DNA from: Jiella sonneratiae
GTDB lineage: Bacteria > Pseudomonadota > Alphaproteobacteria > Rhizobiales > Rhizobiaceae
Direction of reading: 5' to 3'
DNA: 64,000 nt
NCBI RefSeq assembly: GCF_017353515.1
Contig: NZ_JAFMPY010000016.1
Location: 1-64,000, forward strand
Shown: one piece after another, positions 1-64,000 of the stretch
How positions within the stretch are numbered: position 1 is the stretch's first letter
Layout: the number at the start of each line of letters is the position of its first letter
Made by a program: the position numbers and the translations under genes
Notes under the pieces: model-generated
The model's input: only the letters and a program-made list of their open reading frames with translations
The model's database searches: none
Told to the model about the DNA's origin: nothing

Positions 1-31
1 CCCGCCGGGGGCGGCGCGCTGGGCGCCCGCC

Positions 32-50
32 GGGGGGGGGGGGGGGGGGG
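32..50. repeat. 19-nt G homopolymer at the window edge
   Basis: An uninterrupted run of 19 G follows a GC-only stretch. No gene uses it. Such runs are typical of low-quality contig ends, so the first ~90 bases should be treated as unreliable. A real G-rich tract cannot be excluded. Confidence 0.6.
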
Positions 51-153
51 CCGCCGCCCCCCGGCAAGATGGCGGAGGGTTTGATGGGAGCGGGTGGGTG
101 AAGGCACGGACGGGAGGAGCATCCGGCGCGGGAGAACGCCGGATGCCGGAGCG

Positions 154-1677
154 ATGACACCGCTCCTCGAACTGACGAACATCTCGAAGGCGTTCGGCCC
201 GGTGAAGGTCTTGACCGGCGTCGACTTCGACCTTTTCGCCGGCGAGGTCCACGCGCTGATGGGCGAGAACGGCGCCGGCAAGTCGACGATGATCCGCATC
301 GCCGCCGGCGACCATCGCGCCGATGAGGGCGAGATCCGTCTCGACGGCGAGGTGCGCCGCTTCACCGGCCCGCGTGAAGCGCAGGCCGAAGGCATCGCCG
401 TCGTCCACCAGGAACTTCTCTTGTTTCCGGCGCTCAGCGTCGCCGAGAACGTCTTCCTCGGCCATCAGCCGAAGACGCGCGGCGGTCTCGTCGACTGGGC
501 GAAGATGCGCGGCGAGGCCCGCGACCTGCTCGACCGGCTCGACTGTCCCAATCTCGATGTCGACCAGCGGGTCTCGCGGCTTTCGGTCGCCGACCGCCAG
601 CGGGTCGAGATTGCACGGGCCCTCTCACGCAACGCCCGCGTCCTGATCATGGACGAGCCGACGGCGGCGCTCGCCGAGGCGGACGTGCGGCGGCTCCTCG
701 AAGTGTTGCGGCGCCTGCGCGCCGACGGCGTCGGCATCGTCTACGTCTCGCACCGGATGAACGAGATCTTCGAGATCGCCGACCGCGTCACGGTGCTGCG
801 CGACGGCAAGTCGATCGGCACGCGGCCGGTCGCCGACGTCACCGAGGCGACGCTCGTCTCGATGATGGTCGGCCGCGACATCCACCAGCTCTTTCCGAAG
901 GAGGAGATTCCGCAAGGAAGGACGCGGCTGGAAGTGCGGCATCTTTCTCTCGCCGGGGTCGTCGAGGACATCTCCTTTTCGCTTCACGCCGGCGAGATTC
1001 TCGGAATTGCCGGCCTCGTCGGCTCGGGCCGCACCGAGCTCGCCCAGACGATCTTCGGCGTGACGCCGGCGACCGCCGGCGAAATCCTCGTCGACGGCGA
1101 GCCGCGGACGATCGCCAGCGTGCGCGAGGCGATCGCCGCCGGCATCGCCTACGTGCCGGAGGACCGCGGCCAGCACGGGCTGGTGCGTCCGCAGCCACTG
1201 CGCGAGAACGTCTCGATGGCGATCCTCGACCGGCTGACGACGTTCTCCGTCGTCGACACTGCGCGCGAACAGAGCCTCGCCAAGGACGCGATCGGCCGCT
1301 TCTCGATCCGCGCGCGGGACGCGCGCCAGCGCGTCGGCCAGCTTTCCGGCGGCAACCAGCAGAAGGTGGTGCTCGCCAAATGGCTCGCCACCGACCCGAA
1401 GATCCTCATCCTCGACGAGCCGACCCGCGGCATCGACATCGGGGCGAAGACCGAGATCCACCGGCTGATGGGCGAACTCGCCAAGAAGGGCCTGGCGATC
1501 CTGATGATCTCCAGCGAACTGCCCGAGGTGCTCGGCATGAGCGACCGCGTGCTCGTCATGCGCGAGGGTCGGCTGTCGGCGGTGATCGACCGCAAGGATG
1601 CAAGTCCCGATACGGTGGGCGCGGCGATGATGCAGGGGCGGCGCGAGCCGGCGCTCGCCGAAGGAGCGGGCCGATGA
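154..1677 (+). CDS. Sugar/AI-2-type ABC importer ATPase, tandem ATP-binding domains (LsrA/RbsA/RhaT-like)
   Basis: This 507-residue cytoplasmic ATPase powers import through the two permeases encoded next. It has two ABC domains, the usual build for the ribose/rhamnose/AI-2 importer family. Domain 1 has Walker A GENGAGKS at residues 37-44, signature LSVADRQRVEIARAL and Walker B VLIMDEPTAAL. Domain 2 has the degenerate Walker A GLVGSGRTEL common in this family, signature LSGGNQQKVV and Walker B ILILDEPTRGID. I chose the ATG at 154 because the family N-terminus (MTPLLELTNISK) begins there. A GTG at 94 would add 20 residues with no family similarity. The stop overlaps the next start by 4 nt, so translation is probably coupled. 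Gene order matches lsrACDB and also resembles rhizobial rhamnose importers, so the substrate is not certain. Confidence 0.9.
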   Translation: MTPLLELTNISKAFGPVKVLTGVDFDLFAGEVHALMGENGAGKSTMIRIAAGDHRADEGEIRLDGEVRRFTGPREAQAEGIAVVHQELLLFPALSVAENVFLGHQPKTRGGLVDWAKMRGEARDLLDRLDCPNLDVDQRVSRLSVADRQRVEIARALSRNARVLIMDEPTAALAEADVRRLLEVLRRLRADGVGIVYVSHRMNEIFEIADRVTVLRDGKSIGTRPVADVTEATLVSMMVGRDIHQLFPKEEIPQGRTRLEVRHLSLAGVVEDISFSLHAGEILGIAGLVGSGRTELAQTIFGVTPATAGEILVDGEPRTIASVREAIAAGIAYVPEDRGQHGLVRPQPLRENVSMAILDRLTTFSVVDTAREQSLAKDAIGRFSIRARDARQRVGQLSGGNQQKVVLAKWLATDPKILILDEPTRGIDIGAKTEIHRLMGELAKKGLAILMISSELPEVLGMSDRVLVMREGRLSAVIDRKDASPDTVGAAMMQGRREPALAEGAGR

Positions 1678-2624
1678 GGTCGCGCCTCTCCCACACGCTC
1701 GGAACGCTCGGCCAGGAGATCCTGCTCGTCGTGGTGATCCTGGCGCTCTTTGCCGTCGTCGGCTCGGTCAACGCCCGCTTCCTGTCGCAGCACAACCTCA
1801 CCTCGATCTTCGTCGGCAACGCCTATATCGCGGTGGCGGCGATCGGCATGTCGCTGGTCATCATCTCCGGCAACATCGACGTCTCGATCGGCGCGCTGAT
1901 CGGCGTTCTCGCCGTGATCTCCGGGCTGCTCGCGACCAACGGCTACCCGATCTGGCTCGCCTGGCTGGCCCCGCTCGTCCTCGGCGCTCTAATCAACACG
2001 CTGGTCGGCTGCCTGATCGCCTATGCCAAGGTCCCGTCGATCATCGCGACCCTGGCAATGCTCTCGATCCTCTCCGGCGGGCTCATCACCTTCACCGGCG
2101 GGCGATGGATCTCGGGTCTCCCGGCCGGCTACCAGCTCGCCCAGTTCCGGCTTCTCGACGTGCCGTCGCCGGTCTGGTTCATGATCGGCATGACGATCCT
2201 CGCGGCGCTGCTGATGCGCTACACCGCCTTCGGCCGGTCCGTCTACGCCGTCGGCAGCAATGCGGAAGCGGCCCGCGCCAGTGGCATCTCCCACGCGGCG
2301 ACGGTGGTGAAGGTCTTCGCCATCCACGGCGCCATCGGCGGCGTCGCGGCGGTGCTCTTCGCGACGCAGCTGCAGGTGATCCAGTCGACGGTGCCGGTCG
2401 GGCTCGAACTCGTCATCATCACCGCCTCGGTGGTCGGCGGCGTCTCGATCCTCGGCGGCGTCGGCACGGTGTTCGGCTCGACGCTGGCGGCGATCCTCTT
2501 TGCCGCGATCGGTTCGTCGCTGATCTTCCTCAACGTCTCGGCCTATTGGCTGAGGGCCGTCCAGGGTGTGCTCATCCTCGCGACGGTCCTCGCCGACATG
2601 GCCCGCCGCCGGCGAACCGGCTGA
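1674..2624 (+). CDS. ABC importer permease, first of pair (LsrC/RhaP-like)
   Basis: This 316-residue integral membrane permease belongs to the ribose/xylose/AI-2 family (BPD_transp_2). Hydrophobic segments run throughout, and it carries the family sequence IISGNIDVSIGALIG near residue 62 and a SILGGVGTVFGSTL motif near residue 260. It starts inside the ATPase stop codon (ATGA) with AAGGAG eight bases upstream. It should form a heterodimer with the next permease, because both are the same length (316 residues) and share the same topology and motifs. Which permease corresponds to LsrC and which to LsrD cannot be settled by eye. Confidence 0.88.
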   Translation: MRSRLSHTLGTLGQEILLVVVILALFAVVGSVNARFLSQHNLTSIFVGNAYIAVAAIGMSLVIISGNIDVSIGALIGVLAVISGLLATNGYPIWLAWLAPLVLGALINTLVGCLIAYAKVPSIIATLAMLSILSGGLITFTGGRWISGLPAGYQLAQFRLLDVPSPVWFMIGMTILAALLMRYTAFGRSVYAVGSNAEAARASGISHAATVVKVFAIHGAIGGVAAVLFATQLQVIQSTVPVGLELVIITASVVGGVSILGGVGTVFGSTLAAILFAAIGSSLIFLNVSAYWLRAVQGVLILATVLADMARRRRTG

Positions 2625-2640
2625 GGGGAGGGACGAAGCC

Positions 2641-3591
2641 ATGACCGCCGTCACCCGCGTTCTCGTCCGCCACGAGGCGATCCTCGCGATCCTCTTCGTC
2701 GTCGCGCTGTTCGTCCTCGCCGCCCAGTCCGACCGCTTCCTGACGACGGCGAACCTTCTCAACCAGGCGCGGCTGATGACCGAGGTCGGGCTGATCGCCA
2801 TCCCGATGACCTTCGTCATCGTCACCGGCGGCATCGACCTCTCGGTCGGCTCGATCCTCGGCCTCTGCGCCATTCTCGTCGGGGTTTTCTGGCAAAATGC
2901 CGGCCTGCCGCTGCCGGCGGCGATCGTGCTGTCGCTCCTCGCCGGGACACTGGCGGGCTTTGCCAACGGCGTCATCATCACACGCTTCAGGGTGCCGCCG
3001 CTGATCGCCACGCTGGCGACGCTGGCACTCTATCGCGGGCTTGCCGAGGGGATCAGCCAGGCGCGCTCGGTCCGCGGCTATCCGGCGTGGTTCGCGACCC
3101 TCGGCCAGGGCGAGCTGCTCGGCATTCCGTCGCAGCTCTGGCTCTTCGCCCTCGTCGCCATCGTCGGCATCTTCATCCTGCGCTTCACGACCTTCGGACG
3201 CACGACCTACGCCATCGGCAACAACGAGGCGGCGGCGGAGTTTTCCGGTCTCGCCGTCGAGCGCACGAAACTCCTGATCTACACCGCCTCCGGCTTCGTC
3301 TCGGCGCTCGCGGCGATCGTCTTCGTCTCGCGCGTTTCGACGACCCGCTCCGACATGGGCACCGGCATCGAACTCGAGGTGATCACCGCCGTCGTCCTCG
3401 GCGGCACCTCGATCTTCGGCGGCCGCGGCATGGTGGTCGGTACGCTGATCGGGCTTTGCCTGATGCAGATCCTTCAGAACGGCCTGTCGCTTTCGGGCGT
3501 GCGCGGCGACGGCACCACCGTCGTCATCGGCGCGGTCCTGATCGTCGCCGTGCTGATCAGCAATGTCCTCAGCCGTTTCTCGAACGACTGA
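2641..3591 (+). CDS. ABC importer permease, second of pair (LsrD/RhaQ-like)
   Basis: This 316-residue permease is paralogous to the preceding one. It carries the matching motifs IVTGGIDLSVGSILG and VVLGGTSIFGGRGMVVG. It begins 16 nt after the preceding stop with a strong AGGGGAGG ribosome-binding site. Two distinct permeases with one double ATPase is the arrangement of the Lsr and rhamnose systems, whereas RbsC and XylH systems use a single permease gene. Between this stop and the binding-protein gene, a small GGCGCC hairpin at 3603-3619 could stabilise or attenuate the transcript. Confidence 0.88.
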   Translation: MTAVTRVLVRHEAILAILFVVALFVLAAQSDRFLTTANLLNQARLMTEVGLIAIPMTFVIVTGGIDLSVGSILGLCAILVGVFWQNAGLPLPAAIVLSLLAGTLAGFANGVIITRFRVPPLIATLATLALYRGLAEGISQARSVRGYPAWFATLGQGELLGIPSQLWLFALVAIVGIFILRFTTFGRTTYAIGNNEAAAEFSGLAVERTKLLIYTASGFVSALAAIVFVSRVSTTRSDMGTGIELEVITAVVLGGTSIFGGRGMVVGTLIGLCLMQILQNGLSLSGVRGDGTTVVIGAVLIVAVLISNVLSRFSND

Positions 3592-3640
3592 GGATCGGGA
3601 GGGGCGCCGGAAAGGCGCCGCAACAGAGGAGGAAAATTCG

Positions 3641-4747
3641 ATGAAGAGACTGATGACGGCGCTGCTCGGCGCCAGCCTTCTGACGACGCCGGCGGCCTTC
3701 GCGCAGTCCGCCTGGACTGGCGGCGACGGCCAGCCGACGACCCCGCTCGCCTGTTCCGGCGAATCGCCGGCACCCGAGCCCGGCGAATACAACGGCGGCA
3801 CGCCGACGAACGCGCCCGACCGCAAGGGCAAGGACATCAAGGTCGTCGACATTCCGAAACTCGTCGGCGTCGGCTATTTCGCCAGCACCTCGTCGGGCAT
3901 GGCGGAGGCGGCGAAGGAACTCGGCAGCGTCGCCGTCTCGACCGACGGGCCGACCCGCGCCAACATCGACGAGCAGATCACCTTCATCGACAACTACATC
4001 ACCTCCGGCGTCGACGGCATCCTCTATGCCGCCAACGACCCGGTGGCGATCGCGCCGGTCCTGAAGAAGGCGCTCGATGCGGGGATCAACGTCGTCGGCT
4101 ACGACGCCGATGCCCAGGCCGACGCGCGGCAGTGGTTCGTCAACCAGGCGCTGCCGAACGGCGTCGCCAAGGCGATGATGGACCAGCTCGCCAAGGAGAT
4201 CGGCGAAGAGGGCAGCTTCGCCATCGTCACCTCGACCTTCACGACGCCGAACCAGGCGCGGTGGATCTCCGAGATGCAGGCCTATACCGAGAAGTGCCAT
4301 CCGAAGCTGAAGTTCCTCGAGACCGTCGAGGCGCAGGAGGACAACATCCTGTCCTTCAACCAGGCGCAGACGCTGATCAACAAATACGGCGACGAGCTGA
4401 AGGGCATCCTCGGCATGACCTCGGTGGCGACCCCCGCCGCCGCCGAGGCGGTGCAGCAGAACGGCCTCTGCGGCAAGGTCTCGGTGGTCGGCCTCGCACT
4501 CCCCAATGCCATGAAGCCCTACATCAATTCCGACTGCATCCAGTCGACGATCCTCTGGAACACCGTCGATCTCGGCTATGCGGCGGTCGAGGTGATGCGG
4601 CAGGTGGCGGACGGGACGCTGAAGCCCGGCGACAAGACGGTGAAGGCCGGCCGGCTCGGCGAACTGCCGATCGTCAACCAGAGCCAGGTGCTGCTCGGCC
4701 AGCCGAAGATCTTCACCAAGGCGGACATCAACGACTTCGACTTCTGA
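3641..4747 (+). CDS. Periplasmic substrate-binding protein, LsrB/RhaS-like
   Basis: This 368-residue secreted receptor feeds the upstream importer. A Sec signal peptide (MKRLMTALLGASLLTTPAAFA) should be cleaved after residue 21. About 40 residues of proline/glycine-rich linker precede the Peripla_BP_4 fold. Compared by eye with AI-2 receptor LsrB, it keeps the opening IPKLVGVGYF, the DGPT segment, a DxD after the first lobe (GYDAD), PNQARW, and the C-terminal pattern FTKADINDFDF. Some residues that contact AI-2 in Salmonella LsrB look changed (see findings), so a rhamnose-like sugar or another furanone is equally possible. An excellent AGAGGAGG ribosome-binding site lies at 3625-3632. Binding proteins encoded last in such operons are usually the most abundant component. 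Confidence 0.88.
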   Translation: MKRLMTALLGASLLTTPAAFAQSAWTGGDGQPTTPLACSGESPAPEPGEYNGGTPTNAPDRKGKDIKVVDIPKLVGVGYFASTSSGMAEAAKELGSVAVSTDGPTRANIDEQITFIDNYITSGVDGILYAANDPVAIAPVLKKALDAGINVVGYDADAQADARQWFVNQALPNGVAKAMMDQLAKEIGEEGSFAIVTSTFTTPNQARWISEMQAYTEKCHPKLKFLETVEAQEDNILSFNQAQTLINKYGDELKGILGMTSVATPAAAEAVQQNGLCGKVSVVGLALPNAMKPYINSDCIQSTILWNTVDLGYAAVEVMRQVADGTLKPGDKTVKAGRLGELPIVNQSQVLLGQPKIFTKADINDFDF

Positions 4748-4759
4748 AGCTCTCAGCGC

Positions 4760-4783
4760 GGCGGCGGGGCGGGCCTCGCCGCC
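4760..4783. terminator. Hairpin between convergent binding-protein and SDR genes
   Basis: A ten-pair GC stem (GGCGGCGGGG with CCTCGCCGCC, one G-T pair) with loop CGGG lies 12 nt after the binding-protein stop. There is no U-tract on either strand, so it may act as a 3' end stabiliser or with Rho. Confidence 0.4.
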
Positions 4784-4862
4784 GATCGGACCGGGCGGCG
4801 ACCGGCAAGCCTTTGCCGGCAGCGCGGCCTGCCGGGCGCGTGGTCTTCGGCCGGCGGAACTT

Positions 4863-5603
4863 TCAGACGCCGAGGAAGCCGCCGTCGATCGGCAGCACCG
4901 CGCCGGTCACCATCGCCGCGGCCGGCGACAGCAGCATCGCGATCATTTCGGCAACGTCCTCGACCTCGGCGAAGCGCCCGACGGGCGTGCGGTCCATCAT
5001 CGGCCGGCTCTTTTCCGGATCGCTCCAGGCGACGGCCGCGAGTTCGGTCAGGGTGATGCCGGGTGCGACGGCGTTGACGCGGATGCCGTGGGGTCCGAGT
5101 TCCTTGGCGAGAACGCGCGTCGCTCCTTCGAGGCCGGCCTTCGACGCGGCATAGCACAGGTGGTTGGCAAAGCCGCGATGGCCGGCGATCGAGGTGACGT
5201 TGACGATCGCGCCGCCACCGCCGGCCGCGATGCGGACCCTGGCGAATTCCTGGGCGCAGACCAGCGCCGCCCGGAGGTTGATCCCGAGGACGGTCTCGTA
5301 GCCGGCGTCGGTCATGTCGAGCACGCTTTCGAGCACGTTGGTCCCGGCGCAGTTGACGAGATGGTCGACGGTGCCCGCCTCGCGCATTGCGGCACGCGCC
5401 GTCTCGGGATCCTGAAGGTCGGCGGCGATCGTCCGGCAGCCGGTCTCGGCCTTGAGGCTTTCGAGGTCGGACGTGGTCCGCGCAATGGCGACGACGGCGG
5501 CGCCGCGGCCGGCGAGAAGCCGGGCGGTCGCGCGGCCGATGCCCTTGCCGGCGCCGGTGACGACGACGGTATGGCCGTCGAATTCGGTTCTATCGAGGCT
5601 CAT
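4863..5603 (-). CDS. SDR-family oxidoreductase, L-xylulose/diacetyl reductase-like
   Basis: This 246-residue classical short-chain dehydrogenase/reductase has the NAD(P) motif TGAGKGIG at residues 16-23, the NCAG motif at 84-87, and the catalytic set S138, Y151, K155 with N109. The N-terminal half (FDGHTVVVTGAGKGIG, then IARTTSDLESL) resembles L-xylulose/dicarbonyl reductases, which prefer NADPH. I chose ATG 5603 because GGAGGAG sits just upstream. A longer in-frame reading to 5792 is low-complexity. It is convergent with the sugar importer and may act on the imported substrate or a derived keto-sugar, but that link is inference from position only. Confidence 0.82.
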   Translation of the reverse strand: MSLDRTEFDGHTVVVTGAGKGIGRATARLLAGRGAAVVAIARTTSDLESLKAETGCRTIAADLQDPETARAAMREAGTVDHLVNCAGTNVLESVLDMTDAGYETVLGINLRAALVCAQEFARVRIAAGGGGAIVNVTSIAGHRGFANHLCYAASKAGLEGATRVLAKELGPHGIRVNAVAPGITLTELAAVAWSDPEKSRPMMDRTPVGRFAEVEDVAEMIAMLLSPAAAMVTGAVLPIDGGFLGV

Positions 5604-5691
5604 GTGTCTCCTCCCAGACGACCGAGAATGCCGGGCGCCGCCCGCCGGCGCAAATGCCGGCCGAGCGGCTGCTTCGATCCCTTGGCGCGCC

Positions 5692-5730
5692 GTGCCTTTC
5701 GAAAGCCTGTTCCGACTTTCGGGATCATGC
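5692..5730. repeat. Rhizobial-type palindromic intergenic repeat, copy 1
   Basis: This imperfect palindrome pairs a CTTTCGAAAG-type arm with CGACTTTCGGG and ends in GATCATGC. It matches the common Hyphomicrobiales intergenic palindrome (pattern CCGAAA-N-TTTTCGG, GATCATGC). It lies between divergent units, just beyond the stop of the DUF1254 gene. A second, more perfect copy lies at 60778-60820. Confidence 0.55.
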
Positions 5731-5736
5731 CCGATC

Positions 5737-6375
5737 CTAGCCGCCGCCTGCCGCCGGCTTGACGGGGCCGATCGCATTGGTGGTGACGGCATCGTCGGCA
5801 GGGGCGGGCTCGCAGCGCATCGACGACACGAAGTCGTCGACGCCCGGCCGCTTGCTCTCCTCGTCGACGAGGACGCGGATCGTCATGTAGCCGGCGGTCA
5901 TTTCCACCTCCACCGGAATCTGGGTCTTCGGGGCGTCCTCCGCCGCGGCCCGGTCGACGAGCTGGTCGCGCGTCCCGACGAGAAGATCGAGGGCGTTGTC
6001 GACCGCCGACCGGTCGTTGATGCTGTAGAGATTGTCGCCGCTGCGATTGTAGATTGAGGCAGACCAGAACGCCGGATTGCTCTGAAGGGCGCGGATGCGC
6101 ACCGGCCCGTCGGCCAGCGAGAAGCGGCACCCGGCGGTGATGAAGGCCGGATCGACGAAGGCGAATTCGCCGCTCTGCTGGGCGGCCTGGCCGGGTGCGG
6201 GCTCGGGACTGCTTTCGAGCGCCTCGACGCGCACCAGCTGGTCCTCCTGGCCGAGTTCGGCGAGCCGGCTCCAGCCGTTGCGGCGCGCGACGTCCGGCAT
6301 GGCGAAGATGACGGCGATATGGACGAGCCCGGCGCCGACGACGCCGATCATGACGGTCAGAAGGATCCTACCCAT
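5737..6375 (-). CDS. DUF1254 domain protein, membrane-anchored
   Basis: This 212-residue protein has an N-terminal hydrophobic segment (residues ~4-26, MGRILLTVMIGVVGAGLVHI) that acts as an anchor or uncleaved signal. The mature part has the DUF1254-type core NPAFWSASIYNRSGDNLYSI near residue 100. In many bacteria DUF1254 and DUF1214 are halves of one periplasmic protein. Here they are separate adjacent genes overlapping by 8 nt, with the DUF1214 gene first, so they are probably translated together and act as a pair. No biochemical role is established that I can name. The proline/alanine-rich C-terminus is low complexity. Confidence 0.75.
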   Translation of the reverse strand: MGRILLTVMIGVVGAGLVHIAVIFAMPDVARRNGWSRLAELGQEDQLVRVEALESSPEPAPGQAAQQSGEFAFVDPAFITAGCRFSLADGPVRIRALQSNPAFWSASIYNRSGDNLYSINDRSAVDNALDLLVGTRDQLVDRAAAEDAPKTQIPVEVEMTAGYMTIRVLVDEESKRPGVDDFVSSMRCEPAPADDAVTTNAIGPVKPAAGGG

Positions 6376-6952
6376 TGGCGCAGGACTCCCGCCGGATCGT
6401 CGGGAGGGAGAGGCTCGATGCGCCGCTCGCGGCGCTCGCGGGCGTGTCGTAGAGGGCGAGAACCAGGATCATCTCGCCGCGGCCCGCCGTCGCCAGCCAG
6501 TTGCCGGCGCGGGCCTCGGGCCCGACGGCGAGGGCGAAGGAATTGTCTTCGTTGCGCATCAGGTTGTTCGAGGTGAGCCAGCCGGGCCGGCCGTCGGCGG
6601 GCCGGATGAGCTCGCCGTCGGGCAGATAGGCCGCGAGGGTGAAGACGCGGGCAGGGGGCGTGGAGCCGCCGATCCGATAGCTGCATTCGCGCCGCAGCGC
6701 CCGGCCGGTATCGTCGCTCGCGCTGCGGAACTGGATGCCCTCGCCGGTTCCGAGCGTGAGATTGCCGACCGTGGCGAGGCGCGCCTTGGAGTAAGGGTCG
6801 GCATCGGGGGCGCCGGCGAACGGCGTCGCCTGCCAGGGGCCGACCGTGACGGTGCCGATCTCGGAGGAATGATCGACCGCCCATTTGGCCGACCAGCCGC
6901 CGAGATAAAGGGCGATCGCAACGGCGACCATGACGAGGAGCGTGAAACGCAT
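6368..6952 (-). CDS. DUF1214 domain protein, membrane-anchored
   Basis: This 194-residue protein has an N-terminal transmembrane or signal segment (MRFTLLVMVAVAIALYLGG) followed by a periplasmic domain. The region SNNLMRNEDNSFALAVG and the ending NWLATAGRGEMILVLALYD are typical of DUF1214. A GTG one codon earlier is possible, but the ATG at 6952 gives the better signal start. It overlaps the following DUF1254 gene by 8 nt. The class A penicillin-binding protein gene begins further upstream on the same strand and ends 27 nt before this start, so all three may be one transcript with a cell-envelope theme. Confidence 0.75.
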   Translation of the reverse strand: MRFTLLVMVAVAIALYLGGWSAKWAVDHSSEIGTVTVGPWQATPFAGAPDADPYSKARLATVGNLTLGTGEGIQFRSASDDTGRALRRECSYRIGGSTPPARVFTLAAYLPDGELIRPADGRPGWLTSNNLMRNEDNSFALAVGPEARAGNWLATAGRGEMILVLALYDTPASAASGASSLSLPTIRRESCANG

Positions 6953-6979
6953 CACTTCGACCGAAGGGCTTCGCTGGCG

Positions 6980-9247
6980 TTACTGGCTGCGGGCCGGCGC
7001 CGGGCCGGCCGCGGCGGTGTCCGCCGACGCCAGATGCTCCGGCTCCAGCGGCTTCATCGCGTCGAGACCTTCGGCGATGTGGGACAGAACGTCCTGCGCC
7101 TTCTTGCTGAGGGTCTCGGGCGCTGCCGGGCCGGTACCTTCCTCGCCGGCTTCCGCGACCTTGCCGGAGTTCGCCGGGAAGGGATCGTCGATATAGGGGA
7201 TCGGCTTCAGCTCGATGTTCTGATGCGCCGCCTCCATGAAGCGCTGCCAGGTCATCGCCGGCAGCGAGCCGCCGGTCAGCCGGTTGGTCGGCCGGAAACT
7301 GTCGTTGCCGAACCAGACGGCGCCGACATAGTTGCCGGTGAAGCCGACGAACCAGCCGTCGCGATAGGACTGGGTCGTGCCGGTCTTGCCGCCGACGCGG
7401 GTCATCGACAGCTGCGCCTTGCGGGCGGTGCCGTGCTCGCTCACGCCGACCAGCATCTCGTTCATGTATTTCGTCGCCTGTTCGGACAGCACCTGGTGGC
7501 GCGGCGGCAGGTCGTGCCGGGCATCCCAGACGACCTTGCCGGCGCCGTCCGTCAGCTGCTCGATCGCATGCCGGTTGGAATTCATGCCGCCATTGGCGAA
7601 TACCGTATAGGCCGTCGCCTGGTCCATCACCGTGACCTCGCTGGTGCCGAGGGCCATGGTCTTGTCGCCGCGCAGGTTCGATTCGATGCCCATCGCCTTG
7701 GCGGTCTTCACCGTGTCGTCGAAGCCGACCTTCTGGTAGAGCTTGACGGCCGGCACGTTCAGCGAACGGGCGAGGGCGTTTGCGAGGGTGACGCGGCCGG
7801 AGAAGGAGCGGCCGTAGTTCTGGGGCGACCAGTTGCCGATGGTGATCGGGCTGTCGACGATCGTATCCGAGGGCTTCATGCCTTCCTGCATGGCCGTCGC
7901 ATAGACGTAGACCTTGAAGGAGGAACCCGGCTGGCGCAGCGCCTTTGTCGCGCGGTTGAACTGCGAAACGCCGTAGTCCCGGCCGCCGACGATCGCCCTG
8001 ACGCTGCCGTCGGAGGCGAGCACCACCATCGCCGCCTCGCCGACATTGTAGTTCTTGCCGTACTGGCGGAGATGATATTCGACGGATTCGTCCGCGAGCT
8101 TCTGCAGGTCGAGGTCGACGGTCGTCCGGGCCGTGAAATTGCGGTCCTTGATGCCGTTCTGCTGGGCGATGCGCTGCACCTCGTCGAAGGCGTAGTCGAG
8201 GAAATAGTCGGGGGAGGGGGACGAGGAGCGGTCGATCGCCGTCGCCGGATGGCGCCTTGCGGCGATCACCTGTCCCTCGGTCAGAAAGTTCGCCTGGACC
8301 ATGTTGGTCAGCACTTCGTTGGCGCGCGCACGCGCCGCCGGCAGGTTGATGTGCGGCGCGTATTTCGCCGGAGCCTTGAACAGGCCCGCCAGCATCGCCG
8401 CCTCGGCCAACGAGACGTCGCGGATGTTCTTGCCGAAATAGAACTCGGCCGCCGCCGCCGCACCGAAGGTGCCGCCGCCCATATAGGCCCGGTCGAGATA
8501 CATCGCGAGGATCTGGCGCTTGGTGTAGTGCGATTCGAGCCAGAGGGAGAGGAAGGCTTCCTTGATCTTGCGGTCGAGGCTGCGCTCGTTCGACAGAAAC
8601 AGGTTCTTGGCGAGCTGCTGGGTCAGCGTCGAGCCGCCCTGGACGACGCCGCCCGCCTGGGCATTCACCGTCAGAGCGCGGACGAGGCCGAGGAAGTCGA
8701 TGCCGAAATGGTCGAAGAAGCGGCGGTCCTCGGTGGCGAGCAGCGCCTTGACGAAATTGTCGGGAATCTCGTCGATCGGCACCGCCGCGGCCCGCAGGAT
8801 GCCCCGGCGGCCGATCTCCTCGCCATGCTTGTCGAGGAACAGCACCGAATAGTCGCTCTCCTGCGGCAGGCCGTGGCGCGTCATCTTGATCGCCGGCTGG
8901 GCGAGGGCGAAGAGCAGGACGAAGCCGGCGAGGCCGAGGGTCAGCCCCTCGCAGGCGATCTCCACCAGAACGCGGTTGAAGCCCCGCGCCCGGAACCTGC
9001 GCGAGACGATGGTGACGTTTTCCCACCAGGCGAGAAAGGCGTGGTAGAGCCGCCAGAGGCTCGAATCGATCCAGGCGTCGACCTCAATGAGGCGCGAGGG
9101 CTGTCGCCGCCTGCGGCGTTGATTCGGTTGATTCTCCAAGCGCCAGCTCACCATTCGGCGCCATCGGCGCGGGCCGCCGAGCATTTTCGGGCCCCCGCGA
9201 TGGACGTGATCAATCGCGGCCGCGACTTGCGCGACCTTCCGTGACAT
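6980..9247 (-). CDS. Class A penicillin-binding protein (glycosyltransferase plus transpeptidase)
   Basis: This 755-residue bifunctional enzyme polymerises and cross-links peptidoglycan in the periplasm. It has a basic cytoplasmic N-terminus of ~95 residues and then a membrane anchor ([19 protein letters not shown]). The GT51 domain has its catalytic-type glutamate in [12 protein letters not shown] (E173) and the [13 protein letters not shown] motif. The transpeptidase has the catalytic serine in SSFK (S442), SLN, and KTGTT near residue 600. The C-terminal ~60 residues are a low-complexity tail. Length and the long basic N-terminus fit the rhizobial PBP1A/PbpC-like proteins. The start at 9247 is 75 nt from the divergent YcgN gene. 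Internal ATGs (for example MLGG or MVSW) could be the true start and would shorten only the basic tail. Confidence 0.9.
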
Positions 9248-9321
9248 CCTACGTCGTCCCCCGCTGCGGTTATAGGCCGACCGCCCGGAAAAATCTGCAA
9301 AAATTGCCGCATGGTTTCCCG

Positions 9322-9846
9322 ATGTCCGATGCCGCGCCCGATCACGATGCCGTGCCCTACTGGAGGGCGAAGGCGCTCGAAGAGATGACGCCCGAGGAGT
9401 GGGAGCGGCTGTGCGACGGCTGCGGGCGCTGCTGCCTCAACAAGCTCGAGGACTGGGACACCGGCGAGATCGCCTGGACCAACGTCGCCTGCCAGCTGCT
9501 CGACGGCCATGCCTGCCGCTGCCGGCAATACGAGACGCGCCACGAGGTGGTGCCGGACTGCGTCGGGCTGACGCCCGAAGCGGTGCGGACGCTGACCTGG
9601 CTGCCGCCCTCCTGCGCCTACCGGCTGGTCGCCGAGGGCCGGGATCTCTACTGGTGGCACCACCTCGTTTCCGGCGACCGGGACACGGTGCATCAGGCGG
9701 GCGTCTCGGTCCGGGACCGGACGGTCAGCGAAGTCGGGATGGAGCTCGAGGACTACGAGGACCATCTGGTGGAATGGCCGGGCGAGGAGGTGGACGCCGA
9801 TCTGCCGACGTCACCCGAAGCCGGAGATTATGAAAAAATTCCTTGA
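9322..9846 (+). CDS. YcgN/UPF0260 family cysteine-cluster protein
   Basis: This 174-residue cytoplasmic protein has the family cysteine pattern [11 protein letters not shown] near residue 33, [17 protein letters not shown], PDCVGLTP and [13 protein letters not shown], which is the CxxCxxCC zinc/iron-binding fold. The role is not established; related proteins are annotated only as conserved. An in-frame GTG at 9241 exists, but the family-like sequence begins at the ATG chosen here. It is divergent from the penicillin-binding protein gene. Its stop codon overlaps the -35 hexamer of the promoter proposed for the GTA cluster. Confidence 0.85.
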
Positions 9847-9871
9847 CTGCGTGACGGTCCTTCGGTAGGGT
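9843..9871 (+). promoter_or_regulatory. Candidate sigma-70 promoter of the GTA cluster
   Basis: TTGACT (9843-9848) and TAGGGT (9866-9871) are separated by exactly 17 bases. An A-rich stretch lies just upstream. The -35 overlaps the stop of the YcgN gene, and the first GTA gene starts ~120 nt downstream. It is the only clear promoter-like pair in this 144-nt gap. Confidence 0.45.
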
Positions 9872-9990
9872 TCATTCATCATCGAAAATCTGTCGGCGGC
9901 GTCGGGGCGACCCGGAGCCGCCGTCGTCGTTTCAGGGCCGGTGGGGCGATTGCTTCCGCGGCTCGATGGCGGATGCGGTTCGGAGAGCGG

Positions 9991-10470
9991 ATGGCGGAGC
10001 TTTTGTCGGACCGGCTCTACGCGCTGCTGATGCGCGAGGTGGGGCGGCTGGAAGCCGAGGGTGAGGATAATAATCCTGAAAATGGCTGTCATGCTGCGGC
10101 CGAGACCGTGCCGGACGGCGAGAAGCCCCGCGTCAGGCGGACGAAGAATGGCGGCGCGGCCGGCTTCAAGGAGCGGGCCGATGCACTCGCCTTGTTGACC
10201 CGCACGCTGGAAAAGCTCCTCGAACTGCGGTCGCTGGAGGCGACAAGCGGCCGCGACGACGAGACGGAGACGCTGCGGCTGCGGGACGAATTCATGCGCC
10301 GGCTGAGAGCCCTCGATGCGCGCCGCGCCGGCGGTGCCCGGCTTTTCGCCGACGGCGGCGAGACGGCAACGAAGCCGGCGGCATCAATGACGGCCGCCGC
10401 GCGCGCGGCGAAGGCGCGCCGCCGGCCGGCCGGATCGAAACGCCCGGAACGGGGCGCCGATGGCCGATAG
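9991..10470 (+). CDS. GTA gp1: small terminase subunit-like protein
   Basis: This 159-residue protein is encoded immediately before the large terminase and overlaps it by 11 nt, the position of gene g1 in the R. capsulatus GTA. The first half contains a helical segment (ERADALALLTRTLEKLLELRS), and the C-terminus is very basic (AKARRRPAGSKRPERGADGR), consistent with DNA recognition for packaging. An ATG at 9973 is also possible and adds six residues. I chose 9991 for its GGAGAG just upstream. Sequence similarity among gp1 proteins is weak, so the assignment rests mainly on position. Confidence 0.72.
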   Translation: MAELLSDRLYALLMREVGRLEAEGEDNNPENGCHAAAETVPDGEKPRVRRTKNGGAAGFKERADALALLTRTLEKLLELRSLEATSGRDDETETLRLRDEFMRRLRALDARRAGGARLFADGGETATKPAASMTAAARAAKARRRPAGSKRPERGADGR

Positions 10471-11806
10471 CGGCGACGGCGACGACGGGTTCGAGGACGA
10501 CGACACCCGTTTATCGGATGTGCAGTTCTGGAGCCGGGCGGACAGGCTGGTCGGGCGGCAGAAGGGACGGGTTCTGGAGCGCTCGGCGCTGCCCTGGTCG
10601 AGCCTTGCCCGGCCTTCGCAACTGCCGCCGCCGGGGAACTGGCGGCAATGGCTGATCGTCGGCGGGCGCGGCTCCGGCAAGACGCGGGCGGGGGCGGAAT
10701 GGATCAAGGCGATGGCGGCGGGCGAAAGCCCCTTCGTCGGTCGGCCGCACATGCGCATCGGACTTCTCGCCGAGACGCTGGCGGATGCCCGCGAGGTGAT
10801 GATCGACGGCGAAAGCGGCCTTCTCGCCGTCTGCGGCCATCCGCGGCCGGTGTTCGAGGCGAGCCGCAGGCGGCTGGTCTTCGCCAGCGGGGCGATCGCC
10901 CAGATCTTTTCCTCGGAGGATCCCGACGCGCTGCGCGGCTACCAGTTCGATCTCGCCTGGGGCGACGAGCTGGCGAAATGGGTTCACGGCGACGCGTCGT
11001 TCGACAATCTGCAGCTGGCGCTGCGGCTCGGAGAGAACCCGCGCGCGCTGTTCACGACGACGCCGCGGCCGATCCCGCTGCTGAAGCGGCTGATCGCCGA
11101 TCCCGGGACGGCGACGACGCACATGACGACGGCGGAGAACGCCGCCAACCTCGCCCCGGGCTTCCTCGCGGCGATGGGCGAGCGCTATGGCGGGACGCGG
11201 CTCGGCCGGCAGGAACTCGACGGAGAAATCCTCTCGGCGCGGGACGACGCGCTGTTCGACATCGGGAAGATCGAGCGGGACCGCTGCGATCCGCCCTCGG
11301 AGCTGCGGCGGATCGTCGTCGCGGTCGATCCGCCGGCGAGCGCGACGAAGCGCTCCGACGCCTGCGGGATCGTCGCGGCGGGACGCGGCGGCGACGGCAC
11401 GATCTACGTGCTCGCCGACGGCAGCCGGCGGAAGGCCAAGCCGCATGAATGGGCGAGGGCGGCGATCGGGCTCTACGACGCGCTGAAGGCCGACCGGATC
11501 GTCGCCGAGGTCAACCAGGGCGGCGACATGGTCGAGGCGGTGATCCGCGCGGCAAGTCCCGACACGCCGTTCCAGGCGGTCAGGGCGAGCCGCGGCAAAT
11601 GGGCGAGGGCGGAGCCCGTCGCCGCGCTCTACGAGCGCGGACGGGTGCGCCATGCCGGCCGGTTTCCCGAACTCGAGGACGAGATGGCGGATTTCGGCCC
11701 GGACGGCCTGTCGGGCGGCCGCTCGCCGGACCGGCTGGACGCCCTGGTCTGGGCGGTCAACGCCCTGGCGGGAGGCGGCGAGGCGCCGCGGATCAGGGGG
11801 CTTTAG
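10460..11806 (+). CDS. GTA gp2: large terminase subunit (packaging ATPase/nuclease)
   Basis: This 448-residue protein is the motor that pumps host DNA into the particle and cuts it. The N-terminal ATPase has Walker A GGRGSGKT at residues 68-75 and a Walker B-like segment FDLAWGDELAKW. A TTTPRP coupling motif follows at ~195. The C-terminal RNase H-like nuclease shows acidic motifs VAVDPPAS, EVNQGGD and SPDRLDALVWA. It overlaps the small terminase gene. The family is GTA/HK97-type terminase, and all catalytic motifs are intact. Confidence 0.93.
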   Translation: MADSGDGDDGFEDDDTRLSDVQFWSRADRLVGRQKGRVLERSALPWSSLARPSQLPPPGNWRQWLIVGGRGSGKTRAGAEWIKAMAAGESPFVGRPHMRIGLLAETLADAREVMIDGESGLLAVCGHPRPVFEASRRRLVFASGAIAQIFSSEDPDALRGYQFDLAWGDELAKWVHGDASFDNLQLALRLGENPRALFTTTPRPIPLLKRLIADPGTATTHMTTAENAANLAPGFLAAMGERYGGTRLGRQELDGEILSARDDALFDIGKIERDRCDPPSELRRIVVAVDPPASATKRSDACGIVAAGRGGDGTIYVLADGSRRKAKPHEWARAAIGLYDALKADRIVAEVNQGGDMVEAVIRAASPDTPFQAVRASRGKWARAEPVAALYERGRVRHAGRFPELEDEMADFGPDGLSGGRSPDRLDALVWAVNALAGGGEAPRIRGL

Positions 11807-11866
11807 GCTGACCGGACTTCGGACGCGGGGGGCGAAGGTTCAGCGCTTGAGGTCTGCGCCGAGGCA

Positions 11867-12056
11867 CCCCCCTCTGCCCTGCCGGGCATCTCCCCCACAA
11901 GGGGGGAGATCGGCAGCTTTGGCGGGTGGCGCCTCATCTTTGTCGATGCTGCAAGCTTCATCGCTCGCGTGAGCGCGGGGCGTCGGCGCGAAATCGATCT
12001 CCCCCCGTGTGGGGGAGATGTCCGCCCTTCGACAAGCTCAGGAGGACAGAGGGGGG
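11867..12056. repeat. MITE-like mosaic intergenic element inside the GTA cluster
   Basis: This is a 190-bp imperfect inverted repeat. The left arm starts CCCCCCTCTGCCCT and the right arm ends AGGACAGAGGGGGG. Each arm contains a short palindrome of the form ATCTCCCCC-N-GGGGGAGAT (11888-11910 and 11997-12019). The right arm carries CTTCGACAAGCTCAGGAGG, a segment familiar from repeats in rhizobial and other alphaproteobacterial intergenic regions. It fills most of the 334-nt gap between the terminase and portal genes, which in other GTAs is nearly absent. No ORF inside looks real. Confidence 0.75.
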
Positions 12057-12140
12057 CGAGACGGGCGCCGCCGCAGACAGGTTGCCGGCCGCGCAAACGG
12101 CCGGATCGCCGAACGCATTCCAGAACATCGGAGCAATCGC

Positions 12141-13355
12141 ATGGGACTTGCGGGAACGATCGCGGGCTGGCTCGGTGCGGCCTCTCGGCCGCCGGGCGAG
12201 AGCGCCTCCGCAGCGCCCGCCGAGCAAAAATCCACCGCCACGGTGGCGGGGACGCTGGTCTTCACCGGCAGGGACGAGGGCATCTGGACCGAGCGGTCCT
12301 ATGCCGCCCTGTCGCGGGCCGGCTTCATGCAGAACCCGGTCGCCTATCGCTCGGTGCGGCTGATTGGCGAGGCGGCGGCGGCGATCCCGCTCGTCCTCTA
12401 TGACGGGACCAGCGAAGTCGCAGCGCACCGGCTACTCGACCTGATGCGCCGGCCGAACCCGATGAGCGCCGGTGCGGCCTTCGTCGAGACGCTCTGCGGC
12501 CACCTGCTCCTCGCCGGCAACGCCTATGTCGAGGCGGCGCTCCTCGACGGGGAGGTGAAGGCGCTGCACGTCCTGCGGCCAGACCGCGTGCGGCTGATCG
12601 CCGACACGGACGGATGGCCCGAGGCCTTCGAATACCGGGCCGGCACGACGGTGAGGCGGATTGCGGCCGAGGCGCCGGACGGCGGGCCGGCAAGCATCCT
12701 GCAGTTGTCGCTGTTCCACCCGCTCGACGATCATCGCGGCTACCCGCCGCTCGGCGCGGCGCAGAGCGCGCTCGATCTGCACAATGCGGCGGCGCGCTGG
12801 AACCGCGCGCTCCTCGACAATTCCGCCCGCCCCTCCGGGGCGCTGATCTACAAGGCCGAAGGCGGCGGCAATCTCTCGCCCGACCAGTTCGACCGGCTGA
12901 AGGCGGAGCTCGAGACCGGCTATTCCGGCGCCGCCCGGGCGGGACGTCCGCTGCTTCTTGAAGGCGGCCTCGACTGGAAGGCGATGGCGCTTTCGCCGAA
13001 GGACATGGACTTCGTCGAGGCGAAGAACGGCGCCGCCCGCGACATCGCGCTCGCCTTCGGCGTGCCGCCGATGTTGCTCGGCATCCCCGGCGATCTGACC
13101 TATGCGAACTACGCCGAGGCGAACCGCGCCCTCTACCGGCTGACCGTGCTGCCGCTCGTCAAGCGGATCGCCGGCGCGCTCGGCGGCTGGCTCGGCGCTC
13201 ATTTCGGGGAGCCGGAACTGTCGCTTTCCGTCGATCTCGACGCGGTCGAGGGCCTTTCGGCCGAGCGCGAGGCCCTGTGGACGCGGGTCGGCGCGGCGGA
13301 CTTCCTCAGCCGGGACGAGAAGCGGGAGGCCGTCGGCTATGGCAGCGAGGATTGA
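12141..13355 (+). CDS. GTA gp3: HK97-family portal protein
   Basis: This 404-residue protein forms the dodecameric DNA gate of the capsid. Typical portal segments are MQNPVAYRSVRLIGEAAAAIP (from residue ~54), LLAGNAYVEA, VLRPDRV, and the C-terminal GVPPMLLGIPGDLTYANYAEA. I chose ATG 12141 (GGAG upstream, N-terminus MGLAGTIAGWLG). An in-frame reading back to 12009 runs into the upstream mosaic repeat and is not protein-like. It overlaps the protease gene by 17 nt. Confidence 0.92.
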   Translation: MGLAGTIAGWLGAASRPPGESASAAPAEQKSTATVAGTLVFTGRDEGIWTERSYAALSRAGFMQNPVAYRSVRLIGEAAAAIPLVLYDGTSEVAAHRLLDLMRRPNPMSAGAAFVETLCGHLLLAGNAYVEAALLDGEVKALHVLRPDRVRLIADTDGWPEAFEYRAGTTVRRIAAEAPDGGPASILQLSLFHPLDDHRGYPPLGAAQSALDLHNAAARWNRALLDNSARPSGALIYKAEGGGNLSPDQFDRLKAELETGYSGAARAGRPLLLEGGLDWKAMALSPKDMDFVEAKNGAARDIALAFGVPPMLLGIPGDLTYANYAEANRALYRLTVLPLVKRIAGALGGWLGAHFGEPELSLSVDLDAVEGLSAEREALWTRVGAADFLSRDEKREAVGYGSED

Positions 13356-13821
13356 GATGCGCGGCGTCGCGGCGCCGCTGCAGCCCGCCGGCGCGACGCC
13401 CTTGCCGCTGCCGGCGCGGTTCTCCGGCTATGCCGCGATCTTCGGTGCGACGGATCTCGCCGGCGACAGGATCGAGCCCGGCGCCTTCGCGGCCTCGCTC
13501 GCCGCGCGGCGGCCGGAAGCCGTGCGCATGCTCTGGCAGCACGATCCCGCCCGCCCGATCGGCCGTTGGATCGACATCGCCGAGGACCGGACCGGGCTGA
13601 AGGTCCTCGGCGAATTCGCCCTCGACACCGCCGGCGGCCGCGAGGCGGCGGCGCTCGCCGCGGCAGGAGCCGTGGACGGTCTGTCGATCGGCTTTCGCAC
13701 CAAGCTGGCGAGGCGCGGCGACGGCGGCACCAGGCGACGGCTGGTGACGATCGACCTCTGGGAGGTCTCGCTCGTCACCTTCCCGATGCAGGAGCGGGCC
13801 CGCTTCAGCCTCTTCGCCTGA
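13339..13821 (+). CDS. GTA gp4: HK97-type prohead protease
   Basis: This 160-residue capsid maturation protease (peptidase family U35/S78) has the histidine motif MLWQHDPARPIG near residue 58 and the nucleophile motif DGLSIGF near residue 115, followed by LWEVSLVTFPM. It overlaps the end of the portal gene. A second ATG at 13357 would start it just after the portal stop. The cleavage target should be the capsid protein encoded next. Confidence 0.9.
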   Translation: MAARIEMRGVAAPLQPAGATPLPLPARFSGYAAIFGATDLAGDRIEPGAFAASLAARRPEAVRMLWQHDPARPIGRWIDIAEDRTGLKVLGEFALDTAGGREAAALAAAGAVDGLSIGFRTKLARRGDGGTRRRLVTIDLWEVSLVTFPMQERARFSLFA

Positions 13822-13860
13822 CGGCGGCACATCTTCATCCGAGACAACAGGAGAGACGAC

Positions 13861-15111
13861 ATGGACGAAACGGCACTCGCCGGCTTCGAGACGAAGACGG
13901 TCACCCCGGAGACGCGGGGCCTGCAGGACGAGATGATGCGGACCTTCGAGAGCTTCCGCGAGGCGAACGACGCGCGGCTCGCGGAGCTGGAGCGGCGGAT
14001 GAGCGCCGACACGCTGGCGACCGACAAGGTCGATCGCATCGCCGCCGCGCTCGACGCCCAGAACCAGCGCATCGAGCGGCTGGCGCTGAAGGAGATGCGC
14101 CCGGCACTCGGGCAGGACCGGACGCGCTTCGGCGCGCCGGCGAGCGAACACAAGAGCGCCTTCGAACGCTATGTCAGGGCGGGCGACGAGGCGGCGCTCC
14201 GGCGCTTTGAGGAAAAGGCGATGTCGAGCCTGACCGGGGCGGACGGCGGCTTCCTCGTGCCAGAGGAGACCGAGACGGAAATCGGCCGGCGGCTCGCGGC
14301 GATCTCGCCGATCCGCTCGATCGCCGCCGTCAGGACGGTGTCGACCGCGGTGCTGAAGAAGCCCTTCGCGATCTCCGGCGCCGAGAGCGGCTGGGTCAGC
14401 GAGACAGCCGTGCGCGACCAGACCGCCGCGCCGCAGCTCGCCGAACTGACCTTTCCGACCATGGAGCTCTACGCCATGCCGGCCGCCACGGCGGCGCTGC
14501 TCGACGATGCGGCCGTCGACATCGACCGCTGGATCGGCGAGGAGGTGGAGCAGGCCTTCGCGGCCCAGGAAAGCGCCGCCTTCGTCAACGGCGACGGCCT
14601 CGCGATGCCGAAGGGCTTCATGACCTACGACAGGGTCGACGAGAGCGCCTGGGCCTGGGGCAAGGTCGGGACGGTCGGGACGGGCGCCGACGGCGGCTTC
14701 GCCGAGGGCGAGGCGGCCGACGCGCTGATCGACCTCGTCTACGCCCTCAAGGCCGGATACCGGCAGAATGCCAGCTTCGTCATGAATCGCCGCACCCAGA
14801 GCACGGTGCGCAAGCTGAAGGACGAGGACGGCAACTATCTCTGGCTGCCGCCGGCTGCCGCCGGCGCCAAGGCGACGCTGATGGGATTTCCGCTGGTCGA
14901 GGCGGAGGAGATGCCGGACATCGCGACGGGCGCCTGCGCGCTCGCCTTCGGCGACTTCTCCCGCTTCTATCTCGTCGTCGACCGCCAGGGCGTGCGGGTG
15001 CTGCGCGATCCCTACTCCGCCAAGCCCTACGTCCTGTTCTACACGACCAAGCGGGTCGGCGGCGGCATTCTGGACTTCGACGCGGCAAAGCTTCTCGACT
15101 TCTCGGCCTGA
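13861..15111 (+). CDS. GTA gp5: HK97-family major capsid protein
   Basis: This 416-residue precursor has an N-terminal coiled-coil delta domain (residues ~15-80, rich in E/R/L) that the protease should remove. The HK97 fold begins near SSLTGADGGFLVPEE, a classical cleavage-site neighbourhood, and continues with SGWVSETAVRDQT and LDDAAVDIDRWIGEEV to YVLFYTTKRVGGGILDFDAAK. A good ribosome-binding site (GGAGAGACGAC) precedes the ATG. A transcription-terminator-like hairpin follows at 15141. Confidence 0.95.
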   Translation: MDETALAGFETKTVTPETRGLQDEMMRTFESFREANDARLAELERRMSADTLATDKVDRIAAALDAQNQRIERLALKEMRPALGQDRTRFGAPASEHKSAFERYVRAGDEAALRRFEEKAMSSLTGADGGFLVPEETETEIGRRLAAISPIRSIAAVRTVSTAVLKKPFAISGAESGWVSETAVRDQTAAPQLAELTFPTMELYAMPAATAALLDDAAVDIDRWIGEEVEQAFAAQESAAFVNGDGLAMPKGFMTYDRVDESAWAWGKVGTVGTGADGGFAEGEAADALIDLVYALKAGYRQNASFVMNRRTQSTVRKLKDEDGNYLWLPPAAAGAKATLMGFPLVEAEEMPDIATGACALAFGDFSRFYLVVDRQGVRVLRDPYSAKPYVLFYTTKRVGGGILDFDAAKLLDFSA

Positions 15112-15140
15112 CGGCCCGAACGCCGACGAAAACCCCTTGG

Positions 15141-15165
15141 AGACCCGGCTCGACGAGCCGGGTCT
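15141..15165 (+). terminator. Hairpin after the capsid gene, possible partial terminator
   Basis: AGACCCGGCTCG and its exact complement CGAGCCGGGTCT are separated by one base, so about ten pairs can form around a small loop. Only TT then TTTC follow, a weak U-tract. It lies 29 nt after the capsid stop and just before the connector gene, and may lower downstream expression relative to capsid. Confidence 0.55.
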
Positions 15166-15183
15166 TTGCGTTTCTGGAGACGG

Positions 15184-15744
15184 ATGATGACGACGATCGA
15201 CCTCGGCCCGGTCGCCGAGCCGCTGACGCTTGCCGACGCCAAGATCTGGGCGCGGATCGAGCGGGACGACGAGGACGGCCTCATCGCCCGGCTGATCGCG
15301 GCCGGGCGCGAGGCGATCGAGCGCGACACCGGGCTTGCGCTGGTCGCCCGCAGCTTCCGCCTCACCCTCGACCCGGCGCCGTGCGACGGCTGGGTCGAGG
15401 CGACGAGGCGCCCACTCGTCTCGGTCGACACGGTCACGGCCTACGACGCGGCCGGCAATCCGCGTGTTTTCGAACCGGCCGAAGCCATCGTCGAACGGCC
15501 GCGCGGCACGGACGGCTTCCGGCTCGCGCCCGCCGTGCTCGACGCGGCTTCGAACGGCGTCGAGATCGAATTCGTCGCCGGCTACGGCGACGCCGACCGC
15601 CCCGCCGAGCTGATCCTCGCGCTCAAGGCGATCGTCGCCGCGAGCTACGAGGCGCGGGCGCTGGTCGAGCCGGGGATGCAGCCGGCGCTGCGACCGGCGA
15701 TCGCCGAGCGCCTGATCGCCCCGCACCGGCGGGTGCGGATCTGA
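15184..15744 (+). CDS. GTA gp6: head-tail connector (phiE125 gp8-like)
   Basis: This 186-residue protein has the family pattern PLTLADAKIWARIERDDED at the N-terminus, then LIAAGREAIERDTGLAL, and a C-terminal ILALKAIVAASYEAR helix. It forms the ring below the portal. The ATG at 15184 follows GGAGA closely; a second ATG at 15187 has more natural spacing. Its stop overlaps the next start (TGATG). Confidence 0.85.
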   Translation: MMTTIDLGPVAEPLTLADAKIWARIERDDEDGLIARLIAAGREAIERDTGLALVARSFRLTLDPAPCDGWVEATRRPLVSVDTVTAYDAAGNPRVFEPAEAIVERPRGTDGFRLAPAVLDAASNGVEIEFVAGYGDADRPAELILALKAIVAASYEARALVEPGMQPALRPAIAERLIAPHRRVRI

Positions 15745-16076
15745 TGGCCCCGCTGTTTCTCGACCCCGGGCTCTTCAGCCGCCGCGTCGCGCTGGACGAG
15801 CCGGCGATCGTGCCGGACGGAGCGGGCGGCGGCGCGACGCAGTGGCAGGAAGTGCGGGAACTGTCGGTGCGGATCGAGCCGCTCTCCGTCGCCGCGCGCG
15901 AGCGCTTCGACCAGCGCGAGGCGACCGTGACGCATCGCGTGCTGCTGCGCGCGACCACCGCCGTCGAGCGCGGCATGTCGTTCAGGATCGGCGGACGGCG
16001 CCTCCTTGTCCTCTCGGTGCACGATCCGGACGAGAGCGGGCGCTATCTCGTCTGCCGCTGCGAGGAGGAGCGCTGA
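15744..16076 (+). CDS. GTA gp7: head-tail adaptor (head closure) protein
   Basis: This 110-residue protein belongs to the phage head-tail joining family. It opens LFLDPGLFSRRVALDEP, has the WQEVRELSVRIEPLS strand, and ends FRIGGRRLLVLSVHDPDESGRYLVCRCEE. It overlaps gp6 by one base, so translation is coupled. The order gp6-gp7 is as in other GTAs. Confidence 0.85.
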   Translation: MAPLFLDPGLFSRRVALDEPAIVPDGAGGGATQWQEVRELSVRIEPLSVAARERFDQREATVTHRVLLRATTAVERGMSFRIGGRRLLVLSVHDPDESGRYLVCRCEEER

Positions 16077-16078
16077 CC

Positions 16079-16300
16079 ATGCGCATTTCCGTATCGGTCG
16101 AGACCCGGCGCGCCCGCAAGAATTTCCGCCAGCTCGTCGACGAGGCGCTGTCCCGCGCCAGGGCCGGCCTGCCGCCGAGGAGGATCGAGGGACTGCCGCG
16201 CACCTCGAACCTCGGCAAGAGCGCCGATGCGCAGGCGATCATGACCGGTTTCGAGGAGGCCCCGCCGCCGTCCGGATCGCTTGCACCAGATCGATCGTGA
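16079..16300 (+). CDS. Small unrecognised ORF between GTA gp7 and gp8
   Basis: This is a 73-residue basic ORF starting 2 nt after the gp7 stop with a GAGGAGCGC ribosome-binding site contributed by the gp7 end. It has no signal peptide or membrane segment. The N-terminus (MRISVSVETRRARKNFRQL) could form a basic helix, and the C-terminus is proline-rich. I recognise no family. The canonical GTA has gp7 and gp8 directly adjacent. It could be a real accessory protein or the residue of an insertion, and the tight spacing favours translation. Confidence 0.45.
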   Translation: MRISVSVETRRARKNFRQLVDEALSRARAGLPPRRIEGLPRTSNLGKSADAQAIMTGFEEAPPPSGSLAPDRS

Positions 16301-16446
16301 GATAGCGAAAAAGTTAAGATTGCCCCGTTGAACAGCGGGACGCGGAAAGCATTTCCAGTTATGTTTCATCCCGACAACCGGCGTGAAGCGTCCGGTCGTC
16401 GGCGGCGTCGCGAAAGTCGACGGCATCGCAAAGGAGGGCGATAGCG

Positions 16447-16857
16447 ATGGCGCATCCGAGCGCTGAACTGCAGCAATCGATCTTTTCCGCTCTGACCTCC
16501 GATGCCTCCCTAACGGCGCTGCTCGGCGGGCCGAAGGTCTTCGACCGGCGGCCGGAGCGCGCGAGCTTCCCCTATCTCACGCTCGGCCGGACGGCCGTCG
16601 TCGACTGGTCGACGGGCACCGAGGACGGCGCGGAGCACATCCTGACGCTGCACGTCTGGGCCAAGGGCGGCGGCAAGGCCGAGACCTATGAGATCATGGA
16701 CAAGGTCGCCGACAGGCTGAACGACGCGGCGCTGGCACTCGAGGGCCACCATCTCGTCAATCTGCGGCTGCAGTTCGCCGAAGCCCGGCGCGAGGCGGAT
16801 TCCTCCGCCTATCACGGCATCCTGCGGTTCCGGGCGGTGACCGAGCCGGTGGCGTGA
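16447..16857 (+). CDS. GTA gp8: tail completion/terminator protein (DUF3168)
   Basis: This 136-residue protein has the DUF3168 pattern: ELQQSIFSALTSDASLTALLGG at the N-terminus, FPYLTLGRT, then LHVWAKGGGKAETYEIMDKV. It caps the tail tube at the head interface. A strong ribosome-binding site AAGGAGGG lies at 16431-16438. It is separated from the upstream genes by 146 nt that hold no recognisable gene and are AT-richer than the surroundings. Confidence 0.87.
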   Translation: MAHPSAELQQSIFSALTSDASLTALLGGPKVFDRRPERASFPYLTLGRTAVVDWSTGTEDGAEHILTLHVWAKGGGKAETYEIMDKVADRLNDAALALEGHHLVNLRLQFAEARREADSSAYHGILRFRAVTEPVA

Positions 16858-16899
16858 GGCTGGCGACGATCGTGATCAGTTCATCGTCATGATACCGGT

Positions 16900-17304
16900 A
16901 TGCTGAAACTTGCCTGTCTCTGTGGCCAGGTCCGCATCGGCGTGGCCAAGCGGCCGGACTTCATCAACGAATGCAATTGCACGCTCTGCAGCAAGGCTGG
17001 CGCCTGCTGGTCCTATTTCCATCCCTCCGACGTCAGCGTCGAGGGCGCGACCAACAGATATAGCCGCGAAGACAAGGACGATCCGGCCTCAGAGATCCAC
17101 TTCTGCGGCCGATGTGGTTCGACGACGCATTTCACGCTGACGCGGAGCGCCATAGCGAAATTCGGCAATGTTCAGACGGGGGTCAATATGCGTCTGGCGG
17201 ATGAAAGCGATCTCGCCGGAATCGAACTTCGCTTCCCTGACGGACGAGCGTGGTCGGGCGGACCCGATTTCAGCTATGTGCGGGAGCCGCGAATAATTGG
17301 CTGA
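16900..17304 (+). CDS. GFA-family zinc protein inserted in the GTA cluster
   Basis: This 134-residue protein has the Gfa fold (glutathione-dependent formaldehyde-activating enzyme-like). All seven zinc cysteines are visible: C6 and C8 (CLCG), C25, C27 and C30 (CNCTLC), C69 and C72 (CGRCG). In the family these bind a structural and a catalytic-type zinc, but most members have no proven substrate. It is not part of any GTA I know. It sits between gp8 and gp9 and is followed by its own strong terminator. Base composition is visibly less GC-rich than the flanking genes (for example ATATAGCC, GAATAATTGG), suggesting later acquisition. The ribosome-binding site is weak. Confidence 0.85.
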   Translation: MLKLACLCGQVRIGVAKRPDFINECNCTLCSKAGACWSYFHPSDVSVEGATNRYSREDKDDPASEIHFCGRCGSTTHFTLTRSAIAKFGNVQTGVNMRLADESDLAGIELRFPDGRAWSGGPDFSYVREPRIIG

Positions 17305-17377
17305 AGCGCGGCTCCGCAACGATCATCGGCGATGATCGCGCGCTAAGGCGAACTGCAGACTGAGACACTACCAAGGC

Positions 17378-17403
17378 GGGCGGTCCATCGGGCCGCCCTT
17401 TTT
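17378..17403 (+). terminator. Strong intrinsic terminator between GFA gene and GTA gp9
   Basis: A nine-pair stem GGGCGGTCC / GGGCCGCCC (one G-T pair) with a 3-nt loop is followed directly by TTTTT. This is a textbook Rho-independent terminator on the plus strand, 74 nt after the GFA stop and 53 nt before the gp9 start. Confidence 0.85.
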
Positions 17404-17455
17404 CGTTTGCGGCGGGCGACCGCCGCCGGATGAAACGCGAAGATGGGACGCACGG

Positions 17456-17869
17456 ATGAGCGCTCAGAAGGGCAAGGACCTCCTCCTCAAGATCGACGAG
17501 GACGGGGACGGCAGCTTCGTGACGATCGCCGGACTGAGGAGCCGGCGGATCGCCTTCAATGCCGAGGCCGTCGACATCACGGACTCTGAGAGCGCCGGGC
17601 GATGGCGCGAACTCCTCGGCGGCGCCGGAATGCAGCGCGCCGCCCTGTCCGGCTCCGGCATCTTCAAGGACGCCGCCGCGGATGCGAGCCTGCGGCAGAT
17701 CTTCTTCGAATCGCGCGTCGCCTCCTTCCAGGCGATCATTCCGGACTTCGGCAGGGTGACCGGGCCGTTTCAGGTGACGGCGCTGGAATATGGCGGCGAG
17801 CACGATGGCGAGGTGACCTTCGAAGCGACGCTGGAATCGGCCGGCGCGCTGACCTTCGAGGCGATCTGA
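17456..17869 (+). CDS. GTA gp9: major tail tube protein
   Basis: This 137-residue tail tube protein is of the TP901-1 type. It opens MSAQKGKDLLLKIDEDGDG and contains the classical segments TIAGLRSRRIAFNAEAVDITDSES and WRELLGGAGMQRAALSGSG, ending FEATLESAGALTFEAI. It forms the short tail tube rings. It lies immediately downstream of a strong terminator, so it needs either readthrough or its own promoter. None is obvious in the 53-nt gap. Confidence 0.9.
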   Translation: MSAQKGKDLLLKIDEDGDGSFVTIAGLRSRRIAFNAEAVDITDSESAGRWRELLGGAGMQRAALSGSGIFKDAAADASLRQIFFESRVASFQAIIPDFGRVTGPFQVTALEYGGEHDGEVTFEATLESAGALTFEAI

Positions 17870-17870
17870 G

Positions 17871-18233
17871 ATGGCCGCGAACCGCAGGCGCGGCGAGGTG
17901 CCGGCGATCATCGACGGGCGCGAGCGGCGCCTCTGCCTCACCCTCGGCGCCCTCGCCGAACTCGAGGACGCGTTTTCCTCCGACAATCTCGGGGCGCTGG
18001 CGGAACGCTTCCGCGACGGGCGGCTCTCCGCCCGCGACCTGACGCGGATCATCGCCGCCGGGCTTCGTGGGGCGGGGGAACAGGTGTCCGACGCCGAGGT
18101 GGCGGCGATGCGCTTCGAGGGCGCGGCGGCGGGCGCGGCGGCAATCGCCGTCGAGCTGCTGGCGGCAGCCTTCGGCGGAACCGGGGAGGCGGCCGGGCAG
18201 GGCGACGCAAACCCTACCGACCGCCGCGGCTGA
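17871..18233 (+). CDS. GTA gp10: tail assembly chaperone-like (GTA-gp10 family)
   Basis: This 120-residue protein has the family core GEVPAIIDGRERRLCLTLGALAELE, then AERFRDGRLSARDLTRIIAAGLRGAGE. It starts 1 nt after the gp9 stop. Proteins in this position act with the tape measure as tail chaperones. The downstream gp10.1 reading frame is in the -1 frame and open across this gene's end (see findings). Confidence 0.85.
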   Translation: MAANRRRGEVPAIIDGRERRLCLTLGALAELEDAFSSDNLGALAERFRDGRLSARDLTRIIAAGLRGAGEQVSDAEVAAMRFEGAAAGAAAIAVELLAAAFGGTGEAAGQGDANPTDRRG

Positions 18234-18310
18234 CGGCGACAGGCCCGGCGAAGGCGACGGCAGGCGAGAGCAACAGCGGCGCGGCGGCGCCCTTTCCCTG
18301 GGACGAGGTG

Positions 18311-18478
18311 ATGGCCGTCGGTCTCGGCGTCCTCAGGCTGACGCCCGAAGCGTTCTGGACGATGACGCCGCGCGAACTCGCGAGCGTAATCGCGCCGAAG
18401 CGCGCCCGCCCGCCGGCGCCGAGCGCCCGCGACCTTTCCGAAATGATGCGGCGCTTTCCCGATCCTCGCGGCCCTTGA
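18311..18478 (+). CDS. GTA gp10.1: phage tail assembly chaperone (start uncertain)
   Basis: The diagnostic family sequence is PFPWDEVMAVGLGVLRLTPE followed by AFWTMTPRELA, ending at 18478. The first in-frame ATG (18311) lies inside that conserved block, and GTG 18308 just before it. Homologs I recall begin a few residues ahead of PFPWDE, which here would be near 18257-18290, where no ATG, GTG or TTG occurs in frame. The true product therefore probably includes residues upstream of this start, by a rare start codon or by a -1 shift from gp10. It is a small partner of gp10 in tail-length control. Confidence 0.75.
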   Translation: MAVGLGVLRLTPEAFWTMTPRELASVIAPKRARPPAPSARDLSEMMRRFPDPRGP

Positions 18479-18517
18479 CGGGTGCCGCGAGCCTTTCCAC
18501 CGGAACGGACAGGATTC

Positions 18518-19090
18518 ATGGACGAGGACGAGACCTTCACCGTCGCGATCAGGGCCGACACGACCGGGCTCGACCGGGCTCTCGCCGATCTGTCGGACCG
18601 GGCGGACCGCTTCGGCACGGCACTGACCTCGGCGCTGTCGCGAGCGGTCACCGGCGGCAAGTCGCTCGACGACGTCTTCCGGCAACTCGCGCTGCGGCTT
18701 TCGACGATCGCCCTCGACGCCGCGCTGAAGCCGCTCGGCGACCTCGCCTCGACCGCGATCGGCCAGATCGTCGCGGCCTTCGGCGGCACTGCGGGAACGG
18801 CGGCGACGGGCGTGGTGCTGCCCTTCGCCAAGGGCGGCGTCGTCGCCGCGCCGAGCTACTTTCCGGCCGGCGGCGGACTCGGGCTGATGGGCGAGGCGGG
18901 TGCGGAGGCGATCCTGCCGCTGTCGCGCGGCGCCGACGGCACGCTCGGCCTCGCCGCTCCCGAGGCGCGCAGCGCGCCGCAGATCGTCTTCAACGTCACG
19001 ACGCCGGACGCGCCGAGCTTCCGCCGCGCCGAGGCCCAGATCCAGGCGATGCTGACCCGCGCGGCGGTGCGCGGACGACGGGGCGTCTGA
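18518..19090 (+). CDS. GTA gp11: short tape measure protein
   Basis: This 190-residue protein contains helical segments (TGLDRALADLSDRADRFGTAL and LDDVFRQLALRLSTIALDAAL) and then the glycine-rich tape measure hallmark FAKGGVVAAPSYFPAGGG, LGLMGEAGAEAILPL. GTA tape measures are much shorter than phage ones, matching the short tail. I chose ATG 18518 (MDEDETFTVAIRADTTGLD) over an upstream in-frame start at 18482. Confidence 0.88.
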   Translation: MDEDETFTVAIRADTTGLDRALADLSDRADRFGTALTSALSRAVTGGKSLDDVFRQLALRLSTIALDAALKPLGDLASTAIGQIVAAFGGTAGTAATGVVLPFAKGGVVAAPSYFPAGGGLGLMGEAGAEAILPLSRGADGTLGLAAPEARSAPQIVFNVTTPDAPSFRRAEAQIQAMLTRAAVRGRRGV

Positions 19091-19092
19091 CC

Positions 19093-19728
19093 ATGCCGAT
19101 CACCGCCTTCAGCGAGGAGCGCTTTCCGCTCCGGATCGCCTTCGGCACCAGCGGCGGGCCGGAACGGCGCACCGACATCGTCCGGCTTTCGACGGGCTTC
19201 GAGACCCGCAACCAGCGTTTCGCCCGCTCGGTCAGGCGCTACGACGCGGGATCGGGCCTGAAGAGCCTCGCCGATCTTTCGCTCATCCTCGACTTCTTCG
19301 AGGCGATGCGCGGAAGGCTGACCGGGTTCCGCTTCCGCGATCCGCTCGACAACGCCTCCAGCCGCTTCGGCAATCCGGTGTCGGCCCTCGACCAGGCGAT
19401 CGGCACCGGCGACGGCGAGACCACGAGCTTCAGCCTTTCCAAGACCTATGGCAGCGGCGAAGGCGCCTATGTCCGGCCGATCGAAAAACCCGTCGCCGGG
19501 ACGGTGCGCGTCGCCGTCGACGGCGCCGAGATCGCCGCGGGCTTTGCCGTCGACAGCCTCACCGGGACGCTCGCCTTCGACGCGCCCCCGGCCGTCGGGG
19601 CGGCGATCACCGCGGGCTTTCAGTTCGACGTACCGGTGCGCTTCGACACCGACCAGCTGTCGATCAACGTCGCCGCCTTCGAGGCCGGCGACATCCCCGT
19701 CATCCAGCTCATCGAGATCCGCCCATGA
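19093..19728 (+). CDS. GTA gp12: distal tail protein (DUF2460)
   Basis: This 211-residue protein has the DUF2460 signature: FSEERFPLRIAFGTSGGPERRTDIV at the N-terminus, RNQRFARSVRRYDAG, FFEAMRGRLTGFRFRDPLDN, and the end DIPVIQLIEIRP. It forms the ring linking tail tube to baseplate hub. It starts 2 nt after gp11 and overlaps gp13 by 4 nt (ATGA). Confidence 0.92.
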   Translation: MPITAFSEERFPLRIAFGTSGGPERRTDIVRLSTGFETRNQRFARSVRRYDAGSGLKSLADLSLILDFFEAMRGRLTGFRFRDPLDNASSRFGNPVSALDQAIGTGDGETTSFSLSKTYGSGEGAYVRPIEKPVAGTVRVAVDGAEIAAGFAVDSLTGTLAFDAPPAVGAAITAGFQFDVPVRFDTDQLSINVAAFEAGDIPVIQLIEIRP

Positions 19729-20615
19729 GGACGCTGCCAGACGAACTCGCCGCGGCGGTCGCCGGCCCGGTGACGACGCTTGCCAACTGCTGGCGGCTGA
19801 CGCGCAAGGACGGCAGCGTCCTCGGCTTCACCGACCACGACGAGCCGCTGGTCTTCGCCGGGACCCGCTTCGAGGCCGCGACCGGGCTCTCCGCCAGCGA
19901 GGCGGAGGCCGCCCTCGGCCTCGGGGCGACGACGGGGGAGGTCGAGGGCGCCCTGTCGTCGGCGGCGATCAGGGAGGAAGACGTCGCGGCCGGGCGCTTC
20001 GACGGGGCGACGGTCGAGTCCTTCGTCGTCGACTGGCGCAACCCGGCGGCGCATGTGCGCATCGACGTTTCCGATCTCGGCGAGGTGCGCCGGGACGAGA
20101 CGGCCTTCACCGCGGAGCTGCGAAGCGTCGCCGCCCGGCTCGAGGCCGTGCGCGGGCGCATCTACCGACGCCGCTGCGACGCCGTTTTCGGCGACGCGCG
20201 CTGCGGGTTCGACCTGTCGCAGCCGCCATACACCGTGGAATGTCTGGTCGCGGCCGTCGGCGACGGCTGGATCGACACGGCAACGGCGCTCGGCGCGCCG
20301 CCCGAGAGCTATGCCTTCGGCCGGCTGACCATGCTGACCGGCGAGGCCGCCGGTCTCGGCAGCGACGTCGTCTCGGCCACGGATCGGGCAAACGGTACCG
20401 TGCGCATCGCCATCGCGTCGCCGATCGTCGCCGAGATCGCAGCGGGCGACGGCTTCCGGATCGTTCAGGGATGCGACAAGCGCTTCGCCACCTGCCGCGG
20501 GCGCTTCGCCAACCAGACGAATTTCCGCGGCTTCCCGCACATCCCGGGCAGCGACGCCAGCCTGGCGGTCGGCCGGCGCGGCAACGCCAATGACGGCTCG
20601 CCGGTGGTGCCATGA
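19725..20615 (+). CDS. GTA gp13: baseplate hub protein (DUF2163)
   Basis: This 296-residue protein has the DUF2163/phage BR0599 pattern: NCWRLTRKDGSVLGFTDHDEPL, the cysteine-containing RGRIYRRRCDAVFGDARCGFDL, and FRIVQGCDKRFATCRGRFANQ with NFRGFPHIPG near the C-terminus. In the R. capsulatus GTA structure the equivalent protein forms an iron-sulfur-bearing hub, and the four conserved cysteines here (CDAVFGDARC and CDKRFATC) fit that. ATGA overlaps join it to both neighbours. Confidence 0.92.
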   Translation: MRTLPDELAAAVAGPVTTLANCWRLTRKDGSVLGFTDHDEPLVFAGTRFEAATGLSASEAEAALGLGATTGEVEGALSSAAIREEDVAAGRFDGATVESFVVDWRNPAAHVRIDVSDLGEVRRDETAFTAELRSVAARLEAVRGRIYRRRCDAVFGDARCGFDLSQPPYTVECLVAAVGDGWIDTATALGAPPESYAFGRLTMLTGEAAGLGSDVVSATDRANGTVRIAIASPIVAEIAAGDGFRIVQGCDKRFATCRGRFANQTNFRGFPHIPGSDASLAVGRRGNANDGSPVVP

Positions 20616-21043
20616 GCGACCGGACCCGCGAAACGGCGCTCGCCGCGGCCCGCGGCTGGCTCGGCACGCCCTATCGCCATCAGGGATCGGCGCGGGGCAT
20701 CGGCTGCGACTGCCTCGGCCTCCTGCGCGGCGTCTGGCGCGAGCTCTACGGCATCGAACCCGAGGCGCCCGGCGCCTATGCCGAGACCTGGAGCCTTCGC
20801 GCCGGGCCCGACCGGCTGCTTTGCGCCGCCGAGCGCCATCTTCGGCCGATCGAGGCGAGCGCCGCACGGCCGGGCGACGTGCTGCTGTTCAGGTGGCGCC
20901 GCGGCGCGCCGGCGACCCACTGCGCCGTGATCGACGAGGGCGGGCGTATCATCCACGCCTATCAAGGCGCGGCCGTCGTCTCGACGGCGCTGCCGCGCGG
21001 CTGGCAGGGCCGGATCGCCGGCGCCTTCCGTTTTCCGGAGTAG
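20612..21043 (+). CDS. GTA gp14: NlpC/P60 cell-wall peptidase
   Basis: This 143-residue peptidoglycan hydrolase is carried on the tail to open the recipient wall. The NlpC/P60 triad residues are visible: C34 in GCDCLGLL and H103 in ATHCAVIDEG. The RPGDVLLFRWRR strand lies between them. It overlaps gp13 by 4 nt and ends 3 nt before the GTG start of gp15. Confidence 0.93.
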   Translation: MSDRTRETALAAARGWLGTPYRHQGSARGIGCDCLGLLRGVWRELYGIEPEAPGAYAETWSLRAGPDRLLCAAERHLRPIEASAARPGDVLLFRWRRGAPATHCAVIDEGGRIIHAYQGAAVVSTALPRGWQGRIAGAFRFPE

Positions 21044-21046
21044 ATC

Positions 21047-24000
21047 GTGGCGACCATCGTGCTTCAGGCGGCCGGGGCCGCCCTCGGCAGCATTCTCGGC
21101 GGCCCGCTCGGGGCGGTGATCGGGCGCGCCGCCGGCGCGCTCGCCGGCTCGGCGATCGACCGGTCGGTGTTTTCCGAGACCAGACGCTACGAAGGCCCGC
21201 GTCTCGAGACGGCGCGGATCATGACCGCCGACGAGGGCGCCGGCATCCCCCGCATCTACGGCACCGCCCGCGTCGCCGGACAGGTGATCTGGACGACGCG
21301 CTTCGAGGAGGAGGTCGAGACCGAGCGGCAGGGCGGCAAGGGCATCGAGCCGGCGACCGAGGTGACGACCTACAGCTATTTCGGCAATGTCGCCGTCGGC
21401 CTCTGCGAGGGCCCGATCGCCGCGATCCGCCGCGTCTGGGCCGACGGCGAGGAACTGGATCTCTCCGACGTTTCCTACAGGGTCTATCTCGGCGACGAGG
21501 ACCAACTGCCCGACCCGCTGATCGAGGTGAAGCAGGGCGAAGGCAATGCGCCGGCCTATCGCGGCCTCGCCTATCTCGTGTTCGAGCGCCTGCCGCTCGA
21601 GACCTGGGGCAACCGCATCCCGCAGATCAGCTGCGAGGTGCTGCGCCCGATCGGCCGGCTGGAAGGGCAGGTCCGCGCCGTCACGGTGATCCCCGGCGCG
21701 AGCGAGCACGGGCTCGACCCGATACCGGTGCGCGAGCGCCTCGCCGAGGGCGAGGACCGGCTGGTCAACCGCAACGTCCTTTATGCGGACAGCGACATCC
21801 TTGCCTCGCTCGACGAGCTGACGGCGCTCTGCCCCGATCTCGAACGCGCGGCGCTCGTCGTCTCCTGGTTCGGGGACGATCTGCGTGCCGGCCGCTGCAC
21901 GCTCCGGCCGAAGGTCGAGACGGGGCAGCGCGACGAGGACGAGGACTGGCGGGTGAGCAATCTCGGCCGCGGCGACGCCGGGCTGGTGGCAAACCTCGGC
22001 GGCGGCCCCGCCTATGGCGGAACGCCGAGCGACGCCGGGGTCATCCGGGCCATCGAGGCGATGAAGCAGCGCGGGCTGAAGGTCACCTTCTATCCCTTCG
22101 TGCTGATGGACGTTGCGCCGGGCAACGGCCTTCCCGATCCCTATGGTGGAGCGGAGCAGGCGGCCTTTCCCTGGCGGGGCCGGCTGACCCTCGACGTCGC
22201 CGTCGGGCGGGAAGGAAGCGAGGACGGCACCGCCGCCGCGCGCGCGGCGATCGAAGCCTTTCTCGGGACCGTCGGTCCGGGCGACTTCTCCCGCTCGGGC
22301 AGCCGCATCGTCTATTCCGGCCCCGACGAATGGTCCTACCGCCGGATGATCTTCCACCAGGCGCATCTTGCGGCCGCCGGCGGCGCCGACGCCTTCGTCA
22401 TCGGCTCGGAACTCAGGGGTCTGACGCGCATCCGCGACGAAGCCGGACGGTTCTGCTTCGTCGAAGGGCTGATCGCGATCGCCGAGGGCGTGAAGTCGAT
22501 CCTGCCCGATGCCATCGTCACCTATGCCGCGGACTGGAGCGAATATTCGAACTACCGGCCGGAGGACGGCTCCGGCGACGTCTTCTTCCATCTCGATCCG
22601 CTCTGGGCGTCGCCGGCGATCGACGCCATCGGCATCGACGACTACCTGCCGATCGCCGACTGGCGCGACGGCGAGGACGCGCCCGACGCAGCCTCGATCT
22701 ACGACCGCGACGGCCTTGCGGCAGGCATCGCCGGCGGCGAGGACTTCGACTGGTATTATCCGAACGAAACCGACCGGGCAGACAAGCGCCGTCAGCCGAT
22801 CACCGACGACGCCCTCGGCAAGCCCTGGGTGTTCCGCGCCAAGGACCTCGTCTCCTGGTGGGCGAACCTGCATTTCGACCGCCGGGGCGGGACCGAGGTC
22901 GCCGAGCCCTCTCCCTATGTGCCGATGGCCAAGCCGATCTGGCTGACCGAGCTCGGCTGCCCGGCGATCGACAAGGGGCCGAACGAGCCGAACCTCTTCG
23001 TCGACGCCAAGTCGTCCGAGAGCGACGTTCCGCATTTTTCGACGGGCACGCGGGACGACCTCGTGCAGCGACGCTTCCTGGAGACGCAACTCGACCACTG
23101 GAGCCCTGGCGCGGAAGGCTTCGACGAGGCGGCGAACCCGCTCTCGCCGCTCTATGGCGGCCGGATGGTCGATCCCGGCACGATCCATCTGTGGACCTGG
23201 GATGCGCGGCCGTTTCCCGCCTTTCCGGGCCGCACCGACCTGTGGAGCGACGGCGAAAACTGGCGGCTCGGCCACTGGCTGACGGGACGGCTCGGCAACG
23301 CGCCCGTCGACGCGCTGGCCGCCGAGATCCTCGCCGCGCACGAACTCGGCGACAGCGACGTCGGCGGCCTCGAGGCGATCGTGACGGGCTGGATCGAGAC
23401 CGGTCCGGCATCGGCGCGCGAGACGCTGGAGAATCTCTTCGGCCTCGTCGGCGCCGTCGCCCACGTCGAGGAGGGCCGGCTCGTCGCCCGGTCGCTGGGC
23501 CGGCTGCGGGCGGATCGCCTGCTGCAGGAGTTCGTCGACGACGCGGAGAAGCCGCGCATCGAGCTGCGCCGGACCGAGGCCGCCGAGACCGTCGATGCGG
23601 TGGCGCTGAGCTTCGTCGATCCCTGGCGGGACTATCAGCCCGGCAGTGCCGAAGCGATGCGGGCGAGCGTCGCGGCCCCGCGCCGGCAGCTCGTCGGCGT
23701 CCCCGCGGTCATCGACGAGGGGGAGGCGGCTGGTTTCGCCGCGGCCATGCTGGCGGACCTCGGGGTGGCGACCGAGACGGCCGAATTCGCGCTGCCCGCG
23801 AGCGAGATCGGGCTCGGCATCGGCGACGTCGTCGGTCTCGATGGCCGCAGCGGCGACTGGCTGCTGACGCGGATCGAGACCGGGCTGGCGAGCCGGATCA
23901 CCGCCAAGCGCCTGCCGCTGCGGCGGGTCCGTGCATCTGCCGGCGGCACCGTCCAGGCGACGTCGTCGGCGCGGCCGAACCTCGCCTCGCGTCCCTTCGC

Positions 24001-24925
24001 AGCCTTCCTCGACCTGCCGCTGCCGGCGGCCGGCAGCGGCTATGACGGAGCGCGGATCGCGGTCGGCGCCGCGCCGTTTCCGGGCTACGAGGTGACCAGC
24101 CTTTCGGCAGACGGCGCTTTGACGAGACGCGCGAGCGTCGGCCGTCCGGCGACACTCGGCCGGCTGACTGCGCCGCTTCTGCCGGGCCCGGAAGGCCGGA
24201 TCGATCCGGCCGCTGCGGTCTGCGTCTCGCTGCCGCGCGGCAGGCTGTCCTCGGTGTCATCCGCCGCGATGCTCGCCGGTGCCAATCTCTGCGCCGTCGC
24301 CTCGAACGACGGAGGCTTCGAGGTCCTGCAGTTCGCGAGCGCCGAGGAGACCGCCGCGGGCGAGTTCCGTCTCACCGGCCTCCTGCGGGCCCAGGGCGGC
24401 ACCGAGGATGCGATGGCGGCCGGCGCCTCCACCGGGGCGCTGTTCGTTTTGCTCGACGGGGCGAGCATGCCGATCGCGCTGACCGAGGCGGAAGTCGGCC
24501 GAAGCCTCGATTACCGCATTCAGCCATTCGGCCGAAGCCGCGACGACGCTTCGGTGATCAGCCGGACGGCGGCGCTCGGCGCGCGCTCGGTGCGGCCGCT
24601 CTCGCCGGTCCATCTTGCCGCGAGCTTTGCCGAAGGCGGCGGCGTCACGCTCGGCTGGGTGCGGCGGACGCGCGTCGGCGGCGACAACTGGGCGGCGCGC
24701 GAGGTGCCGCTCGGTGAGGAGGCCGAACTGTACCGTGTCGTGGTCGGCGACGGCGAGACCCTCGTGACCTACGAGGTCACGGCCCCGCAGCTCGATCTCA
24801 CCGCAGCCGAACAGACGATGCGATTCGGCGCCCTGCCGGAGCAGCTTCAGGTCTCGGTCGCGCAGGTCAGTCCGGTCTGGGGCGCCGGCACCAGCCGTCG
24901 CGCGACCTTCACCCGGCCGTCTTGA
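21047..24925 (+). CDS. GTA gp15: baseplate megatron / host-specificity protein
   Basis: This 1292-residue protein is the largest of the particle. The N-terminus has a glycine/alanine-rich hydrophobic stretch (LQAAGAALGSILGGPLGAVIGR) that may insert in the membrane. A tail-hub domain follows (residues ~40-330), then the GTA TIM-barrel-like domain (from ~390, with FVIGSELRGLTRIRDEAG and WLTELGCPAIDKGPNEPN), and a phage-tail_3-type region with beta-rich C-terminal modules. The protein is full length compared with other alphaproteobacterial GTAs. It starts at GTG, 3 nt after gp14. It ends the recognisable cluster. Confidence 0.93.
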   Translation: MATIVLQAAGAALGSILGGPLGAVIGRAAGALAGSAIDRSVFSETRRYEGPRLETARIMTADEGAGIPRIYGTARVAGQVIWTTRFEEEVETERQGGKGIEPATEVTTYSYFGNVAVGLCEGPIAAIRRVWADGEELDLSDVSYRVYLGDEDQLPDPLIEVKQGEGNAPAYRGLAYLVFERLPLETWGNRIPQISCEVLRPIGRLEGQVRAVTVIPGASEHGLDPIPVRERLAEGEDRLVNRNVLYADSDILASLDELTALCPDLERAALVVSWFGDDLRAGRCTLRPKVETGQRDEDEDWRVSNLGRGDAGLVANLGGGPAYGGTPSDAGVIRAIEAMKQRGLKVTFYPFVLMDVAPGNGLPDPYGGAEQAAFPWRGRLTLDVAVGREGSEDGTAAARAAIEAFLGTVGPGDFSRSGSRIVYSGPDEWSYRRMIFHQAHLAAAGGADAFVIGSELRGLTRIRDEAGRFCFVEGLIAIAEGVKSILPDAIVTYAADWSEYSNYRPEDGSGDVFFHLDPLWASPAIDAIGIDDYLPIADWRDGEDAPDAASIYDRDGLAAGIAGGEDFDWYYPNETDRADKRRQPITDDALGKPWVFRAKDLVSWWANLHFDRRGGTEVAEPSPYVPMAKPIWLTELGCPAIDKGPNEPNLFVDAKSSESDVPHFSTGTRDDLVQRRFLETQLDHWSPGAEGFDEAANPLSPLYGGRMVDPGTIHLWTWDARPFPAFPGRTDLWSDGENWRLGHWLTGRLGNAPVDALAAEILAAHELGDSDVGGLEAIVTGWIETGPASARETLENLFGLVGAVAHVEEGRLVARSLGRLRADRLLQEFVDDAEKPRIELRRTEAAETVDAVALSFVDPWRDYQPGSAEAMRASVAAPRRQLVGVPAVIDEGEAAGFAAAMLADLGVATETAEFALPASEIGLGIGDVVGLDGRSGDWLLTRIETGLASRITAKRLPLRRVRASAGGTVQATSSARPNLASRPFAAFLDLPLPAAGSGYDGARIAVGAAPFPGYEVTSLSADGALTRRASVGRPATLGRLTAPLLPGPEGRIDPAAAVCVSLPRGRLSSVSSAAMLAGANLCAVASNDGGFEVLQFASAEETAAGEFRLTGLLRAQGGTEDAMAAGASTGALFVLLDGASMPIALTEAEVGRSLDYRIQPFGRSRDDASVISRTAALGARSVRPLSPVHLAASFAEGGGVTLGWVRRTRVGGDNWAAREVPLGEEAELYRVVVGDGETLVTYEVTAPQLDLTAAEQTMRFGALPEQLQVSVAQVSPVWGAGTSRRATFTRPS

Positions 24926-25150
24926 AGACCCGGCGTCGCGGACATGCCGGTTCGTGCAGGACAGCACCTCGGGCCGGCTGCAATTTTTCGTCGAAACGGG
25001 CCGGAGATCGGCCCTCGACTGTCGCTCCGCCCTATGCCGATGACCCTTTGCCCCCTATCCTTGCGGGAGGAGGCGTCCGTTTGCGACATTCATTCGTCAT
25101 TCAGCCGGCCCCTGATAGACATTCACCGTCGATGCGAAGACCTCCGCCGC

Positions 25151-25492
25151 ATGCTCGATTGGACCAGAATGACCTTGCTTCGCCCGCTCCTGGCTTTTGC
25201 AGTGACGATCGGCCTCATGGCCGGTCCGGCCCGGGCTCACGAAGCGCTCGGCTCCGGCATCGGGACCGGTGGCGGTCTCGATCGCGGGGCGGCAGCGACG
25301 GAACGGCCGCTGCTCCTTGCGGCCGGCGACTGCTCCGGGGCCGCGAGCCGGGCGGCGCGCCAGACCGGCGGGCAGGTCCTGTCCGTGTCGACCCAGACGC
25401 AGGGCGGCCAGACCGTCTGCGTCGTCACCGTGCTCGTTCCGGGCAAGGGAGACCAGCGCCCGCGCAAGCAGACCGTCACCATCCGTCCGTGA
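25151..25492 (+). CDS. Small periplasmic PepSY-like protein upstream of feuPQ (FeuN-like)
   Basis: This ~113-residue secreted protein has a signal peptide (MTLLRPLLAFAVTIGLMAGP, then ARA) with cleavage expected before HEALGSG. The mature part is a glycine-rich linker and a short domain, GQVLSVSTQTQGGQTVCVVTV, ending RKQTVTIRP, which resembles half of a PepSY fold. It is co-oriented with and upstream of the FeuP/FeuQ pair. In Sinorhizobium meliloti a small periplasmic protein, FeuN, is encoded there and restrains the FeuQ sensor. Position, size and export fit, but identity by sequence is not proven. The two cysteines (one near the mature N-terminus, one in QTVCVV) could form a disulfide. The start could also be ATG 25169. 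Confidence 0.65.
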   Translation: MLDWTRMTLLRPLLAFAVTIGLMAGPARAHEALGSGIGTGGGLDRGAAATERPLLLAAGDCSGAASRAARQTGGQVLSVSTQTQGGQTVCVVTVLVPGKGDQRPRKQTVTIRP

Positions 25493-25726
25493 CCGCCGGC
25501 CGCCCTGTTTTTGCCGGGAATTTGCCCCAAACCTGCAGCGTTGCCAGAAAATCGCCGGTGACGGCCGGGTTTCGTGCGACGATGCCGGCCGGGGCAGGCA
25601 ACGCGGGCGACCGGCACGGAGGAAATTCGCGGCGGATCATTCGCGTTCGCCGTTTGATGCGGTGGTCGCGCCGATGATCTCTAGGACGCCGCGGTCGATC
25701 CGCCAAAGGGGAGCAGAGCCGGAACG

Positions 25727-26398
25727 ATGCGCATTCTGATCGTCGAGGACGACGAGACGCTCAATCGCCAGCTCTGCGACGCACTCAGCGGCGCCGGCTA
25801 CGTGGTCGACCGCGCCTTCGACGGCGAGGAAGGGCATTTTCTCGGCGACACCGAGCCCTATGACCTCGTCGTCCTCGACATCGGCCTGCCGCAGATGGAC
25901 GGGATCAGCGTTCTGGAACGCTGGCGCCGGGAAAACCGCACCATGCCGGTGCTCATCCTCACGGCCCGCGACCGCTGGAGCGACAAGGTGGCCGGGATCG
26001 ACGCGGGTGCCGACGACTACGTCACCAAGCCGTTCCACGTCGAGGAGATCCTGGCGAGGGTACGTGCGCTGATCCGGCGGGCGGCGGGCCACGCCTCCTC
26101 GGAGATCTTCTGCGGCCCGGTCCGGCTCGACACCCGCACGGCCCGCGTCACCGTTTCCGGAATGCCGCTGAAACTCACCTCCCACGAGCACCGGCTGCTC
26201 GACTATCTCATGCATCACCAGGGCGCCGTCGTCTCCCGCACCGAGCTCATCGAGCATCTCTACGATCAGGACTTCGACCGTGATTCCAACACCATCGAGG
26301 TGTTCATCGGCCGTCTGCGCAAGAAGCTCGGCGTCGATCTGATCGAGACGATCCGCGGCCAGGGCTACCGGATGCAGGCGTCGGGAGGCGAGGGCTGA
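25727..26398 (+). CDS. feuP: FeuP: OmpR-family response regulator
   Basis: This 223-residue response regulator begins MRILIVEDDETLNRQL. The phosphoacceptor aspartate is in VVLDIGLPQMDG (residue 51), the conserved lysine is in VTKPF, and the winged-helix output domain ends LRKKLGVDLIETIRGQGYRM. The block LTARDRWSDKVAGIDAGADD is highly typical of rhizobial FeuP. In S. meliloti FeuP responds to osmotic conditions and activates ndvA for cyclic glucan export. It lies directly before the partner kinase and near the ccm operon, as in other rhizobia. Confidence 0.85.
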   Translation: MRILIVEDDETLNRQLCDALSGAGYVVDRAFDGEEGHFLGDTEPYDLVVLDIGLPQMDGISVLERWRRENRTMPVLILTARDRWSDKVAGIDAGADDYVTKPFHVEEILARVRALIRRAAGHASSEIFCGPVRLDTRTARVTVSGMPLKLTSHEHRLLDYLMHHQGAVVSRTELIEHLYDQDFDRDSNTIEVFIGRLRKKLGVDLIETIRGQGYRMQASGGEG

Positions 26399-26412
26399 AG
26401 CTTTCGCGCTCC

Positions 26413-27840
26413 GTGCGCCGCCGCCTGCTGCCGCTCTGGCGGCGGACCGCCGGCGAGTTCGAGGCGCTCGGCGGCGCCGCGCTCCTGCCGCGCTCCCTGA
26501 CCGCCCGGGTGATCTTCTTCACCAGCCTCTGGTCGGTCCTCGCGCTCTTCGTCGCCGGCGCGCTGATCTCGACCCTCTACGAACGCACGGCGCGCCAGGG
26601 CTTCGAAAACCTCCTCGGCGCCCAGCTCTACAATCTCGTCAACGCCGTCAGCGTCGGCGACGGCGGCGAATTGCGCGGCGATCCAGACCTCGGCGACCTG
26701 CGCTACGCGCGCCCTCTCTCCGGCTGGTACTGGGAGGTTCTGCCGGCGACCGACAACACCAAGGGCCGGCTGACCTCTGCTTCGCTGGTTCTCCTCAACG
26801 TCCCGCAGGCGACGGTGGAAGAGGCCCCCTTCGACCAGATGTATCGCCGCTCCTATCAGGAGCCGGGCCTCAACGGCGAGACGCTCCAAGTGCTGGAGAC
26901 CGAGGTCGTCCTGGACAGCGACAACCACACCGCGCGGTTTCGCGTGATGGGCAGTCTCTCGTCGGTCGAGGCGGACATCGAGACCTTCGATCGCACGCTC
27001 CTCTATTATCTCGGGACCGTCGGTCTCGGCACGGTGCTCGTCAACGTCATGGCCATTCTCGTCGCGCTGCGCCCGCTCGGGCGGGTGCGGCGGTCTCTGG
27101 CCGACGTCCGCGAGGGGCGGGCCGAGCGTCTGGAGACCGGCTTTCCGGCCGAGATCGAACCGCTCGCGGTGGAGATGAACGGTCTCATCGACAACAACCG
27201 CCGCATCGTCGAGCGATCGCGCACCCAGGTCGGCAATCTCGCCCACTCGCTGAAGACCCCGATCGCCATCCTGACCAACGAGGCGAGCGCCTTCGAGCCG
27301 CAGAAGGCGCGGGTGATCGAGGAGCAGGCGGCGCGCATGCGCCAGCAGGTGCAGCACTATCTCGACCGGGCGCGCATGGCGGCGCAGACCCAGAGCATCG
27401 TCTTCCGGACCCCGATCCGCGATGCGCTGGAACGGATCGCGCGGGTCATCGCCAAGCTCAATCCGCATCTTGAGGTGAGCTTCGAGGGCGAGAGACCGGA
27501 CATCGTCTTCGCCGGCGAAAGGCAGGATCTGGAAGAGGTGGTCGGCAATCTTCTCGACAATGCCGGCAAGTGGGCCCAAAGCCGCATCCGGCTTTCCTAC
27601 GAGACCGAGGGGGCGGAGCGTTTTGCCGTGACCGTCGAGGACGACGGACCCGGGCTCAGCACCGAGGAGATCCGCGAAGCGCTGAAGCGTGGCCGGCGGC
27701 TCGACGAGGCGACGCCCGGCAGCGGCCTCGGCCTGTCGATCGTCCGCGACATCACCGCCGAATATCGCGGCATGCTGGAGCTGAGACGCTCCGACCTCGG
27801 CGGCCTTGCCGCAAGGGTGGTGTTGCCGCGGATCCGGTAG
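26413..27840 (+). CDS. feuQ: FeuQ: membrane sensor histidine kinase
   Basis: This 475-residue kinase of the PhoQ-like HSLKTP subfamily has a first transmembrane segment at residues ~33-55. A periplasmic sensor domain extends to ~190, a second transmembrane segment lies at ~197-218 (YYLGTVGLGTVLVNVMAILV), and a HAMP-like linker follows. The phosphoacceptor is H278 in NLAHSLKTPIAIL. The ATPase domain has NLLDNAGKW, VEDDGPGL and GSGLGLSI. It starts at GTG 14 nt after the FeuP stop, with no good ribosome-binding site, so coupling to feuP is likely. The periplasmic domain is the expected target of the small protein encoded upstream of feuP. Confidence 0.85.
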   Translation: MRRRLLPLWRRTAGEFEALGGAALLPRSLTARVIFFTSLWSVLALFVAGALISTLYERTARQGFENLLGAQLYNLVNAVSVGDGGELRGDPDLGDLRYARPLSGWYWEVLPATDNTKGRLTSASLVLLNVPQATVEEAPFDQMYRRSYQEPGLNGETLQVLETEVVLDSDNHTARFRVMGSLSSVEADIETFDRTLLYYLGTVGLGTVLVNVMAILVALRPLGRVRRSLADVREGRAERLETGFPAEIEPLAVEMNGLIDNNRRIVERSRTQVGNLAHSLKTPIAILTNEASAFEPQKARVIEEQAARMRQQVQHYLDRARMAAQTQSIVFRTPIRDALERIARVIAKLNPHLEVSFEGERPDIVFAGERQDLEEVVGNLLDNAGKWAQSRIRLSYETEGAERFAVTVEDDGPGLSTEEIREALKRGRRLDEATPGSGLGLSIVRDITAEYRGMLELRRSDLGGLAARVVLPRIR

Positions 27841-28166
27841 GGCCGGGCGTCGCCGTCGCGATCTTCACATGAAGGCCGGCCCGAAAGCCGCGGCCCGGGC
27901 AGCGGCGCCACGGGTGTGTCCGGTTTGCCGCACAGGCGAAGAAGCTGGGGGCGGGGCGGCAGGCTCCAAGACCGCCCGCCGGCGCCGGCGCCGCCGGCCG
28001 TATCGCCGCAAATGTCTGGGATCGCGGCGCTTTCTGAGGCGGCATGGCGGCGCCGGGCAGGGCCGCGCGGCGCGCCTCCCGCCGGTTGACATCGCCCGGG
28101 TAAGGGAGAAATCCAGGACGACCATCCTTCTTTCCCGCGTTCCCTCCGGCTGGATGAACCCGTTCG
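27841..28166. other. 326-nt gap between feuQ and the lipoprotein gene
   Basis: I see no convincing gene here. Open frames exist but are arginine-rich readings of GC-rich DNA. No clear promoter, terminator or repeat was found. The sequence contains GGCGCCGGCGCCGCCGGCC, which could fold locally. Confidence 0.5.
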
Positions 28167-28568
28167 ATGCGACTGGCTGCAGCAATTCCCGTCCTCGTCT
28201 CCATCCTGCCGCTCGGCGGTTGCCTGAGCTTCGGCGCCTCATCGACCCCGAGCGCGATCTCCGCCGGTGCCGTCGCGCTCGGCGGCGGCCTCGTCGGCCA
28301 GAGCGCGTTCGCCGCGAGCCTGCCCGATGCCGCCAAGACCAAGGCGGTCGAGGCGGAGTTCCAGGCGCTGCAGTTCAGCCCGGCCGGGCAGCCGGTGCGC
28401 TGGAGCGAGGACGGCTTCAGCGGCGAGGTCGTGCCGACGCAGGTCTACCGGGTGGGATCGCAGGACTGCCGGGCCTATTCCCACGTCCTGTCGGGCGGCT
28501 CGAGGCCGTTCAAGACGACCGGCGTCGCCTGCAAGACGTCGGCCGGCCTCTGGAAGCCGGTCGCGTAA
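28167..28568 (+). CDS. Small lipoprotein, surface-antigen-like (RT0821/17-kDa family-like)
   Basis: This 133-residue lipoprotein has a signal peptide with lipobox LPLGGC, so C19 should be lipidated and exposed in the envelope. After a Ser/Gly/Ala-rich region, the C-terminal domain contains EAEFQALQFSPAGQPVRWS, VVPTQVYRVGSQDCRAYSHVL and GVACKTSAGLWKPVA, with two cysteines that may pair. This pattern is common in small alphaproteobacterial outer-membrane lipoproteins. No specific function can be given. It stands alone between feuQ and the ccm operon. Confidence 0.75.
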   Translation: MRLAAAIPVLVSILPLGGCLSFGASSTPSAISAGAVALGGGLVGQSAFAASLPDAAKTKAVEAEFQALQFSPAGQPVRWSEDGFSGEVVPTQVYRVGSQDCRAYSHVLSGGSRPFKTTGVACKTSAGLWKPVA

Positions 28569-28843
28569 GGCGGGGCCTCCGGTCCAGGCGGTTCCGCAGC
28601 TCCGTAGCGCCGTCCCCCCCTGAAGTCCCGCCGACGACAAACCTCCGAACGAATTGAATGGGCAAGGCCGCGCGCCTTTGTTAATCGACCCTGGAATGGC
28701 TCCAATCGTCTGGAAGCGTTCGAAGCGGGGCGCCGGTATCCGGGGCGGATCGCCGCGCAGCGTCGCGCCACGGGGCCGAACGGGGGAGGGACGCCGCCGC
28801 CGACCGCATTGTCTGCGGCGACCGGCGCGCGTAGGTGTTGCGA

Positions 28844-30106
28844 ATGGTTTTCTGGATCGTAGCCGCCGCGATGACGGCCGCCGCCATACTGGCCATCGTC
28901 TGGCCGCTGCTGCGCCGGGGCCAGGCGGAGGTCGACACTGCCGCCGATCACGACGTCGAGGTCTATCTCTCGCAGTTGCGGGAACTCGACGGCGACGTGG
29001 CGCGCGGCACGATGGCCGAGGCGGAAGCCGCCTCCGCCCGGGCGGAGGTGGGCCGCCGGCTGCTGCGGGCCTCGGAAAAGGCGCGGCGCGAAGCCTTGAC
29101 GGACGGCACGAGACGCTCCTTCCGCCGCCCGGCGGTGCTCGCTGCCGCGGCCGGCGTCGCCGTCCTTCTGCCGGGCCTTTCCTTCGCGCTTTACGAGACG
29201 GTGGGGGCGCCGGCGCTTCCCGACCAGCCGCTCGCGTTCCGCCAACAGCCGAAGCCGCAGGACGACTTCGACCTTGCCGGCCTCGTCGGGAAGGCCGAGG
29301 CGCGGTTGAAAGAGAACCCCAAGGACGGCAACGGCTGGGACGTGCTCGCGCCGATCTATCTCCGGATGAACCGGCCGGAGGACGCCGCCGAGGCCTTTCG
29401 CAAGGCGATCGCCCTCAACGGCGAATCGGCGGCGCGTTTCGGCGGCCTCGGCGAGGCGCTGACCGACGCCGCCAGCGGCGAGGTCACCGACGCGGCCAAG
29501 GCGGCCTTCGCCAAGGCGCTCGCCATCAACCCGGCCTATCTGCCGGCGAAATTCTTCCTCGCCCTCGACGCCTCGCAGGAACAGCGTGCCGCAGATGCCG
29601 AAACCCGCTGGAGCGCGCTGATCTCGGAGAGCCCGCCCGACGCGCCGTGGCTGAAGATCGCCGAGGCGGGCCTTGCCGACGCCCGCCAGCGGCTCGGCAA
29701 GCCGGCCGCCGCCACGGCGGTCGGTGATGCCGCGACAGTTGGAGGCGAAGCGGCGGCGCCCGGCGGCGCGGCGGTGGCAGAGGGCGAGGGGAGCCCCGGC
29801 GGCTTCGAGGGCCCGGATGCCGCGACGGTCGCGGCCGCCTCGCAAATGGCCGCAGGCGACCGCCAGGCGATGATCGAGGGCATGGTCGCGCAGCTCGCCG
29901 CGCGGCTGAAGCAGCATCCCGACGACGTCGAGGGCTGGAAGCGGCTGATCCGCTCCTATACGGTACTCGGCAAGACCGACGAGGCGCAGACAGCTCTCGC
30001 CGATGCCCGCAAGGCCTTTCCCGAAGCCTCTGCCGGCGCTCGCGAAATCGCCGCTTTTGCCGCAGAGATCGGTCTTCCCGGGAAGGAGGAGGCGACGTCC
30101 CGATGA
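28844..30106 (+). CDS. ccmI: CcmI/CycH: apocytochrome c chaperone of cytochrome c maturation
   Basis: This 420-residue protein opens with a transmembrane segment (MVFWIVAAAMTAAAILAIVW) and a cytoplasmic, leucine-zipper-like segment VYLSQLRELDGDVARG. A second transmembrane segment (AVLAAAAGVAVLLPGLSFAL) follows, then a periplasmic region with TPR repeats (NGWDVLAPIYLRMNRPEDAA and VEGWKRLIRSYTVLGKTDEA). It presents apocytochrome c to the heme ligation complex with CcmF and CcmH. I chose ATG 28844 because AGGTG lies six bases upstream. It is the first gene of a four-gene operon, with the next start overlapping by 4 nt. Confidence 0.9.
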   Translation: MVFWIVAAAMTAAAILAIVWPLLRRGQAEVDTAADHDVEVYLSQLRELDGDVARGTMAEAEAASARAEVGRRLLRASEKARREALTDGTRRSFRRPAVLAAAAGVAVLLPGLSFALYETVGAPALPDQPLAFRQQPKPQDDFDLAGLVGKAEARLKENPKDGNGWDVLAPIYLRMNRPEDAAEAFRKAIALNGESAARFGGLGEALTDAASGEVTDAAKAAFAKALAINPAYLPAKFFLALDASQEQRAADAETRWSALISESPPDAPWLKIAEAGLADARQRLGKPAAATAVGDAATVGGEAAAPGGAAVAEGEGSPGGFEGPDAATVAAASQMAAGDRQAMIEGMVAQLAARLKQHPDDVEGWKRLIRSYTVLGKTDEAQTALADARKAFPEASAGAREIAAFAAEIGLPGKEEATSR

Positions 30107-30597
30107 CCCGCAAGGCCAAGCGACTCTATTCGATCGGCGCCATGGTTCTCGTCGTCGGGGCGGCGGCGGGGCTGGTGCTGACGGCCCTGTCGAGTTCGGT
30201 GGCCTATTTCCAGTCGCCGACCGATCTTGTGAAGAACCAGCCGGGCCCCGCCCAGCGCATCCGGCTCGGCGGTCTCGTCGAGGACGGGTCGGTGAAGCGC
30301 GACGGCTCGTCCCACGTGACCTTCCGCGTGACCGACAGCGTCGACAGCGTGCCGGTCACCTATACCGGCATCCTGCCGGACCTGTTCCGCGAAGGCCAGG
30401 GCGTCATCGCCGAGGGCACGCTCGGGCCCGACCGCGTCTTCGTCGCCGACACCGTGCTCGCCAAGCACGACGAGAAGTACATGCCGAAGGAGGTCGTCGA
30501 CGACCTCAAGGCCCGCGGCCTCTGGGAAGACGGCAAGGGCCTCGTCCAGAAGCCCGAGAAGACCGTCTCGGCAGCGCCGGCGGGGGCGGGCTCATGA
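30103..30597 (+). CDS. ccmE: CcmE/CycJ: periplasmic heme chaperone
   Basis: This 164-residue protein carries heme from CcmABCD to CcmF. It has an N-terminal anchor (IGAMVLVVGAAAGLVLTAL), an OB-fold domain, and the covalent heme-binding histidine H122 in LAKHDEKYMPKEV, with the nearby tyrosine Y126. It overlaps both neighbours by 4 nt (ATGA). All key residues are present. Confidence 0.96.
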   Translation: MTRKAKRLYSIGAMVLVVGAAAGLVLTALSSSVAYFQSPTDLVKNQPGPAQRIRLGGLVEDGSVKRDGSSHVTFRVTDSVDSVPVTYTGILPDLFREGQGVIAEGTLGPDRVFVADTVLAKHDEKYMPKEVVDDLKARGLWEDGKGLVQKPEKTVSAAPAGAGS

Positions 30598-32579
30598 TCG
30601 TCGAGATCGGGCATTTCGCCCTCGTCCTGTCGCTTTCGGTGGCGCTCGTCCAGTCTGTCCTGCCGGCCCTCGGGGCGCGGCGGGGCGACGAGCGGCTGAT
30701 GGAGACGGGGACGATCGCCGCGACCGGCGGCTTCCTGCTCATCGCCATCGCCTTCGCGGCGCTGATGACCGCCTACGTCACCTCCGACTTTTCGGTGCTG
30801 AACGTCTTCGAGAACTCGAACTCGCAACAGCCGCTCCTCTACAAGTTCACCTCGACCTGGGGGAACCACGAGGGCTCGATGCTGCTCTGGGTGCTGATCC
30901 TCGCCTTTTTCGGCGCGCTGGTCGCGCTGTTCGGCCGGGACCTGCCGGCGAGCCTCAAGGCCAACGTCCTGTCGGTTCAGGCCTGGATCCTCACGTCCTT
31001 CCTGCTCTTCATCCTTCTGACCTCCAATCCGTTCCAGCGGCTCGACCCGGCGCCGATGGAGGGGCAGGACCTCAACCCGGTGCTGCAGGACATCGGCCTC
31101 GCGATCCATCCGCCGCTCCTCTATCTCGGCTATGTCGGCTTTTCGGTCGCCTTCTCCTTCGCCATCGCCGCCCTGATCGACGGGCGCATCGATGCGGCCT
31201 GGGCGCGCTGGGTGCGGCCGTGGACGCTGATCGCCTGGATCTTCCTCACCCTCGGCATCGCCATGGGGTCCTACTGGGCCTATTACGAGCTCGGCTGGGG
31301 CGGATGGTGGTTCTGGGATCCGGTCGAGAACGCATCCTTCATGCCCTGGCTGGCCGGCACGGCGCTGCTCCATTCGGCGCTCGTGATGGAAAAGCGCTCG
31401 GCCCTGAAGATCTGGACGATCCTTCTTGCGATCCTCACCTTCTCGCTGTCGCTGCTCGGCACCTTCCTGGTGCGCTCGGGCGTCCTGACCTCAGTGCACG
31501 CCTTCGCCACCGACCCGACGCGCGGCGTCTTCATCCTGTGCATCCTCGGCCTGTTCATCGGTGGCGCGCTCTGCCTCTTCGCCTGGCGGGCCTCGGCGCT
31601 CGAAGGCGGCGGCCTCTTCGCGCCGATCAGCCGCGAGGGGGCGCTGGTCTTCAACAACCTCTTCCTCACCACCGCTGCTGCGACCGTCCTCGTCGGCACG
31701 CTCTATCCGCTGATCCTCGAGGTCCTCGCCGGCAAGAAGATCTCGGTGGGCGCGCCGTTCTTCGATCTCACCTTCGGCCCGGTCATGCTGCCGCTGCTCT
31801 TCGCGGTGCCGTTCGGGCCGCTGCTCGGCTGGAAGCGGGGCGACCTCCTCGGCGCGGCGCAGCGGCTGTATTTCGCCGCCGGCTCTGCGCTCGCCGTCCT
31901 CATCGGCGTCCTGGCCTATACCGGCGGCACGAGGATCCTCACCGCCTTCGGCTTCGCGCTGGCCTTCTGGATCCTCGCCGGCAGCCTGACCGACCTCTTC
32001 CTGCGGGCAGCCTTCCTGCGGGCCGGGTGGCGCACCGGCGTCTCGCGGCTCCTCGGCCTGCCGCGCTCGGCCTTCGGCACGACGCTCGCGCATTTCGGCC
32101 TCGGCGTGACGCTGCTCGGCATCGTCTCGGTGTCGAGCTTCCAGGGGGAGCTGATCACCACCATGGCGCCCGGCCAGACCGCCGAGATCGCCGGCTACAC
32201 CCTCGCCTTCGACCGCATCGAGCAGCGGCCGGGATCGAACTTCGAGGCCCAGGCCGCCGCCTTCTCGATCCGCCGGGGCGGGGTCGTCGAGGCCAATATC
32301 GAGAGTTCCAAGCGGTTCTTCCCGGCCCGCCAGATGACGACGACCGAGTCCGGCATCTGGACCCACGGCTTTTCGCAGCTCTACGTCTCGCTGGGCGATC
32401 CTTCGCCGGACAACCGGTCGATCGTCGTCAGGATCTGGTGGAAGCCGCTGGTGACGCTGATCTGGCTCGGCGCCGTCGTCATGGCGGCGGGCGGCCTCTT
32501 GTCCCTGGCGGACCGGCGGCTGCGGGTCGGCGCGCCGGCTCGCCGCAGCCGGGCGCAGGCCGCCCCGGCGGGGGCGTGA
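30594..32579 (+). CDS. ccmF: CcmF/CycK: heme lyase subunit
   Basis: This 661-residue polytopic membrane protein is the core of the heme-apocytochrome ligase. The WWD-type tryptophan-rich motif is [30 protein letters not shown], the periplasmic-histidine segment [15 protein letters not shown], and [19 protein letters not shown] are all in place. Length matches the family. The start overlaps the ccmE stop. Confidence 0.96.
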
Positions 32580-32583
32580 TCCG

Positions 32584-33078
32584 ATGCCGGTCCGCCGCTC
32601 CGCGCTCGCCCTCGCGGCGCTCGTCCCGCTCCTCGCGGCAGCGCCGGCGAGCCTCGTCGTCACGCCGGCCTATGCCGTCAATCCCGACGAGATGCTCGCC
32701 GACCCGGCGCTCGAGGCGCGCGCCCGCAAGCTCTCGGAAGGGCTGCGCTGCCTCGTCTGCCAGAACGAGTCGATCGACGATTCCAACGCCGACCTCGCCA
32801 AGGATCTCCGCCTTCTCGTCCGCCAGCGCATCGACGCCGGCGACACCGACCAAGAGGTCGTCGACTATCTCGTCTCGCGCTACGGCGAGTTCGTGCTGTT
32901 GAAGCCGCGGTTCGACTGGGCCAATCTCGCGCTCTGGGCGACGCCGCTGGTCGTGCTTCTCGCTGGCGGCCTGCTCGCGGCAATCACCGTCGCGGGCAGG
33001 CGGCGGCGGGCCGCGGCGCCCGAGCTCTCGGCGGCCGAGGAAGCGGCCATCGCAAGGATTGCCGGCGAGCGGCGCTAG
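32584..33078 (+). CDS. ccmH: CcmH/CycL: apocytochrome c thiol reductant
   Basis: This 164-residue membrane-anchored protein has a signal peptide and the redox motif LRCLVCQ (C56 and C59) in a three-helix domain. A transmembrane segment ([22 protein letters not shown]) and a short cytoplasmic tail follow. It keeps apocytochrome CxxCH thiols reduced for CcmF. It starts 4 nt after ccmF and ends the operon. The ccmABCDG genes are not in this window. Confidence 0.95.
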
Positions 33079-33192
33079 GCGTTCGGAGGGGGCGCTCGGG
33101 CCGCTCTGAACTCCGTTCGAAAGCCGGTCCGGCATGGCATCGAGCGGTCGATCCAGCCGTGCCGCGATGATCGAGGCGCCGGGCGGATCGCC

Positions 33193-33211
33193 GAAACCTT
33201 ACCGAGGTTTC
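33193..33211. promoter_or_regulatory. Perfect dyad upstream of degP, candidate operator
   Basis: GAAACCT and AGGTTTC are exact inverted copies separated by five bases, lying 123 nt before the degP start. The size and symmetry fit a regulator-binding site. It is too short to be an obvious terminator, and no U-tract follows. Confidence 0.45.
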
Positions 33212-33333
33212 ATCCGGAAGAAAATCTGTCGTAACGTGCCGGCCCTTAGGTTCCGATGCATCGGATGGAAGCGGCGAGGCGGATACGCCTTCCCTGTCTC
33301 AAAGATCTCTTGAAGAGTTCGAAAGGAACCACG

Positions 33334-34869
33334 ATGCAGAACCACGATCAACCGCGCACCAAGCGCAGCCGCATTCTTGCCGGGGCGCTCGCGGCGAGCG
33401 TCGCCGGCGCCGCTTTCGCCGGCGGCCTCGCCGTCAACACGCTGCCGGTCCTCGCGGACCCCGTGCATGTCGATGCGCCGCAGCAGATCCCGACCTTCGC
33501 CGACCTCGTCGAGAAGGTCTCGCCGGCGGTGGTGTCGGTGCGTGTCGACGAGGACATCAAGCCGGCCGCCGACGACGGCAGCGACGGCCAGATGCAGAAT
33601 CCCTTCGACAATTTGCCGGAAGATCATCCGCTGCGCCGCTTCTTCGACATTCCCGGCGGTCCGGGTTTTCCGGGCGCTCCGGGCATGCCCCACGGCCGGC
33701 AGCTGCCGCGCCACGCCGTCGCCCAGGGGTCGGGCTTCTTCATCTCCGAAGACGGCTATCTCGTCACCAACAACCACGTCGTCGACGGCGGCTCGAAATA
33801 CACGGTCGTCATGGATGACGGCAAGGAATACGGCGCCAAGCTGATCGGCACCGACAAGCGCACCGACCTCGCGCTCCTGAAGGTCGACGCTCCCGACCAC
33901 AAGTTCACCTATGTCGGCTGGGGCGACGACAGCAAGGTCCGCGTCGGCGACTGGGTCGTGGCGGTCGGCAATCCGTTCGGACTCGGCGGCACGGTGACCG
34001 CCGGCATCGTCTCGGCGCACGGCCGCGACATCGGCGCCGGCCCCTACGACGACTTCCTGCAGATCGACGCGGCGGTCAATCGCGGCAATTCGGGCGGCCC
34101 CGACTTCAACCTCAACGGCCAGGTGGTCGGCATCAACACTGCCATCTTCTCGCCGTCGGGCGGCAGCGTCGGCATCGCCTTCGCGATCCCCGCCTCGGTC
34201 GCCAAGGACGTGATCCAGTCGCTCAAGGAGCACGGCTCGGTCGAACGCGGCTGGCTGGGCGTCCAGATCGCCCCGGTCACCGACGACATCGCCGAGGCGG
34301 TGGGCCTGGCGGATTCCAACGGCGCGATCGTCACCCTGCCGGACAACGAGACGCCGGCGTCGAAGGCCGGCATCAAGACCGGCGACGTGATCACCGCCGT
34401 CAACGGCGAGACCGTCGACGGGCCGCGCGAACTCGCCCGCGTCATCGGCAACGAGCGGCCGGGCACCAAGGTCGATGTCACCGTCTGGCGTGACGGCCAG
34501 GCGAAGTCGCTCGACGTCACGCTCGGCAATCTCGCCAGCCTCGACGAGGCGGCCTCGGCCAACGACCGCGGCAACCAGCGGGTCCCGACCAATCCGTCGT
34601 CGCTCTCGGGCTACGGCCTGACGCTCACCCCGTCCGAGGACGGCAGCGGCGTCGTCGTCACCGACATCGACCCGGATTCGACCGCCGCCGAGAAGGGCCT
34701 GCAGCCGGGCGACGTCATCGTCTCGGTGAACGGCAAGGCGGTCCAGAACCGCAAGGACGTCAGCGAGGCGCTGTCCGACGCGGCAAAGTCCGGCCGCAAG
34801 GCGGCGTTGTTCCAGCTCCGCCAGGGCGACCAGAACCGCTTCGTCGCCCTGCCGCTCTCCAAGGGCTGA
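33334..34869 (+). CDS. degP: DegP/HtrA-family periplasmic serine protease
   Basis: This 511-residue Do-type protease/chaperone degrades misfolded envelope proteins. It has a basic N-terminus and signal or anchor segment (ILAGALAASVAGAAFAGGLA). The trypsin-like domain has the triad H148 (NNHVV), D178 (RTDLALL) and S253 (GNSGG). Two PDZ domains follow (around 290-375 and 430-500, with KAGIKTGDVITAVNG and KGLQPGDVIVSVNG). A proline/glycine-rich flexible segment near residue 105-125 fits the LA loop. I chose ATG 33334 with AAAGGA upstream. Placement between ccmH and an OmpR-type regulator/kinase pair is as in Sinorhizobium. Confidence 0.95.
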   Translation: MQNHDQPRTKRSRILAGALAASVAGAAFAGGLAVNTLPVLADPVHVDAPQQIPTFADLVEKVSPAVVSVRVDEDIKPAADDGSDGQMQNPFDNLPEDHPLRRFFDIPGGPGFPGAPGMPHGRQLPRHAVAQGSGFFISEDGYLVTNNHVVDGGSKYTVVMDDGKEYGAKLIGTDKRTDLALLKVDAPDHKFTYVGWGDDSKVRVGDWVVAVGNPFGLGGTVTAGIVSAHGRDIGAGPYDDFLQIDAAVNRGNSGGPDFNLNGQVVGINTAIFSPSGGSVGIAFAIPASVAKDVIQSLKEHGSVERGWLGVQIAPVTDDIAEAVGLADSNGAIVTLPDNETPASKAGIKTGDVITAVNGETVDGPRELARVIGNERPGTKVDVTVWRDGQAKSLDVTLGNLASLDEAASANDRGNQRVPTNPSSLSGYGLTLTPSEDGSGVVVTDIDPDSTAAEKGLQPGDVIVSVNGKAVQNRKDVSEALSDAAKSGRKAALFQLRQGDQNRFVALPLSKG

Positions 34870-34883
34870 TCGACCCGGTCTCT

Positions 34884-34912
34884 GAGCGGGGAGCGCCCGG
34901 CGCTCCCCGCTC
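34884..34912 (+). terminator. Hairpin terminator after degP
   Basis: A perfect 13-pair stem GAGCGGGGAGCGC / GCGCTCCCCGCTC with a 3-nt loop starts 15 nt after the degP stop. The following bases are TTCCTG, so the U-tract is weak, but the stem is very stable. Confidence 0.65.
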
Positions 34913-35035
34913 TTCCTGCCGGGCGGGAGAAATCCTCGCACGCCGATCGCGGCTCTTCCGGGCTCTTCGCGTTCGCGGATCGTCCGGCCGGAGCATTGAT
35001 TTTCGGTCCGGAACGTCGATCTAGGGGCTTGAACC

Positions 35036-35752
35036 ATGACAGCAGCCGCATCCGCCACCCTGCCGACGGAGTCCATGCGCATCCTCATCATCGAAGACGA
35101 TCGCGAAGCGGCGTCCTATCTCGTCAAGGCCCTGAAGGAGGCCGGCCACGTGGCCGACCATGCCGGCGACGGCGAGGAAGGGCTGCATGCCGCCGAGACG
35201 CGCGACTACGATGTCATCATCGTCGACCGGATGCTGCCGCGGCTCGACGGGCTCTCGGTCATCGCCAGGCTGCGGGAGAACGGGCGGCGCACGCCCGTCC
35301 TGATCCTCTCGGCGCTCGGACAGGTCGACGACCGGGTCAAGGGACTGCGGGCCGGCGGCGACGACTACCTGTCGAAACCCTTCGCCATCTCCGAACTGCT
35401 CGCCCGCATCGAGGTGCTCGGACGCCGCCGGGGGACGAAGGACGTCGAGACCTCCTACCGCGTCGGCGACCTCGAACTCGACCGGCTGTCCCACGAGGTG
35501 CGGCGGGCCGGCAAGCCGATCATCCTGCAGCCGCGGGAGTTCCGCCTGCTCGAATATCTGATGAAGCACGCCAATCAGGTCGTGACCCGGACGATGCTGC
35601 TCGAAAACGTCTGGGACTATCACTTCGACCCGCAGACCAACGTCATCGACGTCCACATCTCGCGGCTGCGCTCGAAGATCGAACGCGACTTCGCGACGCC
35701 GATCCTCCACACCGTCCGCGGCGCCGGCTACATCATGCGCGCCGAGGAATAG
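35036..35752 (+). CDS. OmpR-family response regulator
   Basis: This 238-residue regulator has the receiver starting MRILIIEDDREAASYL and the phosphoacceptor aspartate in IIVDRMLPRLDGLSV. The conserved lysine is in LSKPFAISELLARIEVL, and the winged helix ends IHTVRGAGYIMRAEE in spirit of the QseB/TctD group. The start at 35036 has AGGGGC upstream and adds 13 residues. ATG 35075, directly at MRILIIEDD, is also well placed (GGAG). It pairs with the kinase that follows. Its location next to degP suggests an envelope-stress role, but the signal is unknown. Confidence 0.9.
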   Translation: MTAAASATLPTESMRILIIEDDREAASYLVKALKEAGHVADHAGDGEEGLHAAETRDYDVIIVDRMLPRLDGLSVIARLRENGRRTPVLILSALGQVDDRVKGLRAGGDDYLSKPFAISELLARIEVLGRRRGTKDVETSYRVGDLELDRLSHEVRRAGKPIILQPREFRLLEYLMKHANQVVTRTMLLENVWDYHFDPQTNVIDVHISRLRSKIERDFATPILHTVRGAGYIMRAEE

Positions 35753-35843
35753 GGCCGCCGCCCGGCCGTGCGAGCCGCCGGACCCTCGACACCGCAGCCC
35801 GCCGCCGGCTCGCCTTCCATCCTCCTGTCCATATCTCGGCCGC

Positions 35844-37262
35844 ATGGGACGTTTCCGCTCACTGATGCGCATGACCGCCGTCCGGCTTTCGGCGGTCTAT
35901 TTCCTGCTCTTCGCGATCTGCGCCGTCGTGCTCGTCGTCTACGTCACCGGCACGGCCTCCTCGATCGTCGAGGAACAGAGCCGCCGGGCGATCTCCGAGG
36001 AGCTCTCCGACCTCGAGCAGGTCTACCAGCAGAGCGGCATCATCGGCCTCGTCCGGACGATCGACCGGCGCTCGCGCCAGCCCGGCGCCTCGCTCTATCT
36101 CGTCACCGATCCCGCCGGCCGGATCCTCGCCGGCAACGTCGCGAGCCTGCAGGCCGGCGTCCTCGACGACCGCGGCCAGACGCCCGACGCCTTTTCCTAC
36201 GAGCGCTATGCCGACGAGACCGGGGAGCGCTACCATCTCGCGATCGCCGAGGTGGTGGCGCTCAGAAACGGCATGCGGGTGCTGGTCGGCCGCGACCAGA
36301 GCGAGCAGATGCGCTTTCGCGGGGTGGTGCAGAGCGCCCTGATCCTCGCTCTGGCGCTGATGGGCGTCGCCGCGCTGATCGCCTGGTTCTTCGTCGGGCG
36401 GAGCGCGCTGAAGCGGCTCGACGGCGTCACCGCATCGAGTGCGCGGATCCTTTCCGGCGACCTTTCGGAACGCCTGCCGGTGACCGGTGCCGGCGACGAG
36501 TTCGATCGGCTGTCGGAAAATCTCAACACGCTGCTCGCCCGCGTCTCGTTGCTGCAGGTCGGCCTGCAGGAGGTGTCGGACAACATCGCCCACGACCTGC
36601 GCACGCCGCTGACCCGCCTGCGCACCCGCGCCGAGGCAGCGCTGGCCGCTCCGCCGGACGCCGGCGAGGCGCGCGAGGTGCTCGACCAGATGATCGCCGA
36701 CTGCGACCAGATGATCCGCACCTTCGACGCGCTCCTGATGATCTCGCGCGTCGAGGCCGGCTCCGACCGGGCGATGAAGTCGGAGATCGATCTCGCCGCC
36801 ATCGTCGCCGACGTCGTCGATCTCTACGAGCCGCTGGCCGAGGACGCCTCGGCCGAACTCATCCTCGACGCGCCGCCGAAACTCGTCGTCTTCGCGAGCC
36901 GCGAACTGATCGCACAGGCGCTGTCGAACCTCATCGACAACGCCCTGAAATACGCCGCCGCGCCGGACCGCAAGACGAATGTCCGCGTCACGCTCTCCGA
37001 GGCCGGCGGCATCTGGCGCCTCAGCGTCGGCGACGACGGGCCGGGCATTCCGGCGGACATGCGCGAGCGGGTGCTCGAACGCTTCTATCGCCTCGACAAG
37101 AGCCGCTCGATGCCGGGCTCGGGGCTGGGCCTGTCGCTCGTCCAGGCGATCGCCCGGATCCACGGCGGCCGCCTGCTGCTTGAGGATGCCGGCCCCGGCC
37201 TTAGTGTTTGTCTCGAGATTCCGAAGGAGGAAGGGCGGACGGGCGACCGGGACGATGGCTGA
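35844..37262 (+). CDS. Sensor histidine kinase paired with the upstream regulator
   Basis: This 472-residue kinase has a first transmembrane segment at ~12-36 (LSAVYFLLFAICAVVLVVYV), a periplasmic domain of ~130 residues, and a second transmembrane segment near 165-190. HAMP follows, then the phosphoacceptor H250 in NIAHDLRTPLTRLR, and the ATPase motifs NLIDNALKYA, VGDDGPGIP and GSGLGLSL. It begins 91 nt after the regulator stop. Its 3' end reads into glnE, overlapping by 8 nt if glnE starts at 37255. I cannot assign a gene name. Confidence 0.9.
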   Translation: MGRFRSLMRMTAVRLSAVYFLLFAICAVVLVVYVTGTASSIVEEQSRRAISEELSDLEQVYQQSGIIGLVRTIDRRSRQPGASLYLVTDPAGRILAGNVASLQAGVLDDRGQTPDAFSYERYADETGERYHLAIAEVVALRNGMRVLVGRDQSEQMRFRGVVQSALILALALMGVAALIAWFFVGRSALKRLDGVTASSARILSGDLSERLPVTGAGDEFDRLSENLNTLLARVSLLQVGLQEVSDNIAHDLRTPLTRLRTRAEAALAAPPDAGEAREVLDQMIADCDQMIRTFDALLMISRVEAGSDRAMKSEIDLAAIVADVVDLYEPLAEDASAELILDAPPKLVVFASRELIAQALSNLIDNALKYAAAPDRKTNVRVTLSEAGGIWRLSVGDDGPGIPADMRERVLERFYRLDKSRSMPGSGLGLSLVQAIARIHGGRLLLEDAGPGLSVCLEIPKEEGRTGDRDDG

Positions 37263-40212
37263 GGAACGAATGGCGGCGGGAGGATTGCGGATCGGCGGGG
37301 AGAACCACCCGCTGCCGTCGAACGATCACGCGGCGCGGGGCTGGCGGACCGATCTCGAACGCCTGGCCGAACAGCGCGGCCTGACGCGGCTCGGCGCTCT
37401 CCTGGCCTCGACCCATCCCGATGCCGATCGGCTCGTCGCGGTGCTGGAGCTGTCGCCGCATCTCAACGCCATCGCGCTGAAGCATCCGGAATGGCTGGAG
37501 GAACTGACCGGGCACCCGGCGTCCGATCTCGCCGCCGAAACGATCGCCGCCACCGCGCGGCTTCCTGAAGACGGGACGGGCGAGGCGGCGCTGATGACGA
37601 CGCTCCGGCAGGCACGGCTTCGCATCGCCCTTTTCTCGGCGCTTTCGGACGTCTTCGGGGCATCCACCCCAGCCGAGACCAGCCGGGTGCTCTCGGCCTT
37701 CGCCGAGGCGGCGGTCGGGGCTGCGCTGCGCTTCTGCCTCCTCGACCTCAAGCGGCGCGGCAAGGTCACGCTGGTCGATCCGTCCGATCCCGAGCGGGAC
37801 AGCGGCCTCTTCGTTCTCGGCATGGGCAAGCTCGGCGCCGAGGAGCTGAACTATTCCAGCGACATCGATCTCGTCGTCTTCTACGACGAGAGGAAGCCGC
37901 TCGTCCCCGATCCGCTGGACGCGCCGGAGACGCTGTCGCGGCTGGTGCGCCGGATGATCCGTATTCTCGGCGAGCGCACCGGCGAAGGCTACGTCGCGCG
38001 CACCGACCTGCGCCTGAGGCCCGATCCGAGCGCGATGCCGCTCGCCATATCCGTTGCCATGGCGCTGACCTACTACGAGGGGTCGGGGCGCGACTGGGAG
38101 CGGGCGGCGATGATCAAGGCCCGGCCGATCGCCGGCGACCGCGCGGCGGCCGATCTGTTCCTCGACGAGATCAAGCCCTTCGTCTGGCGCAAATATCTCG
38201 ACTTCTCCGCCGTCGCCGCGATCAAGGACATGAAGCAGCGGATCGACCGGCATCGCGGCTTCGAGGACGTCGGCATCGAAGGCCACAACGTCAAGCTCGG
38301 CCGCGGCGGCATCCGCGAGATCGAGTTCTTCGCCCAGGCCCAGCAGCTCATCGCCGGCGGCAGGGCGCCGGAGCTGCGGCAGCGCCGCACCGAGGACGCG
38401 CTGCGGGAGCTTGCTGACGGCGGCTGGATCGATGCGGGCACGGCGGGCGAACTCACCGAGGACTACTGGCTGCTGCGCCGCGTCGAACATGCGATCCAGA
38501 TGGTCGCGGACGAGCAGAGCCACACGCTTCCCGAGGAGGCCGTGAAGCTGCGCGTCGTCGCCCGGCTCGCCGGCCTGAAGGACGAGGCGGCGCTTCGCGC
38601 GACGCTGCTGCCCTGTCTGCAGCGGGTCGACCGGCGCTACGGCCGGCTGTTCAGCGAGGCGCGCAGCGCCGCCGAAACCGAGCCCGACGCCGAGGCGCTG
38701 TCCAGGCTTTCCCGTTCCGCCGAGGACGAAGGCGCGCTCGCGGCGCTTTCCGGCCTCGGCTACGGGCGGGCCGGCGACATCGCCCGCATCGTCCATGGCT
38801 GGTCGCTCGGCCGCTACCGCGCGACCCAGACGTCCGCGGCCCGCAGCCGGCTCGCAGACGTCCTGCCGACGCTGCTTTCGGCCTTCGGCAAGGCTCACGA
38901 TCCAGACGCCGCTCTCGCCGCCTTCGACCGCTTCCTCGCCGGTCTGCCGTCCGGCATCCAGTTCTTCTCGCTGATCGCCTCCAACCCGAAGGTGCTGGAT
39001 CTGCTCGCCGCGATCATCACCGCGGCGCCGACGCTGCGCGAGACCATCGCCGCGCGTCCGCACGTCTTCGACGCCCTGCTCGATCCGGCGTTTCTCGGCG
39101 AGGTGCCGAGCCTCGACCTGTTGCGCGAGCGCCTGTCGGTCTTCATGGACCTTTCGCGCGACTACGAGGATGCGCTCGGCCGGCTGCGCATCTTCGCCTC
39201 CGAGCAGCGTTTCCTCGTCGGCGCGCGCATGCTCGGCGGCGTGGTCGAGGCCGACGAGGCGGGCGCCGCCTTTTCGAACATCGCCGACGTCGTTCTCGAA
39301 CAGACGCTCGCGGCCGTCGAGACGGAGTTCGCGGCGAGCCACGGCAGGGTGCCCGGCGCCCGGATCGCGCTGCTCGGCATGGGCCGTCTCGGCAGCCGGG
39401 AACTGACCGCCAGCTCCGACGTCGATCTCATCCTGTTCTACGATCACGACGAGACGGCCGAGGCCTCGGACGGCCGAAGGCCGCTCGCGCCGAGCGCCTA
39501 TTTCGCGCGGCTGACGCAGCGTCTGATCGCGGCGATGACCGCGCCGATGCGCGAAGGGGTGCTCTACGAAGTCGACTTCCGCCTTCGCCCGTCGGGCAAC
39601 AAGGGGCCGCTCGCCACCCATCTCGGCGCCTTCCGGAAATATCAGGAGACCGAGGCCTGGACCTGGGAGCGGATGGCGCTGACGCGTTCGCGCGTCGTGG
39701 CGGGCGATGCAGCCTTCGCCGCCGAGGTCGAAGCGACCATCCGGGCGATCCTCGCCGAGCGCCGCGAGCCGGAAACCGTGACGAAGGACGTCGCGGCGAT
39801 GCGCCAGCGGATCGAGGAGGGCAAGCCGGCGCGCGGCCCGCTCGATCTCAAGCTTCGGCCGGGCGGGGTGATCGACCTCGAATTCATTGCCCAGTGGGCA
39901 CTCCTGACCGGCAGGGCGGATCTCGATCTCGTCGGCGCGCCGTCGGGCGCGGTTCTCGCCGCGGCCGATCTCGCACCGGCGGCGGACGGCAAAGCGCTGG
40001 CGGCGACGATGAATTGCTTTACCCGGATCGTCCAGCTCCTGCGGCTCGGGCCCGGCGGGGCGCGGACCGCCGACGCGGTTCCGGAAGGTCTCGCCCGCTC
40101 GGTCGCGGCGAGCCTCGATCTCGGCGGACCGGAGGCGATCGAGCCCTGGCTCGATGCCGAGACCTCCGCCGTACGGGCGGCCTTCATCGGCGTTCTCGGC
40201 GACGGAGGCTGA
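37255..40212 (+). CDS. glnE: GlnE: glutamine synthetase adenylyltransferase/deadenylylase
   Basis: This 985-residue bifunctional enzyme modifies glutamine synthetase in response to glutamine and PII. It has two nucleotidyltransferase domains. The N-terminal adenylyl-removing domain has YSSDIDLVVFYDE (D203, D205), and the C-terminal adenylylating domain has SSDVDLILFYDHDE (D722, D724). Each is followed by LRLRPD/RLRPSG and GRGGIREIEF / LRPGGVIDLEF motifs. Length is normal for the family. An ATG at 37270 with GAGGA just upstream is an equally good start and would remove the 8-nt overlap with the kinase gene. It is convergent with the next gene, 11 nt apart. Confidence 0.95.
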   Translation: MAEERMAAGGLRIGGENHPLPSNDHAARGWRTDLERLAEQRGLTRLGALLASTHPDADRLVAVLELSPHLNAIALKHPEWLEELTGHPASDLAAETIAATARLPEDGTGEAALMTTLRQARLRIALFSALSDVFGASTPAETSRVLSAFAEAAVGAALRFCLLDLKRRGKVTLVDPSDPERDSGLFVLGMGKLGAEELNYSSDIDLVVFYDERKPLVPDPLDAPETLSRLVRRMIRILGERTGEGYVARTDLRLRPDPSAMPLAISVAMALTYYEGSGRDWERAAMIKARPIAGDRAAADLFLDEIKPFVWRKYLDFSAVAAIKDMKQRIDRHRGFEDVGIEGHNVKLGRGGIREIEFFAQAQQLIAGGRAPELRQRRTEDALRELADGGWIDAGTAGELTEDYWLLRRVEHAIQMVADEQSHTLPEEAVKLRVVARLAGLKDEAALRATLLPCLQRVDRRYGRLFSEARSAAETEPDAEALSRLSRSAEDEGALAALSGLGYGRAGDIARIVHGWSLGRYRATQTSAARSRLADVLPTLLSAFGKAHDPDAALAAFDRFLAGLPSGIQFFSLIASNPKVLDLLAAIITAAPTLRETIAARPHVFDALLDPAFLGEVPSLDLLRERLSVFMDLSRDYEDALGRLRIFASEQRFLVGARMLGGVVEADEAGAAFSNIADVVLEQTLAAVETEFAASHGRVPGARIALLGMGRLGSRELTASSDVDLILFYDHDETAEASDGRRPLAPSAYFARLTQRLIAAMTAPMREGVLYEVDFRLRPSGNKGPLATHLGAFRKYQETEAWTWERMALTRSRVVAGDAAFAAEVEATIRAILAERREPETVTKDVAAMRQRIEEGKPARGPLDLKLRPGGVIDLEFIAQWALLTGRADLDLVGAPSGAVLAAADLAPAADGKALAATMNCFTRIVQLLRLGPGGARTADAVPEGLARSVAASLDLGGPEAIEPWLDAETSAVRAAFIGVLGDGG

Positions 40213-40223
40213 GGCTGAGGCTG

Positions 40224-42644
40224 TCAGGCCGCGGCGCGGTCGGCCGTCCGTTCGGCCCTTACACGGAGCGGCGAAGAAACCGGGGCCAGGCGGGCGTCGC
40301 AGCCGCCGGCGTCGTGGCGGCGTCCATTCTCCGCCGTCATCGGAAGCTTCAGGCTGACGATGGTGCCGTCGCCCAGCCGGGAGCCGATCCGCATCCGGCC
40401 GCCATGCAGGCTGACGAGGGCCATGGAGATGGCGAGGCCGAGGCCGGTTCCGCGGCACTTCGAGCGCACGAGCTCGCTGCCGGCCTGGGCGAAGGGCATG
40501 CCGAGAGAAGCCAGCGCCGGCTTGGGGATGCCCGGGCCGTCGTCGGCGATCGACAGCGTCGCCGAGCCGCCGACCTGGCGCAGACGCAGTTTGACGGTGC
40601 CGCCTTCGGCGGCGAACTTCACCGCGTTGGACAGGAGGTTCAGCACCACCTGCGAGGTCGCGCGCCGGTCGGAGATCATCGTCAGCCGGTCCGGCGTCTC
40701 GATCGAGAGGGCGATGTGCTTCTTCCTCGCAAGGGGCTCGATCATCGCCGCGCTCTCGCGGACGATGGCGCTCAACTCGATCTCTTCGGCGAAGAGCTCG
40801 AGCCGGCCGGACTCGATCGTCGCCATCTGCAGCACGTCGTCGATCATCGTCAGGAGATGCGTGCCGCTCATGAAGATGTCGTCGACATATTCGCCGTATT
40901 TCTCGCCGATCTCGCCGAAGGTGCGCTGGCGGATGATGTCGGAGAAGCCGAGGATCGCGTTGAGCGGCGTGCGCAGCTCGTGGGACATGTTGGCGAGGAA
41001 GGCGGTCTTGGCCCGCGAGGCGCTCTCGGCGCGCTCCCGCTGGGCGGCGTAGCGCAGGTTGAGGTCGCTCAGCTGCGCTGCCTTGCGCTCGGCGTCGTCG
41101 GTGGCTTCCTCGAGCTCGGCGATGGTCGCGAGCAGCTTCTGCCGGGAGTCCTTGGTGAGCGTCTTGTGATGCTTGATCTGGGTGATGTCGGTGCCGATCC
41201 AGACGGTTCCGCCGTCGGTGGTCCGGCGCTCGGAGATCAGCAGCCACCGCCCGTCCGGCATCTGGGCCTCGACGGCGCTCTCGCCGGCCGGGCGCTCGTC
41301 CTGGGCGAGCGTGATCGAGCGGATCGGCCGCCGCGCCTTGCGCAGCACCTTGTCGACCGGGGTGCCGGGCACGACGTCCGCCTCGTCGAGGCCGAAGGTC
41401 TTGCGGTAGATCGAATTGCAGATCACCACCTTGCCGTCGCGGTCGCTGAGAAGGAAGGTCTCGGAAATCGTCTCGATCGTGTTTTGCAGGCGGTGATTGG
41501 CCTCGTCGGTGCGGCGGGCGAGTTCCCGGTGCTCGCTGACGTCGACGGCGATGCCGATCAGGTGGATGTCGCCGTCCTTGCCGTGGGTGACGTTGGCCCG
41601 TCCGCGGATCCAGACATATTCGCCGTCGACGCGCCGCATGCGGAAGATCCGGTCGAGGTGATCCAGATCGCCCTCGGCGACGCCGCGGGCGATCTCGAAC
41701 AGGCCGCCGTCGTCGGGATGCAGGAGCGGCGAGACGTCGGCGAAGGGCATGACGCCGTCGGTCGCCTCCATCCCGAGGATCTCGTACATCGAGCGTGACC
41801 AGTACATCTGGCCGCGGCCGATGTCCCAGTCCCAGAGCCCGCATTTGCCGCGCGACAGCGCGATGTCGATCCGCTCGTGCGCCTCGGTGAAGAGCGCGCT
41901 GAAGTCCTCGGCCCGGCGCGACTGGCGGAAATACGCCTTGAGGACGAGAAGCAGGATCGCCCCGGTCAGGACGAACAGCGAGACGCTGATCGCCGTCTGC
42001 CGGCGCCAGTCCGCGAGGTAGCTGGCCTCCGGCCAGATCAGGTCGATCCGGCCGCCGTCGACCGGGAGGTCGGCGGTGCTGGCGATGGCGTTGCCGCCCA
42101 TGAAATCGAGATCGTGGATCTTTTCGGCCGCATCGAGGCCCATCAGGTCGCGCGGATCGTCGATCAGGTCGTAGATGCTGGTGCCGATCTTGTCGGCCTG
42201 CGGCGGGACCATCGTGACGATCATGCCGTCGCGGTCGGTGACGAAGAGAATCACGTCGTCGGGCAGGAGGTCGCTGGCCGCCAGCTCGTCGACGAGGCTC
42301 TTGCCGTCGAAGTCCGAAGCGCTGGCCTCGACCAGCTTGATCTTGGCGTTCAGGTAGGCGCTGACGGTCGCAAGGTCCCGTTCGGCGTCCTCGGCGTGGA
42401 ACGACCGGTCGCCGAGCGTCATCGTCAGCCGCGCTGCCGCGAGGGTGAGGAGGAACATCAGGACGAGGGTGGGAACGACTTTCCGCGAAAGCAGGAGTTC
42501 GGGCGTCTCTTCGCCCGCGCCCTTCGACAGGTCGTCTCGCTGCAGGGATGACCCGGCATCATCGGTCCGGCGAAACCGCCGTGCCGACATCAGCCGTTCG
42601 AGCACACCTCCCCCGTTCGGTGCGCTGGACGCGTCCGCTCGCAT
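40224..42644 (-). CDS. pleC: PleC-like PAS sensor histidine kinase (PdhS family)
   Basis: This 806-residue kinase has transmembrane segments near 55-75 (VVPTLVLMFLLTLAAARLTM) and 220-242 flanking a periplasmic domain. PAS domains follow (around 265-390, with CGLWDWDIGRGQMYWS and DGEYVWIRGRANVT, and a second at ~400-510) and a coiled coil. The phosphoacceptor is H555 in NMSHELRTPLNAILGFSDI, and the ATPase has NLLSNAVKFA, IADDGPGIP and GTGLGLAI. The HELRTPLNAILGFSDII-type H-box is characteristic of the PleC/DivJ/PdhS kinases that act on DivK. In Sinorhizobium, PleC is encoded beside glnE, as here. A good ribosome-binding site (GAGGGG) precedes ATG 42644. PleC controls polarity and cell-cycle output; the name depends on synteny and H-box type. 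Confidence 0.78.
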   Translation of the reverse strand: MRADASSAPNGGGVLERLMSARRFRRTDDAGSSLQRDDLSKGAGEETPELLLSRKVVPTLVLMFLLTLAAARLTMTLGDRSFHAEDAERDLATVSAYLNAKIKLVEASASDFDGKSLVDELAASDLLPDDVILFVTDRDGMIVTMVPPQADKIGTSIYDLIDDPRDLMGLDAAEKIHDLDFMGGNAIASTADLPVDGGRIDLIWPEASYLADWRRQTAISVSLFVLTGAILLLVLKAYFRQSRRAEDFSALFTEAHERIDIALSRGKCGLWDWDIGRGQMYWSRSMYEILGMEATDGVMPFADVSPLLHPDDGGLFEIARGVAEGDLDHLDRIFRMRRVDGEYVWIRGRANVTHGKDGDIHLIGIAVDVSEHRELARRTDEANHRLQNTIETISETFLLSDRDGKVVICNSIYRKTFGLDEADVVPGTPVDKVLRKARRPIRSITLAQDERPAGESAVEAQMPDGRWLLISERRTTDGGTVWIGTDITQIKHHKTLTKDSRQKLLATIAELEEATDDAERKAAQLSDLNLRYAAQRERAESASRAKTAFLANMSHELRTPLNAILGFSDIIRQRTFGEIGEKYGEYVDDIFMSGTHLLTMIDDVLQMATIESGRLELFAEEIELSAIVRESAAMIEPLARKKHIALSIETPDRLTMISDRRATSQVVLNLLSNAVKFAAEGGTVKLRLRQVGGSATLSIADDGPGIPKPALASLGMPFAQAGSELVRSKCRGTGLGLAISMALVSLHGGRMRIGSRLGDGTIVSLKLPMTAENGRRHDAGGCDARLAPVSSPLRVRAERTADRAAA

Positions 42645-42776
42645 CGATGAACCCCTCGTTGCCGCATCGCCGATCCGGTATCCGCATTACCGAATCGGGT
42701 TGAATTGATCAGACACGAATCGCCTTGTCCATAGCTGGCGGAATCCATCAGGTAAATTTTTCAATAAATCGGACGT

Positions 42777-45431
42777 TTATTTCAGCGAGCGGTCGACGAT
42801 ATCCCCGAGATCTTTTGAAAGCCCTTTAGTTTCAGCTATTTGACGCAGGGTCTCCTCCAGTTTTGCGCGGCGTCCGGCCTCGAAGCTGCGCCATGCCCGG
42901 AAGGTCGTGGCGATCCTTGCGGCGATCTGCGGGTTGATCCGGTCGAGGGCGACGAGCTTCTCCGCCACGAAGCGGTAGCCGGCCCCGTCGGGCCGATGGA
43001 AGGCGACCTGGTTGCTGGCGGCGAAGCTGCCGACGAGGGCACGCACGCGGTTCGGGTTGCGCATGGTGAAGCGCGGGTGGCCGGCCAGCCGCTCGACCGC
43101 TGCGAGCGCGTCGTGGAACGGCGCCGTCGCCTGCAGCGCGAACCATTTGTCGAGCACGAGTTCGTCCGTCTCGTAGCGCCGGTAGAAGTCGGCGAGCGCC
43201 TCCTCGCTCGCGTCGCTCTGCGGAAAGCGGTGCCCGAGGATCGCCAAAGCGGCGATGCGGTCGGTCATGTTGCCGGCGCTCCGGTAGCGGGCCGCGACCT
43301 CCGCCGGGTCGTTGCGCGCGGCGGCGAGATAGGCGAGGGCGGCATTCGCCAGGGCGCGGCGGCCGGCGCTCGCCGCGTCGGGCGTGAACGGGACGTCGGA
43401 GCCTTCGGCGGCCGCGAGACGGGCGAAGGTTGAAAGCCCCTTCCTGCCGATCACCGCCCGGGCGTCCTCGACCACCGCATGGACGCGGTCGGGGTCGACG
43501 CCTTCGCCGAGCTGGCGGGCGATCTCGGCCTCGCCCGGCAGGGTCAGCACCTGGCCGCGAAACGCCGGGTCGAGTTCCTCGTCGCCGGCCGAGGCGAGGA
43601 GGGCGTCGACGACCGCGCCGTCGAGGCTCGGCGCGGTGTCGCCGAGCGGGCGCCGCGCCGCGCGGGTCAGGCCGCCTGACAGCAGATCGTCGAGCGCCCG
43701 CCAGCGGTTGAAGAGGTTGCGGTCGAGCCGGGCGAGGGCCAGCCGGTCGGCTTCGGCCTGGTCGTGTTCGAGCGTCACCGGGGCGGAGAAATCCCGCAGC
43801 ACCGAGAGATAGGGGCGGTCGGAAAGGCCGGCGAAGGTCACCGTCGCCTCCCGGCCGTCGAGCACGATGAGGTCGCCGTCGAGCCGCGCGCCGCCGGCGA
43901 CGCGGCCCTCGGCGCGCCGTTCCTCGCCATTGCCGCCGACGAGGCCGAAGCGGATCGGCAGCACCATCGGTTCGGTGCCGGTGCGGGCGGCGCCCGGCGC
44001 CAGCGACTGCCGCAGCCGCACGGTGTGGCGCCGCTCCTGCGGGTCCCAGGCCTCGGTGACGGTCAGCGTCGGCGTGCCCGCCTGGGCATACCAGAGGGCG
44101 AATTGCGACAGGTCGACGGCGCCGGCCTGCTCGAAACAGGCGACGAAGTCCTCGATGGTCGCGGCCTCGCCGTCGTGCCGCTCGAAGTAGAGGTCCATGC
44201 CTTTGCGGAAATCCGCCTCGCCGAGCAGCGTCGCGATCATCCGCACCACCTCGGCGCCCTTGTCGTAGACGGTGGCGGTGTAGAAGTTGTTGATCTCCCG
44301 GTACTCGCCCGGCCGGACGGGGTGCTGCAGCGGGCCCTGGTCCTCGGGGAACTGGTGCGCCTTCAGCCGCCGCACGGAGCCGATCCGCTGCACCGTGCGC
44401 TCCCGCTCGTCGGCGGAGAACTCCTGGTCGCGATAGACCGTCAGCCCTTCCTTGAGGCAGAGCTGGAACCAGTCCCGGCAGGTGATGCGGTTGCCCGTCC
44501 AGTTGTGGAAGTATTCGTGGGCGATCACCGTCTCGACGCCGGCATAGTCGGCGTCGGTGGCGATGTCGGGATCGAGCAGAACGTATTTGTGGTTGAAGAC
44601 GTTGAGGCCCTTGTTCTCCATCGCGCCCATGTTGAAGTCGGCGATGGCGACGACGTTGAAGACGTCGAGATCGTATTCGCGGCCGAAGCGGCGCTCGTCC
44701 CAGGCCATCGATCGCTTCAGCGCGTCCATGGCGTAGGCCGCCTGCCGGGCGCGGCCCTTTTCCGTGTAGATGCCGAGTTCGACCGTCCGCCCGCTCATCG
44801 TCAGGAACGTGTCCCTCAGGGCGTCGAGGTCGCCCGCGACGACCGCGAAGAGATAGGACGGCTTGTTGAACGGATCGTCCCAGACGGCGAAGTGTCGGCC
44901 GTCGCCGAGGTCGCCGCTCTCCACCGGATTGCCGTTGGAGAGCAGCACCGGCGCCGCCGCCCTGTCGGCCTCGATGCGCACCCGGTAAGGGGCGAGCACG
45001 TCCGGCCGGTCGAGGAAATAGGTGATGCGGCGGAAGCCCTCGGCCTCGCACTGGGTGCACCAGATGCCGTTCGAGCGGTAGAGCCCCATCAGCTTGGTGT
45101 TGTCCTCCGGCGCGATCCGGGTCTCGATGGCAAGCTCGAACGGGCCAGTCTCCGGGAGCCCGGTGACGCTGAGCGACTCCGGGGTCGCATCGTAGCGGCC
45201 GGGTTCGAGGATCGCGCCGTCGACGGCGATGCTTTCGAGGATGAGCTCGTCGCCGTCGAGCTCGAGCGCGGCGTTCGCCGGCGCGCCGGGCCGCCGCTCG
45301 AGCGAAAGGCGGGTGAGGACCTCGGTGCGGCCTTCGAAGAGCTTCAGCGTCATGTCGACGCCACGCAGGACGAAATCGGTCCGCCGGTAGTCGGCGAGCC
45401 TGACGGTCTGGCCCTCTTCGGTGCGTTGCAT
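42777..45431 (-). CDS. pepN: Aminopeptidase N (M1 family)
   Basis: This 884-residue cytosolic zinc aminopeptidase has the substrate-binding GAMEN motif (FNMGAMENKGLNVFN) and the zinc ligands H305-E-Y-F-H309 with E328 (HEYFHNW...LCLKE). C-terminal DUF3458-type domains follow. Length is close to the E. coli enzyme. I chose the ATG at 45431 (N-terminus MQRTEEGQTVRLADYRR) with GGAAGGA upstream. A longer in-frame extension to 45605 is low complexity and overlaps the divergent promoter region. It is divergent from the molybdenum hydroxylase gene. Confidence 0.95.
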   Translation of the reverse strand: MQRTEEGQTVRLADYRRTDFVLRGVDMTLKLFEGRTEVLTRLSLERRPGAPANAALELDGDELILESIAVDGAILEPGRYDATPESLSVTGLPETGPFELAIETRIAPEDNTKLMGLYRSNGIWCTQCEAEGFRRITYFLDRPDVLAPYRVRIEADRAAAPVLLSNGNPVESGDLGDGRHFAVWDDPFNKPSYLFAVVAGDLDALRDTFLTMSGRTVELGIYTEKGRARQAAYAMDALKRSMAWDERRFGREYDLDVFNVVAIADFNMGAMENKGLNVFNHKYVLLDPDIATDADYAGVETVIAHEYFHNWTGNRITCRDWFQLCLKEGLTVYRDQEFSADERERTVQRIGSVRRLKAHQFPEDQGPLQHPVRPGEYREINNFYTATVYDKGAEVVRMIATLLGEADFRKGMDLYFERHDGEAATIEDFVACFEQAGAVDLSQFALWYAQAGTPTLTVTEAWDPQERRHTVRLRQSLAPGAARTGTEPMVLPIRFGLVGGNGEERRAEGRVAGGARLDGDLIVLDGREATVTFAGLSDRPYLSVLRDFSAPVTLEHDQAEADRLALARLDRNLFNRWRALDDLLSGGLTRAARRPLGDTAPSLDGAVVDALLASAGDEELDPAFRGQVLTLPGEAEIARQLGEGVDPDRVHAVVEDARAVIGRKGLSTFARLAAAEGSDVPFTPDAASAGRRALANAALAYLAAARNDPAEVAARYRSAGNMTDRIAALAILGHRFPQSDASEEALADFYRRYETDELVLDKWFALQATAPFHDALAAVERLAGHPRFTMRNPNRVRALVGSFAASNQVAFHRPDGAGYRFVAEKLVALDRINPQIAARIATTFRAWRSFEAGRRAKLEETLRQIAETKGLSKDLGDIVDRSLK

Positions 45432-45685
45432 CGTCGCGTTCCTTCCTCGGATCTGTCGTTCGCTCGGCAATCTGGAATGGCCTTCGGACGCGCCAAGCGC
45501 AAGGGCCGGCTTCGGAAGGGACGCGCCGGCGGCCGCGACCCTCGACGCTCGCCGACCTGCGCAATATTTGTTGCATGCGTCCATAGGTCGGAGACTTGCC
45601 GGCAAGTCTTCGATTGGCGGGCCGGCCGCGCCGTGGCATTCGTCCGGACGGGATCGAAACGACTCGCGCGTCTTCCGAACAGGGA

Positions 45686-48016
45686 ATGTCCACCATGACG
45701 ATCATGACACCGAAATTCGGACTCGGCGCCTCGGTCCTGCGGCTCGAGGACGACCGGCTGGTCCGCGGCGCCGGGCGCTACACCGACGACGAGAACCGCC
45801 CGGGCATGCTGCATGCCGCCGTGGTGCGTTCGCCGCATGCGAGCGCCCGCTTCACCATCACCGACGTCGAGGCGGCGAAGGCGGCGCCGGGCGTGAAGCT
45901 CGTCCTGACCCACGCCGACGTCGCCGAACTCGGTGACATTCCCTGCCTCGGCAAGCCGGCGATGGCCGACGGCGCGGGCTTCACGGCCCGCAACGCGCCG
46001 GTGCTCTGCAAAGACGTGGTGCGCCACGTCGGCGACGCCGTCGCCTTCGTCGTCGCCGATACCGCGACGCAGGCCCGGGACGCCGCCGAGAAGGTGGAGG
46101 TCGAATACGAGCCGACGGAGGCGGTCGCCGACCTGAAGGCGGCGATGGCCGAGGGCGCTCCCGCCGTCTGGCCCGAGGCCGGCGGCAACGTCGCCGGGCG
46201 CATGCATGTCGGCGACAAGGCGGCCACCGACGCCGCCTTCGAGGCCGCCGCCCGCACCGTGCGGATCGACCTCGTCCAGAACCGGCTGGTCTGCAACTAC
46301 ATGGAGGTCCGCTCGGCGGTCGGCGAGTTCGTCGAGGAGGAGGGCCGCTATCTCCTGACTTCCGGCAGCCAGGGCGTCCACGGCCTGCGCGACATCCTCG
46401 CCAACGTCGTGTTCAAGGTCGAGCCCTCGAAGATCCGCGTCGTCACCCGCGACGTCGGCGGCGGCTTCGGCACCAAGGCCTTCCTCTACCGCGAATACGC
46501 CCTGGTGCTGTTTGCCGGCCGCAAGCTCGGCCGGCCGGTGAAGTGGACGTCGGACCGGGGCGAACATTTCGTCACCGATACCCACGGCCGCGACAACCGC
46601 GTCAGCGGCGAGATGGCGATCGACGCGAACGGCCGCTTCACCGGCCTGCGGATCGACATCGCCGCCAATCTCGGCGCCTACACCTCGCAATATGGGCCGA
46701 TGATCCCCTGGTTCGGCATGTCGATGGCCACCGGTCTCTACGACATTCCGGCGATCGACGTGTCCTGCGCGCTCTACCTGACCAACACCGTGCCGGTCGA
46801 CGCCTATCGCGGGGCAGGGCGGCCGGAGGCGGCCTATCTGATCGAGCGGCTGGTCGACAAATGCGCCGCCGAGCTCGGCGTCGGGCGCGACGAGATCCGC
46901 CGCCGCAACTTCATCCGGCCGGACCAGCTGCCCTACAGGACGGCCTTCGGCCGGCTCTACGACACCGGCGACTTCGCCGGCCACATGGCCGAGGCGATGC
47001 GCCGGGCCGACTGGGCCGGCTTCGAGGCGCGGCGCGAGAGCGCGGCGGCCGCCGGCCGGCTGCGCGGCATCGGCATGGCGACCTATGTCGAGGCCTGTGC
47101 CTTCCCGGGCTCCGAGCCGGCCTATGCCGAGCTCGGCAGCGACGGCCGCGTCACGCTGAAGATCGGCACCCAGTCGAACGGGCAGGGCCATGCGACCGCC
47201 TACGCCCAGTTCGTCGCGGAGGCGCTGAAGCTCGACTACGACAGGATCGACGTGCGCCAGGGCGACACCGACGAGACCCCGACAGGCGGCGGCACCGGCG
47301 GCTCGCGCTCGATCCCGCTCGGCGCCGTGTCGGTGCGCCGGGCGAGCCAGGCGCTCGCCGAAAAGCTGCGCAAGCTCGCCTCGGACGAACTCGAGGCCGC
47401 CGCCGCCGACATCGAGCTCGAAGGCGGTGTCGCGCGGGTCGCCGGCACCGACCGGACGATCGACTTCGCGGCGCTCGCCGCCGCAGCCAAGAGCCCCGAC
47501 GATCTCAAGGCGATGGGCGAATTCAAGCAGGACGAATGCACCTATCCGAACGGCACCCATGTCTGCGAGGTCGAGGTGGATCGCGAGACCGGCGCGACCG
47601 AGATCGTCGCCTATACGATCGTCGACGACTTCGGCGTGACCGTGAACCCGACGCTTCTCGCCGGCCAGATCCATGGCGGCGTCGCGCAGGGCCTCGGCCA
47701 GGCGCTCCTCGAGGACACGGTCTATGCGGCGGACGGCCAGCTCGTCTCGGCGAGCTTCATGGACTATGCCATGCCGCGGGCCTGGGACCTGCCGATGTTC
47801 GATTTCCGCACCCGCAACGTGCCTTCCACCACCAACGCGCTCGGCATCAAGGGTGCCGGCGAGGCGGGCACGATCGGTGCGGCACCGGCGGTGATGAACG
47901 CCGTGGCGGATGCCCTCCGCGCCGCCGGCGTCGCGCATATCGACATGCCGGCGACGCCGGCGAGGGTCTGGAACGCGCTCCAGGGCGCGGCGGGCGAGGG
48001 ACGAGGCCCGTCGTGA
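45686..48016 (+). CDS. Orphan molybdenum hydroxylase large subunit (CoxL-like form II / aldehyde oxidase family)
   Basis: This 776-residue protein has an N-terminal aldehyde oxidase 'hammerhead' domain (GLGASVLRLEDDRLVRGAGRYTDD) and two molybdopterin-binding domains. The active-site loop is AYRGAGR (residues 373-379), the form II pattern, not the AYxCSFR loop of true CO dehydrogenase. The catalytic glutamate is in KGAGEAGTIG (E726), and GGFGTKAFLYREY and GTQSNGQGHATAYAQ are present. These enzymes normally need FAD and 2Fe-2S subunits, but neither flanking gene encodes them, and the gene stands alone between pepN and a transporter. The substrate (aldehyde or N-heterocycle) is unknown. ATG 45695 is an alternative start with better ribosome-binding-site spacing. 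Confidence 0.88.
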   Translation: MSTMTIMTPKFGLGASVLRLEDDRLVRGAGRYTDDENRPGMLHAAVVRSPHASARFTITDVEAAKAAPGVKLVLTHADVAELGDIPCLGKPAMADGAGFTARNAPVLCKDVVRHVGDAVAFVVADTATQARDAAEKVEVEYEPTEAVADLKAAMAEGAPAVWPEAGGNVAGRMHVGDKAATDAAFEAAARTVRIDLVQNRLVCNYMEVRSAVGEFVEEEGRYLLTSGSQGVHGLRDILANVVFKVEPSKIRVVTRDVGGGFGTKAFLYREYALVLFAGRKLGRPVKWTSDRGEHFVTDTHGRDNRVSGEMAIDANGRFTGLRIDIAANLGAYTSQYGPMIPWFGMSMATGLYDIPAIDVSCALYLTNTVPVDAYRGAGRPEAAYLIERLVDKCAAELGVGRDEIRRRNFIRPDQLPYRTAFGRLYDTGDFAGHMAEAMRRADWAGFEARRESAAAAGRLRGIGMATYVEACAFPGSEPAYAELGSDGRVTLKIGTQSNGQGHATAYAQFVAEALKLDYDRIDVRQGDTDETPTGGGTGGSRSIPLGAVSVRRASQALAEKLRKLASDELEAAAADIELEGGVARVAGTDRTIDFAALAAAAKSPDDLKAMGEFKQDECTYPNGTHVCEVEVDRETGATEIVAYTIVDDFGVTVNPTLLAGQIHGGVAQGLGQALLEDTVYAADGQLVSASFMDYAMPRAWDLPMFDFRTRNVPSTTNALGIKGAGEAGTIGAAPAVMNAVADALRAAGVAHIDMPATPARVWNALQGAAGEGRGPS

Positions 48017-48064
48017 GGGCCTTTAGTGCGGGGCAGGGCACGTCGCCGCCGGGAATTTGCCGAC

Positions 48065-48078
48065 CGTCAGGAATATCG
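48065..48078. promoter_or_regulatory. 14-nt motif CGTCAGGAATATCG, copy 1
   Basis: This is identical to 58175-58188. Both copies are intergenic, and both lie in AT-rich islands upstream of a gene (here 133 nt before the DMT transporter start). It is a candidate regulator site, not a known one. Confidence 0.3.
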
Positions 48079-48210
48079 TAACCAAATCGTATCAGTTTCG
48101 ACTGCGCCCGGCACGGACACCCCGATACCGCCCTTTCGCCGGGCGCCACCCTTTCCTTCGACCAGCATGGGTCCGCGCCCGAGCGCCTCGCCGCGGACAG
48201 GGATGATGAG

Positions 48211-49161
48211 ATGGCGATGTCGCCGCCGGCCGACTCGAACCCCACCCTCGGGATCGGCCTCAAATGCGTTTCGGTCGTCGTCTTCGTCGGCATGCAGACC
48301 ATGATCAAATCGGTCGGGGACGAGATCCCGGCTGGCGAAGTGGTGTTCTTCCGCTCCTTCTTCGCCTTGATCCCGGTGATCGTCTACCTCGCCTATCTCG
48401 GCGATCTCGCACAGTCGCTGAAGACCGAGGACCTGCCTGGACACATGCTGCGCGGCCTCGTCGGCGTGTCCTCGATGATGCTCTCGTTCTTTTCGCTGCC
48501 GCGCCTTCCCTATCCCGAGTGGATCTCGATCTCCTACGGCACCCCGCTTCTGACCGTGGTCTTCGCGGCGATCTTCCTGAAGGAGACGGTGCGGGCCTAT
48601 CGGTGGACGGCGGTCGCCGTCGGCCTCGTCGGCGTCTCCGTCGTGACGGCGCCCAATCTCAGCCTGCTTTCCGAGGGCGGCCTTGCCAGCGGCGAGGCGC
48701 TCGGCGCACTGGCGGCGCTCGGTTCGGCTTGTTTCGCCGCCGTCGCGATGATCCAGATCCGCCGGCTGGTGCAGCGGGAAAAGACCGCGACGATCGTCGT
48801 CTACTTCTCGCTCACCTCGTCGCTGATCTCGCTGTTTTCGCTGCCTGTCGGCTGGGTGCTGCCGCCGGCGCAGGATGTGGCGATCCTCGTCACGGCGGGC
48901 CTCCTCGGCGGCGTCGGGCAGCTGCTGCTGACCGCGAGCTACCGCTATGCCGACACCTCCACCATCGCGCCCTTCGAATACACCTCGCTCGTCCTCGCGA
49001 TTACGATCGGCGTGTTCCTGTTCGGCGATCCGCTGCAGTGGACGACGATCCTCGGCGCGCTGATCGTCGTCTCGGCGGGCATCTTCATCATCTGGCGGGA
49101 GCATCGCCTCGGCATCGAGCGGCGCAAGGCGCGGCGGGTCTCGCCTCCCGGCGGAAGCTGA
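48211..49161 (+). CDS. DMT-superfamily (EamA) exporter
   Basis: This 316-residue inner-membrane protein has about ten predicted transmembrane helices and two EamA repeats. It opens IGLKCVSVVVFVGMQTMIK and contains FFRSFFALIPVIVYLAYL and the second-repeat SYRYADTSTIAPFEYTSLVLA followed by FGDPLQWTTILGALIVVSAG. It belongs to the RhaT/YdcZ/'permease of drug/metabolite transporter' group, and the substrate cannot be told. AGGGA lies upstream of ATG 48211. It appears monocistronic, converging with tesA. Confidence 0.88.
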   Translation: MAMSPPADSNPTLGIGLKCVSVVVFVGMQTMIKSVGDEIPAGEVVFFRSFFALIPVIVYLAYLGDLAQSLKTEDLPGHMLRGLVGVSSMMLSFFSLPRLPYPEWISISYGTPLLTVVFAAIFLKETVRAYRWTAVAVGLVGVSVVTAPNLSLLSEGGLASGEALGALAALGSACFAAVAMIQIRRLVQREKTATIVVYFSLTSSLISLFSLPVGWVLPPAQDVAILVTAGLLGGVGQLLLTASYRYADTSTIAPFEYTSLVLAITIGVFLFGDPLQWTTILGALIVVSAGIFIIWREHRLGIERRKARRVSPPGGS

Positions 49162-49185
49162 GCCTCTTGCGGCTGGGGCGGATCC

Positions 49186-49929
49186 TCAGTTCGAGGCGGT
49201 GCCGTTCGTTCCGGCGTCTTTGGACTGCGTTTCGCCGGCCGCCTTCGCGCCGAGCGCCGTTTCGATCATCGGCTTCATCGCCGCGACGATCTTGTCGACG
49301 CCCTCCTCGTTCGGATGCATGCCGTCGGCCTGGTTGAGGCCGGGCTGTGCCGCGACGCCCTCGAGGAAGAACGGGTAGAAGGTGACCGGATATTTCTTCG
49401 CGAGCGCCGGATAGATGGCGTTGAAGGCCCCGGCATAGTCCTCGCCCATGTTCGGCGGCGCGAGCATGCCGGCGAAGACGACCTTCTGGCCGCGCTCCGT
49501 CAGCCGCTTGAGGATCGCGTCGAGATTGTTACGGGTGATCTCCGGCGAGATGCCGCGCAACGCGTCGTTGGCGCCGAGTTCGACGATGACGAGATCGGCC
49601 GAGGCGGGCACCGACCAGTTGAGGCGTGACAGGCCGCCGGTGGTCGTGTCGCCGGAGACGCCGGCATTGTCGACCGAAACGTTCAGCCCGTCGGCGCGCA
49701 GCGCCGCCTGGAGCCGCTCGGGGAACGCCTTGCCGGGCGCGACGCCGTAGCCCTGGGTCAGGCTGTCGCCGAAAGCGACGATCTCGATCGGATCGTCCTT
49801 CGAGCCGGCGGCTGCGGCTTGTGCGATCGCCGGAGCGGCCAGCGCGACGAGGAGCCACGGGACGAGGCTCCATGACAAGGCCGTGAGGATCGCGGTCCAT
49901 CGGCCGCGGGGCGGTTGGAAGCGTTGCAT
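49186..49929 (-). CDS. tesA: TesA: periplasmic SGNH lysophospholipase/arylesterase
   Basis: This 247-residue exported hydrolase has a signal peptide that includes ILTALSWSLVPWLLVALAAP, cleaved near AIAQA. The GDSL block is FGDSLTQGYG (S56), the glycine block is DNAGVSGDTTTGGL, the GAND block is ELGANDALRGI, and the C-terminal catalytic pair is DGMHPN. It acts as thioesterase, protease I or lysophospholipase L1. It is divergent from the ybbA-ybbP pair, the same arrangement as in E. coli. Confidence 0.93.
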   Translation of the reverse strand: MQRFQPPRGRWTAILTALSWSLVPWLLVALAAPAIAQAAAAGSKDDPIEIVAFGDSLTQGYGVAPGKAFPERLQAALRADGLNVSVDNAGVSGDTTTGGLSRLNWSVPASADLVIVELGANDALRGISPEITRNNLDAILKRLTERGQKVVFAGMLAPPNMGEDYAGAFNAIYPALAKKYPVTFYPFFLEGVAAQPGLNQADGMHPNEEGVDKIVAAMKPMIETALGAKAAGETQSKDAGTNGTASN

Positions 49930-50026
49930 TCGTCACCCATATGCCAGCCGGATCGGCCGGCCCTTGCGAGGCCGCAGAAAAAGACCCGCGAACACCATTC
50001 GGGCTCTCAGATAGGAAGCGAAGACC

Positions 50027-50800
50027 TTGGCGGAAACGGCGATCCGTTTACGAAACGTGCAGCTGACCCTCGGCACCGGGCGCAGCGTCGTCCATGTGCT
50101 GAAGGGCGTCGATCTTTCCGTCGAGCGGGGCGAGTCGGTCGGCATCGTCGGCCCGTCGGGCTCCGGCAAGTCGACGCTGCTGATGGTGCTCGCCGGGCTC
50201 GAGCGGGCGGACGAGGGCCTCGTCGAGATCGCCGGCACCGACCTTCACGGCATGAGCGAGGACGCGCTCGCCGCCTTCAGGGGCAGGAATGTCGGCATCG
50301 TCTTCCAGTCCTTCCACCTCATCCCCAACATGACCGCGCTCGAGAACGTCGCCGTGCCGCTGGAACTGGCGGGTCAGCCGGGCGCCTTCGAGCGGGCGGC
50401 GCGGGAACTCGCCAATGTCGGGCTGCGGGAGCGGGCGAGCCACTATCCGGGCGAACTGTCCGGCGGCGAGCAGCAGCGCGTCGCCATGGCCCGGGCGCTG
50501 GCGCCGGAGCCGGCGATCCTGATCGCCGACGAGCCGACCGGCAATCTCGACCAGGAGACCGGCCGGCAGGTCGCCGACCTCCTCTTCGCCGAGCAGGCGC
50601 GGCGGCAGATGACCCTCGTCCTCGTCACCCACGACCCGTCGCTGGCGTCCCGCTGCGGCCGCACCATCGCGGTCAGGAGCGGCGTCATCCACGACGACCG
50701 TCGGCACGGGGCGGCCGCAGCCGTCGCGTCCACATTGGCGCCCGTTGCGCGCGGCGCGGAGGGCGCGGCGCCGGCCGGTCCTGCCGGAGTGGCGCGATGA
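50027..50800 (+). CDS. ybbA: YbbA/LolD-type ABC ATPase
   Basis: This 257-residue MacB/LolD-family ATPase has Walker A GPSGSGKST near residue 44, signature LSGGEQQRVAMARAL, and Walker B ILIADEPTGNLD. The start is TTG at 50027 with AGGAAG upstream. The C-terminal ~25 residues are Ala/Gly-rich and extend beyond the family. It overlaps the permease gene by 4 nt (ATGA). It powers the permease, which is thought to extrude or release hydrophobic compounds from the inner membrane. Confidence 0.92.
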   Translation: MAETAIRLRNVQLTLGTGRSVVHVLKGVDLSVERGESVGIVGPSGSGKSTLLMVLAGLERADEGLVEIAGTDLHGMSEDALAAFRGRNVGIVFQSFHLIPNMTALENVAVPLELAGQPGAFERAARELANVGLRERASHYPGELSGGEQQRVAMARALAPEPAILIADEPTGNLDQETGRQVADLLFAEQARRQMTLVLVTHDPSLASRCGRTIAVRSGVIHDDRRHGAAAAVASTLAPVARGAEGAAPAGPAGVAR

Positions 50801-53397
50801 CCGCGACCACCGACGGCTTCGCCCGCGCCGAGCGGCGTTCTTCGGGTGGAGATGCCGGTGGCCGGGCGGCGCGGCTCCGCCTCGCCTGCCGCTTTGCCCT
50901 GCGCGAGATGCGCGGCGGACTTTCGGGCTTCTACATCTTCCTCGCCTGCATCACCCTCGGCGTCGGCGCGATCGCGGCGGTGAACTCCGTCGCCGGCATG
51001 ATGTCGGAGGGTATCCGGCACGAGGGCAAGGCGATCCTCGGCGGCGACCTGCGCTTCGCCCTGAACCAGCGCCCGGCGACGCCGGACGAGATGAAGTTCA
51101 TGGCGGGGCTCGGCGAGGTCTCCGCGACCCAGTCGCTGCGCTCGATGGTCCGGCGCGAGGACGGCAGCGACCAGTCGCTCGCCGAGGTGAAGGCGGTCGA
51201 CGCCGCCTATCCGCTCTATGGCAGCCTCGCGACGACACCCGTAAAGCCGCTCGCCGACCTTCTGCGCAAGACGCCGGACGGCTACGGCGCGGTCGCCGCG
51301 CAGAGCCTCTACGACCGCCTCGGCGTCAAGCCGGGCGACAGGCTCCGGCTCGGCGACCTGACGCTGACGATGACGGCGGTGCTCGACCGCGAGCCCGACC
51401 TTCTCGCCGAAGGCCTCGCCTTCGCGCCGCGGCTGATGATCTCCGGACAGGCGCTTGAAGCCTCCGGCCTCGTCCAGCCCGGCAGCCTCGTCGAATATGC
51501 CTACAAGGTGAAGCTGCCGGCCGGCGTCGACCCGGACGACGCCGCGCGGCCCGCCAACGATCACTTCCCGCCGCTCGGTTTCCAGGTGCGCACGGCGAAG
51601 AACGCCTCGCCGTCGCTGCGCGACAACATCGACCGCTTCTCCCAGTTCCTGACGCTGGTCGGCCTGACCGCCCTCATCGTCGGCGGCGTCGGCGTCGCCA
51701 ACGCCGTGCGGGCGCATCTCGATTCGAAGCGCGCGGTGATCGCCACCTTCAAGAGCCTCGGCGCGAGCGGCCGCTTCGTCGTCGCCGTCTATCTCGTGCA
51801 GATCATGACGCTGGCCGGCCTCGGCATCCTGCTCGGCCTTTGCCTCGGCGTCGTCGCGCCCTTCCTCACCGCCCGCTTCCTCGTAAGCGTCATCCCGGTC
51901 GCCGCCAGCGCCTCGGTCTATCCGGGGGCGCTGCTTCTCGCCGCCTTGTTCGGCTTCCTCACCGCGCTCGCCTTCGCCCTGATCCCGCTCGGGCGGACCC
52001 GCGACGTCGCGGCGACGGCGCTGTTCCGCGAGGCCGGCACCGGCGGCGGCGCGGCGATGCGCTGGAGCTATCTCGGCGCTGCCATCGGTCTTGCCGCGGT
52101 GATTTCCGGCCTGGCCCTCCTGATGGCGAGCGACCGCAAGGTGGCGCTGATCTTCCTTGCCGGCACCGCCGCGGCCTTCGTCATCCTGCGGCTGGTCGCC
52201 GCCGGCATCGCCTGGGCCGCGCGCCGGGCGCCGAAGATACGCTCGACGCCGCTGCGCCTCGCCGTCGGCAACATCCACCGTCCCGGCGCCCTGACGCCGT
52301 CGGTGGTGCTGTCGCTCGGCCTCGGCCTGACGCTGCTCGTCACGCTGGCGATCATCGACTTCGACCTGCGGCGCGAGATCGGCACCGGGCTGGCCAACCG
52401 CGCCCCCGACTTCTTCTTCCTCGACATCCAGAATCAGGAGATCGCGCCGTTCCGCCAGAAGGTCGACGAGCTCGCCCCCGGGTCCGAGCTCGACGCCGTG
52501 CCGATGCTGCGGGGGCGGATCGTCCGGCTGAAGGGCGAGGACGTCGCCAAGATGAAGCCGCCGGAAAAGGGCGGCTGGGTTCTGAGGGGCGATCGCGGCA
52601 TCACCTATGCCGACGCCGTGCCGGAAAATTCCCGCGTCACCGAGGGAACGTGGTGGCCGAAGGACTATGCCGGCGAGCCGCTGGTCTCCTTCGCCGCGGA
52701 GGAAGGCCACGAACTCGGCCTGACGATCGGCGACACGCTGACCGTCAACGTGCTCGGCCGCAACATCACGGCGAAGATCGCCAATTTCCGGCAGATCGAG
52801 TGGGAGAATCTCGGCATCAACTTCATCATGGTGTTCTCGCCGAACGCCTTCGCCGGCGCGCCGCATTCCTATCTCGCGACGCTGTCGATCGACGCCGACG
52901 GCGAGGCGGCCGAAAAGCGCGTCGTCAACGGCGTCACCAACGCCTTTCCGGCGGTGACGACCGTGCGGGTCAAGGAGGCGCTCGACGCGGTCAACCAGCT
53001 GATCGCCCAGCTTGCCCTGGCGGTCCGCGTCGCCGCCGCGGTGGCGCTCGTCTCCTCGGTGCTGGTGCTCGCCGGCGCGCTCGCCGCCGGCAATCGCGGC
53101 CGCATGCACGACGCGGTGGTGCTGAAGACCCTCGGCGCGACGCGCGCGACGCTGGTGCGGGCCTTCGCCACGGAATACCTGCTCCTCGGCCTCGCCACCG
53201 GCGTCTTCGCCGTCGCGGCGGGCGCCGCGGCTTCCTGGTTCGTCGTCGACACGATCATGACGCTGCCCTTCGTCTTCGACTGGACGGTGGCGCTGACGAC
53301 GCTCGTCGTCTCGCTCGTCCTCACCGTCGGCTTCGGCCTCCTCGGCACCTGGCGCATCCTCGGCCAGAAGGCGGCGCCGGTGCTGCGCAATCTCTGA
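50797..53397 (+). CDS. ybbP: YbbP/FtsX-family ABC permease
   Basis: This 866-residue permease has two FtsX/MacB membrane domains. Transmembrane segments lie near 45 (GFYIFLACITLGVGAIAAVNS), then clusters around residues 285-420, 430-490 and 745-860, with two large periplasmic domains between. It carries the repeated segment VFKTLGATR-like: ATFKSLGASGRFVV and VVLKTLGATRATLV. I start it at ATG 50797 overlapping the ATPase stop. A longer in-frame reading from 49915 lies wholly inside the ATPase gene and is a shadow. A short GC hairpin at 53407-53426 follows the stop. Confidence 0.93.
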   Translation: MTATTDGFARAERRSSGGDAGGRAARLRLACRFALREMRGGLSGFYIFLACITLGVGAIAAVNSVAGMMSEGIRHEGKAILGGDLRFALNQRPATPDEMKFMAGLGEVSATQSLRSMVRREDGSDQSLAEVKAVDAAYPLYGSLATTPVKPLADLLRKTPDGYGAVAAQSLYDRLGVKPGDRLRLGDLTLTMTAVLDREPDLLAEGLAFAPRLMISGQALEASGLVQPGSLVEYAYKVKLPAGVDPDDAARPANDHFPPLGFQVRTAKNASPSLRDNIDRFSQFLTLVGLTALIVGGVGVANAVRAHLDSKRAVIATFKSLGASGRFVVAVYLVQIMTLAGLGILLGLCLGVVAPFLTARFLVSVIPVAASASVYPGALLLAALFGFLTALAFALIPLGRTRDVAATALFREAGTGGGAAMRWSYLGAAIGLAAVISGLALLMASDRKVALIFLAGTAAAFVILRLVAAGIAWAARRAPKIRSTPLRLAVGNIHRPGALTPSVVLSLGLGLTLLVTLAIIDFDLRREIGTGLANRAPDFFFLDIQNQEIAPFRQKVDELAPGSELDAVPMLRGRIVRLKGEDVAKMKPPEKGGWVLRGDRGITYADAVPENSRVTEGTWWPKDYAGEPLVSFAAEEGHELGLTIGDTLTVNVLGRNITAKIANFRQIEWENLGINFIMVFSPNAFAGAPHSYLATLSIDADGEAAEKRVVNGVTNAFPAVTTVRVKEALDAVNQLIAQLALAVRVAAAVALVSSVLVLAGALAAGNRGRMHDAVVLKTLGATRATLVRAFATEYLLLGLATGVFAVAAGAAASWFVVDTIMTLPFVFDWTVALTTLVVSLVLTVGFGLLGTWRILGQKAAPVLRNL

Positions 53398-53498
53398 GCG
53401 CCCGCCGGGCGGCGGCGAGGCCGCCCAGATAACGCAGAATTAATCCCAATTGCCGGAGTTTCGGCGCTCGCCACCTCCCGCGCCCTTGTGCGGCAAAT

Positions 53499-53518
53499 CC
53501 ACAAACCGCATATTGTGG
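53499..53518. promoter_or_regulatory. Short dyad upstream of the Bax-inhibitor gene
   Basis: CCACAA and TTGTGG flank an 8-nt centre ending in TAT, 96 nt before the start codon, in an otherwise GC-rich gap. It could be an operator or part of the promoter. Confidence 0.3.
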
Positions 53519-53613
53519 CCAGGACTGCTGGGCGTCCCGCCAGCGGCGCCTCCCCGCCCGCATGAACCCGGGCGCGGACACCGGACGGGACACGCAGAAA
53601 GGAAATTCGATCC

Positions 53614-54384
<771 letters not shown>

Positions 54385-54413
54385 GCTGAAGCCGAAAGGT
54401 TCGGGAAACGACG

Positions 54414-54442
54414 AAAGGGCGGCCGCGCGGCCGCCCTTTTTT
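54414..54442 (+). terminator. Intrinsic terminator after the Bax-inhibitor gene
   Basis: AAAGGGCGGCC and GGCCGCCCTTT pair perfectly around GCGC and run into TTTTTT. The hairpin begins 30 nt after the stop. Confidence 0.9.
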
Positions 54443-54613
54443 CATGCGCATAGCGTGATGATCCCTGCGGCTTTCGGGGAACGGTCCCGGTCTGTCGCGG
54501 AACGGCACCTGAAGCGGGACGGGGAAGAAGGACGGCGGGTGGCGTGCGGCGAGGGCCGCGGGCCGGAGGCGTCCCGAGGGGATGCCGCGCTGGCGAAACG
54601 CCGGAGGCTGACC

Positions 54614-55462
54614 TCAGTCGCGGCTTTCGCCGTCGTCCTCGCCCTCGACCATCACCTTGCGGCGTTCCTGCTCCTTCAACTCGTCGAGCGCCGGCATCGA
54701 CATGATGTTGTAGCCGGAATCGACGTAGTGGATCTCGCCGGTGACGCCGTTGGCGAGTTCCGACATCAGATAGAGGACGGCGCCGCCGACCTCCTCGATG
54801 GTGGTGTTGCGGCGCATCGGCGCGTTGCGGCGCTGGTAGTTGAACATCAGCCGCGCATCCGAGACGCCGGCGCCCGCCAGCGTCCTGACCGGTCCCGCCG
54901 AAACGGCGTTGACGCGGATGTTGCGCGGCCCGAAATCGGCCGCCAGATAGCGCACCGAGGCCTCCAGCGCCGCCTTGGCGACGCCCATGACGTTGTAGTT
55001 CGGCATGACGCGCACGGCGCCGCCATAGGTCATGGTCACCATCGAGCCGCCGTTCCCCATGATCGCCGCGGCGCGCTTCGCCACCTCGGTGAAGGAGAAG
55101 CAGGAGATCACCATCGTGCGGGTGAAGTTCTCGCGGGTGGTGTCGGCGTAGAGGCCCTTCAGCTCGCTCTTGTCGGAAAAGGCGATGGCGTGCAGCACGA
55201 AGTCGATCGAGCCCCATTCACGCTTCAGGGTGTCGAAGACCGCGTCGAGCGAGGCAGGATCCTCGACGTCGCAGGGCAGGACCAGCCGCGAATCGATCTC
55301 GGCGGCGAGCGGCTTCACCCGGCGGCCGAAGGCATCGCCCTGATAGGTCAGGGCGATCTCCGCCCCCTGCGAGGCGAGCGCCTTGGCGGCGCCCCAGGCG
55401 ATCGAGTTGTGGTTTGCGACGCCCATGACGAGCCCGCGCTTGCCTTGCATCAGATCGCCCAT
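54614..55462 (-). CDS. fabI: FabI: enoyl-[ACP] reductase (NADH)
   Basis: This 282-residue SDR-type enoyl reductase completes each cycle of type II fatty acid synthesis. The nucleotide-binding pattern is GVANHNSIAWGAAKALASQG, and the catalytic Y-x6-K is in YNVMGVAKAALEA. The substrate-loop TLAGAGVSDARLMFNYQ and C-terminal GYNIMSMP are present. The C-terminal ~25 residues are acidic and charged, an extension beyond typical FabI. It starts 17 nt after the fabB stop, so the two are probably co-transcribed. ATG 55450 (MQGKRGLVMG) is an alternative start. Confidence 0.95.
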   Translation of the reverse strand: MGDLMQGKRGLVMGVANHNSIAWGAAKALASQGAEIALTYQGDAFGRRVKPLAAEIDSRLVLPCDVEDPASLDAVFDTLKREWGSIDFVLHAIAFSDKSELKGLYADTTRENFTRTMVISCFSFTEVAKRAAAIMGNGGSMVTMTYGGAVRVMPNYNVMGVAKAALEASVRYLAADFGPRNIRVNAVSAGPVRTLAGAGVSDARLMFNYQRRNAPMRRNTTIEEVGGAVLYLMSELANGVTGEIHYVDSGYNIMSMPALDELKEQERRKVMVEGEDDGESRD

Positions 55463-55479
55463 GGCGGTCTCTCTCTTCT

Positions 55480-56712
55480 TCAGTCGGTGACGCGCTGGAA
55501 GACCAGGCAGGCATTGGTCCCGCCGAAGCCGAAGGAGTTCGAGAGCACCCGGTCGAGGCGCACGTCGTCCTTCCGGCTGCGGACGATGGGCATGCCCTCG
55601 AATTCCGGGTCGAGCTCGTCGATGTGGGCGCTTTCGGCGATGAAGCCGTCGCGCATCATCAGGAGTGAGTAGATCGCCTCGTGGACGCCGGTGGCGCCCT
55701 GGCTGTGGCCGGTCAGCGACTTGGTGCCGGAAATCGGCGGGATGGCCTCGCCGAAGACCTCGCGGATCGCGATGATCTCCATCCGGTCGCCGACCGTCGT
55801 CGAGGTCGCGTGCGGATTGATGTAGTCGATCGGGGCGTTGCCGCGCCTGCCGTCGAAGCCGGCGAGCGCCTGGCGCATGCAGCGCACCGCGCCCTCGCCA
55901 GAGGGGGCGACCATGTCCGCGCCGTCGGAGGTCGCGCCATAGCCGACGAGCTCGGCGTGGATCGTCGCGCCCCGCGCCTTCGCCCGCTCGTATTCCTCGA
56001 GCACCAGCACGCCGGCGCCGCCGGCGATCACGAAGCCGTCGCGGGCGGCGTCATAGGCGCGCGAGGCCACCTCGGGCCGGTCGTTGAAGTCGGAGGAGAG
56101 CGCGCCCATCGCGTCGAACAGGTTGGAGAGCGACCAGTTGAGATCCTCGCAGCCGCCGGCGAACATCACGTCCTGCTTGCCCATCAGGATCTGCTCGGCG
56201 GCGTTGCCGATGCAGTGGCTCGACGTTGAGCATGCCGAGGAGATCGAATAGTTGACGCCTTTGATCTTGAACCAGGTGGCGAGCGTTGCCGAGGCGGTCG
56301 AGGCCATCGCCTTCGGCACCATGGTCGGGCCGACCCGCTTCGGGCCCTTCTCGCGGGTGATGTCGGCCGCCTGGACGATGGAGATCGTCGAGGAGCCGCC
56401 CGACCCCATCACGATGCCGGTGCGCTCGTTGGAGACGTCGGCTTCGGCAAGGCCCGCATCGGCGATCGCCTGATCCATCGCGACGTGGTTCCAGGCCGTG
56501 CCGCCGCCGTGGAAGCGCATCGCCCGGCGGTCGAGGACCGTCGTCGGATCGAGGCTCGGCTTGCCGTGCACATGGCTGCGGAAGCCGAGCTCGGCATATT
56601 CCGGGGCGAAGGAAATGCCCGACTTCGCCTCCCGCAGCGACCGGGCGACTTCCTCGACATCGTTTCCGATGGGGGAGACGATCCCCATGCCCGTGACGAC
56701 GACCCGTCTCAT
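55480..56712 (-). CDS. fabB: FabB: 3-oxoacyl-[ACP] synthase I
   Basis: This 410-residue condensing enzyme for unsaturated fatty acid elongation has the active-site cysteine C161 in [10 protein letters not shown] and the two histidines in [11 protein letters not shown] and [12 protein letters not shown]. The N-terminus [17 protein letters not shown] is standard. It lies downstream of fabA (120-nt gap) and upstream of fabI on the same strand, the unsaturated fatty acid arrangement known from rhizobia. Confidence 0.96.
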
Positions 56713-56832
56713 CGCGTGCGTCCTTTTCTGTCTCGCGAAAACGCGCCTCGAACGATGGTCGATCCGTCTCGTCCGGGAAGAGCTCGTGCGTGCTGCGGCG
56801 GGGCGGCCGAAACCCGGCCCGCGCCGGAAGCC

Positions 56833-57360
56833 TCAGGCGGTCGCGGCGGCCTCGCCGTCGGTGAACAGTCCGACCCTCAGATCGTTCGCCCGGTAGATGA
56901 TCTCGCCGTCGGCCTTCATCCAGCCGTTGGCGATGCCGAGCTTCAGCTTGGAGCGCATCACCCGGCGGAACTCGACGCCGTATTCGACGAGCTTCACCTT
57001 CGGCGTGACCTGGCCGGAAAACTTCACCTCGCCGACGCCGAGCGCCCGGCCGCGGCCGATTTCGCCGAGCCAGCCGAGGAAGAAGCCGGTGAGCTGCCAC
57101 AACGCGTCGAGACCGAGGCAGCCCGGCATGACCGGGTCGCCCTGGAAGTGGCACTGGAAGAACCAGAGGTCCGGCTTGATCTCGAATTCGGCGGTGATCA
57201 TGCCCTTGCCGTTTTCGCCGCCGGCCTCTTCGACGCTGGTAATGCGATCGAACATCAGCATCGGCGGCAGCGGCAGCTGCGCGTTGCCGGCACCGAACAA
57301 CTCGCCGCGACCACAGGCGAGGAGATCGTCGTAGTCGAAAGAGGATTTGCGCGCTGTCAT
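56833..57360 (-). CDS. fabA: FabA: 3-hydroxydecanoyl-[ACP] dehydratase/isomerase
   Basis: This 175-residue hot-dog-fold enzyme introduces the cis double bond at C10. The catalytic histidine is H71 in [20 protein letters not shown], and the acidic partner follows in [26 protein letters not shown] opens the protein as in other FabA proteins. It is first of fabA-fabB-fabI and divergent from the small secreted-protein gene and irr. Confidence 0.96.
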
Positions 57361-57650
57361 CGGTGTCGAATTTCCGCCCTGTCAGTGTTTGCCGGCCGTT
57401 CTCGACCGATCTCGTGTGCGCCCTTAGCACGGCCGGCGCGCGCGTGAAAACCTTGCGATCGAGCCCTGCATGCGCGCTGCTGCCGCATCCGGCCGATCGC
57501 CAGCCTCATGCGGCAACGCCTCGCCGCTGTCCAGATGTGGAGCCGGCTGCCGGATTTCAAAGATCGCCTCGTCAGGCCGGGTCCTTGCGCCGGGGCAGAG
57601 AGGCGGGACAATCGAAGCACGCCATCATGATTCGGAAGGTGCCGGCGACG

Positions 57651-58121
57651 ATGCCAATCAATCCGGTTCGCGCCGCAGCCGCAGCGCTTGCGGCGATCTG
57701 CCTCGCGGTCGCGCCCGCCTCGGCCGCTTCGGCCGCCGGCTGGCGCTACGAGGCGGGGCAGGCGGGCCTCTGGACGGGCGGCGGCTTCAACGGCCTTGCC
57801 CTTCGCTGTTCCGGCGGCGCTCTGTCGCTGGCCTTCTTCGGCTTTCCGGTGCGGCTGGAATCCGGGCTGAGCTACACCGTCGTCGTCACCGTCGACGGGA
57901 CGGCGCGCAGATTCCGCACCCGACCGTCCCAGCGGCGCGGCGCGGCCGGCTCGACGCTTTCGACGGAGCTGTCGGGACAAGCTGCGGCCGACTTCGTCGA
58001 GGCGCTGAAGCGCGGCCGCAAGGCGGAGGTCGCAACGCCGGCCGGGCGCTACGACCTGCCGCTGGCGGGCTCGGGCAAGGCGCTCGACGCCCTCGCAAAG
58101 GCGGGGGGATGCCCGGGCTGA
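57651..58121 (+). CDS. Small secreted protein of unknown function
   Basis: This 156-residue exported protein has a signal peptide (MPINPVRAAAAALAAICLAV, cleaved after APASAASA). The mature part has GWRYEAGQAGLWTGGGFNGL, a single early cysteine, YTVVVTVDGTARRFRT and a late cysteine at the very C-terminus (GGCPG). The beta-strand pattern suggests a small sandwich domain. I recognise no named family. ATG 57627 is an alternative start with weaker context. It lies between divergent fabA and irr. Confidence 0.65.
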   Translation: MPINPVRAAAAALAAICLAVAPASAASAAGWRYEAGQAGLWTGGGFNGLALRCSGGALSLAFFGFPVRLESGLSYTVVVTVDGTARRFRTRPSQRRGAAGSTLSTELSGQAAADFVEALKRGRKAEVATPAGRYDLPLAGSGKALDALAKAGGCPG

Positions 58122-58174
58122 TCCATGCTATGAGCACGAGGAAGCGGGCGATCTGCGGCAAACATGATGAATTT

Positions 58175-58188
58175 CGTCAGGAATATCG
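58175..58188. promoter_or_regulatory. 14-nt motif CGTCAGGAATATCG, copy 2
   Basis: This exact copy of 48065-48078 lies 94 nt upstream of irr in an AT-rich island (AATTTCGTCAGG...CTAATTTTTG). It may be part of the irr promoter region. Confidence 0.35.
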
Positions 58189-58281
58189 CTAATTTTTGAT
58201 GCGCGCTCTGCCCTCCTGTGCTATGGGGCAGAGAAGCTATGACCCCCAGCTTCGGCTGGCGGGTGAACGAAATTCCGGACG

Positions 58282-58746
58282 ATGGCATCTTCGAGAATGG
58301 AAAAGCAGACACGGTCGCAGAGTTTCTGCGTGTTCGAGCGCCTCCGCTCCGTCGGGCTCAGGCCGACGCGCCAGCGCGTCGCGCTCTGCAACCTCATGTT
58401 CGGCGCCGGTGACCGGCATCTTTCCGCCGAGGAACTCTACGAGGAAGCTCACAAGGCCGGCGAAACCGTTTCGCTCGCCACCGTCTACAATACCCTCCAC
58501 CAGTTCACCGATGCCGGGCTGGTCCGGCCGCTCTCGGCCGAGGGACAGCGGACCTATTTCGACACCAACACCTCCGACCATCACCACTTCTTCCTCGAGG
58601 AGGAGAACCAGATGGTCGACATCCCGCTCGGCACCCTGAAGCTCGACGAGCTGCCGGAGCCGCCGGAGGGGATGGAGATCGTCAATGTCGACGTTGTGGT
58701 GCGCGTGCGCCGCAAGAAGGACGTCGCGTTCGCCAAGGCCGGCTGA
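58282..58746 (+). CDS. irr: Irr: Fur-family heme/iron-responsive regulator
   Basis: This 154-residue repressor/activator of iron-responsive genes in alphaproteobacteria has the winged helix GLRPTRQRVALCNLMFGAGDR, then SLATVYNTLHQFTDAGLV. The diagnostic Irr histidine triplet is H100-H102 in SDHHHFF, which binds heme or metal. The C-terminus EGMEIVNVDVVVRVRRK is Irr-like. It lacks an N-terminal GCPWHD-type heme motif, as do other rhizobial Irr proteins outside Bradyrhizobium. It lies beside fabA-fabB-fabI as in other Hyphomicrobiales. ATG 58297 (MEKQTRS) is an alternative start. Confidence 0.92.
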   Translation: MASSRMEKQTRSQSFCVFERLRSVGLRPTRQRVALCNLMFGAGDRHLSAEELYEEAHKAGETVSLATVYNTLHQFTDAGLVRPLSAEGQRTYFDTNTSDHHHFFLEEENQMVDIPLGTLKLDELPEPPEGMEIVNVDVVVRVRRKKDVAFAKAG

Positions 58747-58833
58747 GTCCGCCCGGGCCGGTTGATCGCAGCGCTCGCGCGGCCGGCAGGCGATCGGGTC
58801 GGTCTTCGACCCAAGAGCTTAAAGTTCATCGAG

Positions 58834-58862
58834 ATCCCGGTGTCCGTCAGGGCCACCGGGAT
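58834..58862 (+). terminator. Hairpin terminator after irr
   Basis: ATCCCGGTG and CACCGGGAT pair around an 11-nt loop, followed by TTCGCGTTT. It starts 88 nt after the irr stop, in the convergent gap with the next gene, and could serve either strand. Confidence 0.5.
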
Positions 58863-58963
58863 TTCGCGTTTCTGGGGAACCGGCACCGGGCTCGATTCGT
58901 GCCGCCGTCTCCTGGTCACGGGCGCGGCAGTGTCCGTCCCGCCCGGCCTGGACCGACGGCCGG

Positions 58964-60472
58964 TCAGTCGCCGCCGCCAGCCGCCGGCTCGATGGCGAAG
59001 CGATCGCCGCGATAGGCGAAGCGTTCTGCATGGCCGCCGACGAACCGCGCCGACACCCAGCCCCGCGTGCCGCCCCTCTCGACGGCGTACCAGACGCCCT
59101 GATCGTCCGTCGTGACCCGGCAGCCGCCGACCTCGACCTCGCTCTCCGCCCGCAGCGTGGCGACGACCTGGCCGTTGCGGCTCGGCGCGTCGCGCAGATA
59201 GACGTCGCGTTTGATCTTCGCCGGGCTCTCGGCCGTGAAGGTGGCGGGCAGGATCTTGCCGTCCCGGCAGGAATAGGCCTCGGCGAGGAGGAAATTGCTG
59301 ACGGTGTCGACGCCGGCGGCAGGGGCGGGGCACATCCCGCTCGGAAACGGATCCTCCAGCTCCTTGCAGCCCTCGCTGCCGCGCCAGACCGAGATGCCGA
59401 CGCGGCCCGCCTCGTCGGTGCGCATCTGGCAGGTGAACCAGCCGCAGGTGGCGTTGAGGGATCGGGCACCGTCGCGCAGGAGGTCCGAGATCAGCTTGCC
59501 GCCCTTGAGTTCGTCCGCTGCGGTCGCGCCGAGCTGAAAGTCGCAGAACTCGTCCTGCGCCGCCGACATGCGGACGGGCCCGGCTTTCAGAACGAGGTTG
59601 CAGAGCTGGCCGACGGCGATCGTGTCGAGGCCGGCGAGGCCGATCTCGCTGACGTCGCCGGCTGCGGCGACAGGCGTGAAGCTCATTCGCCAGGTTTCGA
59701 GGTCGCCCGCAAGGACGTAGAAGGACGAGGCCGTGCGATGGCGCAGCATGCGCAACAAGAGCCCCGGCGGGTTGGCGCTCTCCTCCAGAAGGCCGACCAT
59801 CTCGGCCGCGACGTCGTAGCCGAGCCCGAGCATCTGCTCCGCCCCGGTGCCGCTCGTGTCGGTGCCTTCCGGAATGTAGGGCATGTGGAAGCCGAGCTTG
59901 CCGCCCTTTTCGACGAAGCGGGTATCGGTGTCGGGATGCGCACGGTCGACCGAAGCGGCGAAGGCGATGGCGCAGGCCGACAGGCATTCGTCGCCGGCAA
60001 GGACGATCAGTCCGGCGATGCGCGGGTCCTGGCTCTCGATGTCGTAGCGCAGCACCTCGGCGATGCGGAACGCCTCGGCGAAGACGCCGCCGGGACTGTC
60101 GAAGGAGATCACCAGCGGATAGTGCGGCCCCTCCTGCAAGGCCTGCTTCACGCGCTCCGCGTCGCCCTTGACGATCTCGCCCTCGATCCGGATGACCGCC
60201 GGATTGGCGCCGTCGCCGGTGCCGGCCGGAAATGCGGCGAGGCCGGTGAAGGCGCTGTCGTCCTCCGGTTTCATGCCTTCGGTGCCGGCGAGCGAGCGCG
60301 GCGGGAACAGCCGCTTCATCGCCACCGCCCGGGCGAAGAGGTCGGGCCGGATCGTGACTTCGGCGGCCGAGGCAGGGGGGACAGGAAGGGCGGCCGCAAC
60401 GAGGCCGAGGCTCGCGGCAAGAAGTTGGACCGCAGGAACGATCGGGCGGCGCATCGAAGTGGCTTGGGGCAT
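58964..60472 (-). CDS. Periplasmic ClpP/crotonase-fold protein with C-terminal SH3 domain (COG3904-like)
   Basis: This ~502-residue exported protein has a signal peptide around MRRPIVPAVQLLAASLGLVA, cleaved near ASAAE. A ClpP-like domain follows with VISFDSPGGVFAEAFRIAEVL and ECLSACAIAFAAS, the SPGG and LSAC motifs of ClpP/SppA-type folds (candidate nucleophile S165). A glycine-rich histidine segment, KLGFHMPYIPEG, offers a possible catalytic histidine. After a cysteine-rich middle (CNLV, CDF, CGWFTCQM, CKEL, CPAP, CRDG), a bacterial SH3 domain closes the protein (VYLRDAPSRNGQVVATLRAE, GVWYAVERGGTRGWVSARF). It may be a periplasmic protease acting at the cell wall; no function is proven. ATG 60454 is an alternative start. 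Confidence 0.75.
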   Translation of the reverse strand: MPQATSMRRPIVPAVQLLAASLGLVAAALPVPPASAAEVTIRPDLFARAVAMKRLFPPRSLAGTEGMKPEDDSAFTGLAAFPAGTGDGANPAVIRIEGEIVKGDAERVKQALQEGPHYPLVISFDSPGGVFAEAFRIAEVLRYDIESQDPRIAGLIVLAGDECLSACAIAFAASVDRAHPDTDTRFVEKGGKLGFHMPYIPEGTDTSGTGAEQMLGLGYDVAAEMVGLLEESANPPGLLLRMLRHRTASSFYVLAGDLETWRMSFTPVAAAGDVSEIGLAGLDTIAVGQLCNLVLKAGPVRMSAAQDEFCDFQLGATAADELKGGKLISDLLRDGARSLNATCGWFTCQMRTDEAGRVGISVWRGSEGCKELEDPFPSGMCPAPAAGVDTVSNFLLAEAYSCRDGKILPATFTAESPAKIKRDVYLRDAPSRNGQVVATLRAESEVEVGGCRVTTDDQGVWYAVERGGTRGWVSARFVGGHAERFAYRGDRFAIEPAAGGGD

Positions 60473-60834
60473 TCGGACAGAACCTGCGTAACGGCCGCTC
60501 GACGCGCCGGCATCGCCGCCACGGACACGATCCTCTCTGCCCCGCTCCAATTGAGACGCAGCGTGAGGTCAAGTCAATCGTAAAGCTTGGAAGCATCGGC
60601 GCCGGCGGAAACTGCCGGGCCAAGTCGTGCCGGCCGGACTATCAGCGCCGACTGCGGATGCCGCCACGACGCAGACATCGCTGGGAAAGGTTTCCTGTGA
60701 CACCGCTCGCCGATCGGCTCAGAGCGACGCGCGTCCATTCGGACGCGCAAAGTACGGTCCGACTGAGTGGATCACCGCATCGTGCTTTCCGAAAATCGAT
60801 TCCGATTTTCGGGCCGATGCTGTAGCCTGCGCGC
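60473..60834. other. 362-nt gap between the ClpP-like and MNT genes
   Basis: I see no convincing gene. The gap holds a short inverted pair GCGCGTCC/GGACGCGC around 60729-60748 and the palindromic repeat at 60778-60820. The MNT gene that follows has no clear ribosome-binding site. Confidence 0.5.
60778..60820. repeat. Rhizobial-type palindromic intergenic repeat, copy 2
   Basis: This is a near-perfect palindrome. The outer arms are GCATCG/CGATGC and the inner arms CCGAAAATCG/CGATTTTCGG around ATTC. It ends 14 nt before the MNT start codon. The related copy is at 5692-5730. Confidence 0.7.
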
Positions 60835-61134
60835 ATGAACCGCGATGCGATCCTTACCCGTCTGAAAGCCATCGAGCCGCGGATGCGCAGCCTGGGGGTG
60901 GCGGCGCTGTATCTCTACGGCTCCTACGCCCGCAACGAGGCCGGGCCGGACAGCGACATCGACCTGCTCGCCGATTTCGTCGATGGCGGAGACAGAGACA
61001 TCATGGATTTCCTCGCACCGTATGAGGAACTGGAAAAGGCTTTCCCCGGAATTGAAATAGGCTTCAGCACTCGCGACCGCATCGTGGCAGCCTATCGGCC
61101 TTCCATTGAAAACAGCGCTATCCGGATCTTCTAA
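60835..61134 (+). CDS. MNT-domain nucleotidyltransferase antitoxin (MntA-like)
   Basis: This 99-residue minimal nucleotidyltransferase has the motif GSYARNEAGPDSDIDLLADF, with G29-S30 and metal-binding D41 and D43. In characterised pairs, MntA adenylylates the HEPN toxin to neutralise it. It overlaps the HEPN gene by one base (TAATG), the standard two-gene layout. Base composition is lower in GC than the neighbours, and a repetitive palindrome abuts the 5' end, which fits a mobile toxin-antitoxin module. Confidence 0.88.
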   Translation: MNRDAILTRLKAIEPRMRSLGVAALYLYGSYARNEAGPDSDIDLLADFVDGGDRDIMDFLAPYEELEKAFPGIEIGFSTRDRIVAAYRPSIENSAIRIF

Positions 61135-61484
61135 TGTCCTCCGCGAAGGACCCACGCGTCCGGCTTGGGCACATTCTGGAAAACATCGACGGCATCATGG
61201 CCCACACCGAAGGGCTCACATTCGACGCGATCCTTGCCGACTTCCTGCTCATCCGCGCCACCGAGCGAGCGCTGCAGATCATTTCAGAAGCGGCGAAGGA
61301 GTTGCCCGCCGAATTGCGGGACCAAGAGGCCACGGTGCCATGGCAGAGAATCATCAGCCTCGGCAATTTCCTTCGTCACGAATATTACCGGATCAACGAG
61401 AGTGACATCCAGTCGATCCTGGACGTGCATCTGCCGGCCTTGCGGCCGGCAGTGCTGCGAATGATGGAACGGTTGGGCGAATGA
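61134..61484 (+). CDS. HEPN-domain protein (HepT-like, DUF86), toxin of the MNT-HEPN pair
   Basis: This 116-residue all-alpha HEPN protein opens DPRVRLGHILENIDGIMAHT, contains RATERALQIISEAAKELP and ends HLPALRPAVLRMMERLGE, all typical of DUF86. The RNase/polyAMP-acceptor region is SLGNFLRHEYYRIN. The histidine H82 and tyrosine Y84 are present, but the arginine usually five residues before the histidine (RNxxxH) is G77 here, while R81 precedes the histidine directly. It may be a subfamily variant or an attenuated nuclease. It is co-translated with the antitoxin. Confidence 0.87.
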   Translation: MSSAKDPRVRLGHILENIDGIMAHTEGLTFDAILADFLLIRATERALQIISEAAKELPAELRDQEATVPWQRIISLGNFLRHEYYRINESDIQSILDVHLPALRPAVLRMMERLGE

Positions 61485-61660
61485 CGATTCGCATCGCCTC
61501 GGATCGAGACAGTGAGTGCTAACGGCGAAAACTCGTTCCCGGTCTGGCGCGATGTTTGAAATCGAGCTGCCGTGGCAAGCGGTGCTTCAGAGCCTCAGGT
61601 ACCGCCTGCCTGATGGGTCGCGTCGACGAAGGCCCGAGCCACTCATCCAACCCTTCCCCC

Positions 61661-61921
61661 TCAGTCGCCGCTCTTCAGCACCACCGGGATCAACAGGTCA
61701 CCCCAGTTGCCGTTGCCGCCGTGATGGCGGGCCGAGCGGACGAGCTCCACCGAGACTCCCGATTCGACCGCCTTCATCACCGACTGGTTGAGGCGGTGAA
61801 GATCGTTGGCGAGCATGCGGATGGCCGCCTGCTGCGTGTCGTCCATGGCGGAGGCCTGCTCCTCGGCCCGTTCCTTGACGCGGGTGCGCGGGCGGTCATG
61901 GTCGGTGGCGACTGCACTCAT
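61661..61921 (-). CDS. Small conserved-looking protein downstream of aceA
   Basis: This 86-residue soluble protein begins MSAVATDHDRPRTRVKERAE, has a helical middle (QQAAIRMLANDLHRLNQSVMKAVE) and ends in WGDLLIPVVLKSGD. There is no signal peptide or membrane segment. AAGGGAG lies upstream of ATG 61921. It is on the same strand as aceA, 237 nt beyond its stop, with two strong hairpins between them. I recognise no family. Confidence 0.6.
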   Translation of the reverse strand: MSAVATDHDRPRTRVKERAEEQASAMDDTQQAAIRMLANDLHRLNQSVMKAVESGVSVELVRSARHHGGNGNWGDLLIPVVLKSGD

Positions 61922-62061
61922 GATGATGAACTCCCTTGATTTTGTCGGCGGCGGCGTCGCTTTGCGGCGGCCGCTGCCCGGTGCCGTCCGGTCGGGCGGC
62001 GCTTGACGTCGGGACCGCCGGCGGTCGGGAGAGCCGGCGGAAGCGATTGGTTGCGGGTGGA

Positions 62062-62120
62062 GACCGGACGGCTCTCCCAAAGCCGTCCGGTCCCGGGGCG
62101 GGCCACGGCGGCGTGGCCCG
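62062..62120 (-). terminator. Two tandem hairpins downstream of aceA
   Basis: Stem 1 at 62099-62120 is CGGGCCACG/CGTGGCCCG with a 4-nt loop. Stem 2 at 62062-62092 is GACCGGACGGCT/AGCCGTCCGGTC, 12 perfect pairs with a 7-nt loop. Neither has a clear U-tract on the minus strand. They lie 39-97 nt after the aceA stop and probably end or stabilise its mRNA. Confidence 0.55.
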
Positions 62121-62158
62121 ACCGATGCCCCAGCGGGCGATCCGCTCGCCCGGAAGGC

Positions 62159-63466
<1,308 letters not shown>

Positions 63467-63599
63467 TGCCAACCCTCCACGGATGCGGTGTCCGCGACCC
63501 CGCTCTCATGCGTTGCCGGATCGCTTGCCGACTTATCTGTCATGGACTTGCAGGGATGCGAAGGCGATTCGCACCGTCGAGCCGCGGAAATCGCGTTGC

Positions 63600-63649
63600 C
63601 TTGTCTTGCTTTGACAAGCCCAGGCAGTAAAATTGTCAAATCAGTAAAA
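63600..63649. promoter_or_regulatory. Inverted and direct repeats upstream of aceA, candidate operator
   Basis: TTTGACAA (63610-63617) and TTGTCAAA (63633-63640) are exact inverted copies. CTTGTC (63600-63605) forms another inverted pair with GACAAG (63613-63618). CAGTAAAA occurs at 63625 and 63642 as a direct repeat. The cluster lies 134-183 nt upstream of the aceA start in a strikingly AT-rich island of a 401-nt gene-free gap. A TTGACA-like -35 on the minus strand falls within it. Confidence 0.55.
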
Positions 63650-63867
63650 GTGCGTTTGCGCAGGTGTGTCGGCGACCTAGCCCGTTGTGGCGCCGATGCC
63701 GCAGGGCGCCGGGATTCGCCCAATGCCGCGAGATCTGCCTGAAATCAGCCCGACCGATGGTATGGATATGTGCCTAACCGCCTCAATTCATTCGCAATTT
63801 ATCAAGCTTCGGACATTAGTCTGGTGGTTCCACTGGGGGGAAGAGGAACCGGGCTTTCGAGGGTGTC

Positions 63868-64000
63868 ATGTCAGGCACGAATCTCATCACGTTGATGATC
63901 CGAACCGTCGTCGAATTCATCCGGCCGAGCTACCGGCCGGAGCGTCACTACATGCGCGGGCCGGGGCCCGCATGTGCACGCAAGTCCGGCCCGCGGCTGA
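63868..64000 (+). CDS. Small ORF, cut by the right window edge
   Basis: This ORF starts ATG at 63868 with GAGGG five bases upstream and stays open for 44 codons to the window edge. The N-terminus MSGTNLITLMIRTVVEFIRP is amphipathic or weakly hydrophobic, followed by a basic, Tyr/Pro/Gly-rich stretch (YRPERHYMRGPGPACARK). I recognise no family. A good ribosome-binding site and non-shadow composition support it, but the end is unseen. It is divergent from aceA. Confidence 0.45.
   Translation, partial: MSGTNLITLMIRTVVEFIRPSYRPERHYMRGPGPACARKSGPRL

Follow-up and report, generated by a model that had tools for sequence, protein, structure and literature searches.

A phage moron is a foreign, recently inserted gene with its own promoter and its own terminator, the latter arriving together with the gene. 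In Caulobacter, the GTA cluster is reported to be blocked by a terminator located at its terminase–portal junction unless GafZ passes some polymerase (Tran and Le 2024, PMC11150451). Homologues of GafA carry the annotation DUF6456 (PMC9638019), and we infer that DUF6456 corresponds to the GafZ side of GafA. A GFA protein of Paracoccus is described as binding glutathione, the formation of S-hydroxymethylglutathione not being catalysed under standard conditions (PMC4682968). The titles and abstract openings among the literature matches listed named neither a g8–g9 terminator nor an insertion slot in GTAs.

The DNA analysed here (the window) is a stretch of 64,000 nt from Jiella sonneratiae (contig NZ_JAFMPY010000016.1, positions 1 to 64,000). 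It carries an RcGTA-type cluster with g1–g15-type genes in conserved order; profile matches were obtained for g5–g10, and the tape-measure match of g11 stayed under the cut-off (144.6 of 220 bits). The survey pool, a non-random sample, consisted of 241 loci. To the window were added the 80 titled clusters ranking highest in g9 similarity out of 553, and a further 160 stretches, 80 from an order search and 80 from family and genus searches, weaker and contig-end matches being mostly omitted. After removal of 18 loci with identical g9 DNA, 223 were kept, and both g8 and g9 were placed in 220; homologues of g4–g15 of the window were present in 210–223 of the 223 loci, of g3 in 204, of g2 in 183 and of g1 in 23. 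Of more interest than the GFA-family gene (gfa) found between g8 and g9 are two features revealed by it: a conserved, native predicted terminator at this junction and a recurrent passenger slot.

The gfa gene and its surroundings

The junction is opened by g8 (GTA tail terminator/completion protein; 16447..16857, plus strand; PF11367, Pfam tail completion gp17, 130.3 bits; profile match also to phrog_176, tail terminator) and closed by g9 (GTA major tail (tube) protein; 17456..17869, plus strand; TIGR02126, 116 bits; PF06199, 149.6 bits; profile name, TP901-1 major tail protein), the product of which is 91–92% identical to the nearest named g9 proteins, from Jiella species. Between g8 and the terminator lies, as a passenger, the GFA-family zinc-protein gene gfa (16900..17304, plus strand), an ORF of 134 aa matching PF04828 (38.6 bits, E 1.2e-9, cut-off 24.3); family and position are those given in the original prediction. 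The seven cysteines that it was said to keep (C6, C8, C25, C27, C30, C69, C72) were invariant in an alignment of eight GFA proteins, including one fragment, and we take them to be zinc ligands. Its lower GC was likewise borne out: 59.5% with GC3 of 0.70, against 66.9–75.8% and 0.81–0.93 for g1–g15, both values lying below those of each of these genes. The product is probably a small predicted zinc protein of GFA/CENP-V type serving the host, not the particle. The gene has the same orientation as the GTA cluster; no Shine–Dalgarno-like sequence was seen (by eye) before its ATG, which counts against the reading preferred below, and a promoter scan limited to the sigma-70 type gave no such site near gfa.

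Among the 223 surveyed clusters gfa was found in that of the window only (E up to 0.01). Ten Jiella genomes (own included) gave no close counterpart, the other matches being of at most 32.3 bits, partial in cover and elsewhere in the genome. In an order-level search 42 of 297 genomes (own included) matched with E no higher than 1e-10; the best non-self homologue (77% identity; the next, 47%) came from a genome of another family, G253, in which no g9 match was found at E up to 1e-25. A class-level search of 240 genomes yielded five (own included; E up to 1e-12; best other 36%), and a search of 72,556 plasmid records 34 matches (E up to 1e-8), the best of which (68.7%, Skermanella) adjoined an AraC-type regulator. 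Comparison with the 77% homologue gave dN 0.14 and dS 0.90; the protein has therefore evolved under constraint, though perhaps for the most part before its arrival at the GTA. Judged by these sequence comparisons, gfa is a foreign, recently inserted, species-specific gene: a GFA-family passenger of ordinary kind that a single species has taken up. An origin as a phage gene was rejected: with an E threshold of 1e-4, the 50,697 phage records gave two homologues, of 27.6% identity, and the viral contigs searched gave none. Entry on a mobile element bounded by repeats was also discarded, just weak, probably chance repeats being present in 16840–17460.

Upstream of g8 a non-coding element (16306..16370, plus strand) conserved in Jiella was located, which occurred in 10/10 Jiella clusters with no more than one mismatch (best elsewhere, three mismatches), had a fixed 26-nt spacing from TTGAAC to TATRTTTCA and was unique in the genome. 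A AAAAGTTAA-like core stood upstream of g8 in 9/10 Jiella, 7/25 other Aurantimonad and 0/184 remaining clusters; before g6, g9 and g11 it was found in none of the Aurantimonads and in 2/556 cases in the rest. The element may be an internal promoter; that it is of RpoH type is a guess, ca. 5/6 and 4/7 positions matching, by our own count, the RpoH1 motif given in PMC4843759. A glmS match at 16000–16055 was dismissed as chance (15.6 bits; gathering 37). Between g7 and g8 an ORF of 73 aa (16079–16300) was noted, with counterparts of 43–51% identity in four other Jiella loci and no family match in profile searches. Upstream of g1, at 9843–9871, TTGACT and TAGGGT separated by 17 nt make, by eye, a candidate main GTA promoter; the promoter scan did not list this site.

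The predicted g8–g9 terminator is native to the GTA junction

A GC-rich hairpin with a T tract at 17378..17406 (plus strand) has the form, and the predicted function, of an intrinsic terminator: 9-bp stem with eight G–C pairs, 3-nt loop, T-rich tail (hairpin 17378–17398, then TTTTT). It is separated from the gfa stop codon by a spacer (17305..17377, plus strand), the sequence left of the terminator giving no reliable alignment between species, and the end of the hairpin lies 57 nt from the g9 start; a terminator before the tail tube gene had been predicted and is present. RNA folding gave −19.6 kcal/mol (z −2.8; equalled by 3/200 shuffles). Terminator-like sites in 8000–27000 were near chance in number (10 found, 8.0 expected), this hairpin being the richest of them in G–C pairs.

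In a set of 30 g9 loci (own included), the same junction hairpin was present in 9/9 other Jiella genomes and gfa in 0/9. All 23 aligned Aurantimonadaceae clusters (the window and L042–L063) had the hairpin at most 70 nt from g9; 98.3% of 230 pair cells in the stem alignment were standard pairs, and compensatory changes were found at four pairs, with 12 cells altered on both sides (0/500 shuffles as high; kinship alone can beat such shuffles without structure, and sliding the partners lowers every measure). The first, stricter terminator criterion missed hairpins with a stem running into the T tract, e.g., L047; later counts were made with a relaxed one, under which L086 and L206 are scored as misses, though hairpin-like sequence is visible in both. 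With groups assigned from names and g9 similarity, the terminator was present in 10/10 Jiella, 23/25 other Aurantimonadaceae and 17/185 remaining clusters; within the first two groups gfa occurs in the window alone.

The distance from terminator to g9 was 22–59 nt in insert-free loci, and in 11 of the 12 insert loci having a terminator the nearest hairpin stood 24–57 nt from g9 (exception, L087, 1398 nt). In the loci L149 and L158, which carry TerB, a second terminator lies directly 3' of g8. Since the terminator occupies the same place in gfa-free Jiella and Aurantimonas/Aureimonas clusters, it predates gfa; its constant distance to g9 with or without an insert, together with its conservation, makes it part of the GTA junction. 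These comparisons show the predicted terminator to be native to the GTA, conserved and locked to g9, with gfa upstream of it. The comparison of the gp8–gp9 junction in relatives thus went both ways for the original prediction: among the surveyed clusters gfa is restricted to that of the window, but the terminator, regarded there as belonging to gfa, is shared with gfa-free relatives.

Terminators and inserts across the surveyed clusters

Terminators were counted in the 250 nt preceding each following gene and compared with dinucleotide shuffles: g8–g9, 49/220 clusters (0.65 expected); g5–g6, 49/214 (2.25 expected); g2–g3, 9/182 (1.05 expected). At g3–g4 and g4–g5 3/203 and 0/167 were found, both counts depending on a poorly placed g4, and the eight other junctions together gave 14/1709. 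Intrinsic terminators in the surveyed GTA clusters concentrate at g5–g6 and g8–g9. When g2–g3, g5–g6 and g8–g9 were all present (180 clusters), at least one terminator was found in 80 and none in 100; both g5–g6 and g8–g9 were occupied in 10 of the 180. The g5–g6 terminators sit after the major capsid gene, e.g., in L046, L058 and L213; the g5–g6 junction of the window had none by the same criterion.

The g8–g9 gap exceeded 400 nt in 38/220 clusters, and the inserts comprised at least 13 unrelated cargo types, the loci not being independent. No known GTA was said to carry such a gene; this holds for GFA itself, unique among the 223 clusters, but not for the junction, which has taken up many other genes. 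Cargo was counted by tblastn with representative cargo, the representatives being named by Pfam, and 3 of the 38 inserts fell outside this assignment: MFS transporter, minus strand, 13/220 clusters; TerB, 5; SDR, 3; GNAT, 3; TacA-GNAT toxin–antitoxin, 3, two of them together with MFS; hexapeptide transferase, 2; small secreted-looking protein, 2; DUF2200, GFA and four unnamed ORFs, one cluster each. Identified cargo on the minus strand was present in 20/38 insert clusters (13 MFS, 3 SDR, 3 GNAT, 1 unnamed); riding in the g8 transcript is therefore not a general rule. In Rhizobium-type clusters (e.g., L115, L117, L248, L256, L261) the g8–g9 gap is filled by a minus-strand MFS gene, and the GTA is thus interrupted there by an opposing gene. 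The DUF2200 insert of Jiella endophytica (L042; mechanical GTG start) opens one base past the g8 stop codon, a spacing that suggests co-expression with g8. TacA-type antitoxin genes were observed in GTA clusters at g2–g3 (L049, L201, L226) and at g8–g9 (L087, L250, L274), loci that also gave a match to a GNAT toxin-like gene.

Gaps longer than the junction median by more than 400 nt were found at g2–g3 in 51/182 clusters, g8–g9 in 37/220, g5–g6 in 22/214, g11–g12 in 12/211, g14–g15 in 8/209, g13–g14 in 7/211, g9–g10 in 4/220, g10–g11 in 3/218, g12–g13 in 2/213, g7–g8 in 0/213 and g6–g7 in 0/214; g8–g9 is accordingly one of few insertion sites, not the sole one. The g3–g4 gap, measured like that of g4–g5 with g4 of the window as reference, exceeded 400 nt in 115/203 clusters (median 439 nt), something being usually present there, and the g4–g5 gap in 13/210; both stand outside the argument. 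It was considered whether the terminator makes the site permissive, and this found no support: inserts were present in 12/50 clusters with and 26/170 without a terminator (Fisher P 0.20). As these rates do not differ significantly and 26 of the 38 insert-bearing clusters had no terminator (relaxed criterion), insertion does not require one. By these sequence counts g8–g9 is a recurrent landing slot for unrelated passenger genes.

Proposed antitermination at the junction, rival readings and comparison with described systems

The locus is probably best read as a recent passenger, gfa, placed ahead of an old internal GTA terminator that is bypassed by GafZ-type antitermination on induction. With the GTA off, polymerase lacking the antiterminator would halt at the hairpin, once after g8 and now after gfa, and the tail genes would be kept silent; on induction, GafZ-type antitermination would take polymerase past the hairpin to g9–g15. 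gfa would be transcribed with g8, possibly also from the conserved element that precedes g8; the terminator would keep this transcription from running on into the tail genes. A profile search of the genome gave one DUF6456 protein (C20:12995–13384, 156.4 bits); among 14 control genomes the profile matched in Caulobacter only. Since a GafZ-type DUF6456 protein is encoded, antitermination through the g8–g9 hairpin is the likeliest mechanism, and by analogy we infer that this hairpin would act like the Caulobacter one, as a block in the off state and with bypass in the on state. Weighing against this reading are the 100 of 180 clusters that have a terminator at none of the three junctions, the 26 of 38 insert clusters lacking one, the minus-strand cargo and the different build and place of terGTA. 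A split of the head from the tail genes by the terminator, as first predicted, is doubtful, because the terminator is conserved across the family and the genome encodes this protein.

The notion that gfa and a terminator of its own came together as one complete package, perhaps of phage origin, would fit its lower GC, its different gene history and the strong terminator directly downstream, and as a foreign, recent insertion (1/223 clusters; nearest homologue 77%, another family) the gene does resemble a moron. The terminator did not arrive with it, however: gfa-free relatives have it at the same distance from g9, which refutes the moron reading on this point, and the 77% homologue has no such hairpin with T tract in ca. 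250 nt past its stop codon (by eye). The phage and viral collections also speak against it, and we regard this as the least probable of the rivals. A tail tube protein is required in many copies, and this, together with a 9-bp stem of eight G–C pairs and a T tract that should be strong and with the DUF6456 protein encoded in the genome, argues against the hairpins at g8–g9 (and g5–g6) being constitutive partial terminators that, without antitermination, fix how much head relative to tail transcript is made; the concentration of terminators behind the capsid gene and at the border of adaptor and tail genes would agree with such attenuation, which nevertheless seems unlikely.

Selection of gfa for co-expression with the GTA, its product protecting producers or recipients (e.g., from aldehyde or thiol stress), would accord with its place on the same strand within the cluster and with a dN well under dS; the gene is found in one species only, though, the other g8–g9 cargo has no common theme and the dN/dS contrast may mostly predate insertion, so that we give this reading a low probability. 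Very little probability is assigned to decay of the GTA in this species, with the insertion as a neutral sign of it: insertions are frequent in the surveyed clusters, but g1–g15 are open frames of high GC3 and the terminator stem is intact.

The preferred reading, a recent passenger before an antitermination-bypassed terminator, can tentatively be widened, at somewhat less than even chances, to Hyphomicrobiales GTA clusters being segmented by such intrinsic terminators at module borders that are recurrent slots for host-gene cargo. The borders would lie after the terminase, after the capsid and between g8 and g9; host genes entering there would include toxin–antitoxin pairs, and in Jiella g8 and its cargo, set between the conserved element on one side and the terminator on the other, would be controlled as a unit of their own. 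The family-wide g8–g9 terminator and the order-wide concentration at two junctions offer a simple test of GafZ-type antitermination beyond Caulobacter. The recurrent slot shows that unrelated genes enter these domesticated elements at particular positions, which can be used in searches for GTA cargo.

With phage morons gfa shares its character of an accessory gene of atypical GC among structural genes; it differs in that the terminator beside it is a component of the host cluster. It resembles the GFA family (PF04828) and CENP-V-GFA domain proteins in its score above the Pfam cut-off and its seven invariant cysteines; it is a protein of 134 aa, and a comparison with PDB sequences gave two matches, 8ajq and 3fac, both being other GFA-domain or uncharacterised proteins. 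The closest parallel is the terGTA/GafZ system of CcGTA: in both an alphaproteobacterial GTA has a cluster-internal terminator, the Jiella one predicted, through which polymerase would have to pass if the whole cluster is to be expressed, and the Jiella genome too encodes a GafZ-type DUF6456 protein. The terminators themselves differ, terGTA consisting of three 150-bp GC-rich repeats at the terminase–portal junction (PMC11150451), whereas that of Jiella is predicted to be a short hairpin with a T tract at g8–g9.
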